The translations under genes and the position numbers were made by a program. Under the pieces are notes generated by a model. That model made no database searches and was not told the origin of the DNA. It worked only from the letters and a program-made list of their open reading frames with translations. A DNA stretch of 64,000 nucleotides, taken from the NCBI RefSeq assembly GCF_000384215.1, contig NZ_KB913032.1:583021-647020 (forward strand), given 5' to 3'. Below are positions 1 to 64,000 of this stretch, piece by piece. This DNA comes from Amycolatopsis alba DSM 44262. Its GTDB lineage: Bacteria; Actinomycetota; Actinomycetes; Mycobacteriales; Pseudonocardiaceae. Every line of letters starts with the position of its first letter. Within the stretch, counting starts at the first letter, position 1.

Positions 1-1
1 T

Positions 2-130
2 CCTTGGGGCGCCGCGGACTGGTGGCTGGGACGCCACTCCCGGCTTGGTGGCGCCCCGGCGGCGCTACTCGGAGAAGTGGACGACCAGGTGTTGCTGGAC
101 GCCGCCAGGACCGAACGGGCGGAGGCCTGA
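2..130 (+). CDS. C-terminal end of an antitoxin-like protein (MbcA/ParS/Xre type), cut by the window edge
   Basis: Only the last 42 codons are present; the reading frame enters at base 2 and stops with TGA at 128-130. The visible pattern (a Trp-Trp-Leu segment, then LGGAPAALL and a run ending in AARTERAEA) fits the C-terminal DUF2384 part of MbcA/ParS/Xre antitoxins, where W-L, a GG-x-P-x-x-L turn and a terminal helix are usual. It ends 3 nt before the start of a RES-domain gene, the normal RES-Xre toxin-antitoxin order. The family call is an inference from a short fragment plus context. Confidence 0.5.
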   Translation, partial: PWGAADWWLGRHSRLGGAPAALLGEVDDQVLLDAARTERAEA

Positions 131-133
131 ACC

Positions 134-796
134 ATGCCGGACTACGATCCCCCGGAGAACTACTCCGGTACCCCGAACCGGTTCCTGCTGCCCGCGGGCA
201 CTCTCCTCTGGCACATTCACCCGCAGAGCCGGAAACCCACCGAGTTCACCCCCTATCGACGGCGGCCGCGCACGGGCGACGGCCGGTTCGACGGCACCGA
301 CGAGGAACCGTTCGACGCGTACAACGCCGGACTGGAGGCCTCCACCGCCGTGGCGAACGTGCTCCTCACCGGGATTCCGGCGCCCTACTCCGAATTCCGT
401 ACCGTGCGCAGGGTTTCGGTCGCCCGTCAGCAGATGAGCGTGGTCGCCACGGCCGCCGAACTGAGCCTGGTGAGTCTTTGCGACGCCATCGACCTCAGCG
501 CGGTCGGGCAGGACCTCTGGCTGATCCACAGCGACGAGTGCCACGATCCGCGGGTACGCCGGTGGGCGCGGTGGATCCGCGCCAACGCGGAGTGGGCGGA
601 AGGGTTCATCTGGCCGCCGCGCGACGGCCCGGAGCGGAGATCGGTGGTCCTGTTCGGGGATCGGTGCGACTCCGCGGTGATGGAACCCGACCCCCTGTAC
701 GAGGTGCACCTCGACGACGAGTTCGGCGCGACCTGGCTGAACGGGGTCCTGGTCGAATACCGGGCGCGCATCATGCCGCCGAAGATCAAGAAGTGA
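134..796 (+). CDS. RES-domain protein, putative toxin of a RES-Xre pair
   Basis: 220 aa. RES toxins degrade or phosphorolyse NAD+ and are neutralised by an Xre/MbcA-type antitoxin. RES-like marks: AGTLLWHIH (residues 21-29), GRFDGT (50-55), RRWARWIRANAEWAEGF (142-158) and GFIWPPRDGPERRSVV with a following LFGDR (157-177). Odd: where typical RES proteins have Arg in the first motif this one has His (LWHIH), the usual Glu after the GRF motif is not obvious, and the Y-x-S-R type motif reads WPPR. It may therefore be a divergent or inactive member. The ATG lies 3 nt after the upstream stop, suggesting translational coupling. Family fairly sure; activity unknown. Confidence 0.7.
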   Translation: MPDYDPPENYSGTPNRFLLPAGTLLWHIHPQSRKPTEFTPYRRRPRTGDGRFDGTDEEPFDAYNAGLEASTAVANVLLTGIPAPYSEFRTVRRVSVARQQMSVVATAAELSLVSLCDAIDLSAVGQDLWLIHSDECHDPRVRRWARWIRANAEWAEGFIWPPRDGPERRSVVLFGDRCDSAVMEPDPLYEVHLDDEFGATWLNGVLVEYRARIMPPKIKK

Positions 797-802
797 GGCC
801 GG

Positions 803-831
803 CGGGGCCGCTACCGAGGTGTGCGGCCCCG
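803..831. terminator. Hairpin between convergent RES and VWA genes
   Basis: Nine-base perfect arms CGGGGCCGC (803-811) and GCGGCCCCG (823-831) with an 11-nt loop sit exactly between the RES stop and the stop of the opposing VWA gene. There is no T-run, as is common for actinobacterial terminators; it could serve both strands. Confidence 0.5.
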
Positions 832-1464
832 TCATCTCCTCCCACCGGATTTGCGGGACACGGTGAGCCCCTTGGCCATCGACGCGATCCCGGCGCTGAT
901 CGAACGCACGTCCTCGATGAGCCGGTCTTCGTCCTGCTGACCAGGGCACACCAAGGCCGACAGTGCTTTCGTCGCACCATGGCCCAGTCCCCGCACGACG
1001 ATCCGCACGCCGAGCGCGCACAACTCCCTGGCCGCCCCGACCGCGGGCCCCCGTTTCCCCACATCACCGTCGCCGAAGACGCACAGGACGCGATCACCGG
1101 TCAGCGGCGCGAGATCTTCTTTCGCGATCCGCAAGGTCGGCAGCAGATTGTTGCCACCGGTGGAAACGGCGGCCTCGAGCCGATTCGTCAGCTCCGCGCG
1201 GCTGCTCCCCGGCCGGACATACGCCTCGACGTCGTGGTTCCAGAGCACGAGCCCGCAGTCGTACTTCGCGTCGAAGGCCTCGTCAAGAAAGGCGATCCCG
1301 CCGTCGACCGCCTGCCGCAGCGGGCTTCCGCGCATCGAACCGCTCACGTCGATGCACAGCAGCACGGTTCCGCGGTATTTCGCTTGCAGAATCCCGAAAT
1401 GCGGGCCGGGCGGGGACTGCGTCAGCCCGGCACCCTCGAATCGCTTGCGCACCCAGCCACTCAT
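832..1464 (-). CDS. VWA-domain protein, last gene of the Hsp70/GTPase cluster
   Basis: 210 aa, essentially a lone von Willebrand A domain. The metal-ion-dependent adhesion site is intact: D-V-S-G-S-M at residues 39-44, followed by a conserved TGGNN segment and a later FGDGD. VWA domains mediate metal-dependent protein-protein contacts and often partner with ATPases or GTPases. There is no signal peptide, so it is probably cytoplasmic. It starts 13 nt after the Hsp70 stop and closes a nine-gene minus-strand operon. Its target is unknown; I infer an adaptor or substrate-recognition role from context. Confidence 0.85.
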   Translation of the reverse strand: MSGWVRKRFEGAGLTQSPPGPHFGILQAKYRGTVLLCIDVSGSMRGSPLRQAVDGGIAFLDEAFDAKYDCGLVLWNHDVEAYVRPGSSRAELTNRLEAAVSTGGNNLLPTLRIAKEDLAPLTGDRVLCVFGDGDVGKRGPAVGAARELCALGVRIVVRGLGHGATKALSALVCPGQQDEDRLIEDVRSISAGIASMAKGLTVSRKSGGRR

Positions 1465-1477
1465 GCACCCTCCGAAC

Positions 1478-2995
1478 TCATCGCCGGACCGTGATGGCGC
1501 CGAGCGAACCTGCCAGCCGCCGCGTCGTTTCCGCGTCGGCGACTCCGTCCATGTACGCCTCGAGCGCCAGCGCGGTCCCGGAACCCGGTTCCCGCGCGGT
1601 GACGCCGAGCAGTCCGTCCTCGGTCACCCGCAGGGTCACCTCGATCAAGGAACCGGCGGGCAGCGGGGGCAGCCCCGTCAGTTCGCCGTCGAGGACACGC
1701 CGGTTGTCCGCGACCTCCTCCGACGGCAGTTCCCCCGCCTGCTCGAAGATCTGGATCCGCACCGCGTCCTGGCCGTCCATCACGGTGCAGAAGGCCGTGG
1801 TCCGGCTCGCCGGGAGCGGGTCGTTCCGGTGCACCGTGTGGGCGACCATCTGCCGCGTGCCGCCGGGATCGTGGCTGTCCTCGATGAGCACCCCGAAACT
1901 GCGCGGCACCACCGACCGCGTCGACGACCGCTCCCGCGCCGAAGAGGCCAGCTGACCGGCCCGGATCGCCGCGCCGCGGACCACCGCGTGATCCGGGTCC
2001 ATCAGGCGCGGGGCGCGGCCCACCCGTTCCCCGACGGCCGCCGCTATCGCGGGCATTCTCGTCGAACCGCCGACCAGGATCACTTCGTGGACCCGCTGCA
2101 CGCCCTTGCCCGACGCGTCGGCCAGCAGCCGGGTGACGACCGACAGGGTCCGCTCGACCAGATCCGCGCCGACCCGCCCGAGGATCGTCCGGTCGAACGG
2201 CACGGTCACCCGGTCCGTGCCGAACCGCACCGTGACCGGCCGCGAGACCCGGCTGCTCAGGTCTTTCTTGGCCGTCTCGGCCAGAAGCCTGGTCTCGTGC
2301 AGGAATTCCTCGTCGTCGAACGGGTCCGCGTCGGGCACCGCGTTGACGAAGCTTTCGACCAGGAGGTCCGCGATCCGCTCGTCCCAGTCGGCGCCCCCGA
2401 GCCTGCTGTCCCCGTCCGTGGCCACCACTTCCGCGCCGTCGCGCGTGATGCGCAGCACCGTGGTGTCGAAAGTCCCGCCACCGAGGTCGTAGACGAGGAC
2501 GACGTCGCCCGTCCTGGCCGTGACACCGTAGTGCAGTGCCGCCGCGACCGGTTCGCTGAGCAGTTCGAGCACGTCGATCCCGGCCAGCCGCGCCGCCTGA
2601 TACGTCGATTCCCGTTCACGGACCCCGAAATAGGCGGGAACCGTAATGACCGCGCGGACCGGTTCGCCATCCACGCCGAGGTGCGCCTGCGCGTCTTCGA
2701 CCATGCTCCGCAGGATGAGCGCCGAGATCGATTCGGGGGTGTGGGCGACCCCGTGGAAGAACAGTTCGAACTCGGTGCCCATCCGCCGCTTGATCAGCGA
2801 CACCGCGTTGTCCGGGTCCACCGTCCCGGACTCGCGCGCGGCGGTACCGACCAAGGCCGACGACGCCGACTCGAAGTACACCACCGACGGCGTGATCAGC
2901 TCGTCCACCCTGTTCCGCAGGACGGTCGGCTCCCCGTTCCCGTCCAGGGCCGCGACCGCCGAATAGGTCGTCCCGAGATCGATACCGATGATCAC
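1478..2995 (-). CDS. Hsp70-family chaperone (paralogue 1), no C-terminal lid
   Basis: 505 aa from the GTG at 2995, which overlaps the upstream stop as GTGA; a longer in-frame reading exists but its first 75 residues overlap the neighbouring gene and look non-coding. The ATPase domain has the phosphate-1 motif GIDLGTTYSAVAAL at the N-terminus, YDLGGGTFDTTV (phosphate 2) and the adenosine motif LVGGSTRMPAI. A beta-sandwich substrate-binding region of about 130 residues follows, but the helical lid and EEVD-like tail of DnaK (about 620 aa) are missing. It is a specialised Hsp70 rather than housekeeping DnaK; a second one and a GrpE-like protein are encoded upstream in the same operon. Confidence 0.9.
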   Translation of the reverse strand: MIIGIDLGTTYSAVAALDGNGEPTVLRNRVDELITPSVVYFESASSALVGTAARESGTVDPDNAVSLIKRRMGTEFELFFHGVAHTPESISALILRSMVEDAQAHLGVDGEPVRAVITVPAYFGVRERESTYQAARLAGIDVLELLSEPVAAALHYGVTARTGDVVLVYDLGGGTFDTTVLRITRDGAEVVATDGDSRLGGADWDERIADLLVESFVNAVPDADPFDDEEFLHETRLLAETAKKDLSSRVSRPVTVRFGTDRVTVPFDRTILGRVGADLVERTLSVVTRLLADASGKGVQRVHEVILVGGSTRMPAIAAAVGERVGRAPRLMDPDHAVVRGAAIRAGQLASSARERSSTRSVVPRSFGVLIEDSHDPGGTRQMVAHTVHRNDPLPASRTTAFCTVMDGQDAVRIQIFEQAGELPSEEVADNRRVLDGELTGLPPLPAGSLIEVTLRVTEDGLLGVTAREPGSGTALALEAYMDGVADAETTRRLAGSLGAITVRR

Positions 2996-3183
2996 ACTGC
3001 CTGCCAGTTCATCTCGGTCCAGGCCGCGCGGACACCGTTGACCCAGGACAGGACCAAGTCCTTCAGTTCCGGATACCAGGCGGCGACCACGAAGGCGGCC
3101 GCCAGCAGCAGCACGGCGACGATCGCGATCACGGCGACGCGGTAGCTCAGGTAACCAGGCGGGACGAACGTACGCGCGGTCAT
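2992..3183 (-). CDS. Small single-pass membrane protein
   Basis: 63 aa. Residues 15-36 form one strongly hydrophobic segment (VAVIAIVAVLLLAAAFVVAA), preceded by a short Arg-containing N-terminus and followed by a Trp-containing tail. The ATG overlaps the stop of the upstream GTPase gene (ATGA) and its own stop overlaps the GTG of the Hsp70 gene (GTGA), so it is embedded in the translationally coupled operon and is likely a real gene. I do not recognise a family. A plausible role is membrane anchoring of the complex next to the membrane-spanning GTPase. Confidence 0.7.
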   Translation of the reverse strand: MTARTFVPPGYLSYRVAVIAIVAVLLLAAAFVVAAWYPELKDLVLSWVNGVRAAWTEMNWQAV

Positions 3184-4802
3184 ACCGCTTCCTCCGGCTC
3201 TTTCTCGGCGGGTTCCGCACGCGCGGGACCCGTGTCAGGCCACAGCTGAAGACCCGAGCCTGCGACGACCCACGCGAGCGGACGGGCGGGCGACCGCGGA
3301 TCGCTCACCGGGACCCCGGCGAGGGAGGACACCAGGAAGTACTCGACTTCACCGAACTCGCGCTCGGCGGACAGCACGAGATTGTCGAGCCCGGCTCGTT
3401 CCAGCCACTCGCGGACGTTGCCGGGTCCCAGGTCGGCGGCAGGCGGCAGACCGGCGAGCAGGTCGGCCTTCACCACCGCCACCGCGAGCCGTCGTTTCGT
3501 GGTGGCGACCCGGAAGTCCTGCAGCCTCTTCGCGGTCACGTGGTAAACCCGTTCGGGGGCCTCCGACGCCGGCGCGGCCCGCGAAACGACCTCGGACGTG
3601 GCGCCGAGCTGATCACGCACCCAGGGGATCGAGAACGGGTCGATCACGAACACCAGGCCCTGCGCGTGGTCAAGGAACTCGAGAGCGGTGTTGTCGTCGC
3701 GATCGGCGTAAAACTCCCCGGCCGCGTCGAACAGGTGCAGGAGTGCCCGGCGCTTGCCCGCGGTGTAGCGCGCGGTGACCGCACGGGGCAGCTCACCGAA
3801 CGGCGTCTTGACCGTGTCGCCACCGGAACTGATCAGGGACACCGCCGCGTCGAAGGTCTGTTCGCTGTCCTCGTCGACGAAGTCCAGGACTCCGCCGTTC
3901 GCGGCGACTCCGTCGCGGATGCCGAGCAGCCCCGTGTAGACCAGCCTGGTCTTGCCCGCGGAAACCGGGCCGAACACCGGCAACCGGACATCGGTCACGA
4001 GCGTCGCGCCACTCCGCAGCGTTTCCCCGCACCGCGGGCAACGGGGCCGCGTCTTCCCGGCCATCCGCAGCACCGAGGTCGGCAGTACCCGGCCGCATCC
4101 GCACCGGCGCCAGAGCCCGCCGAGCCTGCCGGGCCGGATGTCACGATGCACCTTCCCGCACCCAGGACAGTCGAAGACGGGCAGGGAGGTCACGTGGTAA
4201 CAGGTCTGGCAGCTGCCGCTCGCCTTCTTCTGCCGTCGGATCAGCTGGTCGGTCACCCGCAGCAGGCCGGTCGGCAGGGCCCACACGACCCAGCCCGCGA
4301 ACAAGGCGAACGCGGCCACCAGGAGAATCGCCGTCGTGGCCGCCAACGCTCCCAGGCTCACCCCGGACCAGAGCGGGACGAACAGCAGCACGGCGCCGAT
4401 CCGCCCCGGCCACGAGTCCGCGGCCGTTCCCCGGATCCAGCTCCAGCCGCGGCCGAGCAGTTCGAGATCGGCCCGCCACACCCGGAAAAGGTCGGCTCGG
4501 GCCTGCGCGGCGAAGTAGGTGGGCCACGCCCAGTCCCGGTCGAAAGTCGTGTCACCGCGCCGTTTCGGCAGTGCGTTCTTGTCCGCCACGACGTCGTCCG
4601 GGGTGATCAGCCTCGGCCCGCCGGTCCGGCCGACGAGCGTGAGGATCGCGGAACCCGCCGCCATCAGGACACCGGCCCCCATCGTCATGGGCGCGGCGAA
4701 GATCAAGCCGGGCAACAGGAACCACATCAGGCCGGCGACGACCAGCCAGATGACGAAGTAGAGCGCGACCATCGCCAGCGCGAAACCGATCAGGTACTGC
4801 AC
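3180..4802 (-). CDS. Membrane-anchored double-GTPase-like protein with zinc ribbons (DO-GTPase2 type)
   Basis: 540 aa. N-terminal hydrophobic segments at about 5-35 and 40-57 and a pair around 137-178 predict membrane insertion. A Cys-rich block at 198-259 (CQTC, CPGC, CGC, CPRC) predicts two zinc ribbons. The GTPase part follows: Walker A GPVSAGKT at 278-285 and a DxxG-like LFDAAGEF. This order matches the TRAFAC-class 'double-GTPase' families (DO-GTPase2) described from comparative genomics of bacterial conflict systems. It pairs with a second zinc-ribbon GTPase and a GAP1-like protein in the same operon. NTP specificity cannot be read from the sequence. Confidence 0.75.
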   Translation of the reverse strand: MQYLIGFALAMVALYFVIWLVVAGLMWFLLPGLIFAAPMTMGAGVLMAAGSAILTLVGRTGGPRLITPDDVVADKNALPKRRGDTTFDRDWAWPTYFAAQARADLFRVWRADLELLGRGWSWIRGTAADSWPGRIGAVLLFVPLWSGVSLGALAATTAILLVAAFALFAGWVVWALPTGLLRVTDQLIRRQKKASGSCQTCYHVTSLPVFDCPGCGKVHRDIRPGRLGGLWRRCGCGRVLPTSVLRMAGKTRPRCPRCGETLRSGATLVTDVRLPVFGPVSAGKTRLVYTGLLGIRDGVAANGGVLDFVDEDSEQTFDAAVSLISSGGDTVKTPFGELPRAVTARYTAGKRRALLHLFDAAGEFYADRDDNTALEFLDHAQGLVFVIDPFSIPWVRDQLGATSEVVSRAAPASEAPERVYHVTAKRLQDFRVATTKRRLAVAVVKADLLAGLPPAADLGPGNVREWLERAGLDNLVLSAEREFGEVEYFLVSSLAGVPVSDPRSPARPLAWVVAGSGLQLWPDTGPARAEPAEKEPEEAV

Positions 4803-4805
4803 GTC

Positions 4806-7256
4806 TCACCTGTCCTTGTTGGAACGGCGTGACCACCAGGCGGGCTTCTTCTCCTCCGCCTTCTTGGCCGCCTCCGCGCCGCGCTGTTTCGCACGGGCGG
4901 TCTGTCCGGTCGGCTTGACCTCCTTGACCCCGCTGAACTGGCGCCACTCCCCCGCGACTCGCTGATCGACGGCGTCGAGCAATCGGCTCACCCTGGCGAG
5001 GCGCTGCTTGTCGGCTTGTTTGAGCCATTTCCGCAACGCGCGCTCGGTCTTGACGGCCAGCTGCTCGGTCGTTCCGGGGGCCCCGACGGCCACGAAGGTG
5101 AGAGCGACCGCGGTGTCCGCGCGCTGCGTCAGGACCGAGCCGTACCAATGACGCGGCAGTTCACGCAGGAGCACCGCGGGGAGCGTGCCCCCGCTCCGTT
5201 CGAGGAGTTTGCCCGCTTCACCGACCGGCAAGCGGTCGAGGAACACGGCCGTGATGTCGGCGGCGCGGGCGGTCATGATCGGCTCGGTGATCTGCCGCAA
5301 GCCGGACGCCCGTGGCGGACGGCCGCCGGCGACCACCGCCAGCCAGTCCTTCAACCCCTTGTCCTGCCTCGCGAAGTCGGCGAACTCGGGGCGCCCCGGA
5401 AGGTCGCCGTGCGAGTACGCGAGCGCGAGGACGTCCAGCCCCTCGACCGAAAGCCGGGGGCCGATCACGGCGTCGAGCGCTTCCCCGACCTTGTCCCCGA
5501 GCCAATCCGTCAACGGCCCTGGCGCGAGCTTCTCCAGCAGGGAAGTCAGCTCCGCGATCGAAGGAAGGGAGTGGGCGAAGGTCGCTCGCCACATCAGATG
5601 CCCCCGCGTCTCCGGATCCGCCGACCGGAGACTGTCCAGCACGTAGTCGATCAGCTCTTCGCGGTAGGCGGCGTCGGTCCCCGCGATCGCCGAAGCGGTG
5701 ATCTCGCTGTCCAGCGGCGTGCTGACATCGGTCGCGGTCTCGACCAGGATCTCCCACCAGAACCGCTTGATGTCGTCGCGGTAGTGGGGACCGTCGGGCC
5801 GCTCCAGCAGTCCCGCGAGTTCGTCACGCAGCAGATCGATCATCTGCTCGCGGCAGGACCACCGGTCCGGTTCGAGCGGGGCGTTCTTGTGCTCCACCCA
5901 CCAGCCGGTGAATCTGCGGGCCCCCTCGGTGAAGCCCCCGACGTTGGGTGTCACGTCGAATCGGGTGCACAGCCGCAGCAGCTCGTCCATCCGCTCGGGT
6001 TCGACGACGTTCGCCGCGGCCTCGGCGATCGCCGCGAGCGAACCGGACTCTTCGACGACAGGGACGGCCCCGGTGAGCTGCGCCAGTTCGGCCTCGAACA
6101 GCGCGCGGATCCCCCTATCGGCGAGCTCGCGTCCGGCTCCGTGCCATTCGGTCGCTTCGGGCAGGGCGCGCAGCGCGGTGATGTCCGGGTCCGCCGCCAA
6201 GACGGCCTCGAGGACCGGGTGGACGACCTCTTCCGGCTGCGGTGCGGGGCAGTCCGCCAGCCACCGCACCAGATCGCCCGCGTGGCCGGTCCCCTCGGCC
6301 GTTTCCCCCAGCGTCACGATCGCCGCCACCGACCGGTCCGAGGCGGACGGCCGCGCCTCCTTCCCGGCGAAGCGCTGGGCCAGTTCGATCGCGTCGACCA
6401 CGTCGTACGGGTCTTCCCGCAGGAAACGCGGCACCCAGAACCGGGCGCCTTCGGTGAACTCGATCTCGGAATGGCGGCCGGTGGTGAGGTTGAAGACGAC
6501 GAAGCCGTTGTCCCGCGCGGGATCGCCGAACGAACCCGCCCAGTCGTCGTGCACCGCCAGGACGTCATGCCTGCTTTGCCGCGGATTCGTCGCGAACACG
6601 CGGAACCCGAGGCGCAGGGCGCGCCGCTGTGCCATGAGCACGGTGCCGGCGGAGATCCAGCCGAGCACCTCGGTGACGTCGGCCCCGACGAACAGCACCC
6701 GCCGTCCACCGGGCTCGTGGACGAGATCGAACGCGGACTGGACGGCCAGCAGCCACTCTTCGCCGTCAGGGCGGCCGAGCACCCATTCCCGGACCGCGTC
6801 GATTCCCCAGGGCCCGGCTTCCGGATCCGCCGCCACCGGCTCGCAGTTCGTGGTCGGGGCGGCCTTTTCCGCCCACCACGGGGCTTCCCACAACTGTGCC
6901 GGCCGGACCAGCCCGTAGGTGTCCGGATCGGTCGTCGCGACGGCGTGCGTGAACTGGTTGCCCTCGCGGACCCCGTTCGCCTCCGTCCCCAGGTAGCGCC
7001 CGCGGGCGGTCGCGTACACCCCGTCGTCGTGAACGTGGGTCAGCGAGGGCGGATAGTCCGCGACGTCCCGCTGCTCGCGCATCCACGCGACCGGCGCCTC
7101 GTAGAGCGACGTGCGCTGGACCAGCGACATCGTGTCGTGCGATACCCCGGCCGAGACCGCCTGGAACTGGAATCCGGCACCACCGCGCAGTCCCTGTCCC
7201 GGAACGCAGTCGGTGTAGTACAGCGAGTCGAACCGGCTCGGCTCCGTCTCGTTCAA
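4806..7256 (-). CDS. GAP1-like GTPase-associated protein
   Basis: 816 aa from a TTG at 7256 that overlaps the upstream GTPase stop (TTGA); an alternative start 14 codons upstream would lie inside that gene. The N-terminus (FDSLYYTDC, GQGLRGGAGFQFQAVSAG) is the signature I associate with the GAP1-N2 family, GTPase-associated proteins encoded beside double-GTPases. The central part is helical and rich in acidic residues, and the C-terminus is very basic (KRGAEAAKKAEEKK then Trp-Trp-Ser-Arg-Arg). No membrane segment. Expected role, known only from gene neighbourhoods: partner or regulator of the two GTPases encoded on either side. Confidence 0.75.
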   Translation of the reverse strand: MNETEPSRFDSLYYTDCVPGQGLRGGAGFQFQAVSAGVSHDTMSLVQRTSLYEAPVAWMREQRDVADYPPSLTHVHDDGVYATARGRYLGTEANGVREGNQFTHAVATTDPDTYGLVRPAQLWEAPWWAEKAAPTTNCEPVAADPEAGPWGIDAVREWVLGRPDGEEWLLAVQSAFDLVHEPGGRRVLFVGADVTEVLGWISAGTVLMAQRRALRLGFRVFATNPRQSRHDVLAVHDDWAGSFGDPARDNGFVVFNLTTGRHSEIEFTEGARFWVPRFLREDPYDVVDAIELAQRFAGKEARPSASDRSVAAIVTLGETAEGTGHAGDLVRWLADCPAPQPEEVVHPVLEAVLAADPDITALRALPEATEWHGAGRELADRGIRALFEAELAQLTGAVPVVEESGSLAAIAEAAANVVEPERMDELLRLCTRFDVTPNVGGFTEGARRFTGWWVEHKNAPLEPDRWSCREQMIDLLRDELAGLLERPDGPHYRDDIKRFWWEILVETATDVSTPLDSEITASAIAGTDAAYREELIDYVLDSLRSADPETRGHLMWRATFAHSLPSIAELTSLLEKLAPGPLTDWLGDKVGEALDAVIGPRLSVEGLDVLALAYSHGDLPGRPEFADFARQDKGLKDWLAVVAGGRPPRASGLRQITEPIMTARAADITAVFLDRLPVGEAGKLLERSGGTLPAVLLRELPRHWYGSVLTQRADTAVALTFVAVGAPGTTEQLAVKTERALRKWLKQADKQRLARVSRLLDAVDQRVAGEWRQFSGVKEVKPTGQTARAKQRGAEAAKKAEEKKPAWWSRRSNKDR

Positions 7257-8449
7257 GAGGCGCTCCGTTCGACGACCTTGAACAACCCGAGAAGCCACAG
7301 CAGCGGCTCGTCGACGCGGAACGGCCGGACACCACGGGGATCGACCCGGTTGCGGTCGTAGTCCGGCTCGGCACCGAGCGAAGACACCGCGAAGTACCGG
7401 TACTTCTTGTAGTGGGAACGGAGATGGGTGTCGATGTCGTCCGCGTCGAGATCGGTCAGCAGCGCACGCAGGTGCTCGTCGGTGTCCTTGCCGTGCGCTT
7501 CGTCGTACTTCGCGCCGGGAGACGGCGCCTTCAGCAGCGGATGATCATCACCGAGCATCGGGAAGAAGGCGTCGAACTTCGAGAACACCACCGCGATCGG
7601 GGTGGTGATCTTCCGCCGCGCGCTCACCCCTTGGCTGCTGCGCAGCAATTCGGTGATCCGGGTGAGGACGTTGATCGGCGGCTCCGTGTCCCGCCTGCTC
7701 GCTTCCGGCACGGAGATCCGGTCGAGCGAACCCTTGAGCTGGAACGGATCGAGCAGGACGATGAGACCGTCGGCGGAGGTCAGGTACGCCTGGGCGTTCA
7801 CGAACTCCTGGGTCGTCATGTCCTCCCCCGCCGCGTCGTAGAACGACAAGGTCGTCGTGTTGTGCACTTCGCGGCCGAAGCTTCGCTTGGGCTGGCGCCA
7901 TTGCAGGACCAGCGGCACCTTGATCCCGTCGGCCGCGCTCGCCGTCGTCTCGAACAGCCTGCTGTCACCGAACAGGGCCTGCTCGTAGTCGGCGAGCCAG
8001 TCGCTCACCGAACCGATCCCGCCCTGCTGGTCGCCCGCGAACCAGATGTCCGCGGCGAACCGGCGCCGGATGTTGTTCCGCAGTTCGTGGGCGAGCACGG
8101 TCGTGTACACGGTCTTGCCCGCGTTCTTTCCGCCAACCATGCCGATCAGCGGGCTGCGGCTGTCCGCGAAATTCGCGGGCAGGGGGGTCCGGCAGACCGG
8201 GCAGGCCCTGATCCCGGTCGAGGTTCCGCAGTCCGGGCAGGGCGCGGTCCTGGCCGCGATCGGGTTGCGCGATTCGGGCGGCGGGAACGTCGGCAGCGCG
8301 GCCGAGCCGAACCCGGTGAGCCGTTGCCGGTCCTCGTCGATCGCGCGCTTGCAACGGTCGCGGCCCGGTGAAGCCCGGCCGGTGCACTGGAACCTCAGCT
8401 TGCCGAGATCGATCCGGTGGTAGCAGTAGGGGCAGGCCACTTTGGACAT
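7253..8449 (-). CDS. Zinc-ribbon GTPase (DO-GTPase1 type)
   Basis: 398 aa. Two N-terminal metal-binding modules: CPYC (6-9) with Cys22 and Cys33, and CPDC/CPVC (71-86). The GTPase domain begins at about residue 100 with Walker A GGKNAGKT (106-113) and has a DxxG motif in FYDAAGED (switch II). No membrane segment. The arrangement is like the TRAFAC-class DO-GTPase1 family. It overlaps the GAP1-like gene by 4 nt and shares one base with the upstream Fn3-like gene, so stoichiometric synthesis is likely. The two operon GTPases are similar in layout (ribbons followed by P-loop), but only the other one carries membrane helices. Confidence 0.78.
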   Translation of the reverse strand: MSKVACPYCYHRIDLGKLRFQCTGRASPGRDRCKRAIDEDRQRLTGFGSAALPTFPPPESRNPIAARTAPCPDCGTSTGIRACPVCRTPLPANFADSRSPLIGMVGGKNAGKTVYTTVLAHELRNNIRRRFAADIWFAGDQQGGIGSVSDWLADYEQALFGDSRLFETTASAADGIKVPLVLQWRQPKRSFGREVHNTTTLSFYDAAGEDMTTQEFVNAQAYLTSADGLIVLLDPFQLKGSLDRISVPEASRRDTEPPINVLTRITELLRSSQGVSARRKITTPIAVVFSKFDAFFPMLGDDHPLLKAPSPGAKYDEAHGKDTDEHLRALLTDLDADDIDTHLRSHYKKYRYFAVSSLGAEPDYDRNRVDPRGVRPFRVDEPLLWLLGLFKVVERSAS

Positions 8450-11076
8450 CAGGACACCTTCAGCTGCTTGACGGGAGGATCGACGATGTGGACACCGGCG
8501 GTGTCGACGAAACAGCGCACCCAGTAGGGCTTCCGCAACCGCGGCAGAGCGGTGATCAGATCGACGTCGTGATCCGGGGAGAGCGCCCGCTCGCCGCGGA
8601 TCAGCTCACGGCCGTCCGCCGGACGTCTCGGCATCACCGGGCCTTCCGCGGCGACGACGATCACCGTGCACCGCGGGATCGCCTGGTCCGCCCTCAGCAG
8701 CACCTTCACCGTCCCGCCGCCGACGAGGGGTTTCCGGGTCATGTCGACGGTGTAGCGCACCGTCGGCGGCCGGGCGGGCACGGTCAGTTCGACGTCCGCC
8801 GACGTGCACTCGCCGCCCTCGGCCAGCACCTTGGTCCGGACCTTCACCCGGACCTCGACCTGTCCGCACGGGATCCGGCAGCCGCCGCCGGTCTGGTACT
8901 GCTGCCGGGTCAGCAGCTGCTTCCCGGATTCCTGCCCGGCCTGCCAGCGGACCTCGGCGGTGCCGACCTGCTCCGGCCATTCCCAGGCGAGAAGAACGGC
9001 GTCGCCGAGCCGACGGCACTGCAGGCCGGACACGGGCAGTGCGAGGCCCAGTGCTTCGTCGTGCCCGCGGATCGCCCCGTTCGGCCCGACGGTGAAGGCG
9101 ACATAGTGGAAACGGCCGGTCGGGACGTCGGCGACGAGCGTTTGCCAGCCGTCGTTCTCGTCACGGGTGCCCAGCACCTCTTCGCCGTAGTCTCCGACGT
9201 CCGCCGGGGTGACGACTTCGCCGAACTGCCATCGGCAGGGCGTGGCGGCCCGGCGGATCACGACTTCGGTGTCCGCCTGTGCCTTCCAGGCGAGTTTCAC
9301 CCGAGGGCCTGTGCCGCCTTTGGCCGCCTGAAGAGTCAACGCGCGCACCGGAAGCGGGCGCCCGCCGACAGCCGTGCGGACCCGCACCGGCGCCGACGCG
9401 GCCTCGGTGCCGTCACCACGGCGGTAGCGGGCGATCAGCGTGTAGACCTGCTCGTTTCCCTCGGGCGCGGTCCGGTCCCGGAACTGGGTCCGGCCGCCGG
9501 TGGTGATCGTGACGCCGTCACCACGGACCACGTCCACCCCGACGGCTTCGGGGTGGACGATCCACCGGCCTTCGATCGCCCCGTCGGAGAACGACAACCG
9601 GACGTCGCCGACACCGGGGAGCACCTCGGCCGTCACCCCGGCCGGGCGGGACCAAGGACTTCCTTCCGCCGAAGCGAACACGGCGTATCCTACCGGTGTG
9701 CCCGCGGGGACCTTCCGATCGACCGCGACCGACTTCCCCGCCTCGACCATGATCACCACCCCGTCATCGGGGTCCGCTGGCACCCGCCCTTCCTTGCGGA
9801 CCAGCCGATAGCGGGTTCCCTCGCCATGGCTCGCGGCAGGACGCCACGAAAGGCGGAGCGTCACGCCGTCTTCACGGGCCACCACACCGAGAACCGGTTC
9901 CGGCGGGATACGACGCAGCTCCGCGCGCAGCTCCTCGTCGTCACCGGCCAGCGCGACAGCCTGGCGGAACCGGTTCGCCGCGTCCGCCTCGGCACCTTCA
10001 CGCAGGGCTTCCCGCGCTCCGGCCACCAGTTCCTGGACCTTGGCCTGCTGCCGGTCGACCAGCGCGGTGGCCGCCGCCGAGTCCTCCGCGCCGGCGATCG
10101 AGGAGAGCATCTGCTGGGCCGCGCGCAACATGCCCTGCTCCAGCAGGTCACGGATCGAACCGAGGTTTCCCGACGGCGCACGGCCCGATTCGTTGAGCAC
10201 GCTGAACAACGCGAGCCGCGCTTCGTCGGGATCCCAGCGCGTCTGCCGGAGCTGCTTGAGCAGGACGCTGGGCGGCGCGCCGTGCCCGTGCTGCTTCCGG
10301 ATCTCGTCGACCAGGTGGAAGAGCGCCAGCTTCCGCAGGTCGCCGTCCTTCGCGGCGGTGGCGAGGATCCCGAGCGCCTGACGCGCGCCCTGGTTGCCCG
10401 CCCGTTTGTTCTCCCGCTCGACCGCCCGGTTCACCACGGCGGCCGAGAGATCCACCGGCCTGTCCAGCAAGCGGAACGACGCGGCGTCGTCGTGGAGGAG
10501 CTCCACCACGCTGCTCTTCGCGGCGTCGATCAGGTGATCACGGAGATGCCGGTACGTGGTGTCGAGCAGCCCGCTCGCCTTCGGCAGTTCGACCGGAGTG
10601 CTCCGGCGCACGCCCGCCTTCGCCACCGCCTCCTCGACTTCGTCCGGCGACAGGGACGAGTAGGCCGCGCGCACGGTCGCGTCGAGCTGTCCCGGCGCGA
10701 TCAGCCCGAGCTCACCGAAGTGTTTTCGCAGCGTCGCGGCGAGATCGTCGACGCGCTCCTGGTTCGCCCCCTGCCTCGCCGCGGCGTACGCCTGCCACCA
10801 GGCGATCGCCGAGAACTTCGCGCCGTGCTCCTGCTGGAGCCGCTCGTCGGCCTTGAGGAAGGCGCGGTAGACCTTCTGCGCGAACCCGGCGCTGCTGAGC
10901 CCTTTGTTCCAGCGGGAGCGGACCTCACGCAGCCGTCGCTCCACCTCCTGGTCGGACATGGCGAGATCGATCGCGTACCGGGCGACGAGATCGTCCGGCA
11001 GCTCCCGCCCCGACCATCCGCGCAGCGGTTTGACGACGGCCTGTTCGTAGGCCTTCGCGTCGAAAGGCGTCGCCAT
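8449..11076 (-). CDS. Large helical plus Fn3-like protein of the Hsp70/GTPase cluster
   Basis: 875 aa. Residues 1 to about 400 are predicted helical, with many charged residues and a Q-rich coiled segment (LVDRQQAKVQELVAGAREAL). From about 400 to the end there are repeated beta-sandwich-like units with Fn3 flavour (WRPAASHGEGTRYRLVRKEG; AWKAQADTEVVIRR; LAWEWPEQVGTAEVRW). No catalytic motif, signal peptide or membrane helix is visible. It starts 1 nt after the Hsp70 stop and abuts the GTPase gene. Similar large proteins recur beside double-GTPase genes in actinobacteria. I infer a scaffold or target-binding subunit; function unknown. Confidence 0.7.
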   Translation of the reverse strand: MATPFDAKAYEQAVVKPLRGWSGRELPDDLVARYAIDLAMSDQEVERRLREVRSRWNKGLSSAGFAQKVYRAFLKADERLQQEHGAKFSAIAWWQAYAAARQGANQERVDDLAATLRKHFGELGLIAPGQLDATVRAAYSSLSPDEVEEAVAKAGVRRSTPVELPKASGLLDTTYRHLRDHLIDAAKSSVVELLHDDAASFRLLDRPVDLSAAVVNRAVERENKRAGNQGARQALGILATAAKDGDLRKLALFHLVDEIRKQHGHGAPPSVLLKQLRQTRWDPDEARLALFSVLNESGRAPSGNLGSIRDLLEQGMLRAAQQMLSSIAGAEDSAAATALVDRQQAKVQELVAGAREALREGAEADAANRFRQAVALAGDDEELRAELRRIPPEPVLGVVAREDGVTLRLSWRPAASHGEGTRYRLVRKEGRVPADPDDGVVIMVEAGKSVAVDRKVPAGTPVGYAVFASAEGSPWSRPAGVTAEVLPGVGDVRLSFSDGAIEGRWIVHPEAVGVDVVRGDGVTITTGGRTQFRDRTAPEGNEQVYTLIARYRRGDGTEAASAPVRVRTAVGGRPLPVRALTLQAAKGGTGPRVKLAWKAQADTEVVIRRAATPCRWQFGEVVTPADVGDYGEEVLGTRDENDGWQTLVADVPTGRFHYVAFTVGPNGAIRGHDEALGLALPVSGLQCRRLGDAVLLAWEWPEQVGTAEVRWQAGQESGKQLLTRQQYQTGGGCRIPCGQVEVRVKVRTKVLAEGGECTSADVELTVPARPPTVRYTVDMTRKPLVGGGTVKVLLRADQAIPRCTVIVVAAEGPVMPRRPADGRELIRGERALSPDHDVDLITALPRLRKPYWVRCFVDTAGVHIVDPPVKQLKVS

Positions 11077-11077
11077 G

Positions 11078-12751
11078 TCAGCTGGAAACCGTGAGAGCAG
11101 ACACCGTGCTGGTCGCTTCGCGGACCTCTTCCTCGGAAAGCACGCTCACCCTGACCTCGATACGCAGGGATTTCCCCGTGCTCGGTTCGGTGGCCTCCAC
11201 CTTGAGCAGGCCCTCCTCGTCGACCTGCATCTCGATCTCGAGAGGCGATGCCTTCGGCAGCGCCGGAAGTCCGGTGATCGCTCCCTTGCCCTCGTTGAGG
11301 AACTTGTTCTCCTCCATCTCGGGGCCGGGCCGCGCGCCGGACTGTTCGTAGAGCTCGATTTCGATTTCCCGCTGGCCTTCGGCGACCGTGCGCGCCGAAA
11401 GCGTCTGGGGCCCCGTCGGCAGCGCGTCGTTGGCGTGGACGAGGTGCTCGACGTAGAAGCGTTCGGGTTTGCGTTCCCAGTCCGGGTCACTGGTGTCCAG
11501 GAGCTTGACGCCGAACGCCTTCGGCAGCACGTTCCGGGTCTGCTTGTCCGCGAGGCTGGTCAACGTCCCCGCGGCGATACCGGTGCGGCTTTCGAGATCG
11601 CTCACCACATCGGCGGCCCGGTCTTCGCCGTCGGTGGCCGAACCCGCCTTCTCGCGTGCTTCTTCCTGTTCCTTGTGGACGACGCGGCCGAGCGCGTAGA
11701 GAGCCGCGCCCTTCGCCACCGCGAGATGCGGATCGTGCAGTTTCGCCTCCCAGCCGAACTCCGCGCGCAACCGCTCGGCGACCGCGGGCATGCTGGTGGA
11801 ACCGCCGACCAGGAGGATCTCGTCGACCTTCGCGCCAGGAGCCTTGTCCTGCAGGGTTTCCAGCGTGCGCCGCACGATGTCGATGCTCTTGTCGAGGAGA
11901 TCCTTCGTCATCTCCTCGAACTGCGCGCGGGTGACGTCGATCCTGGCGCTGGCGCCCGCGCCGCGCAGTGCCACCGGCCTGGAGTCCACTTTGGACAGCT
12001 GCTTCTTGGTGTTCTCCGCCAAAGTGGACAACGACTGCAGGAACTCCTCGTCCTCCTCCGGGTCGATTCCCGGCGGGACCTGTTCGGAAAAGGACGCCAG
12101 CAGGTGATCCCGCAGCCGCGCGTCCCAGTCGGCGCCGCCGAGCCGGTCGTCGCCGTCGGTGCAGACCACCTCGATCTCGTCGGACGAGACACGGATGACC
12201 GTCGTGTCGAACGTTCCGCCGCCGAGGTCGTAGACCAGCACGGTCTTGTCCTGCGCCCCTGTCGTCGCCTCGTAGTGCAGGGCGGCCGCGACCGGTTCGG
12301 GAACTATGCCGATCACGTCGAGACCGGCGATCTTGCCCGCGTTCTTGGTGGCGTCCCGTTCCAGCATGCCGAAGTACGCCGGGACCGTGATGACGACCTT
12401 GTCGACCCCGCCGCCGCTGTACCCGGCGCCGTCCTGGGCCAGTTGCTTGAGGATCAGCGCCGAGATCGTTTCCGGGGTGTGCGTCTTGCCGTCGAAGTCG
12501 AACACCGCCTTGGTGCCCATCTCGCGTTTGACGAGCGAGACGACGCGATCCGGCTGGGTGACCGCGGACTCCTTGGCGACGGAGCCGACGACCACGTTCG
12601 ACTCGTTCTCGAAATACACCACCGAGGGAATGGTTTCGAGGTTGTCCGTGTTGCGGCACACCGTCGTCCGGCCGCTCTCGTCGACATAGGCGATCGCCGA
12701 GTAGGTGGTTCCGAGGTCGATGCCGAAGACCCGGAGGCTCCCGTCAGACAT
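11078..12751 (-). CDS. Hsp70-family chaperone (paralogue 2), no C-terminal lid
   Basis: 557 aa from the ATG at 12751 inside the end of the GrpE-like gene (8-nt overlap). ATPase motifs are intact: FGIDLGTTYSAIAYVD at the N-terminus, YDLGGGTFDTTVIRV and LVGGSTSMPAV. A roughly 40-residue acidic, charged insertion (around HKEQEEAREKAG) separates the ATPase domain from the beta-sandwich substrate domain, and the chain stops where the DnaK helical lid would start. It is clearly related to the other Hsp70 of the operon but longer. With a GrpE-like factor directly upstream and no DnaJ gene nearby, it is probably a dedicated chaperone for this system. Confidence 0.9.
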   Translation of the reverse strand: MSDGSLRVFGIDLGTTYSAIAYVDESGRTTVCRNTDNLETIPSVVYFENESNVVVGSVAKESAVTQPDRVVSLVKREMGTKAVFDFDGKTHTPETISALILKQLAQDGAGYSGGGVDKVVITVPAYFGMLERDATKNAGKIAGLDVIGIVPEPVAAALHYEATTGAQDKTVLVYDLGGGTFDTTVIRVSSDEIEVVCTDGDDRLGGADWDARLRDHLLASFSEQVPPGIDPEEDEEFLQSLSTLAENTKKQLSKVDSRPVALRGAGASARIDVTRAQFEEMTKDLLDKSIDIVRRTLETLQDKAPGAKVDEILLVGGSTSMPAVAERLRAEFGWEAKLHDPHLAVAKGAALYALGRVVHKEQEEAREKAGSATDGEDRAADVVSDLESRTGIAAGTLTSLADKQTRNVLPKAFGVKLLDTSDPDWERKPERFYVEHLVHANDALPTGPQTLSARTVAEGQREIEIELYEQSGARPGPEMEENKFLNEGKGAITGLPALPKASPLEIEMQVDEEGLLKVEATEPSTGKSLRIEVRVSVLSEEEVREATSTVSALTVSS

Positions 12752-13403
12752 CCATGCTTCCTTCCAGTTCGTTCTCGTTCGCCTTGCCGGCTTCTTCCGC
12801 TCCGCCGACCTGATCCGCCGAGGGCTCCCAGCGTCGGACGTGCACCTTCGCCGCGGTGGCCACCCGGTCGTTCGCCAGATCGCGATAACCATCGGCGACG
12901 ACCTCGGCGATGGTCCCGTCCTCGCCGGCACTCGACGCCGCCACCACCTTCACCGCGCGATGTTCACGGGGAGAGAATTTGTCCCCGGTTTCCGGCCTGA
13001 ACGGTTCGGTACCGCACCGTTCCAAGGCCAGTTCCGTGGTCAGCGCGAAAGATTCCAGTAGCTGAGCAACCCGTTCGCCGCTCAACTCGGCGGGAAGAGT
13101 GCGCACTTGCCGCAGGAGGTCGGCTCGCAGATTCTGGAGATCGGTGATCACCGGGCGCAGCAGGATTCCCTGTTCCCCGGCGCGAAGCCGTTCGACCTCG
13201 GCGTGCAGCCGGTCGATGACCCGCTCGCGGGCGGCCGCCCTGGCGTGATGGGCTTCGATCTCCGTCCCCAGCCGGGAAACGACGTCGGCCAGCCGCGCCA
13301 GGTCCGCGGTTTCGTGTTCGGCGACGCCGGACGGGGCCTCCTCGGCATCGTCCGCCGCGCCCTCGGCGACTCCGTCGGTACCCGCGTCACTCACGCCGGC
13401 CAC
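12744..13403 (-). CDS. GrpE-like nucleotide-exchange factor
   Basis: 219 aa if the GTG at 13403 is used; a second GTG three codons in (13394) also has a purine-rich leader, so the start is uncertain. Acidic N-terminus, long coiled coil (about 35-115), then the GrpE head-domain signature GDKFSPREHRAVKVV followed by GTIAEVVADGYRD. GrpE proteins release ADP from Hsp70. It is the first gene of the nine-gene operon and overlaps the Hsp70 start by 8 nt. The housekeeping grpE normally sits beside dnaK-dnaJ; this one is a specialised paralogue. Confidence 0.85.
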   Translation of the reverse strand: MAGVSDAGTDGVAEGAADDAEEAPSGVAEHETADLARLADVVSRLGTEIEAHHARAAARERVIDRLHAEVERLRAGEQGILLRPVITDLQNLRADLLRQVRTLPAELSGERVAQLLESFALTTELALERCGTEPFRPETGDKFSPREHRAVKVVAASSAGEDGTIAEVVADGYRDLANDRVATAAKVHVRRWEPSADQVGGAEEAGKANENELEGSMDV

Positions 13404-13752
13404 CCCTTTCCCACCTCGCGATAAGACCGTTCAGCATTCCAAGTCGCTGACCGGGGCGACACGTTACCGCTCGGCGGAACACGGCCGGATTTCGCCTTAC
13501 CCACCACTGTCGCCATCACCGCGTTGACGTATCCCCGGCCGATAAGCCCCATTGACAACTAATCACCATTCCGCCGACCGGACTTTTGTGGTAACAGGTT
13601 ACCGTCGTTCCCGCCCCCGGAAGATCGTTTCCTGTCGTCCACCACAGTGGAAACAGAAAACCGCACACCAGGCGCCCCGAATGCGCGATGCTGGACGGTG
13701 TCCGCGATCTCGGGAGGGGGTCGCGGACCTCAGCCATCACGAGGAGTCCGTT
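13404..13752. promoter_or_regulatory. Divergent intergenic region between the Hsp70/GTPase operon and a LuxR-type gene
   Basis: 349 nt between divergent starts; it must hold promoters for both directions. The only structured element I see is a short inverted repeat GGTAAC-AG-GTTACC at 13590-13603. The DNA around 13540-13600 is noticeably less GC-rich than the flanking genes, as expected for a regulatory region. No convincing -10/-35 pair could be assigned. Confidence 0.4.
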
Positions 13753-14391
13753 GTGACCGCGACAAGATCGGCCTGCAGCACGCCCGACGGGCCGGTCCAC
13801 GCCGACGACCTGCGACGACTCGACGACGTCACCGAAATCGACGCGCTGTTCGATGAACTCCACCGCCAGGTGAAGTTCCGGGCACGTGTCGTTTCGCCGG
13901 GGGAATCCGATTTCGCCGCACCGGCGGGCTCCGCACGGATTCAGTACCAGACCCTGGTCCGACGACACGAGATGGCGACGTTCTCACAGCGGAACACCCA
14001 GCCAGGAGAATTCCGTGTCCGCGAACACCTTCCTTTTCGAATGGTTCACGTCGACGATCGAATCGCGGCGGTTTCCGTAGCCGGGCGGTCCACGGACTCC
14101 ACTTTTGTCATTCGATCACCGTTGCTGCTCGGGTTGCTCGCCGAGTGGTTCGACCTGCTCTGGTCGGCGCCGGGGACCACGGCCCCGGCAGGCACGCCTT
14201 CGGCCACGCTGACGTCGAACCAGCGCCAGGTCCTCGGCCTGCTCCAGGCGCATGGCGACGAGACGATCGCCCGGCTGCTCGGGATCAGCGCCACGACGGT
14301 CCGGCGCCACGTGAAAGCGATCTACGAGAAGTTCGGCGTCAACAACCGTTTCGCGGCCGGAGTCGCCGCGGCGAAACTCGGCTGGCTGTGA
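13753..14391 (+). CDS. LuxR-type (HTH) transcriptional regulator
   Basis: 212 aa from the GTG at 13753, preceded by GAGGAG at suitable spacing. The C-terminus (about 155-212) is a LuxR/GerE-like helix-turn-helix: TSNQRQVLGLLQAHGDETIARLL, then SATTVRRHVKAIYEKFGVNNR. The middle (QTLVRRHEMATFSQRN, then FRVREHLPFRMVHVDDRIAAV) resembles the effector half of single-domain regulators that recognise a ligand or phosphatidyl-like domain, without a receiver Asp. It is divergent from the Hsp70/GTPase operon and convergent with the XRE gene. It could control the divergent operon; this is inference from position. Confidence 0.75.
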   Translation: MTATRSACSTPDGPVHADDLRRLDDVTEIDALFDELHRQVKFRARVVSPGESDFAAPAGSARIQYQTLVRRHEMATFSQRNTQPGEFRVREHLPFRMVHVDDRIAAVSVAGRSTDSTFVIRSPLLLGLLAEWFDLLWSAPGTTAPAGTPSATLTSNQRQVLGLLQAHGDETIARLLGISATTVRRHVKAIYEKFGVNNRFAAGVAAAKLGWL

Positions 14392-14415
14392 AATCCCGTT
14401 GGCAGCGAACGCTTC

Positions 14416-15705
14416 TCACCTCGCGGGCGATATCCCCGGCACCCGCAGCACACTCACCAGCCGCTGCCGCACCTCCCTCGCCGCCGCGTGGTTCTGCCGC
14501 CGGGCCAGCACCTGGGTCAGCTGCCTGAGGTCATGACGGATCGTGGCCGAGTCGATCAAGCGAAGCTGATCCAGCACGGAAGCCATCAGCTCACAGGCCC
14601 TGTCGAGTTCTCCCGCCGTGCCATAGGCGAGGGCGGCACGGGTGACGTAGCGAGCACGGCTGCGGTGAGCGTCGGGCGCGAATCGCGTCACCCCCCTGTC
14701 GAGCACTTCGGCCGCTTCGGCGGGCAACCCGAGGTCGTAGAGACACCAGCCGCCCACCAGCGCACTGAGATCAGGGGTGTACGTGGTCCCCAGTTCGGGA
14801 GTACCGGCTTCCGACTCGGCGCCGCCGAGCAGCTCGGCGGACAGGTCCAGCGCGCGACGGCAGGCCGCGTGATCCCCGGCCAGCGCGTGCCCTTGGGCCT
14901 CCCGCTGCGCGGCCAGTCCGCGGATGCGCGCCGGGGTCCGCTCGTCGAGCTGCGCCTGACGGGCCAGCGAGATCGTGGTCAGCGCGTCCGCGGCGTGCAA
15001 CGCGACATCGGCCTGCCGGACCAGCGCGTAGGCGGAAAGGGAATGATCACCGCCGAGCACGCCCATCCGCACCGCGGTCTCGGTCCACCAGAGCGCCATG
15101 CGATCGTCGCCTGCCTCCTGGGTCATCCAACCGGCGAACTCGGCGTAGCGCGCCGCCAGCCGCCAGAGCACCGGCCGGTCCTCCGGCGAGGCGTTGCCCG
15201 CCAGCCCGCGCAACGTCTGGGTGTCGGCGATGACACCGGGGAGCACCACCGCGGGCCCGGACACCTGGGCGAGGTGACGCGCGGACTCGAACCGGCTCCA
15301 GAACACCCCGGCGAGCGTGGTCACGTCCCCGCCGTAGGTGGCCCGGTCACCGAACGTCATGCCGAACTCGGTCTCCTTCGGCACTTTTTCCCCGCCCGGC
15401 ACGAAGAAGCCGGACCCACCCGGCGTCACGCCCAAGGTCCAGCCGTCCCGCTCCACGGCGTCGAGCTCCCTCGCCGGCGCCCCGGCCGCGACACCGTCCC
15501 CCACCAGCCGGAGCAGCTCCCCCTCCGCGCCCACCGCCGCGTCACACAACCGCGCGAGCTGAACGGTCGGCGTCTTCTGCCCGGATTCGATCTTGCTCAG
15601 GTGGCCCTTGCTGTAGTGGACCCGAACGCCCAGCTCGGTGAGGGAGATCCCTTCCGCCTCCCTTCGCCTGCGGAGTTCAGCGCCAAAAGCGGGCTCCCGC
15701 TGCAT
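14416..15705 (-). CDS. XRE-family regulator with TPR-like C-terminal region
   Basis: 429 aa. N-terminal XRE helix-turn-helix (about residues 8-60): GAELRRRREAEGISLTELG followed by SKGHLSKIESGQKTP. The rest is an alpha-helical, Ala/Leu-rich repeat region of the kind found in actinobacterial HTH-TPR regulators, with recurring units such as RALDLSAELLGGA and ACELMASVLDQLR. Its ATG lies 3 nt after the stop of the RES-like/TIR gene, so both are surely on one transcript. Likely a repressor or sensor for that effector; actinobacteria also have stand-alone members with unrelated roles. Confidence 0.85.
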   Translation of the reverse strand: MQREPAFGAELRRRREAEGISLTELGVRVHYSKGHLSKIESGQKTPTVQLARLCDAAVGAEGELLRLVGDGVAAGAPARELDAVERDGWTLGVTPGGSGFFVPGGEKVPKETEFGMTFGDRATYGGDVTTLAGVFWSRFESARHLAQVSGPAVVLPGVIADTQTLRGLAGNASPEDRPVLWRLAARYAEFAGWMTQEAGDDRMALWWTETAVRMGVLGGDHSLSAYALVRQADVALHAADALTTISLARQAQLDERTPARIRGLAAQREAQGHALAGDHAACRRALDLSAELLGGAESEAGTPELGTTYTPDLSALVGGWCLYDLGLPAEAAEVLDRGVTRFAPDAHRSRARYVTRAALAYGTAGELDRACELMASVLDQLRLIDSATIRHDLRQLTQVLARRQNHAAAREVRQRLVSVLRVPGISPAR

Positions 15706-15708
15706 GAT

Positions 15709-16701
15709 TCACCCCCTCGTCGTATCCCGGTCGGCCTTCGCCTTGGCCAGGATCGGTACCTGCTCGAACAAATCGTCGACGAAGTTCGTGACATCCGCGT
15801 CCGTGCTGCGATGCCGCAGATGCATGAACTGCAGGTCGGCCAGCCGCCGGATGTCCTCCGGCAACTCCTCCCTGACCAAACCGTCCCGCACGCCCACGAT
15901 CACCGGCACCACACAAACACCGACACGGAATGCCTCGGCGATCTCCCGGCGGACCCAGTCACTGCTGTCGTCGACCAGTCTCCGACCGTCGGCGTCGTAG
16001 GTTTCTTCCCATCTCCTGCCGATGACGGCCAGCAGAACCCGTGCCGCACGAACGCTTTCGATCAGCTTGTCCGCGAAATCGTCGCCCGCGGTCAGGCTCC
16101 GATGATCCCGGAACACCGCGTCGTCACCGAGGCGGCCACGGAGCTCGTCGTCGAGGCGCAGGATCTCTTCCGTGCCGCCCGCGGTCCGGTAGTTGATGAA
16201 GACGATCGGTTTGGAGGCGCGGGTGCGCACGCGGATCCGGTACGGCGCCAGCAGTTCCGTCAGCCGCCGCACCCCGTCGGGCGTGTCCAAGCCGAACGAT
16301 TCGCCGGGCAGGCTCGTGAACGTCCCCGTCTTCACCCGTTCGCCGGACAGCCACAGCTCATGCTCCGGCCACGCCTGCGAAGACGGCCATCTCGCACCCT
16401 CCACGTCGTCGTGGACAAGGGAAAGGTCCCGCGCCGGGGACTCCGTCAAGGAGACGAGAAGCTCCCGTGTCGTCTTGACGGCGGACAGGACCTTGCCTTC
16501 CAAACCTCGCCCGGCCAGGACGCGGCGCCCCTCCGAGGTGAATTTCGGTTCCGGGAGCAGGCTTTCGATCACCGCGCAGCCTCGATCCGCCGAGAACACC
16601 GCGCCCTCGGCAGGCAGGTGCACCGCCGGGTCCTCGCGGTCGTGCACCCGCCACAAGACCGTGCCCGCGCGAACGACGTGGCGTGCCCTTGCCTGCCTCA
16701 A
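15709..16701 (-). CDS. TIR-domain protein with an N-terminal RES-like domain
   Basis: 330 aa from the TTG at 16701, which has AGGAAGG eight nt upstream; a GTG at 16710 is also possible. C-terminal TIR domain, about 165-320: PIVFINYR, LGDDAVFRDHRSL, ARVLLAVIGRRW and DSSDWVRREIAEAF. Glu253 in W-V-R-R-E is at the position of the catalytic Glu of TIR NADases. Residues about 10-160 match the window's own RES protein by eye: AGTVLWRVH versus AGTLLWHIH, and GARWPSSQAWPEHELW versus GFIWPPRDGPERRSVV. Here the first-motif Arg (LWRV) and a later Glu (AVIESLL) are present. Both fold types act on NAD+. It is followed by an XRE gene and preceded by a tiny membrane-protein gene. TIR is certain; the RES call is my inference. 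Confidence 0.8.
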   Translation of the reverse strand: MRQARARHVVRAGTVLWRVHDREDPAVHLPAEGAVFSADRGCAVIESLLPEPKFTSEGRRVLAGRGLEGKVLSAVKTTRELLVSLTESPARDLSLVHDDVEGARWPSSQAWPEHELWLSGERVKTGTFTSLPGESFGLDTPDGVRRLTELLAPYRIRVRTRASKPIVFINYRTAGGTEEILRLDDELRGRLGDDAVFRDHRSLTAGDDFADKLIESVRAARVLLAVIGRRWEETYDADGRRLVDDSSDWVRREIAEAFRVGVCVVPVIVGVRDGLVREELPEDIRRLADLQFMHLRHRSTDADVTNFVDDLFEQVPILAKAKADRDTTRG

Positions 16702-16720
16702 GATCAGCACCTTCCTCGAG

Positions 16721-16831
16721 TCAACTCGGCCCGCCCGGAATCCCTCCGGCGTAGACGCCCAGAACGAAACCGACAAGCAAACACGCTACAGCGATCCTGA
16801 CCGCGACAGCCAAGGTCAAAAACGAACGCAT
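16721..16831 (-). CDS. 36-residue membrane peptide upstream of the TIR gene
   Basis: ATG at 16831 with AGAGGGG about 7 nt upstream. Residues 4-28 form a single hydrophobic helix (TLAVAVRIAVACLLVGFVLG) with one Arg near the N-terminus and one in the helix, ending in a Gly/Pro-rich tail. The stop at 16721 is 10 nt before the next gene's GTG candidate and 19 nt before its TTG candidate. No family recognised. Position suggests it is co-transcribed with the TIR and XRE genes; it might anchor or modulate the TIR protein, or be a type I-like peptide. Confidence 0.5.
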   Translation of the reverse strand: MRSFLTLAVAVRIAVACLLVGFVLGVYAGGIPGGPS

Positions 16832-16851
16832 CGCCCGCACCCCTCTCGATA

Positions 16852-16887
16852 GCCCGTACCTGTCCTTCGACGATGACAGGTACGGGC
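16852..16887. promoter_or_regulatory. 13-bp inverted repeat ahead of the TIR operon
   Basis: Perfect arms GCCCGTACCTGTC (16852-16864) and GACAGGTACGGGC (16875-16887) around a 10-nt loop. It lies 20 nt upstream of the membrane-peptide start and about 50 nt beyond the Nudix stop, both on the minus strand. It could be an operator for the XRE protein or the Nudix terminator; it has no T-run. Confidence 0.45.
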
Positions 16888-16938
16888 GAGGCGCAGAACA
16901 GGCTTCCCCGCGACTACCGGGCGGGACAACGGGAAACG

Positions 16939-17511
16939 TCAGCGGGACAGGCGCAACGCCATGGTCAGCACCGCGTGCGCACTCCCCGCGTGCGGCACCT
17001 GACCCGATCTGACGAGATCGAGGACCTCCTCGAACGGCAGTCTCGTCACCACGAGATCCGCCTCGCCGGGCCCGAGAGCTTGGTCGTGACCGGTCAATCC
17101 GGTCGCGAGGTAGATACGGTCGACATGATTGCTCAGCGAATCCGCGCTGTGGATGAGACCGAGCGGTTCCCAGGTGGAGGCCCGCAAACCGGTCTCCTCG
17201 GCGAATTCGCGGCGCGCCGCGGCGAACGGGTCGGCGTCGTCGGCCTCGACCCCGCCGCCGGGAAGTCGCCATTGGACCGAACCGTGCGTGTAGATCCACT
17301 GTCTGGTGAGGACGACCCGGCCCGCGCCGTCGAGCGCCAGCACCGTCACCGAACCCGGCGCGACGACATGCGAGTAGACGTCACGGCCGCCGTCCGGCCG
17401 GATCACCGCGTCGGCCCTTACCTCGAACCAGCGATTCTTGTGCACGACGTCGGTCCGGAGTAGCTTCCACCCTGATTCGGAGACCGTTCCGCGTCCGTCG
17501 GCCAGTGTCAC
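16939..17511 (-). CDS. Nudix hydrolase
   Basis: 190 aa. Nudix box at about 86-110: GGGVEADDADPFAAARREFA followed by EETGL, slightly longer than the canonical spacing but with the REFAEE core that binds metal. N-terminal strand region KNRWFEVRADAVIRPDGG and VLTRQWIYTHGSVQWRLPGGG resemble ADP-ribose/nucleotide-sugar pyrophosphatases. Substrate cannot be assigned. It is downstream of uvrB on the same strand, separated by 208 nt, and just upstream of the RES-like/TIR operon. That neighbourhood is suggestive because NADases yield ADP-ribose, but this Nudix type is common and the link is speculative. Confidence 0.85.
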   Translation of the reverse strand: MTLADGRGTVSESGWKLLRTDVVHKNRWFEVRADAVIRPDGGRDVYSHVVAPGSVTVLALDGAGRVVLTRQWIYTHGSVQWRLPGGGVEADDADPFAAARREFAEETGLRASTWEPLGLIHSADSLSNHVDRIYLATGLTGHDQALGPGEADLVVTRLPFEEVLDLVRSGQVPHAGSAHAVLTMALRLSR

Positions 17512-17719
17512 GTGACCACCCCATTGTCGGCCGCGGGCATCGCGCGGCGTCGTGTCCGCTCTCCCGGCTACGCATCCAACGTTGGAAACCTCGAGAACAT
17601 ACGATCTCTACCAACATCGCACCGGGCCGACGAGCACGCCCACGGTTTCCCGTTTCCCATGAAGCATGGAAATAAGAAAAGACCTGTGTTCACGGTGCCC
17701 GTAAAGGGTGTGATCGCGG
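17512..17719. other. 208-nt spacer between uvrB and the Nudix gene
   Basis: Holds the 3' flank of uvrB and the presumed Nudix promoter (both minus strand). I see no long hairpin, terminator T-run or RNA gene in it. The stretch around 17655-17690 is comparatively A-rich. Confidence 0.3.
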
Positions 17720-19876
17720 TTATTTGATACCGGCGGCGTCCATACCCCGGAGTTCCTTCTTCAGATCCGACACCTCGTCCCTCAGCCTGGCGGCCAATTC
17801 GAACTGCAGATCGCGGGCGGCCTGCATCATCTGATCGGTCATCTGCTGGATGAGGTCGGCCAGTTCGGCGCGCGGCATACCGGCGACGTCCTTGTCGGCG
17901 AGCATCCCGGAGCTGCGCACGCGGTCGCCCTGCTCGGGTTTCTTGCCGCGGGAGACGTTCCGGCCCGAACCGCCGACGGCGACGGACTCCGTGTCCTCGG
18001 CCTCGCTGTAGACACGGTCCAGGATGTCGGCGATCTTCTTCCGCAGGGGCTGCGGGTCGACCCCTCGCTCCTCGTTGTACGCGACCTGCTTGGCGCGACG
18101 GCGATCCGTCTCGTCGATGGCGTGCTGCATCGAGTCGGTGATCTTGTCCGCGTACATGTGCACCTCGCCCGACACGTTCCGTGCCGCACGGCCGATCGTC
18201 TGGATCAGCGAGGTGCCGCTGCGGAGGAAACCTTCCTTGTCCGCGTCGAGGATCGCGACCAGCGAGACCTCGGGCAGGTCGAGACCCTCACGGAGCAGGT
18301 TGATGCCGACCAGTACGTCGAAATCGCCGGCGCGCAGCTGCCGCAGCAGCTCGATCCGGCGGAGCGTGTCCACCTCGGAGTGCAGGTACCGCACCCGGAT
18401 GCCCAGCTCCAGCAGGTAGTCGGTGAGGTCCTCGGCCATCTTCTTGGTGAGCGTGGTGACCAGGACGCGCTCGTCCTTTTCGGCCCTGTCACGGATCTCG
18501 TGCACCAGGTCGTCGATCTGGCCCTCGGTGGGCTTCACGACCACCTTCGGGTCGACCAGGCCGGTGGGCCGGATGACCTGCTCGACGAACTCGCCGCCCG
18601 CCTGCCCCATCTCGTACGGCCCCGGCGTCGCCGACAGGTACACCGTCTGCCCGATCCGGTCGCTGAACTCCTCCCAGGTCAGCGGCCGGTTGTCGACCGC
18701 GCTGGGCAGCCGGAAGCCGAACTCGACCAGGTTCCGCTTCCGCGACATGTCGCCTTCGAACATGCCGCCGATCTGCGGGACCGTCTGGTGCGACTCGTCG
18801 ATGACCAGCAGGAAGTCGTCCGGGAAGTAGTCGATCAGCGTGGCGGGCGCGGTGCCTGCTTCGCGGCCGTCGATATGCCGCGAGTAGTTCTCGATACCGG
18901 AGCAGAACCCGACCTGGCGCATCATCTCGATGTCGTACGCGGTGCGCATCCGCAGCCGCTGCGCCTCGAGCAGCTTGCCCTGCTTCTCCAGCTCGGCCAG
19001 CCGCTGCTCCAGCTCGGCCTCGATGCCGTGGATGGCCTTCTCCATCCGCTCCGGGCCCGCGACGTAGTGCGTGGCCGGGAAGATGCGGACCTCGTCGACC
19101 TCTTTCACGATGTCGCCGGTGAGCGGGTGCAGGTAGTACAGCTTTTCGATCTCGTCGCCGAAGAACTCGACCCGGATGGCGAGCTCTTCGTACGCCGGGA
19201 TGATCTCGACCGTGTCGCCGCGGGCGCGGAACGTGCCGCGCGCGAAGGCGATGTCGTTGCGGGTGTACTGCACGTCCACCAGTGCGCGAAGGAAGACGTC
19301 GCGGTCGAGCTGCTCGCCGACCTTCAGCTTCGAGGACCGGTCCAGGTACGACTGCGGTGTGCCGAGGCCGTAGATGCACGAGACACTCGCGACCACGATG
19401 ACGTCGCGCCGGGACAGCAGGTTCATCGTCGCCGAGTGCCGCAGCCGCTCGACGTCGTCGTTGATCGACGAGTCCTTCTCGATGTACGTGTCCGTCTGCG
19501 CGATGTACGCCTCGGGCTGGTAGTAGTCGTAGTAGCTGACGAAGTACTCGACCGCGTTGTGCGGGAACAGCTCCCTCAGCTCGTTCGCCAGCTGCGCGGC
19601 GAGCGTCTTGTTCGGCGCCATCACCAGCGTCGGGCGCTGGACGCGCTCGATCAGCCAGGCCGTCGTCGCCGACTTGCCGGTACCCGTGGCGCCCAGCAGC
19701 ACGACATCCCGCTCGCCAGAGTTGACCCGGCGTTCGAGCTCGTCGATGGCCGCCGGCTGGTCACCGGCGGGCTTGTAGTCACTGACGACCTCGAACCGGC
19801 CGCCGGTCCGGGGGATGTCGGTGACGGGCCGGTGGTCCGACTGGGCGAGTACGGGGTGTTCGGATGCGAAAGCCAC
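17720..19876 (-). CDS. uvrB: Excinuclease ABC subunit UvrB
   Basis: 718 aa, normal length. UvrB verifies DNA damage handed over by UvrA and recruits UvrC in nucleotide-excision repair. Walker A GATGTGKS at 62-69, the DNA-inserting beta-hairpin region [14 protein letters not shown], helicase motifs including DESH and RAARN, and a C-terminal UvrC-binding UVR motif ([19 protein letters not shown]). Minus strand; DUF5685 is 54 nt upstream and Nudix 208 nt downstream. I looked for an actinobacterial LexA box ahead of the start and saw none. In mycobacteria it is a close neighbour of coaE and rpsA; here GT39 and two-component genes intervene. Confidence 0.98.
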
Positions 19877-19930
19877 GGGAACCAGAGTAGGCGCTGGGTC
19901 CGACAGTTTCCGGTTCGCCTGGTCCAGGCC

Positions 19931-21226
19931 CTACGAACAGTCACAACAGGAACAGCAGTCACAACAGTCACAGCCGGTGCAGTCACAGCCACCGCAGTCG
20001 CCGTTCGCGCAGGCGTCGTGCGGCTTCCCGCTCCACGGACCAGGGAACGGGTCACGGCAGCAGAACTGGCACGAACAGCACATGTAGGTGGCCACGGCGC
20101 AGCCGAAGAAGAAGCCCCGCGGCCGCGGCGGCACCCGGAACTTCGGCGTCCAGCAGGCCCCGCCCTGGCCGTCGACCGGACCGCCACCGCCGTGCTTCCC
20201 CTTCTTCGGCGGCTCCTGGGGCGGGCCCCCGCCACCGGGAGCGCCCTGCGGCGGAGGCGGCGGCTGGTAACCGCCCTGCGGGTACTGGTGGGGTTGCTGG
20301 GGCTGGTGGGGCTGGTGCGGATGTCCTTGCGGCCGCGGCCCCGGCCCGATCCAGCCCGGTGGCGGATGCTGGGAACCGTGCCCGAAGGCGCGTCGCACCG
20401 ACTGCCTCAGCTCGTGCACCAGCAGCGCGTGGATCAGCTTGGGCTGGTCGAACCTCACCTCGCGAAGGGCGAGTTCGACGCCGAGCACGGCGTCGTCGCA
20501 CAGCCGTCGCGCCTCGGCGAGCCCGGTACCGGTGGCCGCCAGCGGGTTCCACGCGCCGACGGCCTCGTCTTCGGCGAGGTCCTCGACGGCGTCGAGCAGA
20601 TGCGCGGCCCTGCCGAACAGGCGTCCGGCCTCGGCCAGCGGCGCCGCGTTCTCCGGACGGCCCGCCAGTACGGCGGTGTACGCGAACGCGGCCGACGTCG
20701 CCAGTTCGGCGGGTTCGGTGGCGAGCACCGCGGAATCACCGAGGCGCAAGGCGCTTTCGATCTCACCCTGCCGGTCGACCGCCTCGGTCAGGACGGCCGT
20801 GTCGAAGCCGATCCGGGTACCCGTGAGGCTCCCCTGGTCCGCCCAGCGCGTCGCCACCCGCCTCGCGGCGAGAGCGACCGAGCGCCGTGCGAAGGCGCCG
20901 TCACGGTCTTCGACGTGGTCACTGATCTTCGCCGACGCCAGCACCAGGGAGACCGCCGCCGCGAGCTGGGCGCCGCCGCCCTTCGCCACTGAAGTCCCCT
21001 TCATCGCCCGAAGCGGGCAAGGACCGGCGTCGCGCCGTCCCTCCGCGCGCGGCGACTGGGCTTCGACGAGCGCCGAGATGATCAGCCCGTCGTAGTTCGT
21101 CACCATTCGGGCGAGATGTCCGTGTTCGTCGCGCAACGCCAGGCAGAGACCGCAGAGATGGGCCAGCCAATCCGCGTGCAGACCTGCGGAAAGCCGGTGA
21201 CGGCACGGCCTGATGATCCCGAACAT
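19931..21226 (-). CDS. DUF5685-type protein with proline-rich linker and cysteine-rich tail
   Basis: 431 aa from the ATG at 21226; a longer reading overlaps the divergent DUF402 gene. Starts MFGIIRPCRHRL with CGLC, the usual N-terminus of the DUF5685 family, followed by a helical domain to about residue 300. Then comes a Pro/Gly/Gln-rich linker (QPPPPPQGAPGGGGPPQ) and a tail containing clustered Cys: six between the FFFG and RDPF segments and twelve in the final 26 residues, often as Cys-Asp-Cys or Cys-Cys. No membrane segment except a short hydrophobic stretch at FFFGCAVATYMCC. Function unknown; the tail could bind metal. It sits 54 nt upstream of uvrB. Confidence 0.75.
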   Translation of the reverse strand: MFGIIRPCRHRLSAGLHADWLAHLCGLCLALRDEHGHLARMVTNYDGLIISALVEAQSPRAEGRRDAGPCPLRAMKGTSVAKGGGAQLAAAVSLVLASAKISDHVEDRDGAFARRSVALAARRVATRWADQGSLTGTRIGFDTAVLTEAVDRQGEIESALRLGDSAVLATEPAELATSAAFAYTAVLAGRPENAAPLAEAGRLFGRAAHLLDAVEDLAEDEAVGAWNPLAATGTGLAEARRLCDDAVLGVELALREVRFDQPKLIHALLVHELRQSVRRAFGHGSQHPPPGWIGPGPRPQGHPHQPHQPQQPHQYPQGGYQPPPPPQGAPGGGGPPQEPPKKGKHGGGGPVDGQGGACWTPKFRVPPRPRGFFFGCAVATYMCCSCQFCCRDPFPGPWSGKPHDACANGDCGGCDCTGCDCCDCCSCCDCS

Positions 21227-21368
21227 GCGTTGACTCCCACTCACCCTTTCGGCGGAACCCGCGCACCTTATCCGGCCGGACGGCCTCTCCTCCTCGGAAT
21301 CGTCAAACCGTGATCGTCCACCCGGTTGGGCGGTGGTCGCGGACGCCGGGGCCTTCCAAGATGGGCGC

Positions 21369-21884
21369 ATGACCGCGCTGCACCCGCCCAAGGTCGAGTA
21401 CTTCGACCCGGCCGCGAAGACCAACACGGACCCCAAGGGCGTCGTGAGGGACGTCGAGGAATATCGCGAAGAGCCCTTCGGCCTCTACATGGCGCGGCCG
21501 GCACCGGGGCGGAAGCAGTTCCACTATCTCGAGTCCTGGCTGCTGCCGGACCTGGGCCTGCGGATCACCGACTTCTGGTTCAACCCTGGCCACGAACGCG
21601 ATCAGGACTTCTACCTCGACGTCGTCGACGTCCACCGCGAAGACGGCGTCTGGGTCGCCACCGACCTCTATCTCGACCTCGTCCTGAAGGACAAGGTGTC
21701 CGTCCGCGTGATCGACACCGACGAACTCCTCACCGCGGTCGCCTCCGGGCTGATCTCGCTCGCCGACGGCGAACGCGCGCTCGGCGTCAGTCACACGACC
21801 GTCGACGGACTGGCCACCCATGGTCACGACCTCCGCGGCTGGCTGTCCACAAAGGACGTGGCACTCGCCTGGAGAAGGCATTGA
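21369..21884 (+). CDS. DUF402-domain protein
   Basis: 171 aa from the ATG at 21369. The conserved core matches DUF402: LLPDLGLRITDFWFNPG, DFYLDVVDVHREDGVWVATDLYLDL, VIDTDELLTAVASGLIS. DUF402 folds are related to nucleoside di/triphosphate phosphatases in some bacteria, but this paralogue's activity is unknown. Divergent from the DUF5685 gene across 142 nt, followed 138 nt later by a GT39-type gene. Confidence 0.8.
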   Translation: MTALHPPKVEYFDPAAKTNTDPKGVVRDVEEYREEPFGLYMARPAPGRKQFHYLESWLLPDLGLRITDFWFNPGHERDQDFYLDVVDVHREDGVWVATDLYLDLVLKDKVSVRVIDTDELLTAVASGLISLADGERALGVSHTTVDGLATHGHDLRGWLSTKDVALAWRRH

Positions 21885-22022
21885 GCCGTCCGCATCAACC
21901 GATCGGTTGATCCGGCCTTAGCTCTTCGGCTAACGGTTCCTGACCGAGGGATGGATTCCCGGAAAGACGTCCCCGCGGGACTCTCGATCACGAGCGAAAC
22001 CGATCGAGAGGGGCGGACGACC

Positions 22023-23555
22023 ATGGTCACCGAGACCGAGGGACTCCGGGAACGGGCCGGCGAACGAAAACGCGCGGGGATCGCGCCGTTCGCCAGGGCA
22101 CCGGTGCTGGCCATCGCCGGCGCGACGGGGGCGGTTCTGGCAGCGACGGCCGGGCGTTACGGCTATTTCGGCGACGAACTGTATTTCCTGGCGGCCGGTC
22201 GGCATCTGGACTGGGGGTATGCCGACCAGCCACCGCTTTTGCCGCTCCTGGCACGCATGATGGACGCGTTCGGCGCCGATTCGCCGTTCGTCCTGAGGAT
22301 CCCGTCGATGCTGGCGACGGTCGCCGGTGTCGTGCTGACCGCGTTGATCGCCAGGGAACTGGGCGGCGGCCGCCGGGCTCAGACGATCGCCGCGGCGACC
22401 TTCGCGGTGTCGCTACAGATGCTCGGCGGCGGGCACTACCTGGCGACCAGCACCCTCGACCCGTTCCTGTGGACACTGCTGATCTGGCTGCTCGTCCGCT
22501 GGACCCGGACCCGCGCGGACGGGCTCCTGCTCTGGAGCGGCGTGGTGACCGGCTTCGCGCTGAACACGAAGTTCCTCATCGGAGCGTTCTGGGTCGTCGC
22601 ACTGGCCGCAACGATGGTCTTCGGTCCCCGCGACCTCGTGCGCCGTCCGGCGCTCTGGATCGGCGCGCTGATCGCCGCCGCGATGACCGCGCCCACGCTC
22701 GTCTGGCAGGCGACGCACGGCTGGCCGCAACTGACCATGGGCGCGGCGATCTCCCAAGAGGTCTCGGCGACCTGGGGCGGGCGGGCCACGTTCGTCCCGA
22801 CGCTGGTGATGACCGCCGGGGTCCCGGTGGGGATGGTCCTCCTCTGTTACGGCCTGTGGCGGCTGCTGCGGTCCGAACGCCTGCGGCCGTACCGGTTCCT
22901 GGGGTGGACCGCGCTCGGCGTACTCGTCCTGTTCCTGCTGGCGAACGGGCGTTACTACTACGCGGCGGGGATGTTCGCCCCGTTGTTCGCCGCCGCCGCG
23001 GTGGAGATCGAAGCGGGTCAGGCGTCGAAGTACTGGCGCTGGATCGCCACCTGGCCGGTGTTCCTCGTGGCCGCGGTGATCGCGATCCCGCAGACACTCC
23101 CGGTCCTCCCGCAGTCGAAGCTGGCGAACGTCCCGGAGTGGGCGCGGCCGTCCCTCGCCGACGAGGAGATCGGGTGGCGGGAGATCACCGAGTCGGTGGC
23201 GCAGGCGTACCGCGCCGCTCCCGATCCGGCCCGTACCGGGGTCGTCGCGGCGAAGTACTGGCAGGCCAGCGCCATCGACCACTATGGACCCGAACTGGGC
23301 CTTCCGTCGCCGTCGAGCCCCAACCGCGGCTACGCGACCTTGCCGAGACCGCCGGAATCGGCACAGGACATCCTTTTCGTCGGGAACGACCCCTCGGTGC
23401 TTGTGCCGTACTTCACGCAGGTGCGTGAGGTCGGCGCGCTCGACAACCGGGCCGGGGTCCCGAATGTGAGTCAGGGCATGAAGATCTGGCTGGCCACCGG
23501 CCGGAACGGGATTTGGGACACGGTGTGGTCGAAACTCACGGACTGGGGCTTCTGA
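22023..23555 (+). CDS. GT39-type membrane glycosyltransferase (copy 1)
   Basis: 510 aa from the ATG at 22023, with GAGAGGGG about 10 nt upstream; an ATG at 21951 is less well placed. Many hydrophobic helices. The first extracytoplasmic loop has GYFGDELYFLAAG, the position of the catalytic acidic pair in GT-C mannosyl/arabinosyl transferases of the PMT/ArnT family, then WGYADQPPLLPLL and GGGHYLATSTLDPFLW. The C-terminal extracytoplasmic part (GYATLPRPPESAQDILFVGND) is shared with copy 2. It should use a lipid-linked sugar donor; acceptor unknown. It starts 138 nt after the DUF402 gene. Confidence 0.85.
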   Translation: MVTETEGLRERAGERKRAGIAPFARAPVLAIAGATGAVLAATAGRYGYFGDELYFLAAGRHLDWGYADQPPLLPLLARMMDAFGADSPFVLRIPSMLATVAGVVLTALIARELGGGRRAQTIAAATFAVSLQMLGGGHYLATSTLDPFLWTLLIWLLVRWTRTRADGLLLWSGVVTGFALNTKFLIGAFWVVALAATMVFGPRDLVRRPALWIGALIAAAMTAPTLVWQATHGWPQLTMGAAISQEVSATWGGRATFVPTLVMTAGVPVGMVLLCYGLWRLLRSERLRPYRFLGWTALGVLVLFLLANGRYYYAAGMFAPLFAAAAVEIEAGQASKYWRWIATWPVFLVAAVIAIPQTLPVLPQSKLANVPEWARPSLADEEIGWREITESVAQAYRAAPDPARTGVVAAKYWQASAIDHYGPELGLPSPSSPNRGYATLPRPPESAQDILFVGNDPSVLVPYFTQVREVGALDNRAGVPNVSQGMKIWLATGRNGIWDTVWSKLTDWGF

Positions 23556-23644
23556 GCCTCACCGGTCCGCTCACGACCGACGCGCCACGGCGGTGGCACG
23601 TAAGGTGCGAGGGGACCGGCACCCGAGGGATCTGCGAGGACTGG

Positions 23645-25165
23645 ATGGAAGCCGCCAGCGCGGCCGAAACACCGACCGCGTCCAGTGCGGCGTTCGCCCG
23701 GCTCCCGGTGGCGCTGCTCGCCGCCGCAGCCGCGGCGGTCCTGCTGGCGACGGCCTGGCGGTACGGCTACTTCGGCGACGAACTGTACTTCCTCTCCGCC
23801 GGAAAGCGGCTGGCCTGGGGATACGCCGACCAGCCACCGGTGCTCCCGTTCCTGGCGCTGGTGATGGATTCGCTCGCGCCGGGCAACGTCTTCGTGTTCC
23901 GCCTCCCCGCCGTCCTCGCGACGGCGGCGGGTGTCGTGTTCACCGGGCTCGTCGCCTACGAGATGGGCGGAGACCGCCGGGCGCAGACCCGCGCCGCCGC
24001 CGCGTACGCGATCTGCGGGCAGTTCCTCGGGAGCGGGCACTACCTGGCCACCTCGACGATCGACCCGGCACTGTGGGCACTCATCGCCTGGCTGCTCGTG
24101 CGGTGGATGCGGAAACGGGACGACAACCTGTTGCTGTGGCTGGGAGTGGCCACCGCGATCGCGCTGAACGTCAAGCTCCTCATCGCGACGTTCTGGGTCG
24201 CCGCCGGGGTCGCGATCCTCGTCTTCGGGCCACGGGATCTCTTGCGCAGGCCCAAACTCTGGATCGGCGCGGGTATCGCGGCGCTCTCGCTCGTGCCCAC
24301 GCTCTGGTGGCAGGCCGCGAACGGCTGGCCGCAACTGGAGATGGGCGATGTCATCGCGCACGAGACCACCGGCGGCTGGAGCGGCCGCGCCGGGTTCCTG
24401 CCCGCTCTGTTGACCGGCGCGGGCCTCGGCATCGGTGTCGTCGGCGTCCTTTATGGACTCTTCGTGCTGTTGTTCTCGGCGAAGCTGCGGGAGTTCCGGT
24501 TCCTCGGCTGGGCCACCGTCGGCGTGATCGCGCTGTTCATCCTGTCCAACGGCCGGTACTACTACGCGGCGGGCATGTTCGGCGTCCTGTGGGCGGGCGC
24601 CGCCGTCCACTTCGGACAGTTGAAGCCGTCCCGGTGGTTCCGCTGGATCCCGACCTGGCCCGTTTTCCTGCTCTCCGCGCTGTACACCCTCCCCTACGCG
24701 CTGCCGGTGTGGCCTGCCGTCTGGCTCGCCGAAGGCCGGGACGTCCCGCGTCCGGCGTACGCGCTGGAGGAGATCGGCTGGCCGGATCTCGCCCGTTCGG
24801 TCGCGGACGCCTATCACCGGCTCCCGCCGGAACAGCGGGCACGCACCACGCTCGTCACGGCCGGGTACTGGCAGGCCGGAGCGCTGGACCGGTACGGCGC
24901 CGACTACGGCCTTCCCGCCGCGTACAGCCCCAGCCGGGGCTTCTGGTACTTCGGCAGCCCGCCCGAGTCCGCGGACAACGTCCTCTTCGTCGGGCCGGAT
25001 CCCGCGCGGCTGCTGCGTTCCTTCACCGATGCCCGGATCGTTTCCCGCGTGGACAACGACCTCGGCGTCCGCAACGTGAGCCGCGGAATGCCGATCTGGC
25101 TGGTCACGGGCCGCACCGAAACCTGGGCGTCCGCCTGGCCAGGGTTGAGAGAATTCCGGGTATGA
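23645..25165 (+). CDS. GT39-type membrane glycosyltransferase (copy 2)
   Basis: 506 aa from the ATG at 23645. Strongly similar to the preceding gene throughout: GYFGDELYFLSAGKRL, WGYADQPPVLPFL, GSGHYLATSTIDPALW, NGRYYYAAGMFGVLWAGAA. The two are tandem duplicates that have diverged. Same predicted GT-C topology with catalytic acidic residues in the first loop. Its stop overlaps the start of a histidine kinase gene (ATGA), so the kinase and response regulator are translationally coupled to it, which suggests the two-component system governs or responds to the envelope modification it performs (inference). Confidence 0.85.
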   Translation: MEAASAAETPTASSAAFARLPVALLAAAAAAVLLATAWRYGYFGDELYFLSAGKRLAWGYADQPPVLPFLALVMDSLAPGNVFVFRLPAVLATAAGVVFTGLVAYEMGGDRRAQTRAAAAYAICGQFLGSGHYLATSTIDPALWALIAWLLVRWMRKRDDNLLLWLGVATAIALNVKLLIATFWVAAGVAILVFGPRDLLRRPKLWIGAGIAALSLVPTLWWQAANGWPQLEMGDVIAHETTGGWSGRAGFLPALLTGAGLGIGVVGVLYGLFVLLFSAKLREFRFLGWATVGVIALFILSNGRYYYAAGMFGVLWAGAAVHFGQLKPSRWFRWIPTWPVFLLSALYTLPYALPVWPAVWLAEGRDVPRPAYALEEIGWPDLARSVADAYHRLPPEQRARTTLVTAGYWQAGALDRYGADYGLPAAYSPSRGFWYFGSPPESADNVLFVGPDPARLLRSFTDARIVSRVDNDLGVRNVSRGMPIWLVTGRTETWASAWPGLREFRV

Positions 25166-26421
25166 CCAGCTGGATCCGGTGGCAGGACTCGCTGTGGCCG
25201 TCACCCGGTGACGGGTTTCGGCCCTGGCTCGGCCGGATCGAGAAGTTCCTGCCGTACGCGCTGCTGGCGCTGAGCGCGGTGCTCAGTCTCGCGCTCTCCG
25301 GCCACGATCCGGCGGTCACCCTGGCGCTGGCGGGGATCGCCGCCGTCTGGCTCCTGCTCACCTCGACACTGCCGCCGCGACGATGGGCCGGGCATCCCGT
25401 CGCGGTCGCGGTCTCCTTCGCCGGCCTGGTCACGATCGCCGCGGTGCTCGAAGGACACGACACGATCTTCCTCATCTTCATGATCACCGGGTTCTTCGAA
25501 GCGATGCGGCTGCGGCCCGCCCCGCTGGCGCTGGCCGGGATCTTCACGGTCTCGGCGCTGATCAACACGATGCCCGACGGCGGCCCGCTGCGGGCGTTCG
25601 CCGAGCAGCCCGCGCTGTGGATCGTGATCACGCTGGTGCAGACAGCCGCCGTCGGCGGGGGCGGACTCGCTTCCGCGGCGATGGCGCGGCAGCACGCGGA
25701 ACGCAAGCGGACACTCGACGAACTGGCCGCCGCCCACGAGGAGAACGCGGTGCTGCAACGGCAACTCCTGAGCCAGGCACGCGAAGCGGGCGTCCTCGAC
25801 GAGCGTCGGCGACTGAGCCAGGAAATCCACGACACGCTCGCCCAGGGCTTCACCGGGATCATCACCCAGCTGGAGGCGGCCGACGAGGCGAACGGCGATC
25901 CCGTCGAATGGCAGCGGCACGTCGGCTCCGCGATGGCGTTGGCGCGGGAGAACCTGACCGCGGCCCGTCGTTCGGTGCGCGCGCTCGGCCCGCAGCCACT
26001 GGCCACCGCGACCCTGCCGGACGCGCTCGACGAGGTCTCCCGGTCGTGGAGCGGCCGGACCGGCGTCGAACTCCGGTTCGCCACCACCGGGACCGCACGC
26101 GCGTTGCATCCCGAGATCGAGGCGACGCTGCTGCGGATCACGCAGGAAGCACTGGCCAACGTCGAGAAACACGCCGACGCCACGATCGTCGGGCTCACGC
26201 TGTCCTATATGGCCGATCAGGTCACCGTCGACGTCCGGGACGACGGCCGGGGCTTCGAGCCGGACACCGCGCGCCCGTCGGGTGACGGCGGTTTCGGCGT
26301 TCCAGGGATGCGCGCCCGCGTCGCCCGGCTGGCGGGAACACTGCACGTCGAGTCGGAGCCGGGCGGCGGGACAGCCGTTTCCGCCGATCTGCCCGCCGTC
26401 GCGCTGGAGGTCCGGCCATGA
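25162..26421 (+). CDS. NarL-type sensor histidine kinase
   Basis: 419 aa. N-terminal membrane region with about five hydrophobic segments (30-173) but no large external domain. Coiled segment 176-212, then the HisKA_3 motif RRRLSQEIHDTLAQG with phospho-acceptor His223. C-terminal ATPase: QEALANVEKH (N box), DDGRGFEP (G1) and GGFGVPGMRARV (G2). The start overlaps the GT39 stop by ATGA and the response regulator overlaps its own stop by 4 nt. No signal peptide or obvious ligand-binding loop, so it may sense membrane or cell-envelope state. Confidence 0.93.
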   Translation: MTSWIRWQDSLWPSPGDGFRPWLGRIEKFLPYALLALSAVLSLALSGHDPAVTLALAGIAAVWLLLTSTLPPRRWAGHPVAVAVSFAGLVTIAAVLEGHDTIFLIFMITGFFEAMRLRPAPLALAGIFTVSALINTMPDGGPLRAFAEQPALWIVITLVQTAAVGGGGLASAAMARQHAERKRTLDELAAAHEENAVLQRQLLSQAREAGVLDERRRLSQEIHDTLAQGFTGIITQLEAADEANGDPVEWQRHVGSAMALARENLTAARRSVRALGPQPLATATLPDALDEVSRSWSGRTGVELRFATTGTARALHPEIEATLLRITQEALANVEKHADATIVGLTLSYMADQVTVDVRDDGRGFEPDTARPSGDGGFGVPGMRARVARLAGTLHVESEPGGGTAVSADLPAVALEVRP

Positions 26422-27044
26422 CGATCACGCTGCTGATCACCGACGACCATCCGATCGTCCGTGACGGTCTGCGCGGCATCTTCACCGCGGACCAGGGGTT
26501 CGAGGTACTCGGGGAAGCGTCCTCCGGTGACGAGGCCGTCGCGCTGACCGAGAAGCTCCGGCCCGACGTCGTGCTGATGGACCTGCGCATGCCGGGCTCC
26601 GGCGGGGTGGCCGCGATCGCGAAGCTGGCGGAACTCCGCAATCCCGCGCGGATCCTCGTGCTGACGACCTACGACACCGACACCGACGTCATCCCCGCGA
26701 TCGAAGCGGGCGCGACCGGCTACCTGCTCAAGGACGCGCCCCGCGAAGAACTCTTCCGCGCGGTCCGGGCCACGGCGCGCGGCGAGGCGGTGCTCTCCCC
26801 CGCCGTCGCCGACCTGATCCTGGGCAGGATGCGCGCGCCCGCGCCGGAACCGCTCAGCCGCCGGGAACTCGAAGTCCTCACCTTGATCTCGCGCGGTTCC
26901 TCCAACAAGGAGGCCGCGAAACAGCTGTTCATCAGCGAAGCCACGGTGAAGACGCACCTCGTGCACGCCTACGCCAAGCTCGGGGTGAAGGACCGAGCCG
27001 CCGCCGTCGCGACAGCGTTCGCACGGGGACTGCTCGGAGGCTGA
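26418..27044 (+). CDS. NarL/LuxR-type response regulator
   Basis: 208 aa. Receiver domain with acidic pair Asp9-Asp10, phospho-acceptor Asp55 in VLMDLRMPG, Thr in LTTYD and the Lys of YLLKDA. C-terminal LuxR helix-turn-helix: LSRRELEVLTLISRGSSNKE followed by LFISEATVKTHLVHAYAKL. Cognate partner of the histidine kinase whose stop it overlaps (ATGA). Its end is only 3 nt from the convergent end of coaE. Confidence 0.95.
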   Translation: MTITLLITDDHPIVRDGLRGIFTADQGFEVLGEASSGDEAVALTEKLRPDVVLMDLRMPGSGGVAAIAKLAELRNPARILVLTTYDTDTDVIPAIEAGATGYLLKDAPREELFRAVRATARGEAVLSPAVADLILGRMRAPAPEPLSRRELEVLTLISRGSSNKEAAKQLFISEATVKTHLVHAYAKLGVKDRAAAVATAFARGLLGG

Positions 27045-27047
27045 GGG

Positions 27048-28232
27048 CTACGGGGTCCAGCCCGCCGACTCCGCCCAGGCATCGGCGCGCGCGAAGGCCG
27101 CGTCGACCCAGACCTGCTTTTCGTCGGTGTAGCGCTCGACGGTCCCGTCGCCGGCATGCTTCGTGGCCATGGCGTTCTTGACCGCCGCGTAGGCGTCACG
27201 TTCGTCCGGGTTCTGCCGCAGCCACTCCGGGAACAGCAGCGCGAGCCGCCAGGCCGGTGTCTCCTGGGAACGGACGTGCAGGTTGACCGGACGGCGCGGG
27301 TCGCCACCGAAGTGGAACCGCTTCGGCCAGGTGCCCTCTTCGCCGTGGGCGTCGTCGAACCACTCGCCTTCCGCGCGGGGGAACCCGGCGTCGGACAGCA
27401 CGTCGGCCAGCTCGTCCGCCCTGTCCAGAGTGGACACGGTCAGCTGGAGGTCGAGGATGTCCTTGGCGGGCAGCCCCGGCACGGACGTCGAACCGATGTG
27501 GTCGACGCGCACGGCCTTTTCGCCCACCACCACGCGGATCCGGGCGAGCGCCCGCTCGGCCTGCGCCGGCCACGTCGGGTCGTACTGCGCGATCTTCGGC
27601 GACATCGGCGCTCGCGGCTTGCGGAGCCGCACGTTCGCTTCGAACGGGGTGAGCCTGTCCGCCCACAACGCGTCGACGTCGGCGAGCACGATGTCGGGCG
27701 CCCCGCTGTTGTCGAACCAGACGTCGGCCACCGCCCGGCGCTGATCGGTCGTCGCCTGCGCTTTGATCCTGGCGCGCGCGTCGGACTCGGCCATCCCCCG
27801 CGACTCGACCAGACGGCGCACCCGGATCTCTTCCGGCGCGTCGACCATGACGACGAGGTGGTACATCGGCGCGAGGCCGCCTTCGACCAGCAGCGGGATG
27901 TCGTGGACGACGATCGCGTCCGGCGCCGCGGCCGCCATCAGCTCGGCCGTCCGGGCGCCGACCTTCGGATGGACGATCGAGTTCAGCCGCTTGCGGGAGT
28001 CTTCGTCGGCGAACGCCTTCGCGGCGAGCGCGGCACGATCCAGCGAGCCGTCGGACGCGAGGATGTCTTCCCCGAACGCCTCGACGAGCCCGGCGAGACC
28101 CGGTGTCCCCGGCTCGACGACCTCCCTGGCGATCTTGTCGGAGTCGATGAGGACGGCGCCGTGCTCGGAAAGCCGGTTCGCCACCGTCGATTTTCCGGCG
28201 CCGATCCCGCCGGTCAGGCCCACACGCAGCAT
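27048..28232 (-). CDS. coaE: Dephospho-CoA kinase fused to a GrpB-like (UPF0157) domain
   Basis: 394 aa. Residues 1 to about 200 are CoaE, the last step of coenzyme A synthesis: P-loop GGIGAGKS (8-15), DSDKIARE and the lid-type segment RAEARIKAQ-like [14 protein letters not shown]. From about 210 a GrpB/UPF0157 nucleotidyltransferase-like domain follows ([36 protein letters not shown]). The fusion is known in actinobacteria including mycobacteria; the role of the GrpB part is not settled. Minus strand, downstream of rpsA with a small plus-strand gene between them. Confidence 0.95.
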
Positions 28233-28429
28233 GACGATCAGCCTAGTGGCGCTCTGGGGGGTGACAGCGCAGGGTCACCGAATAGGCACATCCGGCACAG
28301 AAGGATGCAAAAGGCAAGATCATCGTGACGCGCGACTCAACCATTTCGAGTGACACGCCGGGCGGTTACGCGGTTTCGAGGGCTTGATTGCGTACCGTGC
28401 GCGGCGAAGGTAGCCCACACGGAGGAAAG

Positions 28430-28654
28430 ATGGCAGACAGCAAGCACACGGGAAGGCACCGGCTCGGATCGCCGGGGCTGGTGCACTGTGTCGTCCATCG
28501 CCCCGTGGCCGAGGCCCTCGCCGAGTACCGGCGCACCTGGCTGAGCGCGCTCCTGGTCCCCGCCAAGCACAGCTTCGCCGGACTCCGCCGCAAGGCCCGC
28601 GCCGCCGCACTCGAACGCATCTGGGTGCCCGCCGTCCGGCCCGCCACCTCCTGA
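28430..28654 (+). CDS. Small hypothetical protein
   Basis: 74 aa starting at ATG 28430 right after a perfect GGAGGAAAG Shine-Dalgarno sequence. Basic (many Arg/Lys/His), with a Trp-containing helix and segment EALAEYRRTWLSALLVPAKH. No recognised domain, signal peptide or membrane helix. It lies between the coaE start and rpsA end, transcribed opposite to both, so it needs its own promoter. The unusually strong ribosome-binding site is the best evidence that it is real. Confidence 0.55.
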   Translation: MADSKHTGRHRLGSPGLVHCVVHRPVAEALAEYRRTWLSALLVPAKHSFAGLRRKARAAALERIWVPAVRPATS

Positions 28655-28665
28655 CGCTCTTCCCG

Positions 28666-28676
28666 CCCCCCCCCCC
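28666..28676. repeat. Run of eleven cytosines
   Basis: An uninterrupted C11 tract 12 nt after the stop of the small ORF, in a 211-nt spacer. It is the longest homopolymer I noticed in the window. It could be polymorphic in length or a place for sequencing error. A small inverted repeat (GAGACG, CGTCTC) follows at about 28731-28747. Confidence 0.6.
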
Positions 28677-28797
28677 GCATTCAGAGGTCGGTCCGGGTGA
28701 CGGCGTCGAGTGCCTCGCGCGCCTCGCCTGAGACGCTCAACGTCTCGAACGTGGCGCTCGAGACATCATCCGCAGCCCCTGCCCCTCACTAAACGCG

Positions 28798-28838
28798 AAA
28801 AACAGCGGCCCCGGTCCGAGAAGGACCGGGGCCGCTGT
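28798..28838 (-). terminator. Rho-independent terminator of rpsA
   Basis: Perfect 16-bp stem: 28802-28817 pairs with 28823-28838 around loop GAGAA. On the minus strand it is followed by a run of T (complement of 28798-28802). It lies 28 nt past the rpsA stop. This is the one textbook terminator with a T-tract in the window. Confidence 0.9.
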
Positions 28839-28865
28839 CTGTCAGCTACTGGCTGAGCGCCTGGA

Positions 28866-30365
28866 TCACGCGCCGCCCGACAGCTTCTCGCGGAGAGCCG
28901 CGAGCTGCTCGTCGCTGGCAAGCGTGCCACCGCTCTTGGCCTCGGCCGGAGCGGAGGTGTAGCTCTGCTCGCCCGAGTCGCCGGAGGTGACACCGGTCGC
29001 GGCGTCGGCCGCGGCTTCGGCGTCGGCCTCGGCGGCCTTGACGACCTGCTTCATGTGAGCCTCGTAGCGGGTGTGAGCCTCGGCGTACTGACGCTCCCAC
29101 TCCTCACGCTGCTTGTCGAAGCCTTCCTGCCACTCCTGGGTGTCCGGGTCGAAGCCTTCGGGGTAGATGTAGTTGCCCTCGGCGTCGTACTCGGCGGCCA
29201 TGCCGTACTGAGTGGGGTCGAACTCGGTCTCCGGCGTGACGCCCTCGTTCGCCTGCTTCAGCGACAGCGAGATGCGACGACGCTCGAGGTCGATGTCGAT
29301 GACCTTGACCATCACGTCGCCGTTGACCTGGACGACCTGCTCCGGGATCTCCACGTGGCGCTCGGCCAGCTCGGAGATGTGCACCAGGCCCTCGATGCCC
29401 TCTTCGACGCGCACGAACGCACCGAACGGAACGAGCTTGGTGACCTTGCCCGGCACGATCTGGCCGATCGCGTGGGTGCGGGCGAACTGACGCCACGGGT
29501 CTTCCTGGGTCGCCTTCAGCGACAGCGAGACGCGCTCGCGGTCCATGTCGACGTCCAGAACCTCGACCGTGACCTCCTGGCCGACCTCGACGACCTCGGA
29601 CGGGTGGTCGATGTGCTTCCAGGACAGCTCGGAGACGTGCACCAGGCCGTCGACGCCACCCAGGTCCACGAAGGCACCGAAGTTGACGATGGACGACACG
29701 ACGCCCTTGCGGACCTGGCCCTTGGCGAGCGCGTTGAGGAACTCGCTGCGCACCTCGGACTGGGTCTGCTCCAGGTAGGCGCGGCGGGACAGGACCACGT
29801 TGTTGCGGTTCTTGTCCAGCTCGATGATCTTCGCCTCGAGCTCGCGGCCGACGTACGGCTGCAGGTCGCGCACGCGGCGCATCTCGACCAGCGACGCGGG
29901 CAGGAAGCCGCGCAGGCCGATGTCCAGGATGAGGCCGCCCTTGACGACCTCGATGACGGTGCCCTTGACGGGCTCGTCCTTCTCCTTGAGCTCCTCGATC
30001 GTGCCCCAGGCGCGCTCGTACTGCGCACGCTTCTTGGACAGGATCAGACGGCCTTCCTTGTCCTCCTTCTGGAGAACCAGGGCTTCGACCTCATCGCCGA
30101 CGGTGACAACCTCAGCCGGGTCGACATCGTGCTTGATGGAGAGCTCGCGCGAGGGGATGACACCCTCGGTCTTGTAGCCGATGTCGAGCAGGACCTCGTC
30201 ACGGTCGACCTTGACGATGGTTCCTTCAACGATGTCGCCGTCGTTGAAGTACTTGATCGTCTTGTCGATCGCTGCGAGGAAGTCTTCCTCCGACCCGATG
30301 TCGTTGATAGCGACTTGCTGAGGTCCGCTGGGGGCGGTCGGGGCGGTGGCGGTGTCGGTCGTCAT
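28866..30365 (-). CDS. rpsA: 30S ribosomal protein S1
   Basis: 499 aa, the usual actinobacterial size. Four S1 RNA-binding repeats are visible at about 40-350, for example GDIVEGTIVKVDRDEVLLDIG, VKGTVIEVVKGGLILDIG, KGVVSSIVNFGAFVDLGGVDG and VPGKVTKLVPFGAFVRVEEG, followed by a long acidic/Ala-rich tail. S1 helps mRNA bind the small subunit. Minus strand, with a candidate promoter about 200 nt upstream and a strong terminator downstream. In M. tuberculosis it lies directly between polA and coaE. Confidence 0.98.
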   Translation of the reverse strand: MTTDTATAPTAPSGPQQVAINDIGSEEDFLAAIDKTIKYFNDGDIVEGTIVKVDRDEVLLDIGYKTEGVIPSRELSIKHDVDPAEVVTVGDEVEALVLQKEDKEGRLILSKKRAQYERAWGTIEELKEKDEPVKGTVIEVVKGGLILDIGLRGFLPASLVEMRRVRDLQPYVGRELEAKIIELDKNRNNVVLSRRAYLEQTQSEVRSEFLNALAKGQVRKGVVSSIVNFGAFVDLGGVDGLVHVSELSWKHIDHPSEVVEVGQEVTVEVLDVDMDRERVSLSLKATQEDPWRQFARTHAIGQIVPGKVTKLVPFGAFVRVEEGIEGLVHISELAERHVEIPEQVVQVNGDVMVKVIDIDLERRRISLSLKQANEGVTPETEFDPTQYGMAAEYDAEGNYIYPEGFDPDTQEWQEGFDKQREEWERQYAEAHTRYEAHMKQVVKAAEADAEAAADAATGVTSGDSGEQSYTSAPAEAKSGGTLASDEQLAALREKLSGGA

Positions 30366-30669
30366 TAGGCGGGTTGCTCCGGTGGATGGGAAGTAGTGGG
30401 TTTGCGGTTAGGGCACCATGGGCTCTTCCGACATGAGGCGACCGCATAAGCAAACGTCCACAGGGAACGACCGCGAGCATCACCGCATCCGGTGCGCGAC
30501 CCCCTGACCCGGACGCTGAGCGAACCGGGGGAAAGAGTAGCGCGAACCCACTGCGCTAACAGATATCCTACGCGGCCCCCTGTACACGGCACAATCAGGG
30601 TGCCTCCCGCGATCACACCGGGCGGATAAGCTCTGTCACACAGCCCTGACCTGGGGAAAGGATATCGGT
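30366..30669. other. Divergent 304-nt intergenic region between rpsA and a methyltransferase gene
   Basis: Contains the long rpsA leader and presumably promoters for both directions. Besides the promoter-like pair listed separately I see no hairpin, RNA gene or attenuator that I can support. Confidence 0.4.
30565..30594 (-). promoter_or_regulatory. Candidate housekeeping promoter of rpsA
   Basis: On the minus strand TTGTGC (30594-30589) and TAGGAT (30570-30565) are separated by 18 nt, close to the sigma-70-type consensus used by actinobacterial HrdB/SigA. It would give an rpsA leader of about 190-200 nt. Read by eye only. Confidence 0.45.
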
Positions 30670-31533
30670 TTGAGTCAGCAGTCCACCACCGAGCAGGAGA
30701 CGGCGGCCGAAAGGCACGCGCAGGCCGAGGAGCGGCTCGGCACCGCGGGGGTCGCCTATCGGGCGGTCTCGGCACCGGAGGCGACGGCCGCCAACCTGGC
30801 GTGGTGGGACGCCGACGCCGACGACTACCAAGCGACCCACGGCGGCTTCCTCGGCGACGCGGACTTCGTCTGGTGCCCGGAGGGCGTCCGCGAGGCCGAC
30901 GTCGCACTTCTGGGTGAAGTCGGCGGCAAGCGGATCCTCGAAGTCGGCTGCGGGCAGGCGGCCTGCGCGCGCTGGCTCGCCGCGCAAGGCGCCGAAGCGG
31001 TGGCGACCGATCTGTCGGCGGGCATGCTGCGGCACGCTCGGGAGGGCAACGAGCGCACCGGCCCACCCGTCCCGCTCGTGCAGGCGACGGCGGAGACGCT
31101 CCCGTTCGCGGACGAGAGCTTCGACGCGGCGTGCTCGGCCTTCGGTGCTGTCCCGTTCGTGGCCTCGGTGGACGTCGTGTTCGCGGAGGTGCACCGGGTG
31201 CTCCGGCCGGGTGCCCGCTGGGTGTTCTCGGTGACCCATCCGATGCGCTGGATCTTCCCCGACGACCCAGGGCCGCAGGGCCTCACCGTCACCCAGCCGT
31301 ACTTCGACCGCACGCCTTACGTAGAGGTCGACGAAGAGGGCGTCGCGACCTACGTCGAGTACCACCGCACACTCGGCGACTACGTCCGCGCGCTCGCCGA
31401 CGCCGGTTTCGCGCTGACGGACCTCATCGAGCCCGCCTGGCCGGAGGGCCACTCCCGCACCTGGGGGCAGTGGAGCCCCTTGCGCGGCAAGCTCTTCCCC
31501 GGCACCGCGATCTTCTGCACCCAGCGGGGATGA
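30670..31533 (+). CDS. Class I SAM-dependent methyltransferase
   Basis: 287 aa from a TTG at 30670 with GAAAGGA upstream. Rossmann-fold motif I ILEVGCGQAACARWLAAQG, motif II area VATDLSAGMLRHAREG, motif IV-like SFDAACSAFGAVPFV and post-IV HRVLRPGARWVFSVTHPMRW. This resembles small-molecule methyltransferases of the UbiE/COQ5-like superfamily; substrate unknown. The stop overlaps the next gene's start (ATGA), forming an operon with an acetyltransferase. Confidence 0.9.
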   Translation: MSQQSTTEQETAAERHAQAEERLGTAGVAYRAVSAPEATAANLAWWDADADDYQATHGGFLGDADFVWCPEGVREADVALLGEVGGKRILEVGCGQAACARWLAAQGAEAVATDLSAGMLRHAREGNERTGPPVPLVQATAETLPFADESFDAACSAFGAVPFVASVDVVFAEVHRVLRPGARWVFSVTHPMRWIFPDDPGPQGLTVTQPYFDRTPYVEVDEEGVATYVEYHRTLGDYVRALADAGFALTDLIEPAWPEGHSRTWGQWSPLRGKLFPGTAIFCTQRG

Positions 31534-32432
31534 CCCCGGCGGCGCAGCGGCAACGGGCACGGTTCGCCGCGCTCGACCCGTTGCTTCCGGCGCCGCCCCC
31601 GCTCCCGCCCGGTGAGCCCGTCGAAGCGGGCGGCGCCACCGGGACGATCGCGCACGTGCGGTTCGCGGCGGGTTCCTGGCAACGGCTGTGGAGCCCGGCG
31701 CATCTGCAGATCCTGTCCGCGATCCTCCCGCCCGACGCCGGCGCGGGGATGAGCGCGCTGCTCTCGGCCTGGCGCGAGCGGATCGCGCTCGCCGACGCCG
31801 AACCCGATTCGTCGTGCACCCTCACCTGGCCCAGCCGTGACGTCGTGGTCGCGAGGGCCCTGCTCGACCATGGGCTCGCGCCGCAACTGGCGCTCGCCGT
31901 CCGCGCGCCGGCCAAGGGCGAGACCTGCTCCGTGCCCGGCGTGATCGTCCGGGAGTCCTCCAGCGGCGACCTGGAGGAGATCGTCGCCCTGCGTTTCGAA
32001 GAACTTCGCTACACCTCGTTCGTCGGTCACGGCGTCGTCCGGCCCGGAGCCGAGGCCTTGCTCGCCGAAGAGATCCGGCGCGGCCTCCAGTTCGGCGGCC
32101 GCGTCTGGGTCGCCGAAGAGGAAGGCGTCACGGTAGGGATGGTGACCAGCGGAAAACGCTCGCCGCTCCCCGGTGACGCGCTCGCCGGACGGCTGCCGCC
32201 CGGCGAGTGGGGCTATGTCGGCACCCTCGCGGTCACCGCGGCGGCGCGGGGGCGCGGGATCGGGCGCGCGCTGACCGCCGCCGCGCACGATGAGCTGTTC
32301 TCGCCGTCGCTGCGCGGTACCTTCGTCTCGTACAATCCGGCCAATCCGCTTTCCCCGGTCTTCTGGCACCGGCAGGGTTATCGTCCACTGTGGACGACGT
32401 GGGCGGCCAGCCCCGCCGCGGCCCTGCGGTAG
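31530..32432 (+). CDS. GNAT-family acetyltransferase (copy 1)
   Basis: 300 aa. C-terminal GNAT domain with acetyl-CoA loop in VTAAARGRGIGRALTAAAHDE and a terminal FWHRQGYRPLWTTW; the N-terminal half (WPSRDVVVARALLDHGLAPQ) looks like a degenerate second GNAT lobe. Overlaps the methyltransferase stop (ATGA). Substrate unknown. It is a tandem paralogue of the next gene, sharing the same layout and nearly identical last 25 residues. Confidence 0.88.
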   Translation: MTPAAQRQRARFAALDPLLPAPPPLPPGEPVEAGGATGTIAHVRFAAGSWQRLWSPAHLQILSAILPPDAGAGMSALLSAWRERIALADAEPDSSCTLTWPSRDVVVARALLDHGLAPQLALAVRAPAKGETCSVPGVIVRESSSGDLEEIVALRFEELRYTSFVGHGVVRPGAEALLAEEIRRGLQFGGRVWVAEEEGVTVGMVTSGKRSPLPGDALAGRLPPGEWGYVGTLAVTAAARGRGIGRALTAAAHDELFSPSLRGTFVSYNPANPLSPVFWHRQGYRPLWTTWAASPAAALR

Positions 32433-32464
32433 CGGTGACGGGCGCGGCCGACCCTGGGGACAGG

Positions 32465-33394
32465 ATGGAAATCGAGAAGACCTTGTTCGAAGCGCACCGC
32501 GCACGGTTCGCGACGATCGACAGGCTGCTGCCCGAAGCGGCCCCGCCCCCGGTCGTCGGTGAGCGTGTGGACGCCGCCACCGCGTCGGGCGTCCAGGTCA
32601 CCGGCGTGATCCAGCGCCAATTGCATGGTCCGGACGACGTACCCCTGCTCTGGGCGTCCGCCGACGTGCGCCAGCTGTTCCCGTTCGTCGGGAACACCGG
32701 CACCGAGGGGATGGACGTGCTGCTGCGCGCCTGGCGGACGTGGATGGATGCCGAATCACCCGGAGAGGATTCGTCCTGCGTGGTGAACTGGCCGAGCCGG
32801 GACGCCGAGGCGATCCGCGCCTTCCTCGACCACGGGCTGGTGCCGATGTCCGCGCTCGCCGTGCGCACCGGATGCCACCACGACGACAAGGCCGACGACG
32901 GCGTGGAGATCCGCCGGGCCCGGCAGGGCGACTTCGAAGACGTGCTCGCGATGGCCGTGTCGACCCACGACTACATCGGCCAGGTCGCCACCCGGCACCG
33001 CCCGAACGCCGCCGAACTGCTCGCCCCCGCGCTGGAACGGGCCCTCGACAAGGACGCCCCGCTGCTGTGGCTGGCCGAACGGCACGCCCGCGTCGCCGCG
33101 TTCGCGCACGCCGCCTGGATCACGTCGTCACCGGGGTCGGCCGAGGCCGAACTGCTCCCCCACGGCCGCTGGGGGTACGTCAACAACGTCGTCACCGTGC
33201 CGGACCTGCGCGGGAGCGGCCTCGGCCGGACCCTGATGTCGGTGGTGCACAAGGAGTTCTGCGCCGACGGCGCGGACGGCACGTACCTCTATTACAACCC
33301 GACCAACCCGCTCTCTTCGGTGTTCTGGCACCGGCAGGGTTATCGTCCACTATGGACGTCCTGGGAGGTCCACCCGGCTTCCGCCCTGCGTTAG
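32465..33394 (+). CDS. GNAT-family acetyltransferase (copy 2)
   Basis: 309 aa from the ATG at 32465. Same domain plan as copy 1: DSSCVVNWPSRDAEAIRAFLDHGL in the N-terminal half, acetyl-CoA loop VPDLRGSGLGRTLMSVVHKE, and the C-terminal FWHRQGYRPLWTSW. The DNA coding for that last motif is almost base-for-base identical to copy 1, unlike the rest, so a recent local gene-conversion event or strong constraint is possible. Starts 32 nt after copy 1. Confidence 0.88.
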   Translation: MEIEKTLFEAHRARFATIDRLLPEAAPPPVVGERVDAATASGVQVTGVIQRQLHGPDDVPLLWASADVRQLFPFVGNTGTEGMDVLLRAWRTWMDAESPGEDSSCVVNWPSRDAEAIRAFLDHGLVPMSALAVRTGCHHDDKADDGVEIRRARQGDFEDVLAMAVSTHDYIGQVATRHRPNAAELLAPALERALDKDAPLLWLAERHARVAAFAHAAWITSSPGSAEAELLPHGRWGYVNNVVTVPDLRGSGLGRTLMSVVHKEFCADGADGTYLYYNPTNPLSSVFWHRQGYRPLWTSWEVHPASALR

Positions 33395-33490
33395 CCGAAA
33401 TGCACAGTCAGCCGTCCGGTTTGCGGAGGTTTCGTCACTCTTGCGTGTGACGTGGGCCCCCCACGGTTGTGCACCTCCCAGGTCAGGGCT

Positions 33491-33522
33491 AACTTTTGAA
33501 CTGACCAGTCAGTTCAAAAGTT
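33491..33522. promoter_or_regulatory. Perfect 32-bp palindrome, probable TetR operator
   Basis: Arms AACTTTTGAACTGAC (33491-33505) and GTCAGTTCAAAAGTT (33508-33522) flank a 2-nt centre. It lies 28 nt before the start of the ABC-like/YhgE/TetR operon, which is where the last gene's TetR protein would be expected to bind. TTGAAC within the left arm could double as a -35 hexamer. Confidence 0.8.
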
Positions 33523-33550
33523 CCACGAGTCACCGACCTGGGAGTTCTTC

Positions 33551-34246
33551 GTGCGGGTTCAAGCCGACAGGGTGTCCGTGACCGGACCCCACGGCACGTT
33601 GCTGTCGCCTACTTCGCTCACCGTTTCGGGTGGTGAGCTGGCGATCGTGCACGGCGAGCCAGGAGTCGGCGTCACCGCCTTCGGGCTGGCGCTGGCGGGC
33701 AGACTGAAGCCGGCCACCGGGACGGTGACCGTCGAGGGCGGTGACCCGCGGAAGGTCGTGGCCGTCGTCGACTCCCCCGGCGTGAGCGAACCGGACGGCG
33801 CGCTGTCGCTGCAGGTCGTCGTCGGGGAGGAACTCGAACTGGCGAAACGCCCGGCGAACAAGGCCGCCGTCGCGAACTGGCTGGCCGAGCACGACGCCGC
33901 CGCCTTCGCCGGCACCCGCTTCGAGAACCTCGAAGCGGTGACGCGCACCCGGCTGCTCACCGCGCTCGCCGCGGGCCGCAAGGGCGTCGGCGTCCTCGTG
34001 CTCGACACCCCGGACAGGCACACCAGCGACGTCGACAGCTGGGCGCGGCTCGCCCGCGAATACGCCGAGCGCGGCCTCGCCGTCATCGTGCTGACCGCCA
34101 CCACCCCGGTTTCGGCCCTGCCGGAGAAGCCCGCGCTCTGCGGCGCCCTCGAACAGCCCGACCCCGTGCGCTGCGCGCCTCTCGAAGCAGAGGCCGAGCC
34201 GGACGAGACCGAAGAGATCGAAAAGACTTCAGGAGACCAGGAATGA
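33551..34246 (+). CDS. Degenerate ABC-type ATP-binding protein linked to YhgE/Pip
   Basis: 231 aa from GTG 33551 (GGGAG upstream). Overall order is that of an ABC ATPase: strand-rich start, P-loop position, RecA-like core, D-loop region. The key residues are altered, however. Walker A reads GEPGVGVT (35-42), with Val where the catalytic Lys should be; there is no LSGGQ signature, and Walker B reads LVLDTPD, lacking the catalytic Glu. The C-terminus is acidic. Its stop overlaps the YhgE start. It is probably a non-hydrolysing regulatory or structural partner of the membrane protein. Similar degenerate ATPases accompany YhgE/Pip in other actinobacteria (recollection, not checked). Confidence 0.75.
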   Translation: MRVQADRVSVTGPHGTLLSPTSLTVSGGELAIVHGEPGVGVTAFGLALAGRLKPATGTVTVEGGDPRKVVAVVDSPGVSEPDGALSLQVVVGEELELAKRPANKAAVANWLAEHDAAAFAGTRFENLEAVTRTRLLTALAAGRKGVGVLVLDTPDRHTSDVDSWARLAREYAERGLAVIVLTATTPVSALPEKPALCGALEQPDPVRCAPLEAEAEPDETEEIEKTSGDQE

Positions 34247-36138
34247 ACCCCGTCCGGATCGCCGCCAACGAGCTGCGCCGGCTGAGCAGCGGCACCCTGC
34301 CGAAGCTCGCCATGGTCGCGCTCGTCCTGGTGCCGCTGCTCTACGCGTCCTTCTACCTCTACGCGAACTACGACCCGTACTCGCGCCTGGACAAGCTGCC
34401 CGCCGCCGTCTTCACCTCCGACGCCGGCGCGAAGGACTCGGCGGGCGTGGAACGCAACGTCGGCCGCGAGGTCACCGACGAGCTGGTCAAGTCCGGCACC
34501 TTCCAGTGGCACCAGGTGTCGCAGGACGAGGCCCTCACGGGCGTCCGCAACGACAAGTACTCGTTCGCCATCGGCATCCCGCGCGACTTCTCCACCGCGC
34601 TGCTGTCTTCGGGCAACCTCCAGCCCCAGCAGGCGACGATCACGCTGACCACCAACGACGCCAACAACTATCTGTCCGGCACCATCGCGAAACAGGTGGC
34701 CGAACAGGTCCGCAAGACGATCGCGGAGAAGGTCGGCAGCGAGGCGGCGGACAAGTTCCTCGTCGGTTTCTCCACGATCTACGCCAAGATCCAGGAGGCC
34801 TCGACAGGCGCTTCACAGCTCGCGGACGGCGCGGGCAAGCTCAAGACCGGCCAGCAGCAACTGGCTGACGGCGCCAATCAGCTCGCCTCCGGCAGTTCCC
34901 AGCTCGCGACCGGGCTCGGCACGCTGAAATCCGGTACCGCCCAGCTCCCCGCCCAGACGCAGAAACTCGCGGACGGCGCCGGACAGGTCGCCGACGGAAA
35001 CCAGAAGGTCTCTGACGCGGCTTCGCTCGCCGCGACGGCGTCCGGCGACATCCAGGGCAAACTCGACGGCTACCGCACCCAGCTCGCGCAGGATCTGCGC
35101 GCCGCCGAGGTCCCCGAGGCGAAGGTGCAGGAGATCCTGAGCCGCCTCGACACCCTCCGGTCCCCGGTCGACCAGGCGAACACGAAGATCCAGGGCGCGA
35201 ACAGCCAGCTGATCCAGCTCGCGTCCGGCGCGCGGCAGGTGTCCGACGGCGCGCGTCAGCTGGCCTCGGCCACCCCGCAGCTCACCAGCGGGATCGCGCA
35301 GGCCGCGGACGCGTCGACACAGATCCGTGACGGCGCCGCGAAGCTGAACGACGGCGAGAAGTCCGCCGTCACCGGCACGACCGAGCTCGCCGATGGCGCG
35401 GTGAAACTGCGCGACGGGCTCGCCGCTGGGCTCAAGGAGATCCCGAATCCGGACGATCCCACCCGCGCGGCCACCGCCAACACCATCGCCGACCCGGTCG
35501 CGGTCAACTCCTCCGGCGTCGCCTCGGCCGGGACCTACGGCGCGGGCCTCGCCCCGTTCTTCATCTCCCTCGCCACCTGGATCGGCGCGTTCGTGCTGTT
35601 CCTGTTGCTGCGCCCGCTCTCGACCCGCGCGCTGACCGCCGGCGCGTCGCCGTTCAAGGTCGCGCTCGGCGGCTGGCTGTCCTCGGCGCTGCTGGGGATC
35701 GCGCAGGTGATCGTGCTGTTCGGCGCGGTGACCTGGCTGGTCGGCATCGACGTCGCGCATCCGCTCGGTGCAATCGGGTTCGCCATCCTGGTGTCGCTCA
35801 CCTTCACCGCAGTGGTGCACGCGCTCAACTCGTTCTTCGGCGCCGTCGGCAAGTTCCTCGGCCTGGTACTGCTGGTGCTTCAGCTGGTGAGCGCGGGCGG
35901 CACGTTCCCGTGGCAGACCATCCCGGACGCGCTGTACCCGCTGCACATCGTGCTGCCGATGGGTTACGCGATCGACGGGTTCCGGCACCTGCTCTACAGT
36001 GGCGCCTCGATGGAGATCCTCGGTGACATCGGTGTCCTGGTGGCGTATCTGGTAGGCGCGATCCTGGTTTCGACACTGGCGGCACGGAAACGGCGCACCT
36101 GGACGGTTTCCGCGCTGAAACCCGAGCTGGCGTTGTGA
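34243..36138 (+). CDS. YhgE/Pip-domain membrane protein
   Basis: 631 aa. One N-terminal transmembrane helix (about 16-36), a long extracytoplasmic region and a C-terminal block of about five helices of the ABC-2 permease type (from ATWIGAFVLFLLLRPLS to the end). The extracellular part contains heptad-like repeats of the form QLADGA, KLKTG, QLASGS, a hallmark of YhgE/Pip and ESX-like tube proteins. Related proteins serve as phage receptors or export components. Operon with the degenerate ABC-like gene (ATGA overlap) and TetR (GTGA overlap). Confidence 0.9.
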   Translation: MNPVRIAANELRRLSSGTLPKLAMVALVLVPLLYASFYLYANYDPYSRLDKLPAAVFTSDAGAKDSAGVERNVGREVTDELVKSGTFQWHQVSQDEALTGVRNDKYSFAIGIPRDFSTALLSSGNLQPQQATITLTTNDANNYLSGTIAKQVAEQVRKTIAEKVGSEAADKFLVGFSTIYAKIQEASTGASQLADGAGKLKTGQQQLADGANQLASGSSQLATGLGTLKSGTAQLPAQTQKLADGAGQVADGNQKVSDAASLAATASGDIQGKLDGYRTQLAQDLRAAEVPEAKVQEILSRLDTLRSPVDQANTKIQGANSQLIQLASGARQVSDGARQLASATPQLTSGIAQAADASTQIRDGAAKLNDGEKSAVTGTTELADGAVKLRDGLAAGLKEIPNPDDPTRAATANTIADPVAVNSSGVASAGTYGAGLAPFFISLATWIGAFVLFLLLRPLSTRALTAGASPFKVALGGWLSSALLGIAQVIVLFGAVTWLVGIDVAHPLGAIGFAILVSLTFTAVVHALNSFFGAVGKFLGLVLLVLQLVSAGGTFPWQTIPDALYPLHIVLPMGYAIDGFRHLLYSGASMEILGDIGVLVAYLVGAILVSTLAARKRRTWTVSALKPELAL

Positions 36139-36713
36139 CCACACGGGGTGAGGCGACGAAGCAGAAGCTGTTCGAGGCGACGCTGCGGCTGTCCGCCAGC
36201 CGCGGCCTCGTCGGCCTGACGGTGGACGACATCGCGGCCGAGGCGAAGGTCGCCAAGGGCACCGTCTACTACAACTTCGGCAGCAAGGACGGTCTTGTCG
36301 ACGCACTGCTGCGCTACGGCGTCGGGGTGCTCGCGGGCAGGCTGCGCGAGGCCACCGGCGACGGCGACCCGATGGACGTCATCGAAGCGCAGGTGGACGG
36401 CACGCTGGAATTCATCGCCGAGTACCCCGGTTTCTCCCAGATCCTGGTGAGCGAGATGTGGCGTACGCCAGGTACCTGGCACGAAACACTGACCTTGCTG
36501 CGCGAGGAGATCATCTCGATCGTGCGCGAACAACTCCACCGGCTGGACGCCGCCGGGCGGCTGCCCGACGGCGTCCAGATCCCGACGGCCGCGGCCGGGT
36601 TGTTCGGCACGATGCTGGTGGTCGCCCTCGACTGGCAGGTGTTCCAGCCGAAGCGGACGCGGGCGGACGTCCGGGAGTCGGTGATGGTGCTGATCCGGGG
36701 CCTCGGCCGCTAA
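36135..36713 (+). CDS. TetR-family regulator
   Basis: 192 aa, GTG start overlapping the YhgE stop (GTGA). N-terminal TetR helix-turn-helix: ATLRLSASRGLVGLTVDDIA followed by AKVAKGTVYYNFGSKDGLV. C-terminal ligand-binding helices are of usual length. As the last gene of the operon whose promoter carries a perfect 32-bp palindrome, it is most likely an autorepressor that senses the substrate of the YhgE system. Confidence 0.92.
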   Translation: MTTRGEATKQKLFEATLRLSASRGLVGLTVDDIAAEAKVAKGTVYYNFGSKDGLVDALLRYGVGVLAGRLREATGDGDPMDVIEAQVDGTLEFIAEYPGFSQILVSEMWRTPGTWHETLTLLREEIISIVREQLHRLDAAGRLPDGVQIPTAAAGLFGTMLVVALDWQVFQPKRTRADVRESVMVLIRGLGR

Positions 36714-36715
36714 CC

Positions 36716-36818
36716 CGGATCACGCGTGCTTGAAGCCGGATCTCACGTGATTGAAGCCGGATCACGCGTGCTTGCGCGCGTTCCGGCTCTGATCACGCGA
36801 GTTCCGGCTCTGATCACG
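36716..36818. repeat. Cluster of short direct and inverted repeats between convergent genes
   Basis: Three tandem units of about 21 nt beginning GCCGGATCACGCGTGCTTG (middle unit variant GCCGGATCTCACGTGATTG) are followed by two units beginning TTCCGGCTCTGATCACG, which contain the partial inverse of the first set. The array fills the spacer between the TetR stop and the stop of the convergent small gene and runs into its last codons. It may act as a bidirectional terminator or be a dispersed intergenic element. Confidence 0.7.
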
Positions 36819-37140
36819 GGTCTTCGGTCTCCCGGACCCACTTCAGCTTGACCTCGAAGTTCCCCTCCAGCCCCGTTTTCGCGATCACGGCGCCCGCCTG
36901 CGCGGTCAGCTTGACACCGAACTTGAGCTCGACCTCGTCCGGTCCCCTCGCCATCGACCGGAAGGTGTCCAGCGCCGCGGCGGCCGCGTCCTTCACGTTC
37001 GCCAGCGCCGCTTCGAAGGACCCCTTGGTGTCCTCGATCAGGTCGTCGCGCCGGGAAACACGGGAGGTACCGGGGACGGGGTCTATCTCGACGACCACCG
37101 AACCGCCGCCTTCGAGCGGGAACCGCGCCAGATCGTTCAC
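36814..37140 (-). CDS. Trypsin-co-occurring (Trypco1-like) small protein
   Basis: 108 aa from GTG 37140, which has AAGGAG five nt upstream; a longer reading is possible but its start lies over the previous gene. The pattern LARFPLEGGGSVVVEIDP at the N-terminus, a central Ala-rich helix (ALANVKDAAAAALDTFRSMA) and VELKFGVKLTAQAGAVIAK near the C-terminus are what I know from the CU044_2847/Trypco1 family, domains found beside trypsin-like proteases in bacterial signalling and conflict loci. Here the protease is the first gene of the same operon. Function unknown. Confidence 0.8.
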   Translation of the reverse strand: MNDLARFPLEGGGSVVVEIDPVPGTSRVSRRDDLIEDTKGSFEAALANVKDAAAAALDTFRSMARGPDEVELKFGVKLTAQAGAVIAKTGLEGNFEVKLKWVRETEDP

Positions 37141-37150
37141 CGGTACTCCT

Positions 37151-38440
37151 TCACTGTCCACAAGGGATTCTCAGCCATTCGCCCTGCTGGATGCTCTTCC
37201 GGACGTCGTCGAGCTGCTTCAGCAGGATGTCCAGCCGGTCACGGTTGCTCAGGTATTCCAGGACGGCGCGGTGGAACGCGCCGGTCATCGTCGCGGGCAT
37301 CAGGTCGGAGGCGTCGAAACACAGGGCGGTGCCCAAGGTGATCGTTTCCGCGACCCTCCGGCTCACCTGGTCCGGATAGACCTTGAGATCGAGCTTCCGG
37401 TTGGCGGAGAACGCGTTCGCGCGGGGAATCGACGGCCAGATCCGCTGTGCCTTCTCCGAAGCCAGGTATTCGATCAGCTTCCGGGCCTGAGGGGTGTTCT
37501 TGAACATTCCCGCCAGGTCGGCGGCGACCTCCGAGACGTCCCGTCCTGGGAAGGAGAGGAAGTCGAAATCTTTGCCGGGCTGGGGAAACGAGCCGTCGGA
37601 CCGGGTGAAGTTCTGGTAGCGGCTCATGATGAACGACGCCTGGTGTTCGAGCGCGCAGCCGGGCGGGTCGGTGAACATCGGCTTGCCAGCGTCACCGAAG
37701 TCGGTCAGCAGCGCGGCCGCGGTGCCGCCGCGGATCGCGGCGGGATCGAGGATGGAACCCCAGTCCAGCCAAGCCTGTTTGACCTCCGGAGACGTCCACT
37801 CCAGACCGCCGGACACCCACCGCCAATACTTGTCGGGTCCCGCCGAATGCAGCAGGATGTCCTCGATCCAGTCGGTCCCCGGCCAGCCCGAGGTGGGCGG
37901 GGCCCCCATCCCGACGCACCAGGGCGTACCGCCCGCCGCCGTCTGCCCGGCGGAGAACGCGCGGAGACCTTCGAACGTCGTCGGGCGGATCCCGGTCAGC
38001 CGGGCCGGGTTGTACCAGATCAGGCTTTTGAGATCGGCCTTCACCGTGACCGCGTACAGCTTCCCGGTGCCGATCTGCTGCAGGGTGACCCATTGCGCAC
38101 TGAACGACCTGGTCACGGCGGCGGCGAGGTCGTCGTCGAGCGGCAGCAGGTCGCCCGACTTCTGGTACTTCGCCAGCACCCCCGCGTTCGGCAGGACGGC
38201 GACGTCCGGCGGCGTACCGCGCTGGACGTCCGAAGCGAGTACCTGATCGACGGCACGGGTGCCCTGATAGACGTAGTCGATCCCGGTGTCCGCCGTGAAC
38301 GCGTTCAGCACCTGCCGGAACGCCTGCTCCTCGTCGCCGCTCCAGGACGCGAGGACGACGACCGTCCCGTCCGCTTTCGACGCCGCGCAGCCGCTCGTGA
38401 CCAGCGACAGCGCCATCACCAAGGCCAGCAATCGTTTCAC
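37151..38440 (-). CDS. Extracellular solute-binding lipoprotein (GlnH-like role)
   Basis: 429 aa from GTG 38440 (GTGA overlap with the upstream gene). Short signal peptide with lipobox VTSGC, Cys18 as lipidation site. The mature part resembles type-1 solute-binding proteins: VVVLASWSGDEEQAFRQVLN, GTPPDVAVLPNAGVLAKYQK, ADLKSLIWYNPARL. No ABC permease or ATPase genes adjoin it, so it is more likely a sensor subunit than an importer. It is encoded with a four-TM protein and a PknG-type kinase, as GlnH is in mycobacteria, though that GlnH belongs to a different binding-protein class. Confidence 0.85.
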   Translation of the reverse strand: MKRLLALVMALSLVTSGCAASKADGTVVVLASWSGDEEQAFRQVLNAFTADTGIDYVYQGTRAVDQVLASDVQRGTPPDVAVLPNAGVLAKYQKSGDLLPLDDDLAAAVTRSFSAQWVTLQQIGTGKLYAVTVKADLKSLIWYNPARLTGIRPTTFEGLRAFSAGQTAAGGTPWCVGMGAPPTSGWPGTDWIEDILLHSAGPDKYWRWVSGGLEWTSPEVKQAWLDWGSILDPAAIRGGTAAALLTDFGDAGKPMFTDPPGCALEHQASFIMSRYQNFTRSDGSFPQPGKDFDFLSFPGRDVSEVAADLAGMFKNTPQARKLIEYLASEKAQRIWPSIPRANAFSANRKLDLKVYPDQVSRRVAETITLGTALCFDASDLMPATMTGAFHRAVLEYLSNRDRLDILLKQLDDVRKSIQQGEWLRIPCGQ

Positions 38441-39525
38441 CGGCGGTACCGATATTCGTCGATCCGGGCGTGCAGCCCGAGCAGGACCAGTCCGCCCGCG
38501 AGCAGGGTGCCCGCCGGGATCAGGAACTCCCGTCCACCGGATTCCGCCGCTTCGGAAGCGTCGTCCGCCACCGCCTTCGCGCCTGCCGTGGCCACCCGCG
38601 TGTTGTCCGTCTCCACCGTGGTGGTCTTCCGTGCCCTTTCCCGGAATTCGTCGGCGGTCACTCCGCATCCCTGCTCCTCGTCGCAGTACTCGGTCAGCAG
38701 GACGGCGAGCCGTCGCTGGCCCGCGTCGTCGGCCGCCTGGAGTTGCGCGCCCCGTGCGGCGGCGACGCCGTCCAGCCGCTCCCCGACCGAATCCAGCCGG
38801 TCCCGGCTGATCAGGGTGAACACCAAGGCGGCCCCGATCGCGGCGACCAGCACGGTCGCCGCGAGCAACGGGACGTTCGCCACCCGGCGGAAGCGTTTCT
38901 TCAGATACAGCTGGGTGAGCACCAGGAGCACCAGCAGGGCCAGCACCGGCAGGAGCCACAGCGGGAGCAGCACGAGGCTCATCCCGGTCGACGACAGTTG
39001 CCGGTCCAGCGCCAGACGCTGCCCGGACTGCAACTTCTCCAGTTCCTCCAGGACCCCGCCGGGGGCGTGCAGCAGCCGTGAGGCGTGCCAGAGGTCGACA
39101 GCGCCCAGTACGGCGGCGTCCGGCTGGCGGAAGTGCACGTCGGCCTGTCCGATGGAGCCCGAATAGGCCGCGACCTGGCTTTCCACCACCTGCAGCCCGT
39201 TACCGCCGTCCTCGCCCGCCTGATTGAACTCCGCGACCCGTGCGAGGCTCTGGCTCGCCAGCGCCAGCTGATTCGAGTACTCCTGCCCCGGACCGGCGAG
39301 TTTCGCCTCGCCCGAGGCGAAACTGGCGACCGCGGCGGCGTCGGCCGCCACCAGCGCCGCCCGTGCGGCGGTCACCTCCAGCACCGCCTGCGAAGTCCGG
39401 TCGCGGACGGTCTCCGCCGTGTTCTGGACACTGTGGAACGCCCACAGCGAGACCACCAGTACCGCGAGGGTGAGCGCCAGCAGCGCGGTGCGGAGCCGGA
39501 CCAGCCGCACACGGGTCGGCGTCAC
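38437..39525 (-). CDS. Four-TM sensor-like membrane protein (GlnX-like position)
   Basis: 362 aa from GTG 39525 (GTGA overlap with the VWA gene). Transmembrane segments at about 12-30, 183-206, 216-239 and 336-354; two extracellular helical regions (31-182 and 240-335) and a short basic cytoplasmic loop (KKRFRR). The first external region is long and coiled-coil-like, as in four-helix-bundle receptors; the second contains CDEEQGC. No kinase or HAMP domain. It sits between a solute-binding lipoprotein and a VWA/PknG pair. In M. tuberculosis GlnX occupies this role and passes an external signal to PknG. Confidence 0.75.
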   Translation of the reverse strand: MTPTRVRLVRLRTALLALTLAVLVVSLWAFHSVQNTAETVRDRTSQAVLEVTAARAALVAADAAAVASFASGEAKLAGPGQEYSNQLALASQSLARVAEFNQAGEDGGNGLQVVESQVAAYSGSIGQADVHFRQPDAAVLGAVDLWHASRLLHAPGGVLEELEKLQSGQRLALDRQLSSTGMSLVLLPLWLLPVLALLVLLVLTQLYLKKRFRRVANVPLLAATVLVAAIGAALVFTLISRDRLDSVGERLDGVAAARGAQLQAADDAGQRRLAVLLTEYCDEEQGCGVTADEFRERARKTTTVETDNTRVATAGAKAVADDASEAAESGGREFLIPAGTLLAGGLVLLGLHARIDEYRYRR

Positions 39526-40937
39526 GAAACCGCCTCGCCGAACGGTCGTCCGCAGCCGACACAGAAGTTCGCCCCGGCGGGGGAAAGCGCGGGGCAGCCG
39601 GCGCAGGCGACCGGTGCCGCTTCGGGCATCGGCCGGTCTTCCTGCGGAAGGGCGATTTCCGAAACCCGCGAGGGGATGACGACGTGCAGCGCGTGACTGC
39701 GCGTCGCGTCCGAGCGCAGGCGCACGACGCCCTTCTCCGCGTCGACGATCTCCACGACCCCCGAGAGACGGCTGAGCGTCTCTTGGTCGCCCGCGGCGGT
39801 GGCCAAGGTGACCGCCCGGCCCCAGTGCCGTTCGGCCCCGGCCTGATCCCCCGCGGCATAGGCGTCGCCGCCGGCGGTCAAGGCCTCGCCGAGATCGGCC
39901 TGGGCGGCGTACTTCGAGACCATCGGGTGAATCAGCGTCGGCGGGACCGGGTCGCGCGTCCACCGCCCAGCGATGGGCAGCGCTCCCTCCTCGGCCGCGG
40001 CACCGGGAACGGGCACGAGTTCCGTCCACGCGAGCTGACGGTCCTGTCCGTGGCTGGGTTCGAGGTCGGGATCGAGGTCCAGGATCAGCTGGTAGTCCCG
40101 TGCCTCGTCGCCAGCGAACGAACCGAGGGAGAGCTCCAGCTCGCGGGCAGCGACCTCCTGGCACCGGTCGGTGAGGTCGTATTCGTCCGGGAACACCTGC
40201 TTGACCGACCGCAGCCTGCTGAACGGCATGGTGCCGATGCGCAGCCGGACCTCGGGCAGCACCTTCGTCATCGCGCTCTCGACGAGCCGCCGGAAGTCTT
40301 CGGCGAGTTCGTCGTCCTCGACGACGGAGTCGACGTTCCCGCGCAGCACCCGGCCGATCTGGGTGAGTTCGGCAGGCTCCCAGCCGTCGCCGATTCCCCT
40401 GGCGTCGCAGACGAACCGGCCCTCGCAGCTGTTCAGCACGCTCATCAGGGCGGCCCTGGTCTGCGAATCGTTGCGGCCGTCGGTGAGCAGGATCGCGTGC
40501 CGGACGGCGTCGGGCTCGTGTTCGAAGAGGTCGCGGGCCTTGGCGAGCCAGGCGCCCATCGCGGTGCCGCCGACCGCCGCGAGATGCTCGACCGCGGCGC
40601 GGGCCTCCGCACGGGTCCGCTCGGAGGCCGCCACCAGACCGTCTTCGGCCGGGTAGATCAGCGTCGCGTGCTCGGTGCCCTGGATGACGGCGAAGCGCAC
40701 GCCGTCGGGAAGAACCTCGATGGCCGCCGCGGCGGCGCGCCGGGCCTCGCCGATCTTGGTGCTGGGGAAGCGCATCGAGCTGGAGCAGTCGATCATCAGG
40801 ACCTCGGCGGCCGTCCTGGTGACGGCCGCTTCACCGCCGCGCGACACGACCCGCACGATCGCGGTCATCGCCCGGTCGCCGTCGGCCAGGAACTTGTTCT
40901 GGTGCACTTCGAGCCCCAGACTCGGCTGCCCGCTCAT
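39522..40937 (-). CDS. VWA-domain protein with C-terminal zinc ribbon
   Basis: 471 aa from ATG 40937, behind GAAAGGGG. VWA domain at about 45-230 with a complete MIDAS: D-C-S-S-S-M after EVLMI, GGTAMG, and LLTDGRND. The middle is beta-rich; then a helical TPR-like unit (YAAGDQAGAERHWGRAVTLA), a small beta segment and a C-terminal zinc ribbon with CAGC and CVGC pairs. It overlaps the four-TM gene by 4 nt and lies 57 nt after the PknG-type kinase gene. Cytoplasmic. It probably links the kinase to the membrane sensor, but that is inference. Confidence 0.9.
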   Translation of the reverse strand: MSGQPSLGLEVHQNKFLADGDRAMTAIVRVVSRGGEAAVTRTAAEVLMIDCSSSMRFPSTKIGEARRAAAAAIEVLPDGVRFAVIQGTEHATLIYPAEDGLVAASERTRAEARAAVEHLAAVGGTAMGAWLAKARDLFEHEPDAVRHAILLTDGRNDSQTRAALMSVLNSCEGRFVCDARGIGDGWEPAELTQIGRVLRGNVDSVVEDDELAEDFRRLVESAMTKVLPEVRLRIGTMPFSRLRSVKQVFPDEYDLTDRCQEVAARELELSLGSFAGDEARDYQLILDLDPDLEPSHGQDRQLAWTELVPVPGAAAEEGALPIAGRWTRDPVPPTLIHPMVSKYAAQADLGEALTAGGDAYAAGDQAGAERHWGRAVTLATAAGDQETLSRLSGVVEIVDAEKGVVRLRSDATRSHALHVVIPSRVSEIALPQEDRPMPEAAPVACAGCPALSPAGANFCVGCGRPFGEAVS

Positions 40938-40994
40938 CAAACCCCTTTCTTTTCCAGGTGAACCCGCGACCCGCGACGGACCTCGGCAAGGCGC

Positions 40995-43217
40995 TCACAC
41001 CAACGTAACCGGTCTCACCGAGTTGGCGAGATCGATCAGGACGTCGTGCGCTTCCGGCGCGGGCGCGTGATGGGCGAGCCGCCGGTACGAGCTGTCCAGC
41101 ACCGTGCGGGCGCCCGTTTCGGTGGCGCGCAGGATCGCGCCGTCGCCGATCCCGTCCTGCCCGAGCAGCACCCCGGCCAGCCCGGTCTCGCGCACGGCCG
41201 TCACCAGCCTGTCGAGGGCGTCACCGTCGAGGTCCAAGGCGGTCAGCCGGACCACGGCGTCGTCGAGTTCGGCCGACGCCGGGAGATCCCCGGTCCCCGG
41301 CATCGGCGCGGACAGCACCCGCACCCCGGCGATCCGCGCCGCCTCGTCGTAGCGCGAGAATTCCTCGACCTGGTCGAGGATCTCGACGGCGGCGGCGCGG
41401 TTGCCACGCAGCAGCCGGACCCGCGCGAGCCCGAACGCGGCGCTGACCTGCGACCGGTCGCGAACCCACAAGGCGTCGTAGTACCGCTCGGCGGCGGCCG
41501 CGCCGTTGAGGTGCTCCTCGCACAGGCCCAGTGCGAGTTTCGGCGGCTCCTCGCCGGGGATGTCGCGGTACACGGCGGTGAACTTCTCCTTGGCCGCCGC
41601 GAAATCGCCCTCGCCGAGCGCGAGCAGGCCCCGGTGCCACGCCACCCGCCAGTCGTGGACGGCGCGGTCACCGAGCAGCCTTTCGGCGTCCGCCACCGCC
41701 AGCGCGCCTTCGACGGTCGCCCCGAGTTCCAGCCTCGCCCGGCACCGGCGGAACTCGACCTCGACCGACTCGGTCACCCTGTCGAGCTTCTTCAGCAACC
41801 GGGCCGCGTCGGGCGCGCGGACGGCCCGGAGGAAGTTCGCCTGCGGATCCTCCGGATCCTCGCGCGGCACCGGCAGGCCGACGGCGATCTCCGCGGCGGT
41901 CGGGCGTGCGCCGAGCGAGACGGGTGTCCCCCGCGTCCAATGCTCCAACGGCGGCGCCTGGCCGAGTCCCGCGTCGAGCAGGACCGCTCCCTCGGTGAAC
42001 AGTGTCGATCCGACGGGCCGGGACTGCTTGTCCCGCAAGGAAAGGATCTCATCGAGCACGCCGTCGAGCTGGACCAGCATCTCGCGCGCGGTCGCGAACC
42101 GCTGCTCGAACGGGGCTGTCGCACGGTCGAGGACGCGGAGGAACGACTCGATGCCGAACCGGACACCGCGTGCGTCGGTGACGACCGACCAGCCGTCGCT
42201 GGCCTGAAAGAGTTCCCGCAACGTCACGCCGACGGTGTGGATGTCGGACCGGACGGTGAGCCCGTGTTTCACCCGTTCCCGCGGGGGCACCTGATAGTGC
42301 TCGGTGCCGACGACCGGGCTTTCGTCGTCGGCGATCTTGCGGATGGCGCCGAAGTCGATGAGCTTGATCCGCTTCTCACCGTGGATCACGTTGTCCGGCT
42401 TCATGTCGCAGTACAGCAGGCCCTCGCCGTGCAGATAGTCGAGCGCGGTCAGGATCTCGCGCCCGTACGCCACGACGTGTTCGACCAGCAGCCGTCCCTC
42501 GCTGGAGTCCAGCCCGGCCCGGCCGCGGTTCTTGATCTCCCGCAGGGAATACCCGTCGACGAACTCCATGACGATGTAGCGGGAGTCGTCGTGCTCGACC
42601 ACGTCGAAGATCCGGACGATGTTGGGATGTTCCAGCGCGGTGAGCACCTGGCTCTCGGTCTCCGCGATCCGCACGGCGGCGGTGTTGTTCGTGTTGATCA
42701 GGCCCTTGAGCGCGACGTACCGGTCGCCCAGCCCGGAATCCGTTGCCAGATAGACGAAACCGAGTCCGCCGCGCGCGACGCAGCCGAGTACGTGATAGCG
42801 GCCGTCGACCACGTCACCCGCCGCGAGTTTGGGCGAGAAGGAGAACGGCGTCCGGCAGACCGGGCAGAATCCCTCGGCGGGCGCGGGCCCGCCGCCGATC
42901 GAGCGGCCGACCGGGGTGGCGGTGCAGCCGTGCTTGCCACAGAACCGTTCCTCCTCCGGGACATGCGGTTCGGTCACCAGGCGGCCGGCGACGTCGGGGA
43001 GTTCGACGACCGGCAGCGGGACCCGGTCGTCCGCGGTCGCATGACCCGCGATCTGCTGGGAGCGGGTGAGAACCGTGCCGGTGATCCGGGTCGGTGTCTC
43101 CGGGCCGGGGAGCACCACCGTCGGCTCTTCCGGCATTCCGGGCGGCAGCCCGCAGACCTGGCAGAAGCCGGTCTTGCCGAGCGCGCCGGGGCAGCCGTCC
43201 CGTCCGCAGGCCGTCAT
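40995..43217 (-). CDS. PknG-type serine/threonine protein kinase
   Basis: 740 aa (M. tuberculosis PknG is about 750). ATG 43217 overlaps the protease stop (ATGA). Two N-terminal metal knuckles: CGRDGC with CQVC (4-22) and CGKHGC with CPVC (93-121), the latter in the rubredoxin position of PknG. Kinase domain about 139-380: GCVARGGLGFVYLA, Lys171, catalytic Asp271 (YCDMKPDN) and DFG at 288-290. The C-terminal half is helical TPR. PknG kinases are cytosolic and in mycobacteria control 2-oxoglutarate metabolism through GarA. Here it is embedded with a protease, VWA, receptor-like and binding-protein genes. Confidence 0.93.
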   Translation of the reverse strand: MTACGRDGCPGALGKTGFCQVCGLPPGMPEEPTVVLPGPETPTRITGTVLTRSQQIAGHATADDRVPLPVVELPDVAGRLVTEPHVPEEERFCGKHGCTATPVGRSIGGGPAPAEGFCPVCRTPFSFSPKLAAGDVVDGRYHVLGCVARGGLGFVYLATDSGLGDRYVALKGLINTNNTAAVRIAETESQVLTALEHPNIVRIFDVVEHDDSRYIVMEFVDGYSLREIKNRGRAGLDSSEGRLLVEHVVAYGREILTALDYLHGEGLLYCDMKPDNVIHGEKRIKLIDFGAIRKIADDESPVVGTEHYQVPPRERVKHGLTVRSDIHTVGVTLRELFQASDGWSVVTDARGVRFGIESFLRVLDRATAPFEQRFATAREMLVQLDGVLDEILSLRDKQSRPVGSTLFTEGAVLLDAGLGQAPPLEHWTRGTPVSLGARPTAAEIAVGLPVPREDPEDPQANFLRAVRAPDAARLLKKLDRVTESVEVEFRRCRARLELGATVEGALAVADAERLLGDRAVHDWRVAWHRGLLALGEGDFAAAKEKFTAVYRDIPGEEPPKLALGLCEEHLNGAAAAERYYDALWVRDRSQVSAAFGLARVRLLRGNRAAAVEILDQVEEFSRYDEAARIAGVRVLSAPMPGTGDLPASAELDDAVVRLTALDLDGDALDRLVTAVRETGLAGVLLGQDGIGDGAILRATETGARTVLDSSYRRLAHHAPAPEAHDVLIDLANSVRPVTLV

Positions 43218-44836
43218 CCGTCGATCCGTTTCCGTACGGTGTCCGCGTACCGCTCGACGGCGACCGCCGCGGCCCCGAGGTCGCACGGTCCTTCGAAGAG
43301 CATCCGCCAGGCGGGCGCGTAGGCGGCATCCAGTTCGACGTCTTCGACGAGGCCGCTGTTACGGGCCATCTCGCCGTACGCGTCGAGCCTGGCACGGAGT
43401 TCCGCGCGCCGGGCGAGGTTCTCGTCGAGGAGACGGCGCAGGTCACGGGCACGTTCGACGGTTTTGGCCACGGCTCGCTCACAGACTGGCAGCTGCCGTT
43501 TCACCCAATCGGTTTCACCGTCCCGCTCCGCCGAACGCACTTGCGTCACAGCGCCTCTCAACCGCCGGGCCTTGGGATGGACGTGCGGAGCGTCGGAGAA
43601 GCGGGGCGCGTCGCCGAGATTGTCTTTCTCCAGCCGGTCGAGTTCGGCCAGCCTGTTCTCCAGCAGCGCGAGACGGCCCTCGATGTCGTCCTCGCCCGCG
43701 AGCAGGACGTCGGTGCTCGACCGGACCACGCTCACCCCCGGCGAGGTCTCCTCGCGAAAGGCCAGCGCGAGCCGCAGCCCGAGTTCGTGCGCGCGCTGGG
43801 CCAGCGGCACGAGCACCTCACCGACGAGCTCGTCGGGTTCGGCCGATTCGTCGACCCCGTAGACGACGACGGTGCGGCCGGATCCGTGACGGCCTGCCGT
43901 CGAGTCCGCGGCGACGTCCAGCCGGTCGGAGATGCGGCGCTGGACCGCGTCGGCGGTCTTGCCGACCGCGTCGACGGCGAGCACGACACTGCCCACCGGC
44001 GGCACTGTCGGCCCGGACGCGCTCCGGCCCGCTCCGTGTTCACGGTCGGCGAGGACGACCGCGCGGCGCAACGAGGCGGCGACGGCGGAATCATCGGCGC
44101 CCATGATGATCACCCGGACGTCCGACCGGCCGTGGCCGCCGAGCCATCTGGCGAATTCACGGGCGAACAGCACGTCGATCGCGGGCGGTTCCGGGTGCTG
44201 GACGAAACTCGGGTCGATCGCCGGGCTGCCCTCGGCCCAGCGGCGCAGTTCCGGCAGGTAGCCGAGCATGGTCTCGACCGGGATCATCCAGGAGACGCGG
44301 GAAGCCTCGTTCGCGTACCGGGTCGCGACCATCCCGACGACGTGCCCGGTCTTGTCGGCGATCACCGCGGAACCGCTGAAGCCGTGCGTGATCGGCTCGG
44401 TGTCGGCGGTCCGGTGCAACTGGACGCGCTCGAGACCGTGCCCGCCGTCGCCGACGACGGTCGCCAGCGACCACATGCCGTCCGAGCCGCACGGGAAGCC
44501 GTACGCGCGTACGGGCTGGTTGTCTTCGAGGGCCGTCCGGTGCAGCGGCGCCCCGCTGATCTGCTCCTCGGGGTCACGCAACCGGAGCAGCGCGATGTCC
44601 CCGCCGTCGTCTCCGATGGGCGCCGCCTGCGCGACGATTTTCGCGATTCCGGACTCGACACCGGGAAGCGCCACGAAATCCACCGCGACGTCGTCATGGC
44701 CTTCGATCACGTGAGCGCAGGTGAGGAGATGCTCGCCGTCGAGCATGGTCCCGGCGCCCAGGATCCGCCCACGATGATCGCGCAGCCGCACCCGCCAGCG
44801 TCTGCGCTCGGAAGTCACCCGGAAGACCCTACCCAT
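43214..44836 (-). CDS. Trypsin-like serine protease with C-terminal helical domain
   Basis: 540 aa. Residues 1-200 form a chymotrypsin-fold protease with catalytic triad His42 (TCAHVIEG), Asp80 (DGGDIALLRL) and Ser154 (HGFSGSAV). There is no signal peptide, so it is likely cytoplasmic, as usual for proteases of bacterial conflict/signalling loci. Residues about 215-375 resemble a Rossmann-like unit, and the C-terminus is a long coiled coil. GTG at 44818 is an alternative start. It overlaps the kinase gene and is first in a six-gene operon ending in a trypsin-co-occurring small protein. Confidence 0.9.
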   Translation of the reverse strand: MGRVFRVTSERRRWRVRLRDHRGRILGAGTMLDGEHLLTCAHVIEGHDDVAVDFVALPGVESGIAKIVAQAAPIGDDGGDIALLRLRDPEEQISGAPLHRTALEDNQPVRAYGFPCGSDGMWSLATVVGDGGHGLERVQLHRTADTEPITHGFSGSAVIADKTGHVVGMVATRYANEASRVSWMIPVETMLGYLPELRRWAEGSPAIDPSFVQHPEPPAIDVLFAREFARWLGGHGRSDVRVIIMGADDSAVAASLRRAVVLADREHGAGRSASGPTVPPVGSVVLAVDAVGKTADAVQRRISDRLDVAADSTAGRHGSGRTVVVYGVDESAEPDELVGEVLVPLAQRAHELGLRLALAFREETSPGVSVVRSSTDVLLAGEDDIEGRLALLENRLAELDRLEKDNLGDAPRFSDAPHVHPKARRLRGAVTQVRSAERDGETDWVKRQLPVCERAVAKTVERARDLRRLLDENLARRAELRARLDAYGEMARNSGLVEDVELDAAYAPAWRMLFEGPCDLGAAAVAVERYADTVRKRIDG

Positions 44837-44878
44837 CGTGAGTGGTAATGACGGTTCTCACCGTCATTACCACTCACG
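44837..44878. terminator. Long perfect hairpin between polA and the protease gene
   Basis: Perfect 19-bp arms (44837-44855 and 44860-44878) around a TCTC loop. The core GACGGTTCTCACCGTC and the end CCACTCACG recur in the hairpin at 58417-58464. It follows the polA stop by 4 nt and ends one base before the protease ATG, so it can end polA transcription or attenuate read-through into the protease operon. No T-run. Confidence 0.75.
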
Positions 44879-44882
44879 AAGC

Positions 44883-47624
44883 CTAATGTGCAGCGTCGTT
44901 CCAGGACCGGCCGTATCCGACCGAGACCTCCAGCGGTACCGCGAGCTCGTACGCCGAGCCCATTCCCTGACGCACCAACGCTTCCAGTTCCTCGCGCTCG
45001 CCTTCCGCGACTTCGAGGACGAGTTCGTCGTGGACCTGGAGCAGCACGCGGCTCTTCAGCTTCGCCTCGGTCAGCGCCTTGTGCACATTCAGCATGGCGA
45101 CCTTGATGATGTCGGCCGCGCTGCCCTGGATGGGGGCGTTGAGCGCCATCCGCTCGGCCATCTCCCGGCGCTGGCGGTTGTCGCTGTTGAGGTCCGGCAG
45201 ATACCGGCGGCGGCCGAAGATCGTTTCGGTGTAACCGACCTTCGCCGCGTCGCCCACGACCGAATGGAGGTAATCGCGCACGCCGCCGAAGCGGGAGAAG
45301 TACGCCTCCATCTGTTCCTTGGCTTCTTCGGTCGAGATCCGCAGCTGCTGCGAAAGCCCGTACGCCGAAAGCCCGTACGCCAGGCCGTACGACATCGCCT
45401 TGACCCGGAACCGCAGTTCCGGCGTGATCTCCTCCGGCGGCAGCGAGAACGCGCGGGACGCCACGAAGGTGTGCAGGTCCTCGCCGCTGTTGAAGGCCTG
45501 GATCAGCCCATCGTCGCGCGAGAGGTGCGCCATGATCCGCATTTCGATCTGGCTGTAGTCCGCCGTCATCAGCTCGGTGTAGCCGTCGCCGACGATGAAC
45601 GCGTCGCGGATGCGGCGGCCTTCCTCGGTGCGGATCGGGATGTTCTGGAGGTTCGGGTCGACCGAGGAGAGCCGCCCGGTGGCGGCGATCGTCTGCAGCA
45701 GTGTGGTGTGGATGCGGCCGTCGTCGGCGACCGCCTTGATCAGGCCCTCGACCGTGGTGCGCAGCCGGGTCGCGTCCCGGTGTTCCAGCAGATGCTGCAG
45801 GAACGGGTGCTCGGTCTTCTCGAACAGGCTCTGCAGCGCCTCGGCGTCGGTGGTGTAGCCGGTCTTGGTGCGCTTGGTCTTCGGCATGCCGAGCTCGTCG
45901 AACAGGATCACCTGGAGCTGCTTCGGCGAACCGAGGTTGACCTGCTTGCCGATGACCGCGTACGCCTCGTCCGCGGCCTGGGTGACCCGGCCGAGGTAAT
46001 GCGATTCCAGATTCGTCAGGTGCTCGATGTCGACCGCGATCCCCGCCGCTTCGAGCCCGGTGATCACCTGGAGCAGCGGCAGTTCCAGGTCGACGAGCAG
46101 CTGCGCGCCACCGAGTTCTTCGAGTTCCTTGGTCAGCGCGCCCGCCAGCTCGGCGACCGCGCGGGCCTTGACCAGCTCGGCCTGGATCTCCTTCTGCTCC
46201 AGGTCCTCGGCGCCGCCGTCGAGCAGCGAAAGCTGCCCGTCGCCGGTGTCGGCCTCGGACCGCAGCTCACGGTGCAGGTACCGCAGGGCGAGGTCGTCGA
46301 GCTCGAAGGTGCGCTGACCGGGGCGGACCAGGTACGCGGCGAGCGCGGTGTCCATGACGAGCCCGGCGAACGCCCAGCCCCGTGCCTGGACGGCGTGCAG
46401 CGCGACCTTGAGCTCGTGGCCGATCTTCTGGATCTTCTCGTCGGCGAGCCACGCGGTGAGCGCCTTGTCGTCTTCGGCGTCCATCGTGGTGACGTCGACG
46501 TACGCGCCTTCGCCGTCCGCGGCCGCGAAGGTGATGGCCCGCAGATCGGACCGGACCGAGGCCCCGGTGGTGCGGAACGCCAGGCCGACCGGCTGATCCT
46601 GCCCGGTGTGCGCGGACAGCCACTCCGTGAGCGCGCCCGGAGCGAGCTTCGCGCCGCTGACCTCGAAGCCCTCTTCGGCCTCGGGCTCGGCACTCTGCAG
46701 GGTGGCGAAGAGCCGGTCTCGCAGGACGCGGAACTCGAGCTCGTCGAACAGCGCGTGGACGGCCTCGCGGTCCCACGGGCGCAGCTCGAGCCCTGCCGGG
46801 GCGAGCTCCAGCTCGACGTCGCGGATGAGCTCGGTGAGCTGGCGGTTCAGCATCACGGCGCCGAGGTGCTCGCGCAGCGCGTCGCCGACCTTGCCCTTGA
46901 CCTCGTCGACCCGGTCGATCAGCTCGTTGAAGGACCCGAACTGCCTGATCCACTTCGCGGCCGTCTTCTCGCCGACGCCGGGGATGCTGGGCAGGTTGTC
47001 CGAGGGGTCTCCACGCAGGGCGGCGAAGTCCGGGTACTGCGCCGGGGTGAGGCCGTACTTCTCCTCGACCGCTTCGGGCGTGAAGCGGGTCATCTCCGAC
47101 ACGCCGCGCTTCGGGTACAGCACGGTGACCTGATCGGTCACCAGCTGGAGCGCGTCGCGGTCGCCCGTACAGATGAGGACGTCGAAGCCGTCGGCGGTCG
47201 CCTGTGTCGTGAGCGTGGCGATGATGTCGTCGGCTTCGTAGTTCTCCTTGGTCAGCGCGGGGATGCCGAGGACCTTGAGCACGTCCTCGACCAGCCCGAC
47301 CTGGCCCTTGAACTCGTCCGGGGTGGCGCTGCGGTTGGCCTTGTACTCCTTGAACGTCTCCGAGCGGAACGTCTTGCGGGAGAGGTCGAACGCCACCGCG
47401 AGATGGGTCGGCGCCTCGTCGCGCAGCAGGTTGATGAGCATCGAGGTGAACCCGAACACCGCGTTCGTCGTCTGCCCGGTCTTCGTCTTGAAGTTCTCCG
47501 CGGGCAGCGCGAAGAACGCGCGATACGCCATCGAATGGCCGTCGATCAGCAGCAGCTTGGGCCGCTCGGCCTGTGCGGTGGCGGGTGTGGCGTTGGCAAT
47601 GGTCGTGTTCTCACTCGGGCTCAC
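44883..47624 (-). CDS. polA: DNA polymerase I
   Basis: 913 aa from GTG 47624. N-terminal 5'-nuclease domain (LLLIDGHSMAYRAFFALP; GDRDALQLV), a middle domain and the polymerase domain with motif A (DYSQIEMRIMAHLS), motif B (KAMSYGLAYGLSAYGLS) and motif C (LQVHDELVLE). The middle domain lacks the DxE metal ligands of an active 3'-5' exonuclease, as in mycobacterial PolA, so it is probably non-proofreading. Repair and Okazaki-fragment processing enzyme. Divergent from a thioesterase gene across 62 nt. Confidence 0.98.
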   Translation of the reverse strand: MSPSENTTIANATPATAQAERPKLLLIDGHSMAYRAFFALPAENFKTKTGQTTNAVFGFTSMLINLLRDEAPTHLAVAFDLSRKTFRSETFKEYKANRSATPDEFKGQVGLVEDVLKVLGIPALTKENYEADDIIATLTTQATADGFDVLICTGDRDALQLVTDQVTVLYPKRGVSEMTRFTPEAVEEKYGLTPAQYPDFAALRGDPSDNLPSIPGVGEKTAAKWIRQFGSFNELIDRVDEVKGKVGDALREHLGAVMLNRQLTELIRDVELELAPAGLELRPWDREAVHALFDELEFRVLRDRLFATLQSAEPEAEEGFEVSGAKLAPGALTEWLSAHTGQDQPVGLAFRTTGASVRSDLRAITFAAADGEGAYVDVTTMDAEDDKALTAWLADEKIQKIGHELKVALHAVQARGWAFAGLVMDTALAAYLVRPGQRTFELDDLALRYLHRELRSEADTGDGQLSLLDGGAEDLEQKEIQAELVKARAVAELAGALTKELEELGGAQLLVDLELPLLQVITGLEAAGIAVDIEHLTNLESHYLGRVTQAADEAYAVIGKQVNLGSPKQLQVILFDELGMPKTKRTKTGYTTDAEALQSLFEKTEHPFLQHLLEHRDATRLRTTVEGLIKAVADDGRIHTTLLQTIAATGRLSSVDPNLQNIPIRTEEGRRIRDAFIVGDGYTELMTADYSQIEMRIMAHLSRDDGLIQAFNSGEDLHTFVASRAFSLPPEEITPELRFRVKAMSYGLAYGLSAYGLSQQLRISTEEAKEQMEAYFSRFGGVRDYLHSVVGDAAKVGYTETIFGRRRYLPDLNSDNRQRREMAERMALNAPIQGSAADIIKVAMLNVHKALTEAKLKSRVLLQVHDELVLEVAEGEREELEALVRQGMGSAYELAVPLEVSVGYGRSWNDAAH

Positions 47625-47686
47625 GGGAGCGAGTCTAGGGTGAGGGTCTGACAGTCCTACGTGTCGTGTCTGTTAAGGAGCTTTGC

Positions 47687-48115
47687 GTGACCGAACGAAC
47701 CCTCGAATCCTTCGCCGGGATCGACCCGGCCTTCGCCGGACAGCAGCTCAACGACAAGCTCGGGCTCGAGATCAGCGAATTCGGTCCCGAACGCGTCGTG
47801 GGCAGCATCCCGGTGGAGGGCAACCTTCAGCCCTACGGCCTGCTCCACGGCGGGGCGAACGCCGTGGTCGCCGAGGCGCTCGGTTCGATGGTGTGCGCGC
47901 TCAACGCCGGCACCGACAAGGCGACGATGGGGCTCGAACTCTCGTGCACCCACCACCGGGCGGTCCGCTCCGGCCGGGTGACCGGCGTCGCGACCCCGGT
48001 GCACGTGGGCCGCGGCACCGTCACCGCCGAGATCGTGCTGACCGACGACCAGGGACGCCGGTCGTGCACGGCGCGGCTGACGTGCGTGGTGCGGGAGCGT
48101 CCGCCGGGCGCCTGA
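47687..48115 (+). CDS. Hotdog-fold thioesterase (PaaI family)
   Basis: 142 aa from GTG 47687, which has AAGGAG seven nt upstream; a further-upstream GTG gives 7 extra residues. PaaI/YbgC-type core: YGLLHGGANAVVAEALGS with the HGG motif and the general-base acidic residue after it, then CTHHRAVRSGRVTGVATPVHVGRGT. Hydrolyses an acyl- or aryl-CoA; substrate unknown. Only 62 nt from the polA start, divergent; followed 15 nt later by a LysR gene. Confidence 0.9.
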   Translation: MTERTLESFAGIDPAFAGQQLNDKLGLEISEFGPERVVGSIPVEGNLQPYGLLHGGANAVVAEALGSMVCALNAGTDKATMGLELSCTHHRAVRSGRVTGVATPVHVGRGTVTAEIVLTDDQGRRSCTARLTCVVRERPPGA

Positions 48116-48130
48116 GCACGCACCATCTCC

Positions 48131-49099
48131 ATGGATCTCGACACGGCTCAGGTGCGGGCGTTCGTCGCGACCGCCGACCACGGTCATTTCGGTCGCGCGG
48201 CAGAATCCCTGTTCCTCACGCAGCAAGCGCTGTCGAAACGGATCCGGAAGCTCGAGGACACCCTGTCGGTCCAGCTCTTCCGGCGCACCAACCGGTCCGT
48301 CGAGCTGACCCCCGACGGCGACCGCTTCCTCCCGCACGCGCGCGAGCTGATCCGCGCGGCGGACGCCGCCGTCGCCGCGATGGGCCTGCAGGACCGGCCA
48401 CCCCGCCTCGACATCATCGATCCGCGCCTCTCCCCGATGTACATGCTGCGGCGCGTCGCGCAGCGCGATCCGGCGCTCGCCGTCGAACGCGTCACCGGGC
48501 GAGGGCTCGTCAACGCCCTCGACCCGCTGGTCCGCGGCGAGATCGACCTCGCGTTCGGCCGCGTCGCGGATCTCGGCCGCGACGTGCCCGCGGAACTCGA
48601 GCACCGGCTCGTCCGGCTCGAACCACTGGTCGCGCTTCTCGCCCCGGAACACCCGCTCGCGGGCAACGCCGTCCTGAAACTGTCCGATCTCCGGGGTGAC
48701 GGCATCTGGATTCCGCAATTGGGCGGCCCGGTCGAATGGCTTTCTTATTTGCAACGCCTATGCAAAGAATTCGGCGTCCCGATCGACGACTCGGGCGTCA
48801 GCTACGACCTCCGGCACACACTGGAACAGACGCGTTACGGAAAGCAGCGGGTCACTCTCGCCGGCGCCGACATGGACCTCGCCTCCGATCTCAACCTGCG
48901 GGTCCTGCCCTTCGAGCCGTCGCCGCTGTTCCCGTGGTCGGTCGTGTGGCGGCGCGGCGAAGGCCTGGCCCTGCGGCGCCTGCTGGCGCTCGTGGGCCGG
49001 ACCAGCCACGAAGAAGGTTGGTGCACCTACGATCCCGAAAGATCCTGGCTACCGGACGACGACCTCAGGCAGCTAGGTGCCGGGCGAACCAGCGCGTGA
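48131..49099 (+). CDS. LysR-family regulator
   Basis: 322 aa. N-terminal winged helix AQVRAFVATADHGHFGRAAE followed by FLTQQALSKRIRKLEDTLSV. Effector domain of the usual two-lobe type. Starts 15 nt after the thioesterase gene. Its last 35 nt overlap the end of the convergent hydrolase gene. LysR proteins generally control a neighbouring gene; the hydrolase or thioesterase is a candidate target. Confidence 0.93.
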   Translation: MDLDTAQVRAFVATADHGHFGRAAESLFLTQQALSKRIRKLEDTLSVQLFRRTNRSVELTPDGDRFLPHARELIRAADAAVAAMGLQDRPPRLDIIDPRLSPMYMLRRVAQRDPALAVERVTGRGLVNALDPLVRGEIDLAFGRVADLGRDVPAELEHRLVRLEPLVALLAPEHPLAGNAVLKLSDLRGDGIWIPQLGGPVEWLSYLQRLCKEFGVPIDDSGVSYDLRHTLEQTRYGKQRVTLAGADMDLASDLNLRVLPFEPSPLFPWSVVWRRGEGLALRRLLALVGRTSHEEGWCTYDPERSWLPDDDLRQLGAGRTSA

Positions 49100-49886
49100 G
49101 CTCGGCGTCGACCAGCTTCGCGTGGCCGGTCTGCGGAGCGGGTTCCAGCCCCGGCGCCTCGGCGAACCCGTGCGCCATCCCCGCGATCGTCACGAGTTCG
49201 GATCGCCGCTCCCCCAGCGCTTTGTGCAGCGCCGCCGCCGGTTCGGTGATCGAGACGTCGTCCTCCTCGCCGATGACGAGCAGTACCGGCGCGGTCAGTT
49301 CCCCCGCCCGCCGCACGTAGTCGTACTCGTTCGCGACCGCGCGGGACCGGTCCGACCACTGATAGGTGACGTCGAAGAACCGCTCGTTCGCCGCGATCAC
49401 CGGCGCCAGCTGGGTCACCGGGTTCACCAGCGCGGCCGCCGCCACGGGAATCTCGGCGTGGGTCAGCATCTGCAGCGCGACCCCGCCGCCCTGCGAACCG
49501 CCGACCAGCCCCACCGGACCGTCCTCAATGGACAGCCGCGAGCGCAGCTCCGCCACCGCCGCCGGGAATTCCGCCTCAGCCTGCCTGGTGAGCGGTTCGA
49601 CGACGTTGAGCACGTTGTCTTCGCTCGCGAGGCGGAAGAAGCCCTCGAAACCGCCTTCCGGGAACCGTTTCCCGGTCAGCGGCAACCCGAGGTGCACCCG
49701 CCACGCGTGCAGTTCCCGCATCGGCAGCGCCGCCGCCATCGCCGCCTCGCTGAACGGCGCGTCCAGCAGATGCCAGGTGAGCACCAGCGGCGCCGGGCGC
49801 GACTCGTCCGACGGCGGCAACGCCACGAACGGGACTCCCGCCGCCACGCCTTCGATCGCTCCGCTCAGTTCGACGCTCATCGTCAT
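49065..49886 (-). CDS. Alpha/beta hydrolase
   Basis: 273 aa. Nucleophile elbow VGGSQGGG (Ser131), acid in IGEEDDVS and His in GMAHGF complete a serine-hydrolase triad. N-terminus VLTWHLLDAPFSEAAM is typical of dienelactone-hydrolase-like enzymes. No signal peptide. Substrate unknown. Its 3' end overlaps the convergent LysR gene by 35 nt. A perfect 12-bp-arm palindrome lies 86 nt upstream of the start and may be its operator. Confidence 0.88.
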   Translation of the reverse strand: MTMSVELSGAIEGVAAGVPFVALPPSDESRPAPLVLTWHLLDAPFSEAAMAAALPMRELHAWRVHLGLPLTGKRFPEGGFEGFFRLASEDNVLNVVEPLTRQAEAEFPAAVAELRSRLSIEDGPVGLVGGSQGGGVALQMLTHAEIPVAAAALVNPVTQLAPVIAANERFFDVTYQWSDRSRAVANEYDYVRRAGELTAPVLLVIGEEDDVSITEPAAALHKALGERRSELVTIAGMAHGFAEAPGLEPAPQTGHAKLVDAELTRWFARHLAA

Positions 49887-50348
49887 GTTCTCCCAGGTCC
49901 TTCTCGGTTTTTCCGGCTCTGGGAACAGCTAACCGCGAGGTCCGGGCCGGGATCCAACAGCCGTTCGGACGCCGATGACAACCATCGGTTGTCATCGGTA
50001 CGAGAGAAGGGAGGGCATGGTTGACGCCCTTTGGGGCAGCATTGCTACGACGAACGGACGCCATCGAAGCGGGGGGAAGTCGCAAGATACGCGGCCGAAA
50101 CACGATCATCACCCACGGGCATGATCAACGTGGTAGCGGTGAATCCCCAGCGTGACCAGCGAAGACTCGCCAACCGGCAACATTCGCCTTTTCGTGCAAT
50201 TCGTTCTGGTTTCGACCGTCACGATGTGGACACAGAGTGATGGGCGTCTGTGCAGATCATGGCGTAGGGGGATATCTTCCTGCCCTAACCTAGCCCCTGT
50301 GTCGGGGGCAACGCCTACCGGCGGCTGGTTGGTCATGGGAGGTAGTCG
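49887..50348. other. Divergent 462-nt intergenic region between a hydrolase gene and the liv operon
   Basis: The longest gene-free stretch. It must carry the promoters of the hydrolase (minus) and liv genes (plus). I see one perfect palindrome (listed separately) and no RNA gene or terminator. The liv leader contains CCTAACCTAGCCCC at about 50281-50296, which looks unstructured. Confidence 0.4.
49972..49998. promoter_or_regulatory. Perfect 12-bp-arm palindrome upstream of the hydrolase gene
   Basis: CCGATGACAACC, three-base centre ATC, GGTTGTCATCGG. Length and symmetry are typical of a dimeric TetR/MarR-type operator. It lies 86 nt from the hydrolase start and 351 nt from livK. The cognate regulator is not identified. 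Confidence 0.7.
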
Positions 50349-51512
50349 GTGTCAGGAGTGCGTTTTGGACGGGTTTTCGCCGTCGCTGCGGCTGCGTCGC
50401 TGGCGCTGGCGGGCTGCGCGGGCGGCAGCAGCTCGTCCGGCAGCGGTGACAGCAGCACGCTGAAGATCGGATTCATGGGTGACCTCACCGGTGAAGGCTC
50501 CGGGATCGTGATTCCGCCCAGGAACGGCGCCAAGCTCGCGATCGAGGAGTACAACAAGACGAACCCGGCGACGAAGCTGGAATTCAAGGAATACGACAGC
50601 CAGGGCAAGCCCGAGCAGGCGACGTCGCTGATCGCGACCGCCGTCGGCAAGGACAAGATCACCGCGCTGATCGGCCCGGCCTTCTCCGGTGAGTCGAAGG
50701 CCATCGGCGGCCAGCTGGAGCAGAACAAGATCCCGAGCGTCTCGCCCTCGGCGACCGGCCCCGGCCTGGCGGCCAACGGCTGGAAGTACTGGCACCGTGT
50801 CGTCGCGAACGACAACGACCAGGGCCCGGCCATCGCGAACTTCCTCATCACCTCGAAGTCGCCGAAGAAGGCTTATGTCATCTCGGACGACCAGGAGTAC
50901 AGCGTCGGTCTGGCGGACGCCTTCGAGAAGACGCTCAAGGAGAAGAACGTCCCGACCGAACGCGACAAGTTCGCCAAGGACGCGTCGGACTACTCCTCGA
51001 CCGCGCAGAAGGTCAAGGCCGCGAACCCGGACATCATCCTCTTCGGTGGCTACTACGCCCAGGGCAGCCGTCTGCTCAAGCAGCTGCGTGACAGCCAGGT
51101 GACCGCCACCTTCGCCACCGGCGACGGTTCGCTCGACGCCCAGCTGGTCAGCGGTGCGGGTGCCGCGGCCGCCGAGAAGGCCGTCATCGGCTGCCCCTGC
51201 AACATCAAGGACGCCGGCACGGGCGACGAGTTCGTCACCAAGTACAAGGCCGCCTACAACGTCGACCCCGCGATCTACTCGACCGAGGGCTACGACGCCG
51301 CGACCGCCATCATCAACGCGGTCAAGGCGGGCAACACCACCTCGGAGAAGATCAACGAGTACCTGAAGACCATCGACTTCAAGGGTGTCTCGAAGCAGAT
51401 CAAGTTCAAGGAGAACGGCGAGCCGCAGACGAACGCGATTTACGTCTACCAGGTCACCGGTGGCGTCATCAAGAACCTCGGCGCCTCGACCGAAGCCAAG
51501 CTCAACGGCTGA
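50349..51512 (+). CDS. livK: Branched-chain amino-acid ABC transporter substrate-binding lipoprotein
   Basis: 387 aa from GTG 50349 (GGGAGG upstream). Signal peptide with lipobox LALAGC, lipid-modified Cys then a Gly/Ser-rich linker. Periplasmic-binding type 1 fold of the LivJ/LivK family: LKIGFMGDLTGEGSG, NGAKLAIEEYN, ALIGPAFSGESKAIGG, YVISDDQEYSVGLADAFE. Captures branched-chain amino acids (or similar) outside the membrane. First gene of the livKHMGF operon; a hairpin separates it from the permease genes, which may raise its relative expression. Confidence 0.95.
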   Translation: MSGVRFGRVFAVAAAASLALAGCAGGSSSSGSGDSSTLKIGFMGDLTGEGSGIVIPPRNGAKLAIEEYNKTNPATKLEFKEYDSQGKPEQATSLIATAVGKDKITALIGPAFSGESKAIGGQLEQNKIPSVSPSATGPGLAANGWKYWHRVVANDNDQGPAIANFLITSKSPKKAYVISDDQEYSVGLADAFEKTLKEKNVPTERDKFAKDASDYSSTAQKVKAANPDIILFGGYYAQGSRLLKQLRDSQVTATFATGDGSLDAQLVSGAGAAAAEKAVIGCPCNIKDAGTGDEFVTKYKAAYNVDPAIYSTEGYDAATAIINAVKAGNTTSEKINEYLKTIDFKGVSKQIKFKENGEPQTNAIYVYQVTGGVIKNLGASTEAKLNG

Positions 51513-51536
51513 CGGAGCAGGTAGGAACACCTAACG

Positions 51537-51574
51537 GAAGCGGGGGCGCTGTGCGGGCACAGCTCCCCCGCTTC
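51537..51574 (+). terminator. Intercistronic hairpin between livK and livH
   Basis: Stem 51537-51553 pairs with 51558-51574 (17 bp with one mismatch) around CGGG; no T-run. Such elements after the binding-protein gene usually lower read-through into the permease genes or protect the upstream mRNA. Confidence 0.65.
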
Positions 51575-51626
51575 GGCGCAAATGCGGCGAAAGAATCCTC
51601 GCCCCGTCCCGTAAGGCATCCACGTC

Positions 51627-52598
51627 ATGCTTCAAGATCTGCAAGCCCAGTTCCTCGGTAGCACCATCGGCGGGCTGGTCGCCGGAAGCATCTACGCTCT
51701 CATCGCCCTCGGCTACACAATGGTCTACGGCGTGCTCCGGCTCATCAACTTCGCACATTCCGAGATCTTCATGATCGGGACGGTCACGTCCCTGTTCGTC
51801 CTGATCACCATCGCGGGCGGCACCGCCCCGATCACGCTCGGCGTGTTCGGGATGATCGCCGTCCTGCTGCTGATCATCATCGCTTCCGCCGCCGTGTCCG
51901 GCGGTGCGGCGGTCCTGCTGGAGCAAGTGGCCTACCGGCCGCTCCGCAAGAAGGGCGCGACCCGCCTGGCCGCCCTGATCTCCGCCATCGGCGCCTCGCT
52001 GTTCCTGCAGGAGCTGTTCGGCCTCAAGATCATCGAATGGATCACCGGGAAATCCGGCCGTGTGCAACAGAACGCGCCGCGGTTCATCCCGCACGAGGAG
52101 CTGTTCCACATCGGCAACGGCGTGGTCCGCACGGACCACGTGTTCGTCGTCGTCGGCGCCGTGATCATGATGATCGGCCTCGACCAGCTGGTCAGCCGCA
52201 CTCGCATCGGCCGCGGTATCCGTGCCACGGCACAGGATCCCGAAGCCGCCGTGCTGATGGGTGTCAGCATCGACAAGATCGTCCGGCTCACCTTCCTCCT
52301 CGGTGGCGCGATGGCCGGTGTCGCCGCGGCGCTGTACGTCATGGAGTACGAGAACACCGATTACCGCATCGGTTTCCTTCTCGGCATCAAGGCGTTCACC
52401 GCGGCCGTGCTCGGCGGTATCGGCAACCTGCGCGGCGCCCTGCTCGGTGGCATCGTGCTCGGCCTGGTGGAGAACTGGAGTTCCATCTTCTTCGGTTCAC
52501 AATGGAAGGACGTCACCGCCTTCGTGGTGCTGGTGCTGGTCCTGATGTTCCGGCCCACCGGCATCCTCGGTGAATCGCTGCAGCGGGCACGCGCATGA
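51627..52598 (+). CDS. livH: Branched-chain amino-acid ABC transporter permease LivH
   Basis: 323 aa. About eight hydrophobic helices; GSIYALIALGYTMVYGVLRLINFAHSE is the LivH signature in pieces (GYTMVYGVLRLINFAHSE), with a conserved cytoplasmic loop ending in GIRATAQDPEAAVLMGVSID for contact with the ATPases. Overlaps livM by 4 nt (ATGA). Confidence 0.96.
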   Translation: MLQDLQAQFLGSTIGGLVAGSIYALIALGYTMVYGVLRLINFAHSEIFMIGTVTSLFVLITIAGGTAPITLGVFGMIAVLLLIIIASAAVSGGAAVLLEQVAYRPLRKKGATRLAALISAIGASLFLQELFGLKIIEWITGKSGRVQQNAPRFIPHEELFHIGNGVVRTDHVFVVVGAVIMMIGLDQLVSRTRIGRGIRATAQDPEAAVLMGVSIDKIVRLTFLLGGAMAGVAAALYVMEYENTDYRIGFLLGIKAFTAAVLGGIGNLRGALLGGIVLGLVENWSSIFFGSQWKDVTAFVVLVLVLMFRPTGILGESLQRARA

Positions 52599-53725
52599 AG
52601 GGCGACGAAGAAGTGTCTACAGAAAACGGAAAACCCGCGCGCGCCGGGTTTCACCCCGTCGACGGTCTGCGGGACTGGTGGGCTCGCGCTCCGCATTGGC
52701 AGCGCTATGGCGTTTACCTCGCCCTGATCATCGGCGCGCTGATCCTGCCCGCACCGGCCATCGGCTCCTTCATGTCGCCAGACTCGGACTGGACCACCGT
52801 CCTGATCTTCCCGGTCGGGATCTACATCCTGCTGGCGATCGGCCTGAACATCGTGGTCGGCCACGCGGGCATGCTGGACCTCGGTTTCGTCGCGTTCTTC
52901 GCGATCGGCGCCTACACGCTCGCCGTGATGGGCACCAAATACGGCTGGAGTTTCTGGGGATGCCTCGTGCTCGGCATCTTCCTGGCGGCGATGTCGGGGG
53001 TGATCCTCGGCGCTCCGACGCTCCGGTTGCGCGGTGACTATCTGGCCATCGTGACGCTCGGCTTCGGTGAGATCGTCCGGATCACGGCGGTCAACACCGA
53101 CAGCATCGGCGGCTCCCGCGGTATCACCAACGTCCCGCACCCGGAGCCGATCTTCGGTACCGAGTTCCTGCTCGACCCGGCGCCGTACTACTACCTGGTC
53201 CTGGCGGCGATCGTGGTCGCGATCGTCTTCTCGGTGCGGCTGCACCGAAGCCGGGTCGGGCGGGCCTGGGCGGCCATCCGCGAAGACGAGGACGCCGCCG
53301 AACTCATGGGCGTCCCGACGTTCAAGTTCAAGCTGCTCGCGTTCGCCATCGGCGCCATGCTCGGCGGCATGGCGGGCGCGGTCTACGCCAGCAAGGCCGT
53401 CTTCATCGAGCCGAACAACTTCCCGTTCATCCTGTCGGCGACCATCCTCGCGGCGGTCGTGCTCGGTGGCGCGGGGAACCTGCCCGGCGTGATCCTCGGC
53501 GCCTTCCTGGTCGCCTGGCTCCCGGAGCGGTTCCGGTTCCTGTCCGAGTACCGCATCCTGATCTTCGGTTTCGTGCTCGTGCTGATGATGGCGCTGCGGC
53601 CGGAGGGTCTGCTGCCGTCACGGCAGCGCAAGGCGGAACTACATGAAGGAACGGGCGGAATGGGTGCGATGGGCGCCGAGGTCGCGGGTCCGGATTCCGA
53701 GGCTTCGGCGGAGGTGACGAAATGA
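52595..53725 (+). CDS. livM: Branched-chain amino-acid ABC transporter permease LivM
   Basis: 376 aa. Ten or so hydrophobic segments with LivM motifs GLNIVVGHAGMLDLGFVAFF, LGFGEIVRITAVNTDSIGG and the ATPase-contact loop RVGRAWAAIREDEDAAELMG. N-terminus is extended by about 40 hydrophilic residues; a GTG at 52613 is an alternative start. Overlaps livH and livG by 4 nt each. Confidence 0.96.
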   Translation: MKGDEEVSTENGKPARAGFHPVDGLRDWWARAPHWQRYGVYLALIIGALILPAPAIGSFMSPDSDWTTVLIFPVGIYILLAIGLNIVVGHAGMLDLGFVAFFAIGAYTLAVMGTKYGWSFWGCLVLGIFLAAMSGVILGAPTLRLRGDYLAIVTLGFGEIVRITAVNTDSIGGSRGITNVPHPEPIFGTEFLLDPAPYYYLVLAAIVVAIVFSVRLHRSRVGRAWAAIREDEDAAELMGVPTFKFKLLAFAIGAMLGGMAGAVYASKAVFIEPNNFPFILSATILAAVVLGGAGNLPGVILGAFLVAWLPERFRFLSEYRILIFGFVLVLMMALRPEGLLPSRQRKAELHEGTGGMGAMGAEVAGPDSEASAEVTK

Positions 53726-54495
53726 GCGTATTGCTCGCATTCGACAACGTGACCATGCGCTTCGGCGGTGTCACGGCCCTGAAGGACGTCAACCTCACCA
53801 TCGACCAGGGTGAGATCTTCGCCCTGATCGGCCCGAACGGCGCGGGCAAGACCACCGTGTTCAACGTGATCACCGGTGTCTACCAGCCGACCGAGGGCCA
53901 GGTGCGCTTCGGCGACACCACGGTCAGCGGGATGAAGCGGTTCAAGATCAACCAGGCCGGGATCGCCCGCACGTTCCAGAACATCCGGCTGTTCCACAAC
54001 ATGTCGGCGCTCGAGAACGTGATGGTCGGTGCGGACTCGCATCACAAGACCGGTGCGATCTCGGCGACGCTGGGCCTGCCCGTGCACCGCAGGGAAGAGA
54101 AGCGGGGCCGCGAGCTGGCGAGGGAACTGCTGGACTTCGTCGGCATCGGGCGGGTCGAGCACAACACCGCGAAGAACCTCTCCTACGGTGACCAGCGCCG
54201 TCTGGAGATCGCGCGTGCGCTCGCGACCGACCCGAAGCTGCTGCTGCTCGACGAGCCCGCCGCCGGGATGAACCCGGCGGAGAAGAACTCGCTGCAGCAG
54301 CTGATCCGCAAGATCCGTGACGACGGCCGGACCGTGCTGCTCATCGAGCACGACATGGGCTTGGTCATGCAGATCGCCGACCGGCTGGCCGTGCTCGACT
54401 TCGGCCAGAAGATCGCAGAAGGGCTCCCCCAAGAGGTGCAGAACAACCAGAAGGTGATCGAGGCTTACCTGGGGGTGGCGGAAGATGCTTCTTGA
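53722..54495 (+). CDS. livG: Branched-chain amino-acid ABC transporter ATPase LivG
   Basis: 257 aa. Walker A GPNGAGKT, Q-loop, signature LSYGDQRRLEIARAL and Walker B KLLLLDEPAAGMNP, the LivG-specific combination. Hydrolyses ATP with LivF to drive uptake. Overlaps livF by 11 nt. Confidence 0.97.
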   Translation: MSVLLAFDNVTMRFGGVTALKDVNLTIDQGEIFALIGPNGAGKTTVFNVITGVYQPTEGQVRFGDTTVSGMKRFKINQAGIARTFQNIRLFHNMSALENVMVGADSHHKTGAISATLGLPVHRREEKRGRELARELLDFVGIGRVEHNTAKNLSYGDQRRLEIARALATDPKLLLLDEPAAGMNPAEKNSLQQLIRKIRDDGRTVLLIEHDMGLVMQIADRLAVLDFGQKIAEGLPQEVQNNQKVIEAYLGVAEDAS

Positions 54496-55198
54496 GGTTC
54501 AGGACATCAACGTCCACTACGGGAAGATCGCCGCGCTCAAGGGAATGACCATCGAGGTCGGCCAGGGCGAGATCGTTTCGCTCATCGGGGCCAACGGCGC
54601 GGGCAAGACCACGACGCTGAAGACGATCTCGGGCCTGCGTCCGCTGACCAGCGGCCGGATCCTCTTCGACGGCAAGGACATCTCGAAGACACCCGGTCAC
54701 AAGCGGGTCGAACTCGGGATCGGCCAGTCGCCCGAAGGCCGGGGCGTGTTCCCCGGTATGACGGTGCAGGAAAACCTCCTGATGGGCGCGTACACCCGTA
54801 AGGACGACCTGAAGGCCGACCTCGACGAGGTCTACGAGCTGTTCCCGCGGCTGAACGAGCGCAAGACCCAGTTCGGCGGCACGATGTCCGGTGGCGAGCA
54901 GCAGATGATCGCCATCGGCCGCGCGCTGATGACCAAGCCCAAGGTGCTGCTGCTCGACGAGCCGTCCATGGGCCTGGCGCCGATGCTGATCGCGCAGATC
55001 TTCGACATCATCCGCGAGATCAACAAGCGCGGGACCACGGTCCTGCTGGTGGAGCAGAACGCGCAGCAGGCGCTGAAGCTCTCCGACCGCGCGTATGTGC
55101 TGGAGACCGGTGAAGTGGTCAAGAGCGCCCGCGGTGCCGAGCTGCTGGACGACCCGCAGGTGCGGGCCGCCTACCTCGGTGGCGACCTGGGCGTCTGA
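54485..55198 (+). CDS. livF: Branched-chain amino-acid ABC transporter ATPase LivF
   Basis: 237 aa. Walker A GANGAGKTT, signature MSGGEQQMIAIGRAL and Walker B VLLLDEPSMGLAP. GQSPEGRGVFPGMTVQENL is the LivF hallmark. Last gene of the operon, followed 10 nt later by a terminator hairpin. Confidence 0.97.
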   Translation: MLLEVQDINVHYGKIAALKGMTIEVGQGEIVSLIGANGAGKTTTLKTISGLRPLTSGRILFDGKDISKTPGHKRVELGIGQSPEGRGVFPGMTVQENLLMGAYTRKDDLKADLDEVYELFPRLNERKTQFGGTMSGGEQQMIAIGRALMTKPKVLLLDEPSMGLAPMLIAQIFDIIREINKRGTTVLLVEQNAQQALKLSDRAYVLETGEVVKSARGAELLDDPQVRAAYLGGDLGV

Positions 55199-55208
55199 CG
55201 CCTTCTGT

Positions 55209-55244
55209 GAAAGGGCCCCGTCGCGTTTCGCGGCGGGGCCTTTC
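55209..55244. terminator. Terminator hairpin between livF and the convergent lipoprotein gene
   Basis: Stem formed by 55209-55225 and 55229-55244, nearly perfect with one bulged G and a G-T pair, loop TTT. Located 10 nt after livF and 5 nt before the end of the convergent gene, so it can serve both. No long T-run. Confidence 0.75.
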
Positions 55245-55249
55245 CCGTG

Positions 55250-55906
55250 TCAACCCAGTTTGATGTCGGTGCCGGTGAGGTTCTTCATGTCGGTGAGCGT
55301 CGGCCCACCGAAAGCCCGCAGCACCAACGGTTTCGCACCCTTGGGCAGATCGAAGTAGAGATCGAACTCGACCCGAACGCCGCGTCCGAGCTCGAACTTG
55401 TCCGGCTGCCGTTTGATCGTCATCGCCTGGTTGTCGACCGCGATCACGGCGCCGGAATCGGTGACCAGTTGCTGGCGACGGGTGTCGAAGACGATTCCGG
55501 ACACCCCCTTTCCCGTCACCACCAGCCGGAGCCGGACGAACTGCCCCTTCGCCTCGAACTCGGTGTGGCTGCCGGTGAGGCTGGGCAGCCCGGCGGCAAG
55601 CCCGATGAGGGAGAACTCGGTCTCCCCGTTGAGCGCCGGCGGCAGATGCAGCGCCGTCTCGTCCGGACGGACCTCCCGCGCGGGCAAGTCGTAGACGGGT
55701 TTGGCGGGCGGCTGCGGCTGCTCGCCGGAGCAGCCGGCCAGCAGGAGGACCGCCGCCACCACGACCGACACTCCGCGACGCGGACGGTGCCCGCCACCGG
55801 GAACGAATTCGGCCGCGTTCCGGCGGATGCCCATCAGCCGGTCGTGGTCCACCGAACCGGCCCAGTCGTGCGTGGTGTCGCCCCATCGCGCGCTCGTGTC
55901 ACTCAC
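55250..55906 (-). CDS. DUF4352-type lipoprotein
   Basis: 218 aa as read from ATG 55906. The lipobox LLLAGC puts the lipidated Cys at residue 59, late for a signal peptide; starting at the internal Met25 (ATG 55834) would be more normal and keep the RPRR-containing n-region. The mature domain GQFVRLRLVVTGKGVSG, QQLVTDSGAVIAVDNQA, VRVEFDLYFDLPKGAKP matches the telokin-like DUF4352 fold. Extracellular, membrane-anchored; function unknown. Divergent from a LysR gene with 31 nt between starts. Confidence 0.75.
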   Translation of the reverse strand: MSDTSARWGDTTHDWAGSVDHDRLMGIRRNAAEFVPGGGHRPRRGVSVVVAAVLLLAGCSGEQPQPPAKPVYDLPAREVRPDETALHLPPALNGETEFSLIGLAAGLPSLTGSHTEFEAKGQFVRLRLVVTGKGVSGIVFDTRRQQLVTDSGAVIAVDNQAMTIKRQPDKFELGRGVRVEFDLYFDLPKGAKPLVLRAFGGPTLTDMKNLTGTDIKLG

Positions 55907-55937
55907 ACTGCCATTCTCCTACGGCTACTGTGCGATT

Positions 55938-56759
55938 GTGGAGTTACGACGTCTTCGATATCTGTGCGCCGTGGCGGAGGAAGGGCATCTCACCCGCGCC
56001 GCGGAGCGCCTCGGCATCCGGGCATCGTCGCTCAGCCAGCAGATCATCGCGCTGGAACGGGAACTGGACACGCCCCTGTTCGTGCGCACCCAGGCCGGGA
56101 TGACACCCACCGCCGCCGCGTTGGCGCTGCTCCCCCACGCCCGCCGGATGCTGGAAGAAGCCGATCTGGGTGCACAGGCCGTCCGCGACACCGTGGACCG
56201 GCCGCTCCGCGTCGGCGTGACACCGGGCGCGCCGCCGTCCGTACTTCCCGCCCTGCACGCGGAAGCGGTGGAGATCGACGACCTTTCCGCCGCCCGGCAA
56301 CTCGAACTCCTGCGCCGGGGCGCGCTCGACGCCGGTCTTCTCGCCCTTCCGGAGGCGGTGGACGGCCTGCGGGTCGTCGTCGTGAGCGAGAGACCGTTGG
56401 GGGTGCTCGTTTCCGACACTCATCCCCTGGCTCGGCTCGAGGACGTCGGCTGGGACGACCTCACCGGGCTCGACCTCCTTCTGTACGAACGAGAGCTGGC
56501 GCCGGGCTATCACGACGCGCTGCTCGCCGAGTGCGCGGCAGCGGGCTGGCGCCCGGCCCACGTACGCTCCGGGCCACCTCGGCGGACGCTGTTCGTCGCC
56601 GAATTGCGGCATGGCGGCGACGTCGTCGCCTTGCGCCCACGGGAAGAACCGGCCGAAGGTCTGCGCTGGCTTCCGCTGCGGGAAGCGCCTGTCGTCCGGC
56701 ACGCGCTCGTGTGGGATCCGGCGCACGCGTCTTCGGACCGGATCGCGGCACTGCTATGA
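55938..56759 (+). CDS. LysR-family regulator
   Basis: 273 aa from GTG 55938. Winged helix ELRRLRYLCAVAEEGHLTRA followed by GIRASSLSQQIIALERELDT. A somewhat short effector domain. It is divergent from the DUF4352 gene; the 31-nt spacer is too short for separate promoters, so the true promoter may lie inside the lipoprotein 5' end if Met25 is that gene's start. Target unknown. Confidence 0.92.
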   Translation: MELRRLRYLCAVAEEGHLTRAAERLGIRASSLSQQIIALERELDTPLFVRTQAGMTPTAAALALLPHARRMLEEADLGAQAVRDTVDRPLRVGVTPGAPPSVLPALHAEAVEIDDLSAARQLELLRRGALDAGLLALPEAVDGLRVVVVSERPLGVLVSDTHPLARLEDVGWDDLTGLDLLLYERELAPGYHDALLAECAAAGWRPAHVRSGPPRRTLFVAELRHGGDVVALRPREEPAEGLRWLPLREAPVVRHALVWDPAHASSDRIAALL

Positions 56760-56900
56760 CGGCGCCCACAACGGATTCGCGCGCCGCCCGCCCAGCCTCG
56801 CCTGTTCGGTGATCCCGAACGGCCGTTCGGATCCTCCTCGTGGACAACGATCCCCGTTTCGCGATTACCTCACGGTGTTCGAGAACGAAGGAGAATCGTC

Positions 56901-57203
56901 ATGCGGCAATGGGGTTTCGTGTACTTGGCCGACGGCTGTGATCCGGAGCGGGACGTGTCCCGTGTGGACACCGGGGCATGCCTGACCGTGCTGGTCGGTG
57001 TCGGCGAGGTGGAGCAGGTAGTGGCCGTGGCCGAACGGCTTGTGACCGAAGGGGCGCAGCTGATCGAACTGTGCGGCGCTTTCGGTCCCGTGTGGACGGC
57101 GCGGGTGATCGACGCGGTGGGAGCACGGGTTCCAGTCGGAAGCGTCATGTACGGCGGCGAGGCCACGCAGCAGCTTTACGACCTGTTCAGCCTCGGGGCC
57201 TAG
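56901..57203 (+). CDS. DUF6506-family small protein
   Basis: 100 aa from ATG 56901 with GAAGGAG at good spacing. GFVYLADGCDPERDVSRVDT, VAVAERLVTEGAQLIELCGAFG and ARVPVGSVMYGGE match my recollection of DUF6506. Cytoplasmic, function unknown. Ends by overlapping the stop of the convergent MarR gene by 4 nt (57200-57203). The 141 nt before it hold nothing I can name. Confidence 0.75.
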   Translation: MRQWGFVYLADGCDPERDVSRVDTGACLTVLVGVGEVEQVVAVAERLVTEGAQLIELCGAFGPVWTARVIDAVGARVPVGSVMYGGEATQQLYDLFSLGA

Positions 57204-57679
57204 CAGTCGGCGTCGTGGGCGGCTTCGACGCAGGCGCCGGCCTCGGCGTGGCCCGCGGCCTGGTACAGCAGGTTGTACAGCGTCTCGCGCTGGACGTTGT
57301 CGAGCGCGCCGAGCACCTCGTCCTCGACCCCGGCGAGGGCGAACTCGGCCTTGACGAGCTGCTTCAGCCCGACGTCGGTGAGCTCGACGATGTGCCGCCG
57401 CCGGTCCTCCGGTGAACGCCTGCGTTCGATCAGGTTCGCGGATTCCAGGTCGTTGAGCAGCCCGACGACGTTCGTGCTGTCCATCTCCAGCGTCTTCGCG
57501 AGGTCCTGCTGCGAGCAGCCGCCGAGATCGCGCAGCACGGTGAGCGCGACGAGATGCCGGGGGCGCAGGCCGAGTGGCGTCAGGACGGTCTCGCTGCGCA
57601 GCCGGATCCGGCGGGTGACGTGGTCGAGCAGCGCACCACAGCGATGCGGGGGCTGGTTCACCACCGGAAGTTCGGGCAC
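57200..57679 (-). CDS. MarR-family regulator
   Basis: 159 aa from GTG 57679. Winged helix GGCSQQDLAKTLEMDSTNVV followed by the wing LIERRRSPEDRRRHIVELTD, characteristic of MarR. Cys residues at the C-terminus (GACVEAA, DADC) could be redox-sensitive. Divergent from an azoreductase gene, the classic arrangement for a repressor of a quinone/azo reductase. Confidence 0.92.
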   Translation of the reverse strand: MPELPVVNQPPHRCGALLDHVTRRIRLRSETVLTPLGLRPRHLVALTVLRDLGGCSQQDLAKTLEMDSTNVVGLLNDLESANLIERRRSPEDRRRHIVELTDVGLKQLVKAEFALAGVEDEVLGALDNVQRETLYNLLYQAAGHAEAGACVEAAHDADC

Positions 57680-57725
57680 TCGTCAAGTGTACGTTCCCAC
57701 ATGATGACCGCCACAGCATCAATGG

Positions 57726-57740
57726 TTTGCGTTACACAAA
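57726..57740. promoter_or_regulatory. Candidate MarR operator in front of the azoreductase gene
   Basis: Near-palindrome TTTGCGTTACACAAA in the 83-nt space between the divergent MarR and azoreductase starts. Arms match except one C/T position each side of the centre. Confidence 0.45.
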
Positions 57741-57762
57741 CTATCTGTGCAAGATGATGCGT

Positions 57763-58404
57763 ATGACGCATCTGCTGCACATCGACTCGAGCATCACGGG
57801 CGAGCACTCGATCAGCCGCCGGCTCACCTCGCGGGCCGCTGCGGCCTGGCGCGCCGCGCATCCGGAAGGCACCGTCACCTACCGCGACCTGGGCACCGAT
57901 CCGCTGCCGCATCTGGACGCGGCGACCCATTTCTCCAGGACCCTGCCGCCGGAGCAGCACACCCCGGAGCAGGCCGCGGGCTGGCGGCGCATCAAGGAGC
58001 TGATCGACGAGGTCAAGGCGGCCGACACGGTCCTGCTGGGCCTGCCCCTCTACAACTTCGGCCCGCCGAGCACGGTCAAGTCCTGGGTCGATCATCTGAT
58101 CGCGCCCAGGCTGTCGATCGATCCCGAGACCGGCCAGGGTCTGCTCGGCGGGCGGGACTTCGTCGTCCTGGCCTCGCGCGGCGGCGGCTACGGCGAAGGC
58201 ACCCCACGTGAAGGCTGGGACCACGCGCAGTCCTGGATCCCGCACGGCGTCTCGCTGACCGGTCTCGAACCGCGGTTCGTCACCGCCGAGCTGACCATGG
58301 CGAAGACCAACCCGGCGATGGCGGATCTCATCCCGCTGGCCGACGAAAGCCAGGCAGCGGCAGAGCGCGCCATCGACACCTTGTGGACGCCGGCGGCCGC
58401 CTGA
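57763..58404 (+). CDS. azoR: FMN-dependent NADH:azoreductase / quinone reductase
   Basis: 213 aa from the ATG at 57763, giving the family N-terminus MTHLLHIDSSITGEHSISRR; ATGs at 57754 and 57757 are alternatives and no clear Shine-Dalgarno distinguishes them. Flavodoxin-like fold with FMN loops LLGLPLYNFGPPSTVKSWVD and ASRGGGYGEG. Two-electron reduction of azo dyes or quinones protects against quinone stress. Likely repressed by the divergent MarR protein. Confidence 0.9.
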   Translation: MTHLLHIDSSITGEHSISRRLTSRAAAAWRAAHPEGTVTYRDLGTDPLPHLDAATHFSRTLPPEQHTPEQAAGWRRIKELIDEVKAADTVLLGLPLYNFGPPSTVKSWVDHLIAPRLSIDPETGQGLLGGRDFVVLASRGGGYGEGTPREGWDHAQSWIPHGVSLTGLEPRFVTAELTMAKTNPAMADLIPLADESQAAAERAIDTLWTPAAA

Positions 58405-58416
58405 CCGGGGCGCAAG

Positions 58417-58464
58417 CCTCGCGAGCGGTAAAGACGGTTCTCACCGTCCCTGCCACTCACGAGG
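58417..58464. repeat. Intergenic hairpin sharing its core with the one beside polA
   Basis: 22-nt arms (58417-58438, 58443-58464) around TCTC with five imperfect positions. The central GACGGTTCTCACCGTC is identical to the hairpin at 44837-44878 and the outer CCACTCACG is shared. It lies after the azoreductase stop. Confidence 0.75.
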
Positions 58465-58478
58465 GTTAGGCTCGCCGG

Positions 58479-58865
58479 ATGGGGTTCAGCGAACGGGCGC
58501 GACGGGTGCGCGACGGGCGTCTGGCACACGGCCGCCGGGTCGCGGCGTTGTGTTCGTGCGTGAGCCAGTACCACCCGATCGGCCACCGGGCGACGTTGAG
58601 CTTCCTCGAGGAACTGGCCGGGCCGTACCAGCGACACGAACGAGCCCTGTTGCGTGCTTTGGAGGCGCTGGAAGCCAGTCGCGCGGCCTGGCTTTCGGCG
58701 GTCGCCGAGTACGAGAACCTGCGGGTGAAGGAAAAGCGGCTCGGCCGTCGGGTACCGGCGCACGCCTGCCCGCCGCCGGGGAAGGAGAGCGGCCACTGGT
58801 ACTCGACGGTCCCGCACCTTTCGGAACGCGCGGCCTCGCACGCACGCAAGCTGCGGGCGTCGTGA
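58479..58865 (+). CDS. Hypothetical protein
   Basis: 128 aa. Arg-rich, predicted mostly helical (EELAGPYQRHERALLRALEA, SRAAWLSAVAEYENLRVKEK) with a Cys pair (CSC) and one CPPP. No membrane segment or known domain. Starts 74 nt after the azoreductase stop, on the same strand but with a hairpin between. Real-gene status moderately supported by length, codon usage and position. Confidence 0.55.
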   Translation: MGFSERARRVRDGRLAHGRRVAALCSCVSQYHPIGHRATLSFLEELAGPYQRHERALLRALEALEASRAAWLSAVAEYENLRVKEKRLGRRVPAHACPPPGKESGHWYSTVPHLSERAASHARKLRAS

Positions 58866-58878
58866 GTGCCTGGTGGCC

Positions 58879-58935
58879 GTGTCGCGAAAGCCACTTTCGA
58901 GACGTCTGATGTCCCGAAAGTGGCTTTCGCGACAC
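58879..58935. repeat. Perfect 21-bp-arm hairpin between convergent genes
   Basis: Left arm 58879-58899, right arm 58915-58935, loop of 15 nt containing GACGTC. Sequence of arms includes GCGAAAGCCACTTTCG. Followed about 50 nt later by a second, even longer hairpin. Confidence 0.8.
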
Positions 58936-58982
58936 CCTGGATGGCGGCCACGCAACGTCGCCCGAGCGGACAGGGTGGCGCG

Positions 58983-59038
58983 GGTTGGTCGTGAGTGGCG
59001 TTTCGGGTTAGAACCCGAAACGCCACTCACGACCAACC
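58983..59038. repeat. Perfect 27-bp-arm hairpin between convergent genes
   Basis: Left arm 58983-59009, right arm 59012-59038, loop AG. Contains GTGAGTGG and CCACTCAC like the hairpins beside polA and the azoreductase. It ends 11 nt before the GH31 gene stop. Could be a strong bidirectional terminator. Confidence 0.85.
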
Positions 59039-59049
59039 GGACCGACCGC

Positions 59050-62000
59050 TCAGCCGATGCCCGCCGCGAACACGTGCATCGCGGTGTTCGACGGCAAGGT
59101 CACCGCGACGACCTCCTTCCCCGCGGTCAGCGGGACGGAGTTCGCGAACACCCGGTACGGCGTGGTCGGATAGGCCGCCCCGGCGCGGGTGTTCTTGCCC
59201 ATCACGGTCGCCACCGTCGTCGCGCCGTACTGGGCGGGATCGGCGCAGCACCAGTTCGGGAAGCCGAGTTCGGCCTGGCTCGTGGTGCCGTCGGCATAAC
59301 GGACGACGACAGTGCCCTTCGCCGTACCCGTACCGGTTCCCGTCAGCACCAGCTTGGCGCCCGTCCCCCGCACCGCGATGGTCTGACCGGACGCGAGGAC
59401 GTTGTCCTTCTGCCCGGTGCCGGTTTCCGGCCACGTCAACTGGGCGCCGAGGGCGGTGAAGCCCGCGCCGGGTTTGAGACCGGCTTCGGCGAGCCCTTCG
59501 GCCCGGAAACTGCTGCCGCCGCCGTCGATGTCCCCCACCGCGACATGGGCCGCGTCGGTGACGCCGATGTTGCCGTAGGCCGCGGCCAGCGAACCGTGCG
59601 GGACGGTGACCGTCACCGAGTCGGTGACCCGGTTCTCCCCGAGCCGCGCCTTGTACGACGCCGACGCGGTGAGCTGGTAGTCGTCCGGTTTGATCCCCGC
59701 GTCCGGCGTCACCTTCACCGGGACACTCACGGTCTTGCCCGGCATCACCAGCCGAGGACCTGACGGCACCTCGACGCGGAAACCGTTGGCGGGCAAGGAG
59801 AACGTGACGTCCCGGACCGGCAGCGGCGTGCCGTTGGTGAAGCTCAGCGTGCCCGTCGCGGCCTGCCCCGGACCGGCGACCGCCGGCACGGACAGGGCGA
59901 CCGAACCGTTGCGGTCCTCGGGGAAGATCCCGCCGACCGCGCTCGTGCCGAACAGGCGGACGTCCTGACGGTCACCGGCGCCGATCTTGCCGGTCTTGAC
60001 CCGCGCGACCCCGCCGGTGGCCGGATCGAACCACCAGCCCGACGGTGCCGCGTCCAGCTCGGCCTTGCTGCCGTACTGCCGCAGGACCGACATCCCGGCC
60101 AGCACTGTCGCGGGCTTGCTTCCCGTGTGGACGGTCAGCTGGTAGTTCCGCGACGCGGGCTTCCCTGCGTAGGAAACGGAACTCGCGCCGATCCCGACCG
60201 TCACCGTGCCCAGCCCGGACGTCGGCGCGTCGACGGTGAACGTCTGCTTCGCCTGGTCGCCGTTCTTGTACGCCCTGGTCACGCCGTCGTCTTCGGTGAG
60301 CGTGAACGAGCCCTTGCCCTGCGGGTAGACGTCGAGGTCGAGGACACCCTTGTCCCTCGTCTGCCACGACTTCGTGCCCTCGGCCCACATCGGCACCACG
60401 GCACCGGCACGGACGAACAGCGGCAGCGTGTCGAGCGGCGCGTCGTAACCGTCCACAGTGGCCGGTCCGGTGTAGGTCTTGCCGCTCCAGTAGTCGACCC
60501 AGGTGCCCTTCGGCAGGTAGATGCCGTTGCGCACGGTGGAGTTCTCGTACACCGGCGCGACGAGGAAGTCCTTGCCGGACAGGAACTCGTACTTCGCCTT
60601 CTCGCCCCAGACGTTCGGGTCGTCGGGGTATTCGAGCGCCAGCGGGCGGACCTGGCCGACCCCGGTCTGGTGCGCGTCCACCGAATGGCTGTAGGTGTAG
60701 GGCAGCAGCCGTTCCTTGAGCAGCAGGTACTTGCGGTTGATCGAGGTGAACGGCTCGCCGTACTTCCACGGCTGCTTGTCCGACGCGGCCCAGCCGTCCA
60801 TCGTCATCGAGACCGGCAGGAACGCCTTCCACTGCAGGTCGCGGACGTAGGTCTGCGGGCTGCCGCCGAAGATGCCGTCGATGTCGCCGGTGTTGTACGC
60901 GATACCCGAGTTCGTCGCGCCGGCGTAGGTCGGGATCTGCCATTTGATGTAGTCGTACGAACCGGCCTGGTCGCCGCTCCACAACACACCGCAGCGCTGC
61001 GCGCCCGCCCAGCTGACCGGCGTCCAGACGAAGCCGCGCGCGTCACTGTTGTCCTCGATGCCCTTGTGGGCGGTGTCGCAAGCGTCCAGCGCGAACTGGT
61101 ATCCGGGGCCGACCCACGCGACGTCGAGTTTGCGGACCCGGACCCCGGCCTTGACCTCTTCGACCTGGTTCGGGACGCCGTTCTCGGTCCACAGCCCGAG
61201 CTGCATGTTGTTCTTGCGGAGGCCTTCGCCGGTCTGCTGGAGGTTCTCGTACCCGCAGCCGTAGCCGTCGTTGACGAGCATCCAGCCGTTGGGCATCCCG
61301 TGCTCGGTGTACCCCTCCGCGACCTTCACCGCGTCCAGCGTGTGCCGTTCGCCGCGGTTGGCGTTGTGCAGGTAGCAGTCCGCGTCACCGTGTTCGAGCC
61401 CGTAGAGCGGTGGCAGGAAAGGCTTCCCGACCAGGTCGGTGTAGCCGGTGATGACGTCCTTGAGCCCGTTGCCGACGACATACGTCGCGTCGAAGCGGCG
61501 CTCGTCGTGGGTGGTGCGCACCGGCTCGGTGAAGGCGTAGGTGCCCTGCGCGAAGGTGTTGCGCAGCACGCCGTATCCCGCCGTGGAGGCGTAGAACGGC
61601 TGCGAATTCGGTGCCCCGCCGTCATTCCAGTTGTAGTCGGCGAAGATCCGGATCGTCTGGTCACGGTGGCTGAACCGGCCGTTCTGCTCACCACCGCCGA
61701 CGAACTGCTCGGCCGCCGTGCGCGCCAGGGTCTGCGTGGTCGCTTTGTCGGTCCAGGACAGCGGCGCCGATTCCTCCCAGAGCCGCTTGCGGTCCGCGCC
61801 GTCGTACAGCGCGAGCCGCATCGGGTGCTTGTACGCCCGCAGCGTCGCCTTGGCCGTGGAAACCGCCCAGTAGTCCCCCTTGTCGGTCTTCTTCGGCGTG
61901 ACCTCGCCGGTGCGCGGCAGCACGATCTTGCTCCCGGCCGGATCGGTGAACTTGCCGTCCGGCCCGAGCCAGACCCGGACGGCGCCTTCGGCCGGGAAGC

Positions 62001-62181
62001 TGACGCGGACCGCGTCGCTCCCCGAATTCAGGGTGACCGTGGGGCCGTCGGCGGAGATCCCGGTCAGATCGCCCAGTTTGCCCGCCGCGGCCGCGGCGGG
62101 ATCGGCGTGGGCGGCGACCGGGGAAAGCCCGAGCAGGGCCACTGCGGCCAAACTACCCAGGGATTGCGCAACTCTGCTCAT
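59050..62181 (-). CDS. Secreted GH31-family glycoside hydrolase with accessory C-terminal domains
   Basis: 1043 aa from ATG 62181 (AAAGG upstream). Signal peptide SLGSLAAVALLGLSPVAAHA. GH31 N-terminal beta domain, then TIM barrel about 260-560 with LGLWTENGVP, FALDACDTAHKGIE, GFVWTPVSWAG, VLWSGDQ and NTGDIDGIFGG. Candidate catalytic Asp residues are in FALDAC and WSGDQ; the classical W-x-D-M-N-E motif is absent, so specificity differs from ordinary alpha-glucosidases. A NEW3-like beta domain and an NPCBM-like C-terminal domain (VAVGDIDGGGSSFRAEGL; PNWCCADP) probably bind carbohydrate. A DeoR gene and a DUF5107-like gene lie upstream. Confidence 0.9.
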   Translation of the reverse strand: MSRVAQSLGSLAAVALLGLSPVAAHADPAAAAAGKLGDLTGISADGPTVTLNSGSDAVRVSFPAEGAVRVWLGPDGKFTDPAGSKIVLPRTGEVTPKKTDKGDYWAVSTAKATLRAYKHPMRLALYDGADRKRLWEESAPLSWTDKATTQTLARTAAEQFVGGGEQNGRFSHRDQTIRIFADYNWNDGGAPNSQPFYASTAGYGVLRNTFAQGTYAFTEPVRTTHDERRFDATYVVGNGLKDVITGYTDLVGKPFLPPLYGLEHGDADCYLHNANRGERHTLDAVKVAEGYTEHGMPNGWMLVNDGYGCGYENLQQTGEGLRKNNMQLGLWTENGVPNQVEEVKAGVRVRKLDVAWVGPGYQFALDACDTAHKGIEDNSDARGFVWTPVSWAGAQRCGVLWSGDQAGSYDYIKWQIPTYAGATNSGIAYNTGDIDGIFGGSPQTYVRDLQWKAFLPVSMTMDGWAASDKQPWKYGEPFTSINRKYLLLKERLLPYTYSHSVDAHQTGVGQVRPLALEYPDDPNVWGEKAKYEFLSGKDFLVAPVYENSTVRNGIYLPKGTWVDYWSGKTYTGPATVDGYDAPLDTLPLFVRAGAVVPMWAEGTKSWQTRDKGVLDLDVYPQGKGSFTLTEDDGVTRAYKNGDQAKQTFTVDAPTSGLGTVTVGIGASSVSYAGKPASRNYQLTVHTGSKPATVLAGMSVLRQYGSKAELDAAPSGWWFDPATGGVARVKTGKIGAGDRQDVRLFGTSAVGGIFPEDRNGSVALSVPAVAGPGQAATGTLSFTNGTPLPVRDVTFSLPANGFRVEVPSGPRLVMPGKTVSVPVKVTPDAGIKPDDYQLTASASYKARLGENRVTDSVTVTVPHGSLAAAYGNIGVTDAAHVAVGDIDGGGSSFRAEGLAEAGLKPGAGFTALGAQLTWPETGTGQKDNVLASGQTIAVRGTGAKLVLTGTGTGTAKGTVVVRYADGTTSQAELGFPNWCCADPAQYGATTVATVMGKNTRAGAAYPTTPYRVFANSVPLTAGKEVVAVTLPSNTAMHVFAAGIG

Positions 62182-62311
62182 TCGAGACACCTTTCGCGCA
62201 TGAATACGCAATAGGGTCTCTGTATAGCGCACGGTTCGCGCAAAGTCATCCGCCGAAGCGGTGCTGCCGACTTTCGTCGGGTCGGACGAAGATCCTTATG
62301 CCACAAGGGAG

Positions 62312-62376
62312 CCCAAGTACGTGAAGGCCCCCTTCCTGTACCTAGGCGCAAGGAAGGGGGCCTTCACGTACTTGGG
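62312..62376. terminator. Perfect 26-bp-arm hairpin after the DeoR gene
   Basis: Arms 62312-62337 and 62351-62376, loop of 13 nt. Begins one base after the DeoR stop (minus strand) and precedes the GH31 gene. Arms include GTGAAGGCCCCC. No T-run. It should stop or attenuate DeoR transcription before the GH31 gene. Confidence 0.8.
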
Positions 62377-62377
62377 A

Positions 62378-63163
62378 CTAGACGGCTTGGACCTCGACCC
62401 CGGCGGCCTCGAAGGCCCGCAGCACCTTCGGATCGGCGTTGGAGTCCGTGACGAGGGCGTGCACCTGCGGCGTCGCGCAGATCCGCGCGAACGCCCGGCG
62501 GCCCAGCTTCGAACCGTCGGCGACCGCGACGACGCGTTCCGACCGCTCGACCATCAGCCGGTTGATACTCGCCTCGCCCTCATGGTGGGCGAAGGCGCCG
62601 GCCTCGGCGTCGAACGCGTCGACCCCGAGGAACAGCAGGTCGATCGTCAGTTCGCTGAGCACGCGCGTGGCCAGCGGACCACTGAGCTCGAACGACTGCG
62701 GGCGCGCGACACCGCCGGTGACCACGATCTTCACATGCGGCCGTACCGCGAGTTCGTGCGCGATGTTCAGCGCGTTGGTGACCACCGTCAGCCCCGGCGA
62801 ATCACGCAGGCCCGCCAGATCCGACCGCGTCGCGAGCGAACGCGCGACCCCGGCCGTCGTCGTCCCGCCGTTGAGGCCGACCACCATGCCCTGCGCCACG
62901 AGCGACGCCGCGGCGACGCTGATCCGCTGTTTCTCGGGCACGTGCCGCGCGGTCTTGTACCGCAACGGCAGGTCGTAGGCGAGGTCGTTGGCCACCGCGC
63001 CACCACGGGTGCGGGTGAGCAACTGCTGCTCCGCCAGATGATCGAGATCGCGCCGGATCGTGGCCGCGGAGACGTTCAGCTCCTCGGCCACGTCCTCGAC
63101 GTCGATTTTCTCCCGCTGCCCCAGCAGGTCCAGCAGGGTGCTCAGCCGTTCGTGCCGGGCCAT
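62378..63163 (-). CDS. DeoR-family regulator
   Basis: 261 aa from ATG 63163 with AGGAG nine nt upstream. N-terminal DeoR helix-turn-helix: LLGQREKIDVEDVAEELNVS followed by AATIRRDLDHLAEQQLLTRT. C-terminal sugar-phosphate-binding domain: GLNGGTTTAGVARSL, VVTNALNIAHEL and FLGVDAFDAEAG. Usually represses sugar-use genes until a sugar phosphate binds. Likely controls the neighbouring GH31 and DUF5107-like genes. Confidence 0.93.
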   Translation of the reverse strand: MARHERLSTLLDLLGQREKIDVEDVAEELNVSAATIRRDLDHLAEQQLLTRTRGGAVANDLAYDLPLRYKTARHVPEKQRISVAAASLVAQGMVVGLNGGTTTAGVARSLATRSDLAGLRDSPGLTVVTNALNIAHELAVRPHVKIVVTGGVARPQSFELSGPLATRVLSELTIDLLFLGVDAFDAEAGAFAHHEGEASINRLMVERSERVVAVADGSKLGRRAFARICATPQVHALVTDSNADPKVLRAFEAAGVEVQAV

Positions 63164-63289
63164 CGGCGCCACTCCTAGCTCGCTGCGGCCTATCGCGCAT
63201 GGCGTTGCGCTGTTGGCCACTGTTTCGAGCAGTATGCTGCATCGCGGTTGTCCGCCGCGAGCGGCACGCCGGTCGAGTGGCCCGGCCGG

Positions 63290-64000
63290 TCACTTCATCC
63301 GGAAGTCGTGGTGTTCCGGCAGCGGTTCATCGGAAACCGCCGCCCAGGTGTCCGAAAGCGACGTTTCCCCTTCCCTGATGTTCGCGACCTCGAAACCGTT
63401 GTCGTAGACGGCCTTGGCCCCGGCGAGGTCGCCTCGGGCGAGCCGGGTACGCGCGGTCAGGAGGGCGATCCGCCCTTCCACCGGAAGACCGTCCAGCAAC
63501 TCGCTCGCCTCTTCCGGGAGCCCCGCCGCGAGTTGCGCCGCGATCGCCTCGACCACCAAAGGGCGCAGCGACGGGGCGAGGGCAACCGCCCGCCGGTACA
63601 GCCAGGCGGCCTCGTGCCCGGCCGTGGCGACCGCGAGATTCCGCAGCGCCCAAGGGTTCTCGTCCGCCGAAACGGACTCGCGCCAGGCGCGGACCGCGTC
63701 CGACTGCCGTCCGGCTGCCCAGTGCGCGACGCCGCGGTGGTACCAGGTCAGCCAGTTCTTCGGGGCGTACTCCAGGAGATCCGCCCAGTACCGGTTCACC
63801 AGCGTCGGCGGGGGCACGGTGAGCGGGTCCCCGTCCGGCGGTGCGCCGCCGAGCAGCGCGAGCCACGGCTCCTGGTCCGGACCGAGTGAATCCTCGGGGA
63901 ACGGCGTGCCGGGCAGGCACATCGGCGCCCGCCGGCTCTCCAGCGCTCCCCAGCCGGAACCGGTGGCCAGGAAGGTTTCCGGGGTGACGTCGGCGATCTT
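63290..64000 (-). CDS. C-terminal part of a DUF5107/TPR-like protein, 5' end outside the window
   Basis: At least 236 codons; the reading frame continues without a start to the window edge. The segment just inside the edge (ATGSGWGALE) followed by TPR-like helices (WYHRGVAHWAAGRQSDAVRA, ALRNLAVATAGHEAAWLYRR) matches the end of DUF5107 proteins, large proteins with an N-terminal glycosidase-like domain and C-terminal TPRs that accompany sugar-use loci. It lies 126 nt upstream of the DeoR gene on the same strand. Family call depends on a fragment. Confidence 0.65.
   Translation of the reverse strand, partial: KIADVTPETFLATGSGWGALESRRAPMCLPGTPFPEDSLGPDQEPWLALLGGAPPDGDPLTVPPPTLVNRYWADLLEYAPKNWLTWYHRGVAHWAAGRQSDAVRAWRESVSADENPWALRNLAVATAGHEAAWLYRRAVALAPSLRPLVVEAIAAQLAAGLPEEASELLDGLPVEGRIALLTARTRLARGDLAGAKAVYDNGFEVANIREGETSLSDTWAAVSDEPLPEHHDFRMK

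Follow-up and report, generated by a model that had tools for sequence, protein, structure and literature searches.

A RES-TIR fusion protein with an eroded RES half at a chaperone- and GTPase-linked locus of Amycolatopsis

RES domains are the NAD+ phosphorylases of toxin-antitoxin modules, and finding one fused to a TIR domain raises the question of what a protein of such mixed ancestry may do. The window, a 64,000-nucleotide stretch of the genome of the soil actinobacterium Amycolatopsis alba (G000), holds a gene for which a first-pass annotation had proposed this architecture from two short motifs, reading the product as a two-headed NAD+-depleting protein under the control of an adjoining XRE regulator. 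At the level of sequence the proposed architecture is a real fusion, and the reading that we favour with moderate confidence is that of a TIR effector linked to a locus made of an A6-RES-CHAT operon and a GAP1/Hsp70 cluster, with a RES half that would no longer be catalytic. The coordinates of the features are collected in the table, where the fusion is given from its farthest TTG. An alternative TTG at 16701 yields a protein of 330 residues, in which Glu278 of the 355-residue frame used here is the Glu253 originally noticed, and the database copy of the protein (P0001) has 333 residues.

Features of the window around the RES-TIR gene and the evidence on which each assignment is based
Feature	Position	Strand	Evidence
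Stand-alone RES1, last gene of the CHAT operon	134..796	(+)	RES profile, 236 bits
vWA protein	832..1464	(-)	PF13519
Second Hsp70 (b)	1478..3220	(-)	PF00012
Second DO-GTPase	3180..4802	(-)	PF19993
GAP1 with N2, M and C domains	4806..7298	(-)	PF20013, PF20014, PF20052
Zinc-ribbon DO-GTPase	7253..8449	(-)	PF19993
875-aa protein conserved in the cluster	8449..11076	(-)	No Pfam or NCBIfam match
Hsp70 (a)	11078..12754	(-)	PF00012
GrpE	12744..13403	(-)	PF01025
LuxR-type HTH regulator	13552..14391	(+)	GerE, PF00196
NsdA-family HTH/TPR regulator (first annotated as XRE)	14416..15705	(-)	HTH_31; NF053720, E 9e-42
RES-TIR coding frame	15709..16776	(-)	355 aa from the farthest TTG; TIR_2 and RES-profile matches
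TIR half	15742..16215	(-)	Residues 188-345; PF13676, SARM1 alignment
Codon of Glu278, TIR catalytic-position Glu	15943..15945	(-)	Pairs with the SARM1 Glu (DWVHKEI)
Eroded RES-like half	16216..16686	(-)	Residues 31-187 of the 355-aa frame; HMM and profile-profile match
36-residue hydrophobic ORF overlapping the RES-TIR frame	16721..16831	(-)	Conserved in G012

When the N-terminal ~160 residues of the window protein were searched alone against Pfam, no match was obtained, the RES model PF08808 included. Membership of this family came from profiles: against a profile of 16 stand-alone RES proteins the window N-terminus scored 69.6 bits, versus a maximum of 7.6 in 1000 shuffles, and hhalign paired 11 eroded N-termini with the same 16 proteins at a probability of 99.93%. 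Moreover, the two motifs shared with the stand-alone RES protein, which had first suggested the likeness, proved to be in register, both of them, across an alignment of 66 sequences. Among the full-length relatives from a database search, P0011-P0014 and P0016 were called as RES (PF08808) plus TIR and P0017 as RES, and in 23 aligned RES-TIR relatives RES was matched in 14 and TIR_2 in 22.

The RES site comprises, in order, a first Arg (R1, in LWRVH), a second Arg (R2, in GRFD), a Tyr, a Glu and a Ser, five positions that we read as the active site because a distant canonical RES protein of the same genome (G000:C1:564143) shows the same five residues. Their roles were assigned by conservation, spacing and the paper on the NatT toxin (PMC11535050), and they were mapped by order and spacing only onto the residues named in that paper (R23, R82, Y93, S184 and N193). 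A search of solved structures with the RES profile returned antibody noise, with no RES entry among the best 60 of 76 matches. As the first-pass annotation had read, the fusion keeps the LWRVH Arg where RES1 has His; it also retains the Glu and the Ser, and it has lost the GRFD Arg and the Tyr, so that the five-residue site is incomplete. The distance from the first Arg to the Ser is 90 residues in the window protein versus ~133-137 in intact RES proteins (~47 residues gone), two stretches having been deleted, one with R2 and another central.

Two sets of fusions can be told apart by these positions. One keeps R1, R2, Tyr, Glu and Ser, or nearly so, and includes the intact relatives P0012-P0014, P0016, G061 and G383. 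The eroded set gathers the window protein, G012, G174, G212, G217, P0002-P0008, P0010, P0015, P0027 and P0033; in it the R2 stretch is gone, the Tyr is mostly lost (P0010 being an exception), R1 and Glu survive in most members and the Ser is present throughout, single cells of these rows being unsure (a Tyr is read for the G212 protein where its near-twin G217 has Arg). The G096 fusion retains an Arg at R2 and has lost its neighbours and the Tyr, and the G094 fusion, encoded beside a broken RES1, presents all five residues, which means that the RES head is not dead everywhere. The damage differs between the protein of its genus-mate G096 and those of the remaining groups, from which it follows that decay of the RES half probably happened more than once: the five residues are kept in G094 and not in G096, the Amycolatopsis group or the Kibdelosporangium fusions. 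As a separate observation, the Tyr is replaced by Cys in four fusions encoded next to the A6 gene described below (G156, G243, G244 and G246).

The TIR half is apparently an intact domain, predicted to destroy NAD. TIR_2 (PF13676) matches residues 192-324 with an E value of 3e-8, and in a single-sequence search that reached the TIR chains of SARM1 (E 5e-9), Glu278, in DWVRREI, fell on the Glu of their DWVHKEI. The Glu of this D-W-V-x-x-E motif is the catalytic residue of SARM1, and the TIR domain with a Glu at the catalytic position that had been proposed at the outset is borne out. This Glu is retained in 38 of the 40 RES-TIR fusions inspected, the two outside the count being P0010, with a broken C-terminus, and G383, where the extracted frame was wrong and where RES and TIR do lie within one open frame. 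PADLOC gave for the window protein only a marginal match to ThsB (E 0.0075).

These observations bear on the original idea of a two-headed NAD+ depleter, in which both halves of the window protein would be catalytic. Its premise stood, two NAD+-consuming families being fused here, and it is favoured by the first Arg, Glu and Ser kept in the RES site and by the existence of intact relatives. Two working heads in this particular protein are nevertheless very improbable, given the absence of R2 and of the Tyr, the two deletions and a RES half that evolves faster than the TIR half (dN/dS of 0.34 and 0.16, respectively, between the window genome and G012). The two-headed idea would fit the intact relatives better.

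The immediate neighbours offer another possibility, a self-contained operon in which the hydrophobic peptide, RES-TIR and the regulator would form a membrane-tethered toxin with its own repressor. The regulator gene does start 3 nt downstream of RES-TIR, as first annotated, with the same gap in G012, and the tiny peptide ORF also exists as described and is conserved in this relative, where 6 synonymous-only and 4 amino-acid changes separate the 36 codons. Among the loci examined, however, the ORF was found in the window genome and G012 only, which leaves little to recommend the suggested tethering. The regulator, for its part, belongs to the NsdA family, so the neighbour of this RES gene is not the cognate antitoxin that adjoins it in RES-Xre pairs; when 12 further RES-TIR regions were examined, it adjoined the fusion in only two (G012 and G174), and in G043 it sits at 57% identity beside the same cluster, with no RES-TIR between it and the NUDIX gene. 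Because it is present at this locus lacking RES-TIR, the regulator does not depend on the fusion, and the dedicated control first attributed to it found no support. We consider such an operon improbable.

Other features of the surroundings can be mentioned here. A NUDIX hydrolase gene upstream of RES-TIR (16939-17511), most like NudE and under the curated cut-off, also adjoins the fusion in G012 and G174 and is kept in G043, where other TIR proteins are encoded a few kb beyond the regulator and NUDIX genes. The LuxR-type regulator gene is present at other GAP1/Hsp70 loci too.

On the other side of these regulators lies a large cluster with a predicted role in immunity (832-13403) that unites DO-GTPases, a GAP1 protein with an N2 domain, Hsp70 and GrpE. 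Kaur et al. 2020 (PMC7159879) delineated the GAP1-N2 GTPase conflict systems and, within them, a HSP70/GrpE theme, one of whose components is a FNIII-repeat protein fused to DnaJ or TPR. By its DO-GTPases, GAP1 with an N2 domain, Hsp70 and GrpE the window cluster matches this theme, and it also contains the 875-residue protein, in which neither Pfam nor NCBIfam recognised a domain. The words RES and CHAT are absent from the main text of that paper and also from PMC8195603, and our literature search found no paper combining 'RES domain' with 'CHAT domain'.

A RES gene comes close to this cluster through a (+) operon that starts outside the window (G000:C1:577003-583150) and encodes a TPR-CHAT protease (PF12770, E 2e-35), an Hsp70, A6 and then RES1. 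A6 is a 223-residue protein without family, for which the Pfam search gave nothing meaningful. It was also considered as a canonical RES antitoxin, for which hhalign returned nothing significant with a template alignment almost devoid of diversity, and it is called antitoxin-like from gene position only: A6 is directly followed by a RES gene in 38 of 39 loci, and in the window genome it adjoins RES1, not RES-TIR. The one A6 gene without an adjoining RES (L222, from G720) lies on a 12-kb contig. RES1 itself has His, Arg, Asn, Asn and Pro at the five active-site positions, four of which are thus lost, and this broken protein is still under purifying selection (dN/dS of 0.14 between G000 and G012), which speaks for a retained role.

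Neither gene should be confused with a separate, canonical-looking RES gene ~19 kb to the left of the window (G000:C1:564143-564799; PF08808, E 4e-19). It is preceded by a wHTH gene (G000:C1:563463-564041) found in 80 of 80 genus genomes, and because of this ubiquity the two genes resemble a toxin-antitoxin module of the RES type that belongs to the core genome, distinct from RES1 and RES-TIR.

How widely is the fusion distributed? In 80 genomes of the genus, matches over both halves were found in G000, G012 and G061 only. A search for the domain pair in other genomes, which had been suggested as a check, found RES-TIR in at least 13 of 390 family genomes from seven genera, with five candidates scored per genome, so that divergent fusions may be missed; for G012, G212 and G217 the match is confined to two thirds of the protein at the C-terminal side, and the ORFs supplied the N-terminal sequences. 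When 119 loci with an ORF for the TIR half were checked, a RES-like N-terminus appeared only in the same 13 genomes. A6 occurs in 28 of the 390, among them all 13 found to have RES-TIR.

The 13 loci follow two arrangements. In six (G061, G156, G243, G244, G246 and G383), seen in Saccharothrix, one Amycolatopsis and others, RES-TIR comes directly after A6 in the same orientation. The stretch examined there includes a CHAT gene, and no GAP1 was detected within ~20 kb, which argues that the fusion does not need the GTPase cluster; the G061 stretch also has Hsp70-like and DO-GTPase-like matches, and that of G156 encodes an Hsp70 as well as a more distantly related GTPase. In the other seven (G000, G012, G174, G094, G096, G212 and G217), A6 is followed by a stand-alone RES1, and RES-TIR flanks the GAP1/Hsp70 cluster on its GrpE side, a co-location thus seen in 7 of 13 loci; in G174 the A6-RES1 and RES-TIR arms are on different contigs. 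Genes for a ClpB-like AAA protein, a radical-SAM/4Fe-4S protein and a coiled-coil-like protein adjoin the A6-RES-TIR loci of G383, G246 and G244 (L137-L140 and L135-L136), the ClpB-like and radical-SAM domains having been called in G246 only, with look-alike genes in the other two.

Beyond the family, a class-wide sample of 394 genomes of the larger group added 11 with A6, none of them with a full-length RES-TIR match, and a CHAT relative was present on the stretch examined in 8 of these 11 loci. Within the family, 26 genomes carry a GTPase at least 70% identical to that of the window, 21 with A6 and five without it; RES-TIR occurs in 7 of the 21 versus none of the five, a difference that is not significant (Fisher 0.28; as all Fisher values here, computed without regard to the relatedness of the genomes). 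In G043 the CHAT-Hsp70 arm is present, A6-RES1 is missing and a 264-residue ORF takes its place. This ORF (L246/L247) and another, hydrophobic-looking one of 295 residues in G238 (L252/L253), both near Hsp70 at loci that have the CHAT-Hsp70 arm without A6-RES, are perhaps swapped membrane effectors.

A further regularity concerns the A6-linked RES gene. In genomes without RES-TIR its five-residue site is complete at every one of 25 loci (six of the 15 family genomes of this kind were read over ~40 kb and nine from the family search matches listed). In contrast, all seven loci that have RES-TIR as a separate gene carry a broken RES1, which has lost two to four residues and kept 1, 1, 1, 2, 2, 3 and 3 of the five (Fisher 3e-7, with the loci counted as if unrelated). 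Where RES-TIR itself is the partner of A6 (six loci), two proteins keep five residues and four keep four, with the Tyr changed to Cys. In a tree built for 13 loci from six proteins of the cluster, one fully supported branch parts the seven with RES-TIR from the six without it, and for this reason the independent events are perhaps few: the gain of RES-TIR and the breakage of RES1 may trace to one ancestor, different residues being lost later in each genus.

The possibility of a single ancestral event behind the 7/7 versus 25/25 contrast counts against our preferred reading, and it leads to the rival that RES-TIR is an accidental neighbour, an independent TIR effector with a neutral relic for a RES half, sharing the locus through shared chromosomal descent. 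The weaker constraint on the RES half than on the TIR half would agree with this, as would the one split in the tree and the UvrB/NUDIX flank common to G000 and G012. We nonetheless hold it to be unlikely, if less so than the alternatives above, given that A6 co-occurs in 13 of the 13 RES-TIR genomes found, through seven genera and two gene arrangements, that the dN/dS of the RES half stays below 1 and that RES homology is still detectable in every eroded form examined.

The reading of RES-TIR as a TIR effector tied to the A6-RES-CHAT and GAP1/Hsp70 locus, its RES half being no longer catalytic, is based on homologies, gene order, co-occurrence and residue losses. RES-TIR would be the effector of a chaperone- and GTPase-linked actinobacterial conflict locus, with TIR as its putative NAD+-cleaving head. 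The N-terminal RES domain, in decay and presumably incapable of NAD+ phosphorolysis, has most likely been retained for docking or regulation: a RES-RES or RES-A6 contact could dock the fusion, A6 may restrain it and the CHAT protease together with the GTPase/Hsp70 machinery might release it, with abortive infection or dormancy as the possible outcome. In one arrangement, the gene for a largely intact RES-TIR comes directly after A6 and close to that of a TPR-CHAT protease; in that of the window, the A6 slot is held by RES1, by now a pseudo-enzyme, with RES-TIR across the GAP1-N2/DO-GTPase/HSP70-GrpE cluster. Because the RES half is worn down and the RES1 active site is lost, the TIR half has probably taken over NAD destruction. 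A fuller version, which we put forward only tentatively and with less than even confidence, is that a CHAT-A6-RES locus gained a RES-TIR paralogue, that TIR then took over the destruction of NAD+, and that both RES domains were demoted to a pseudo-enzyme switch pair, gated by CHAT, GTPase and Hsp70, in which RES1 held by A6 would face the RES half of RES-TIR.

RES, TIR, CHAT and GAP1-N2 systems are all of known kinds. As far as our searches show, neither the fusion of RES to TIR nor a RES arm at the GAP1/Hsp70 locus has been described; the first-pass annotation knew of no described RES-TIR architecture, and the literature search likewise found no paper describing one. According to PMC11535050, a role in immunity had not been ascribed to any RES toxin-antitoxin system. 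Here RES recurs among the genes of a CHAT/Hsp70/GTPase conflict locus and is fused to TIR in some lineages, which connects RES toxins with CHAT proteases, TIR NADases and GAP1-N2 systems in a way that can be tested. Moreover, the intact, half-broken and broken forms offer a natural series for following how an enzyme domain becomes something different.

Compared with known systems, the window protein resembles RES toxins such as NatT (PMC11535050) in its homologous N-terminal half, and its relatives carry RES directly after the small partner gene A6 as RES toxins adjoin an antitoxin; unlike them, it has its RES domain fused to TIR, with an eroded active site, and A6, the partner, is matched by no Pfam model and shows no significant likeness to a canonical antitoxin. 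With TIR NADases such as SARM1 and bacterial TIR effectors it shares the TIR_2 domain and the Glu of D-W-V-x-x-E, whereas a RES-derived N-terminus stands where known TIR partners would be. Finally, the window cluster has the DO-GTPases, GAP1 with N2-M-C domains, Hsp70, GrpE, second Hsp70 and vWA protein of the GAP1-N2 systems as presented in the main text of PMC7159879, from which it differs in being accompanied by a CHAT-Hsp70-A6-RES operon and by RES-TIR.
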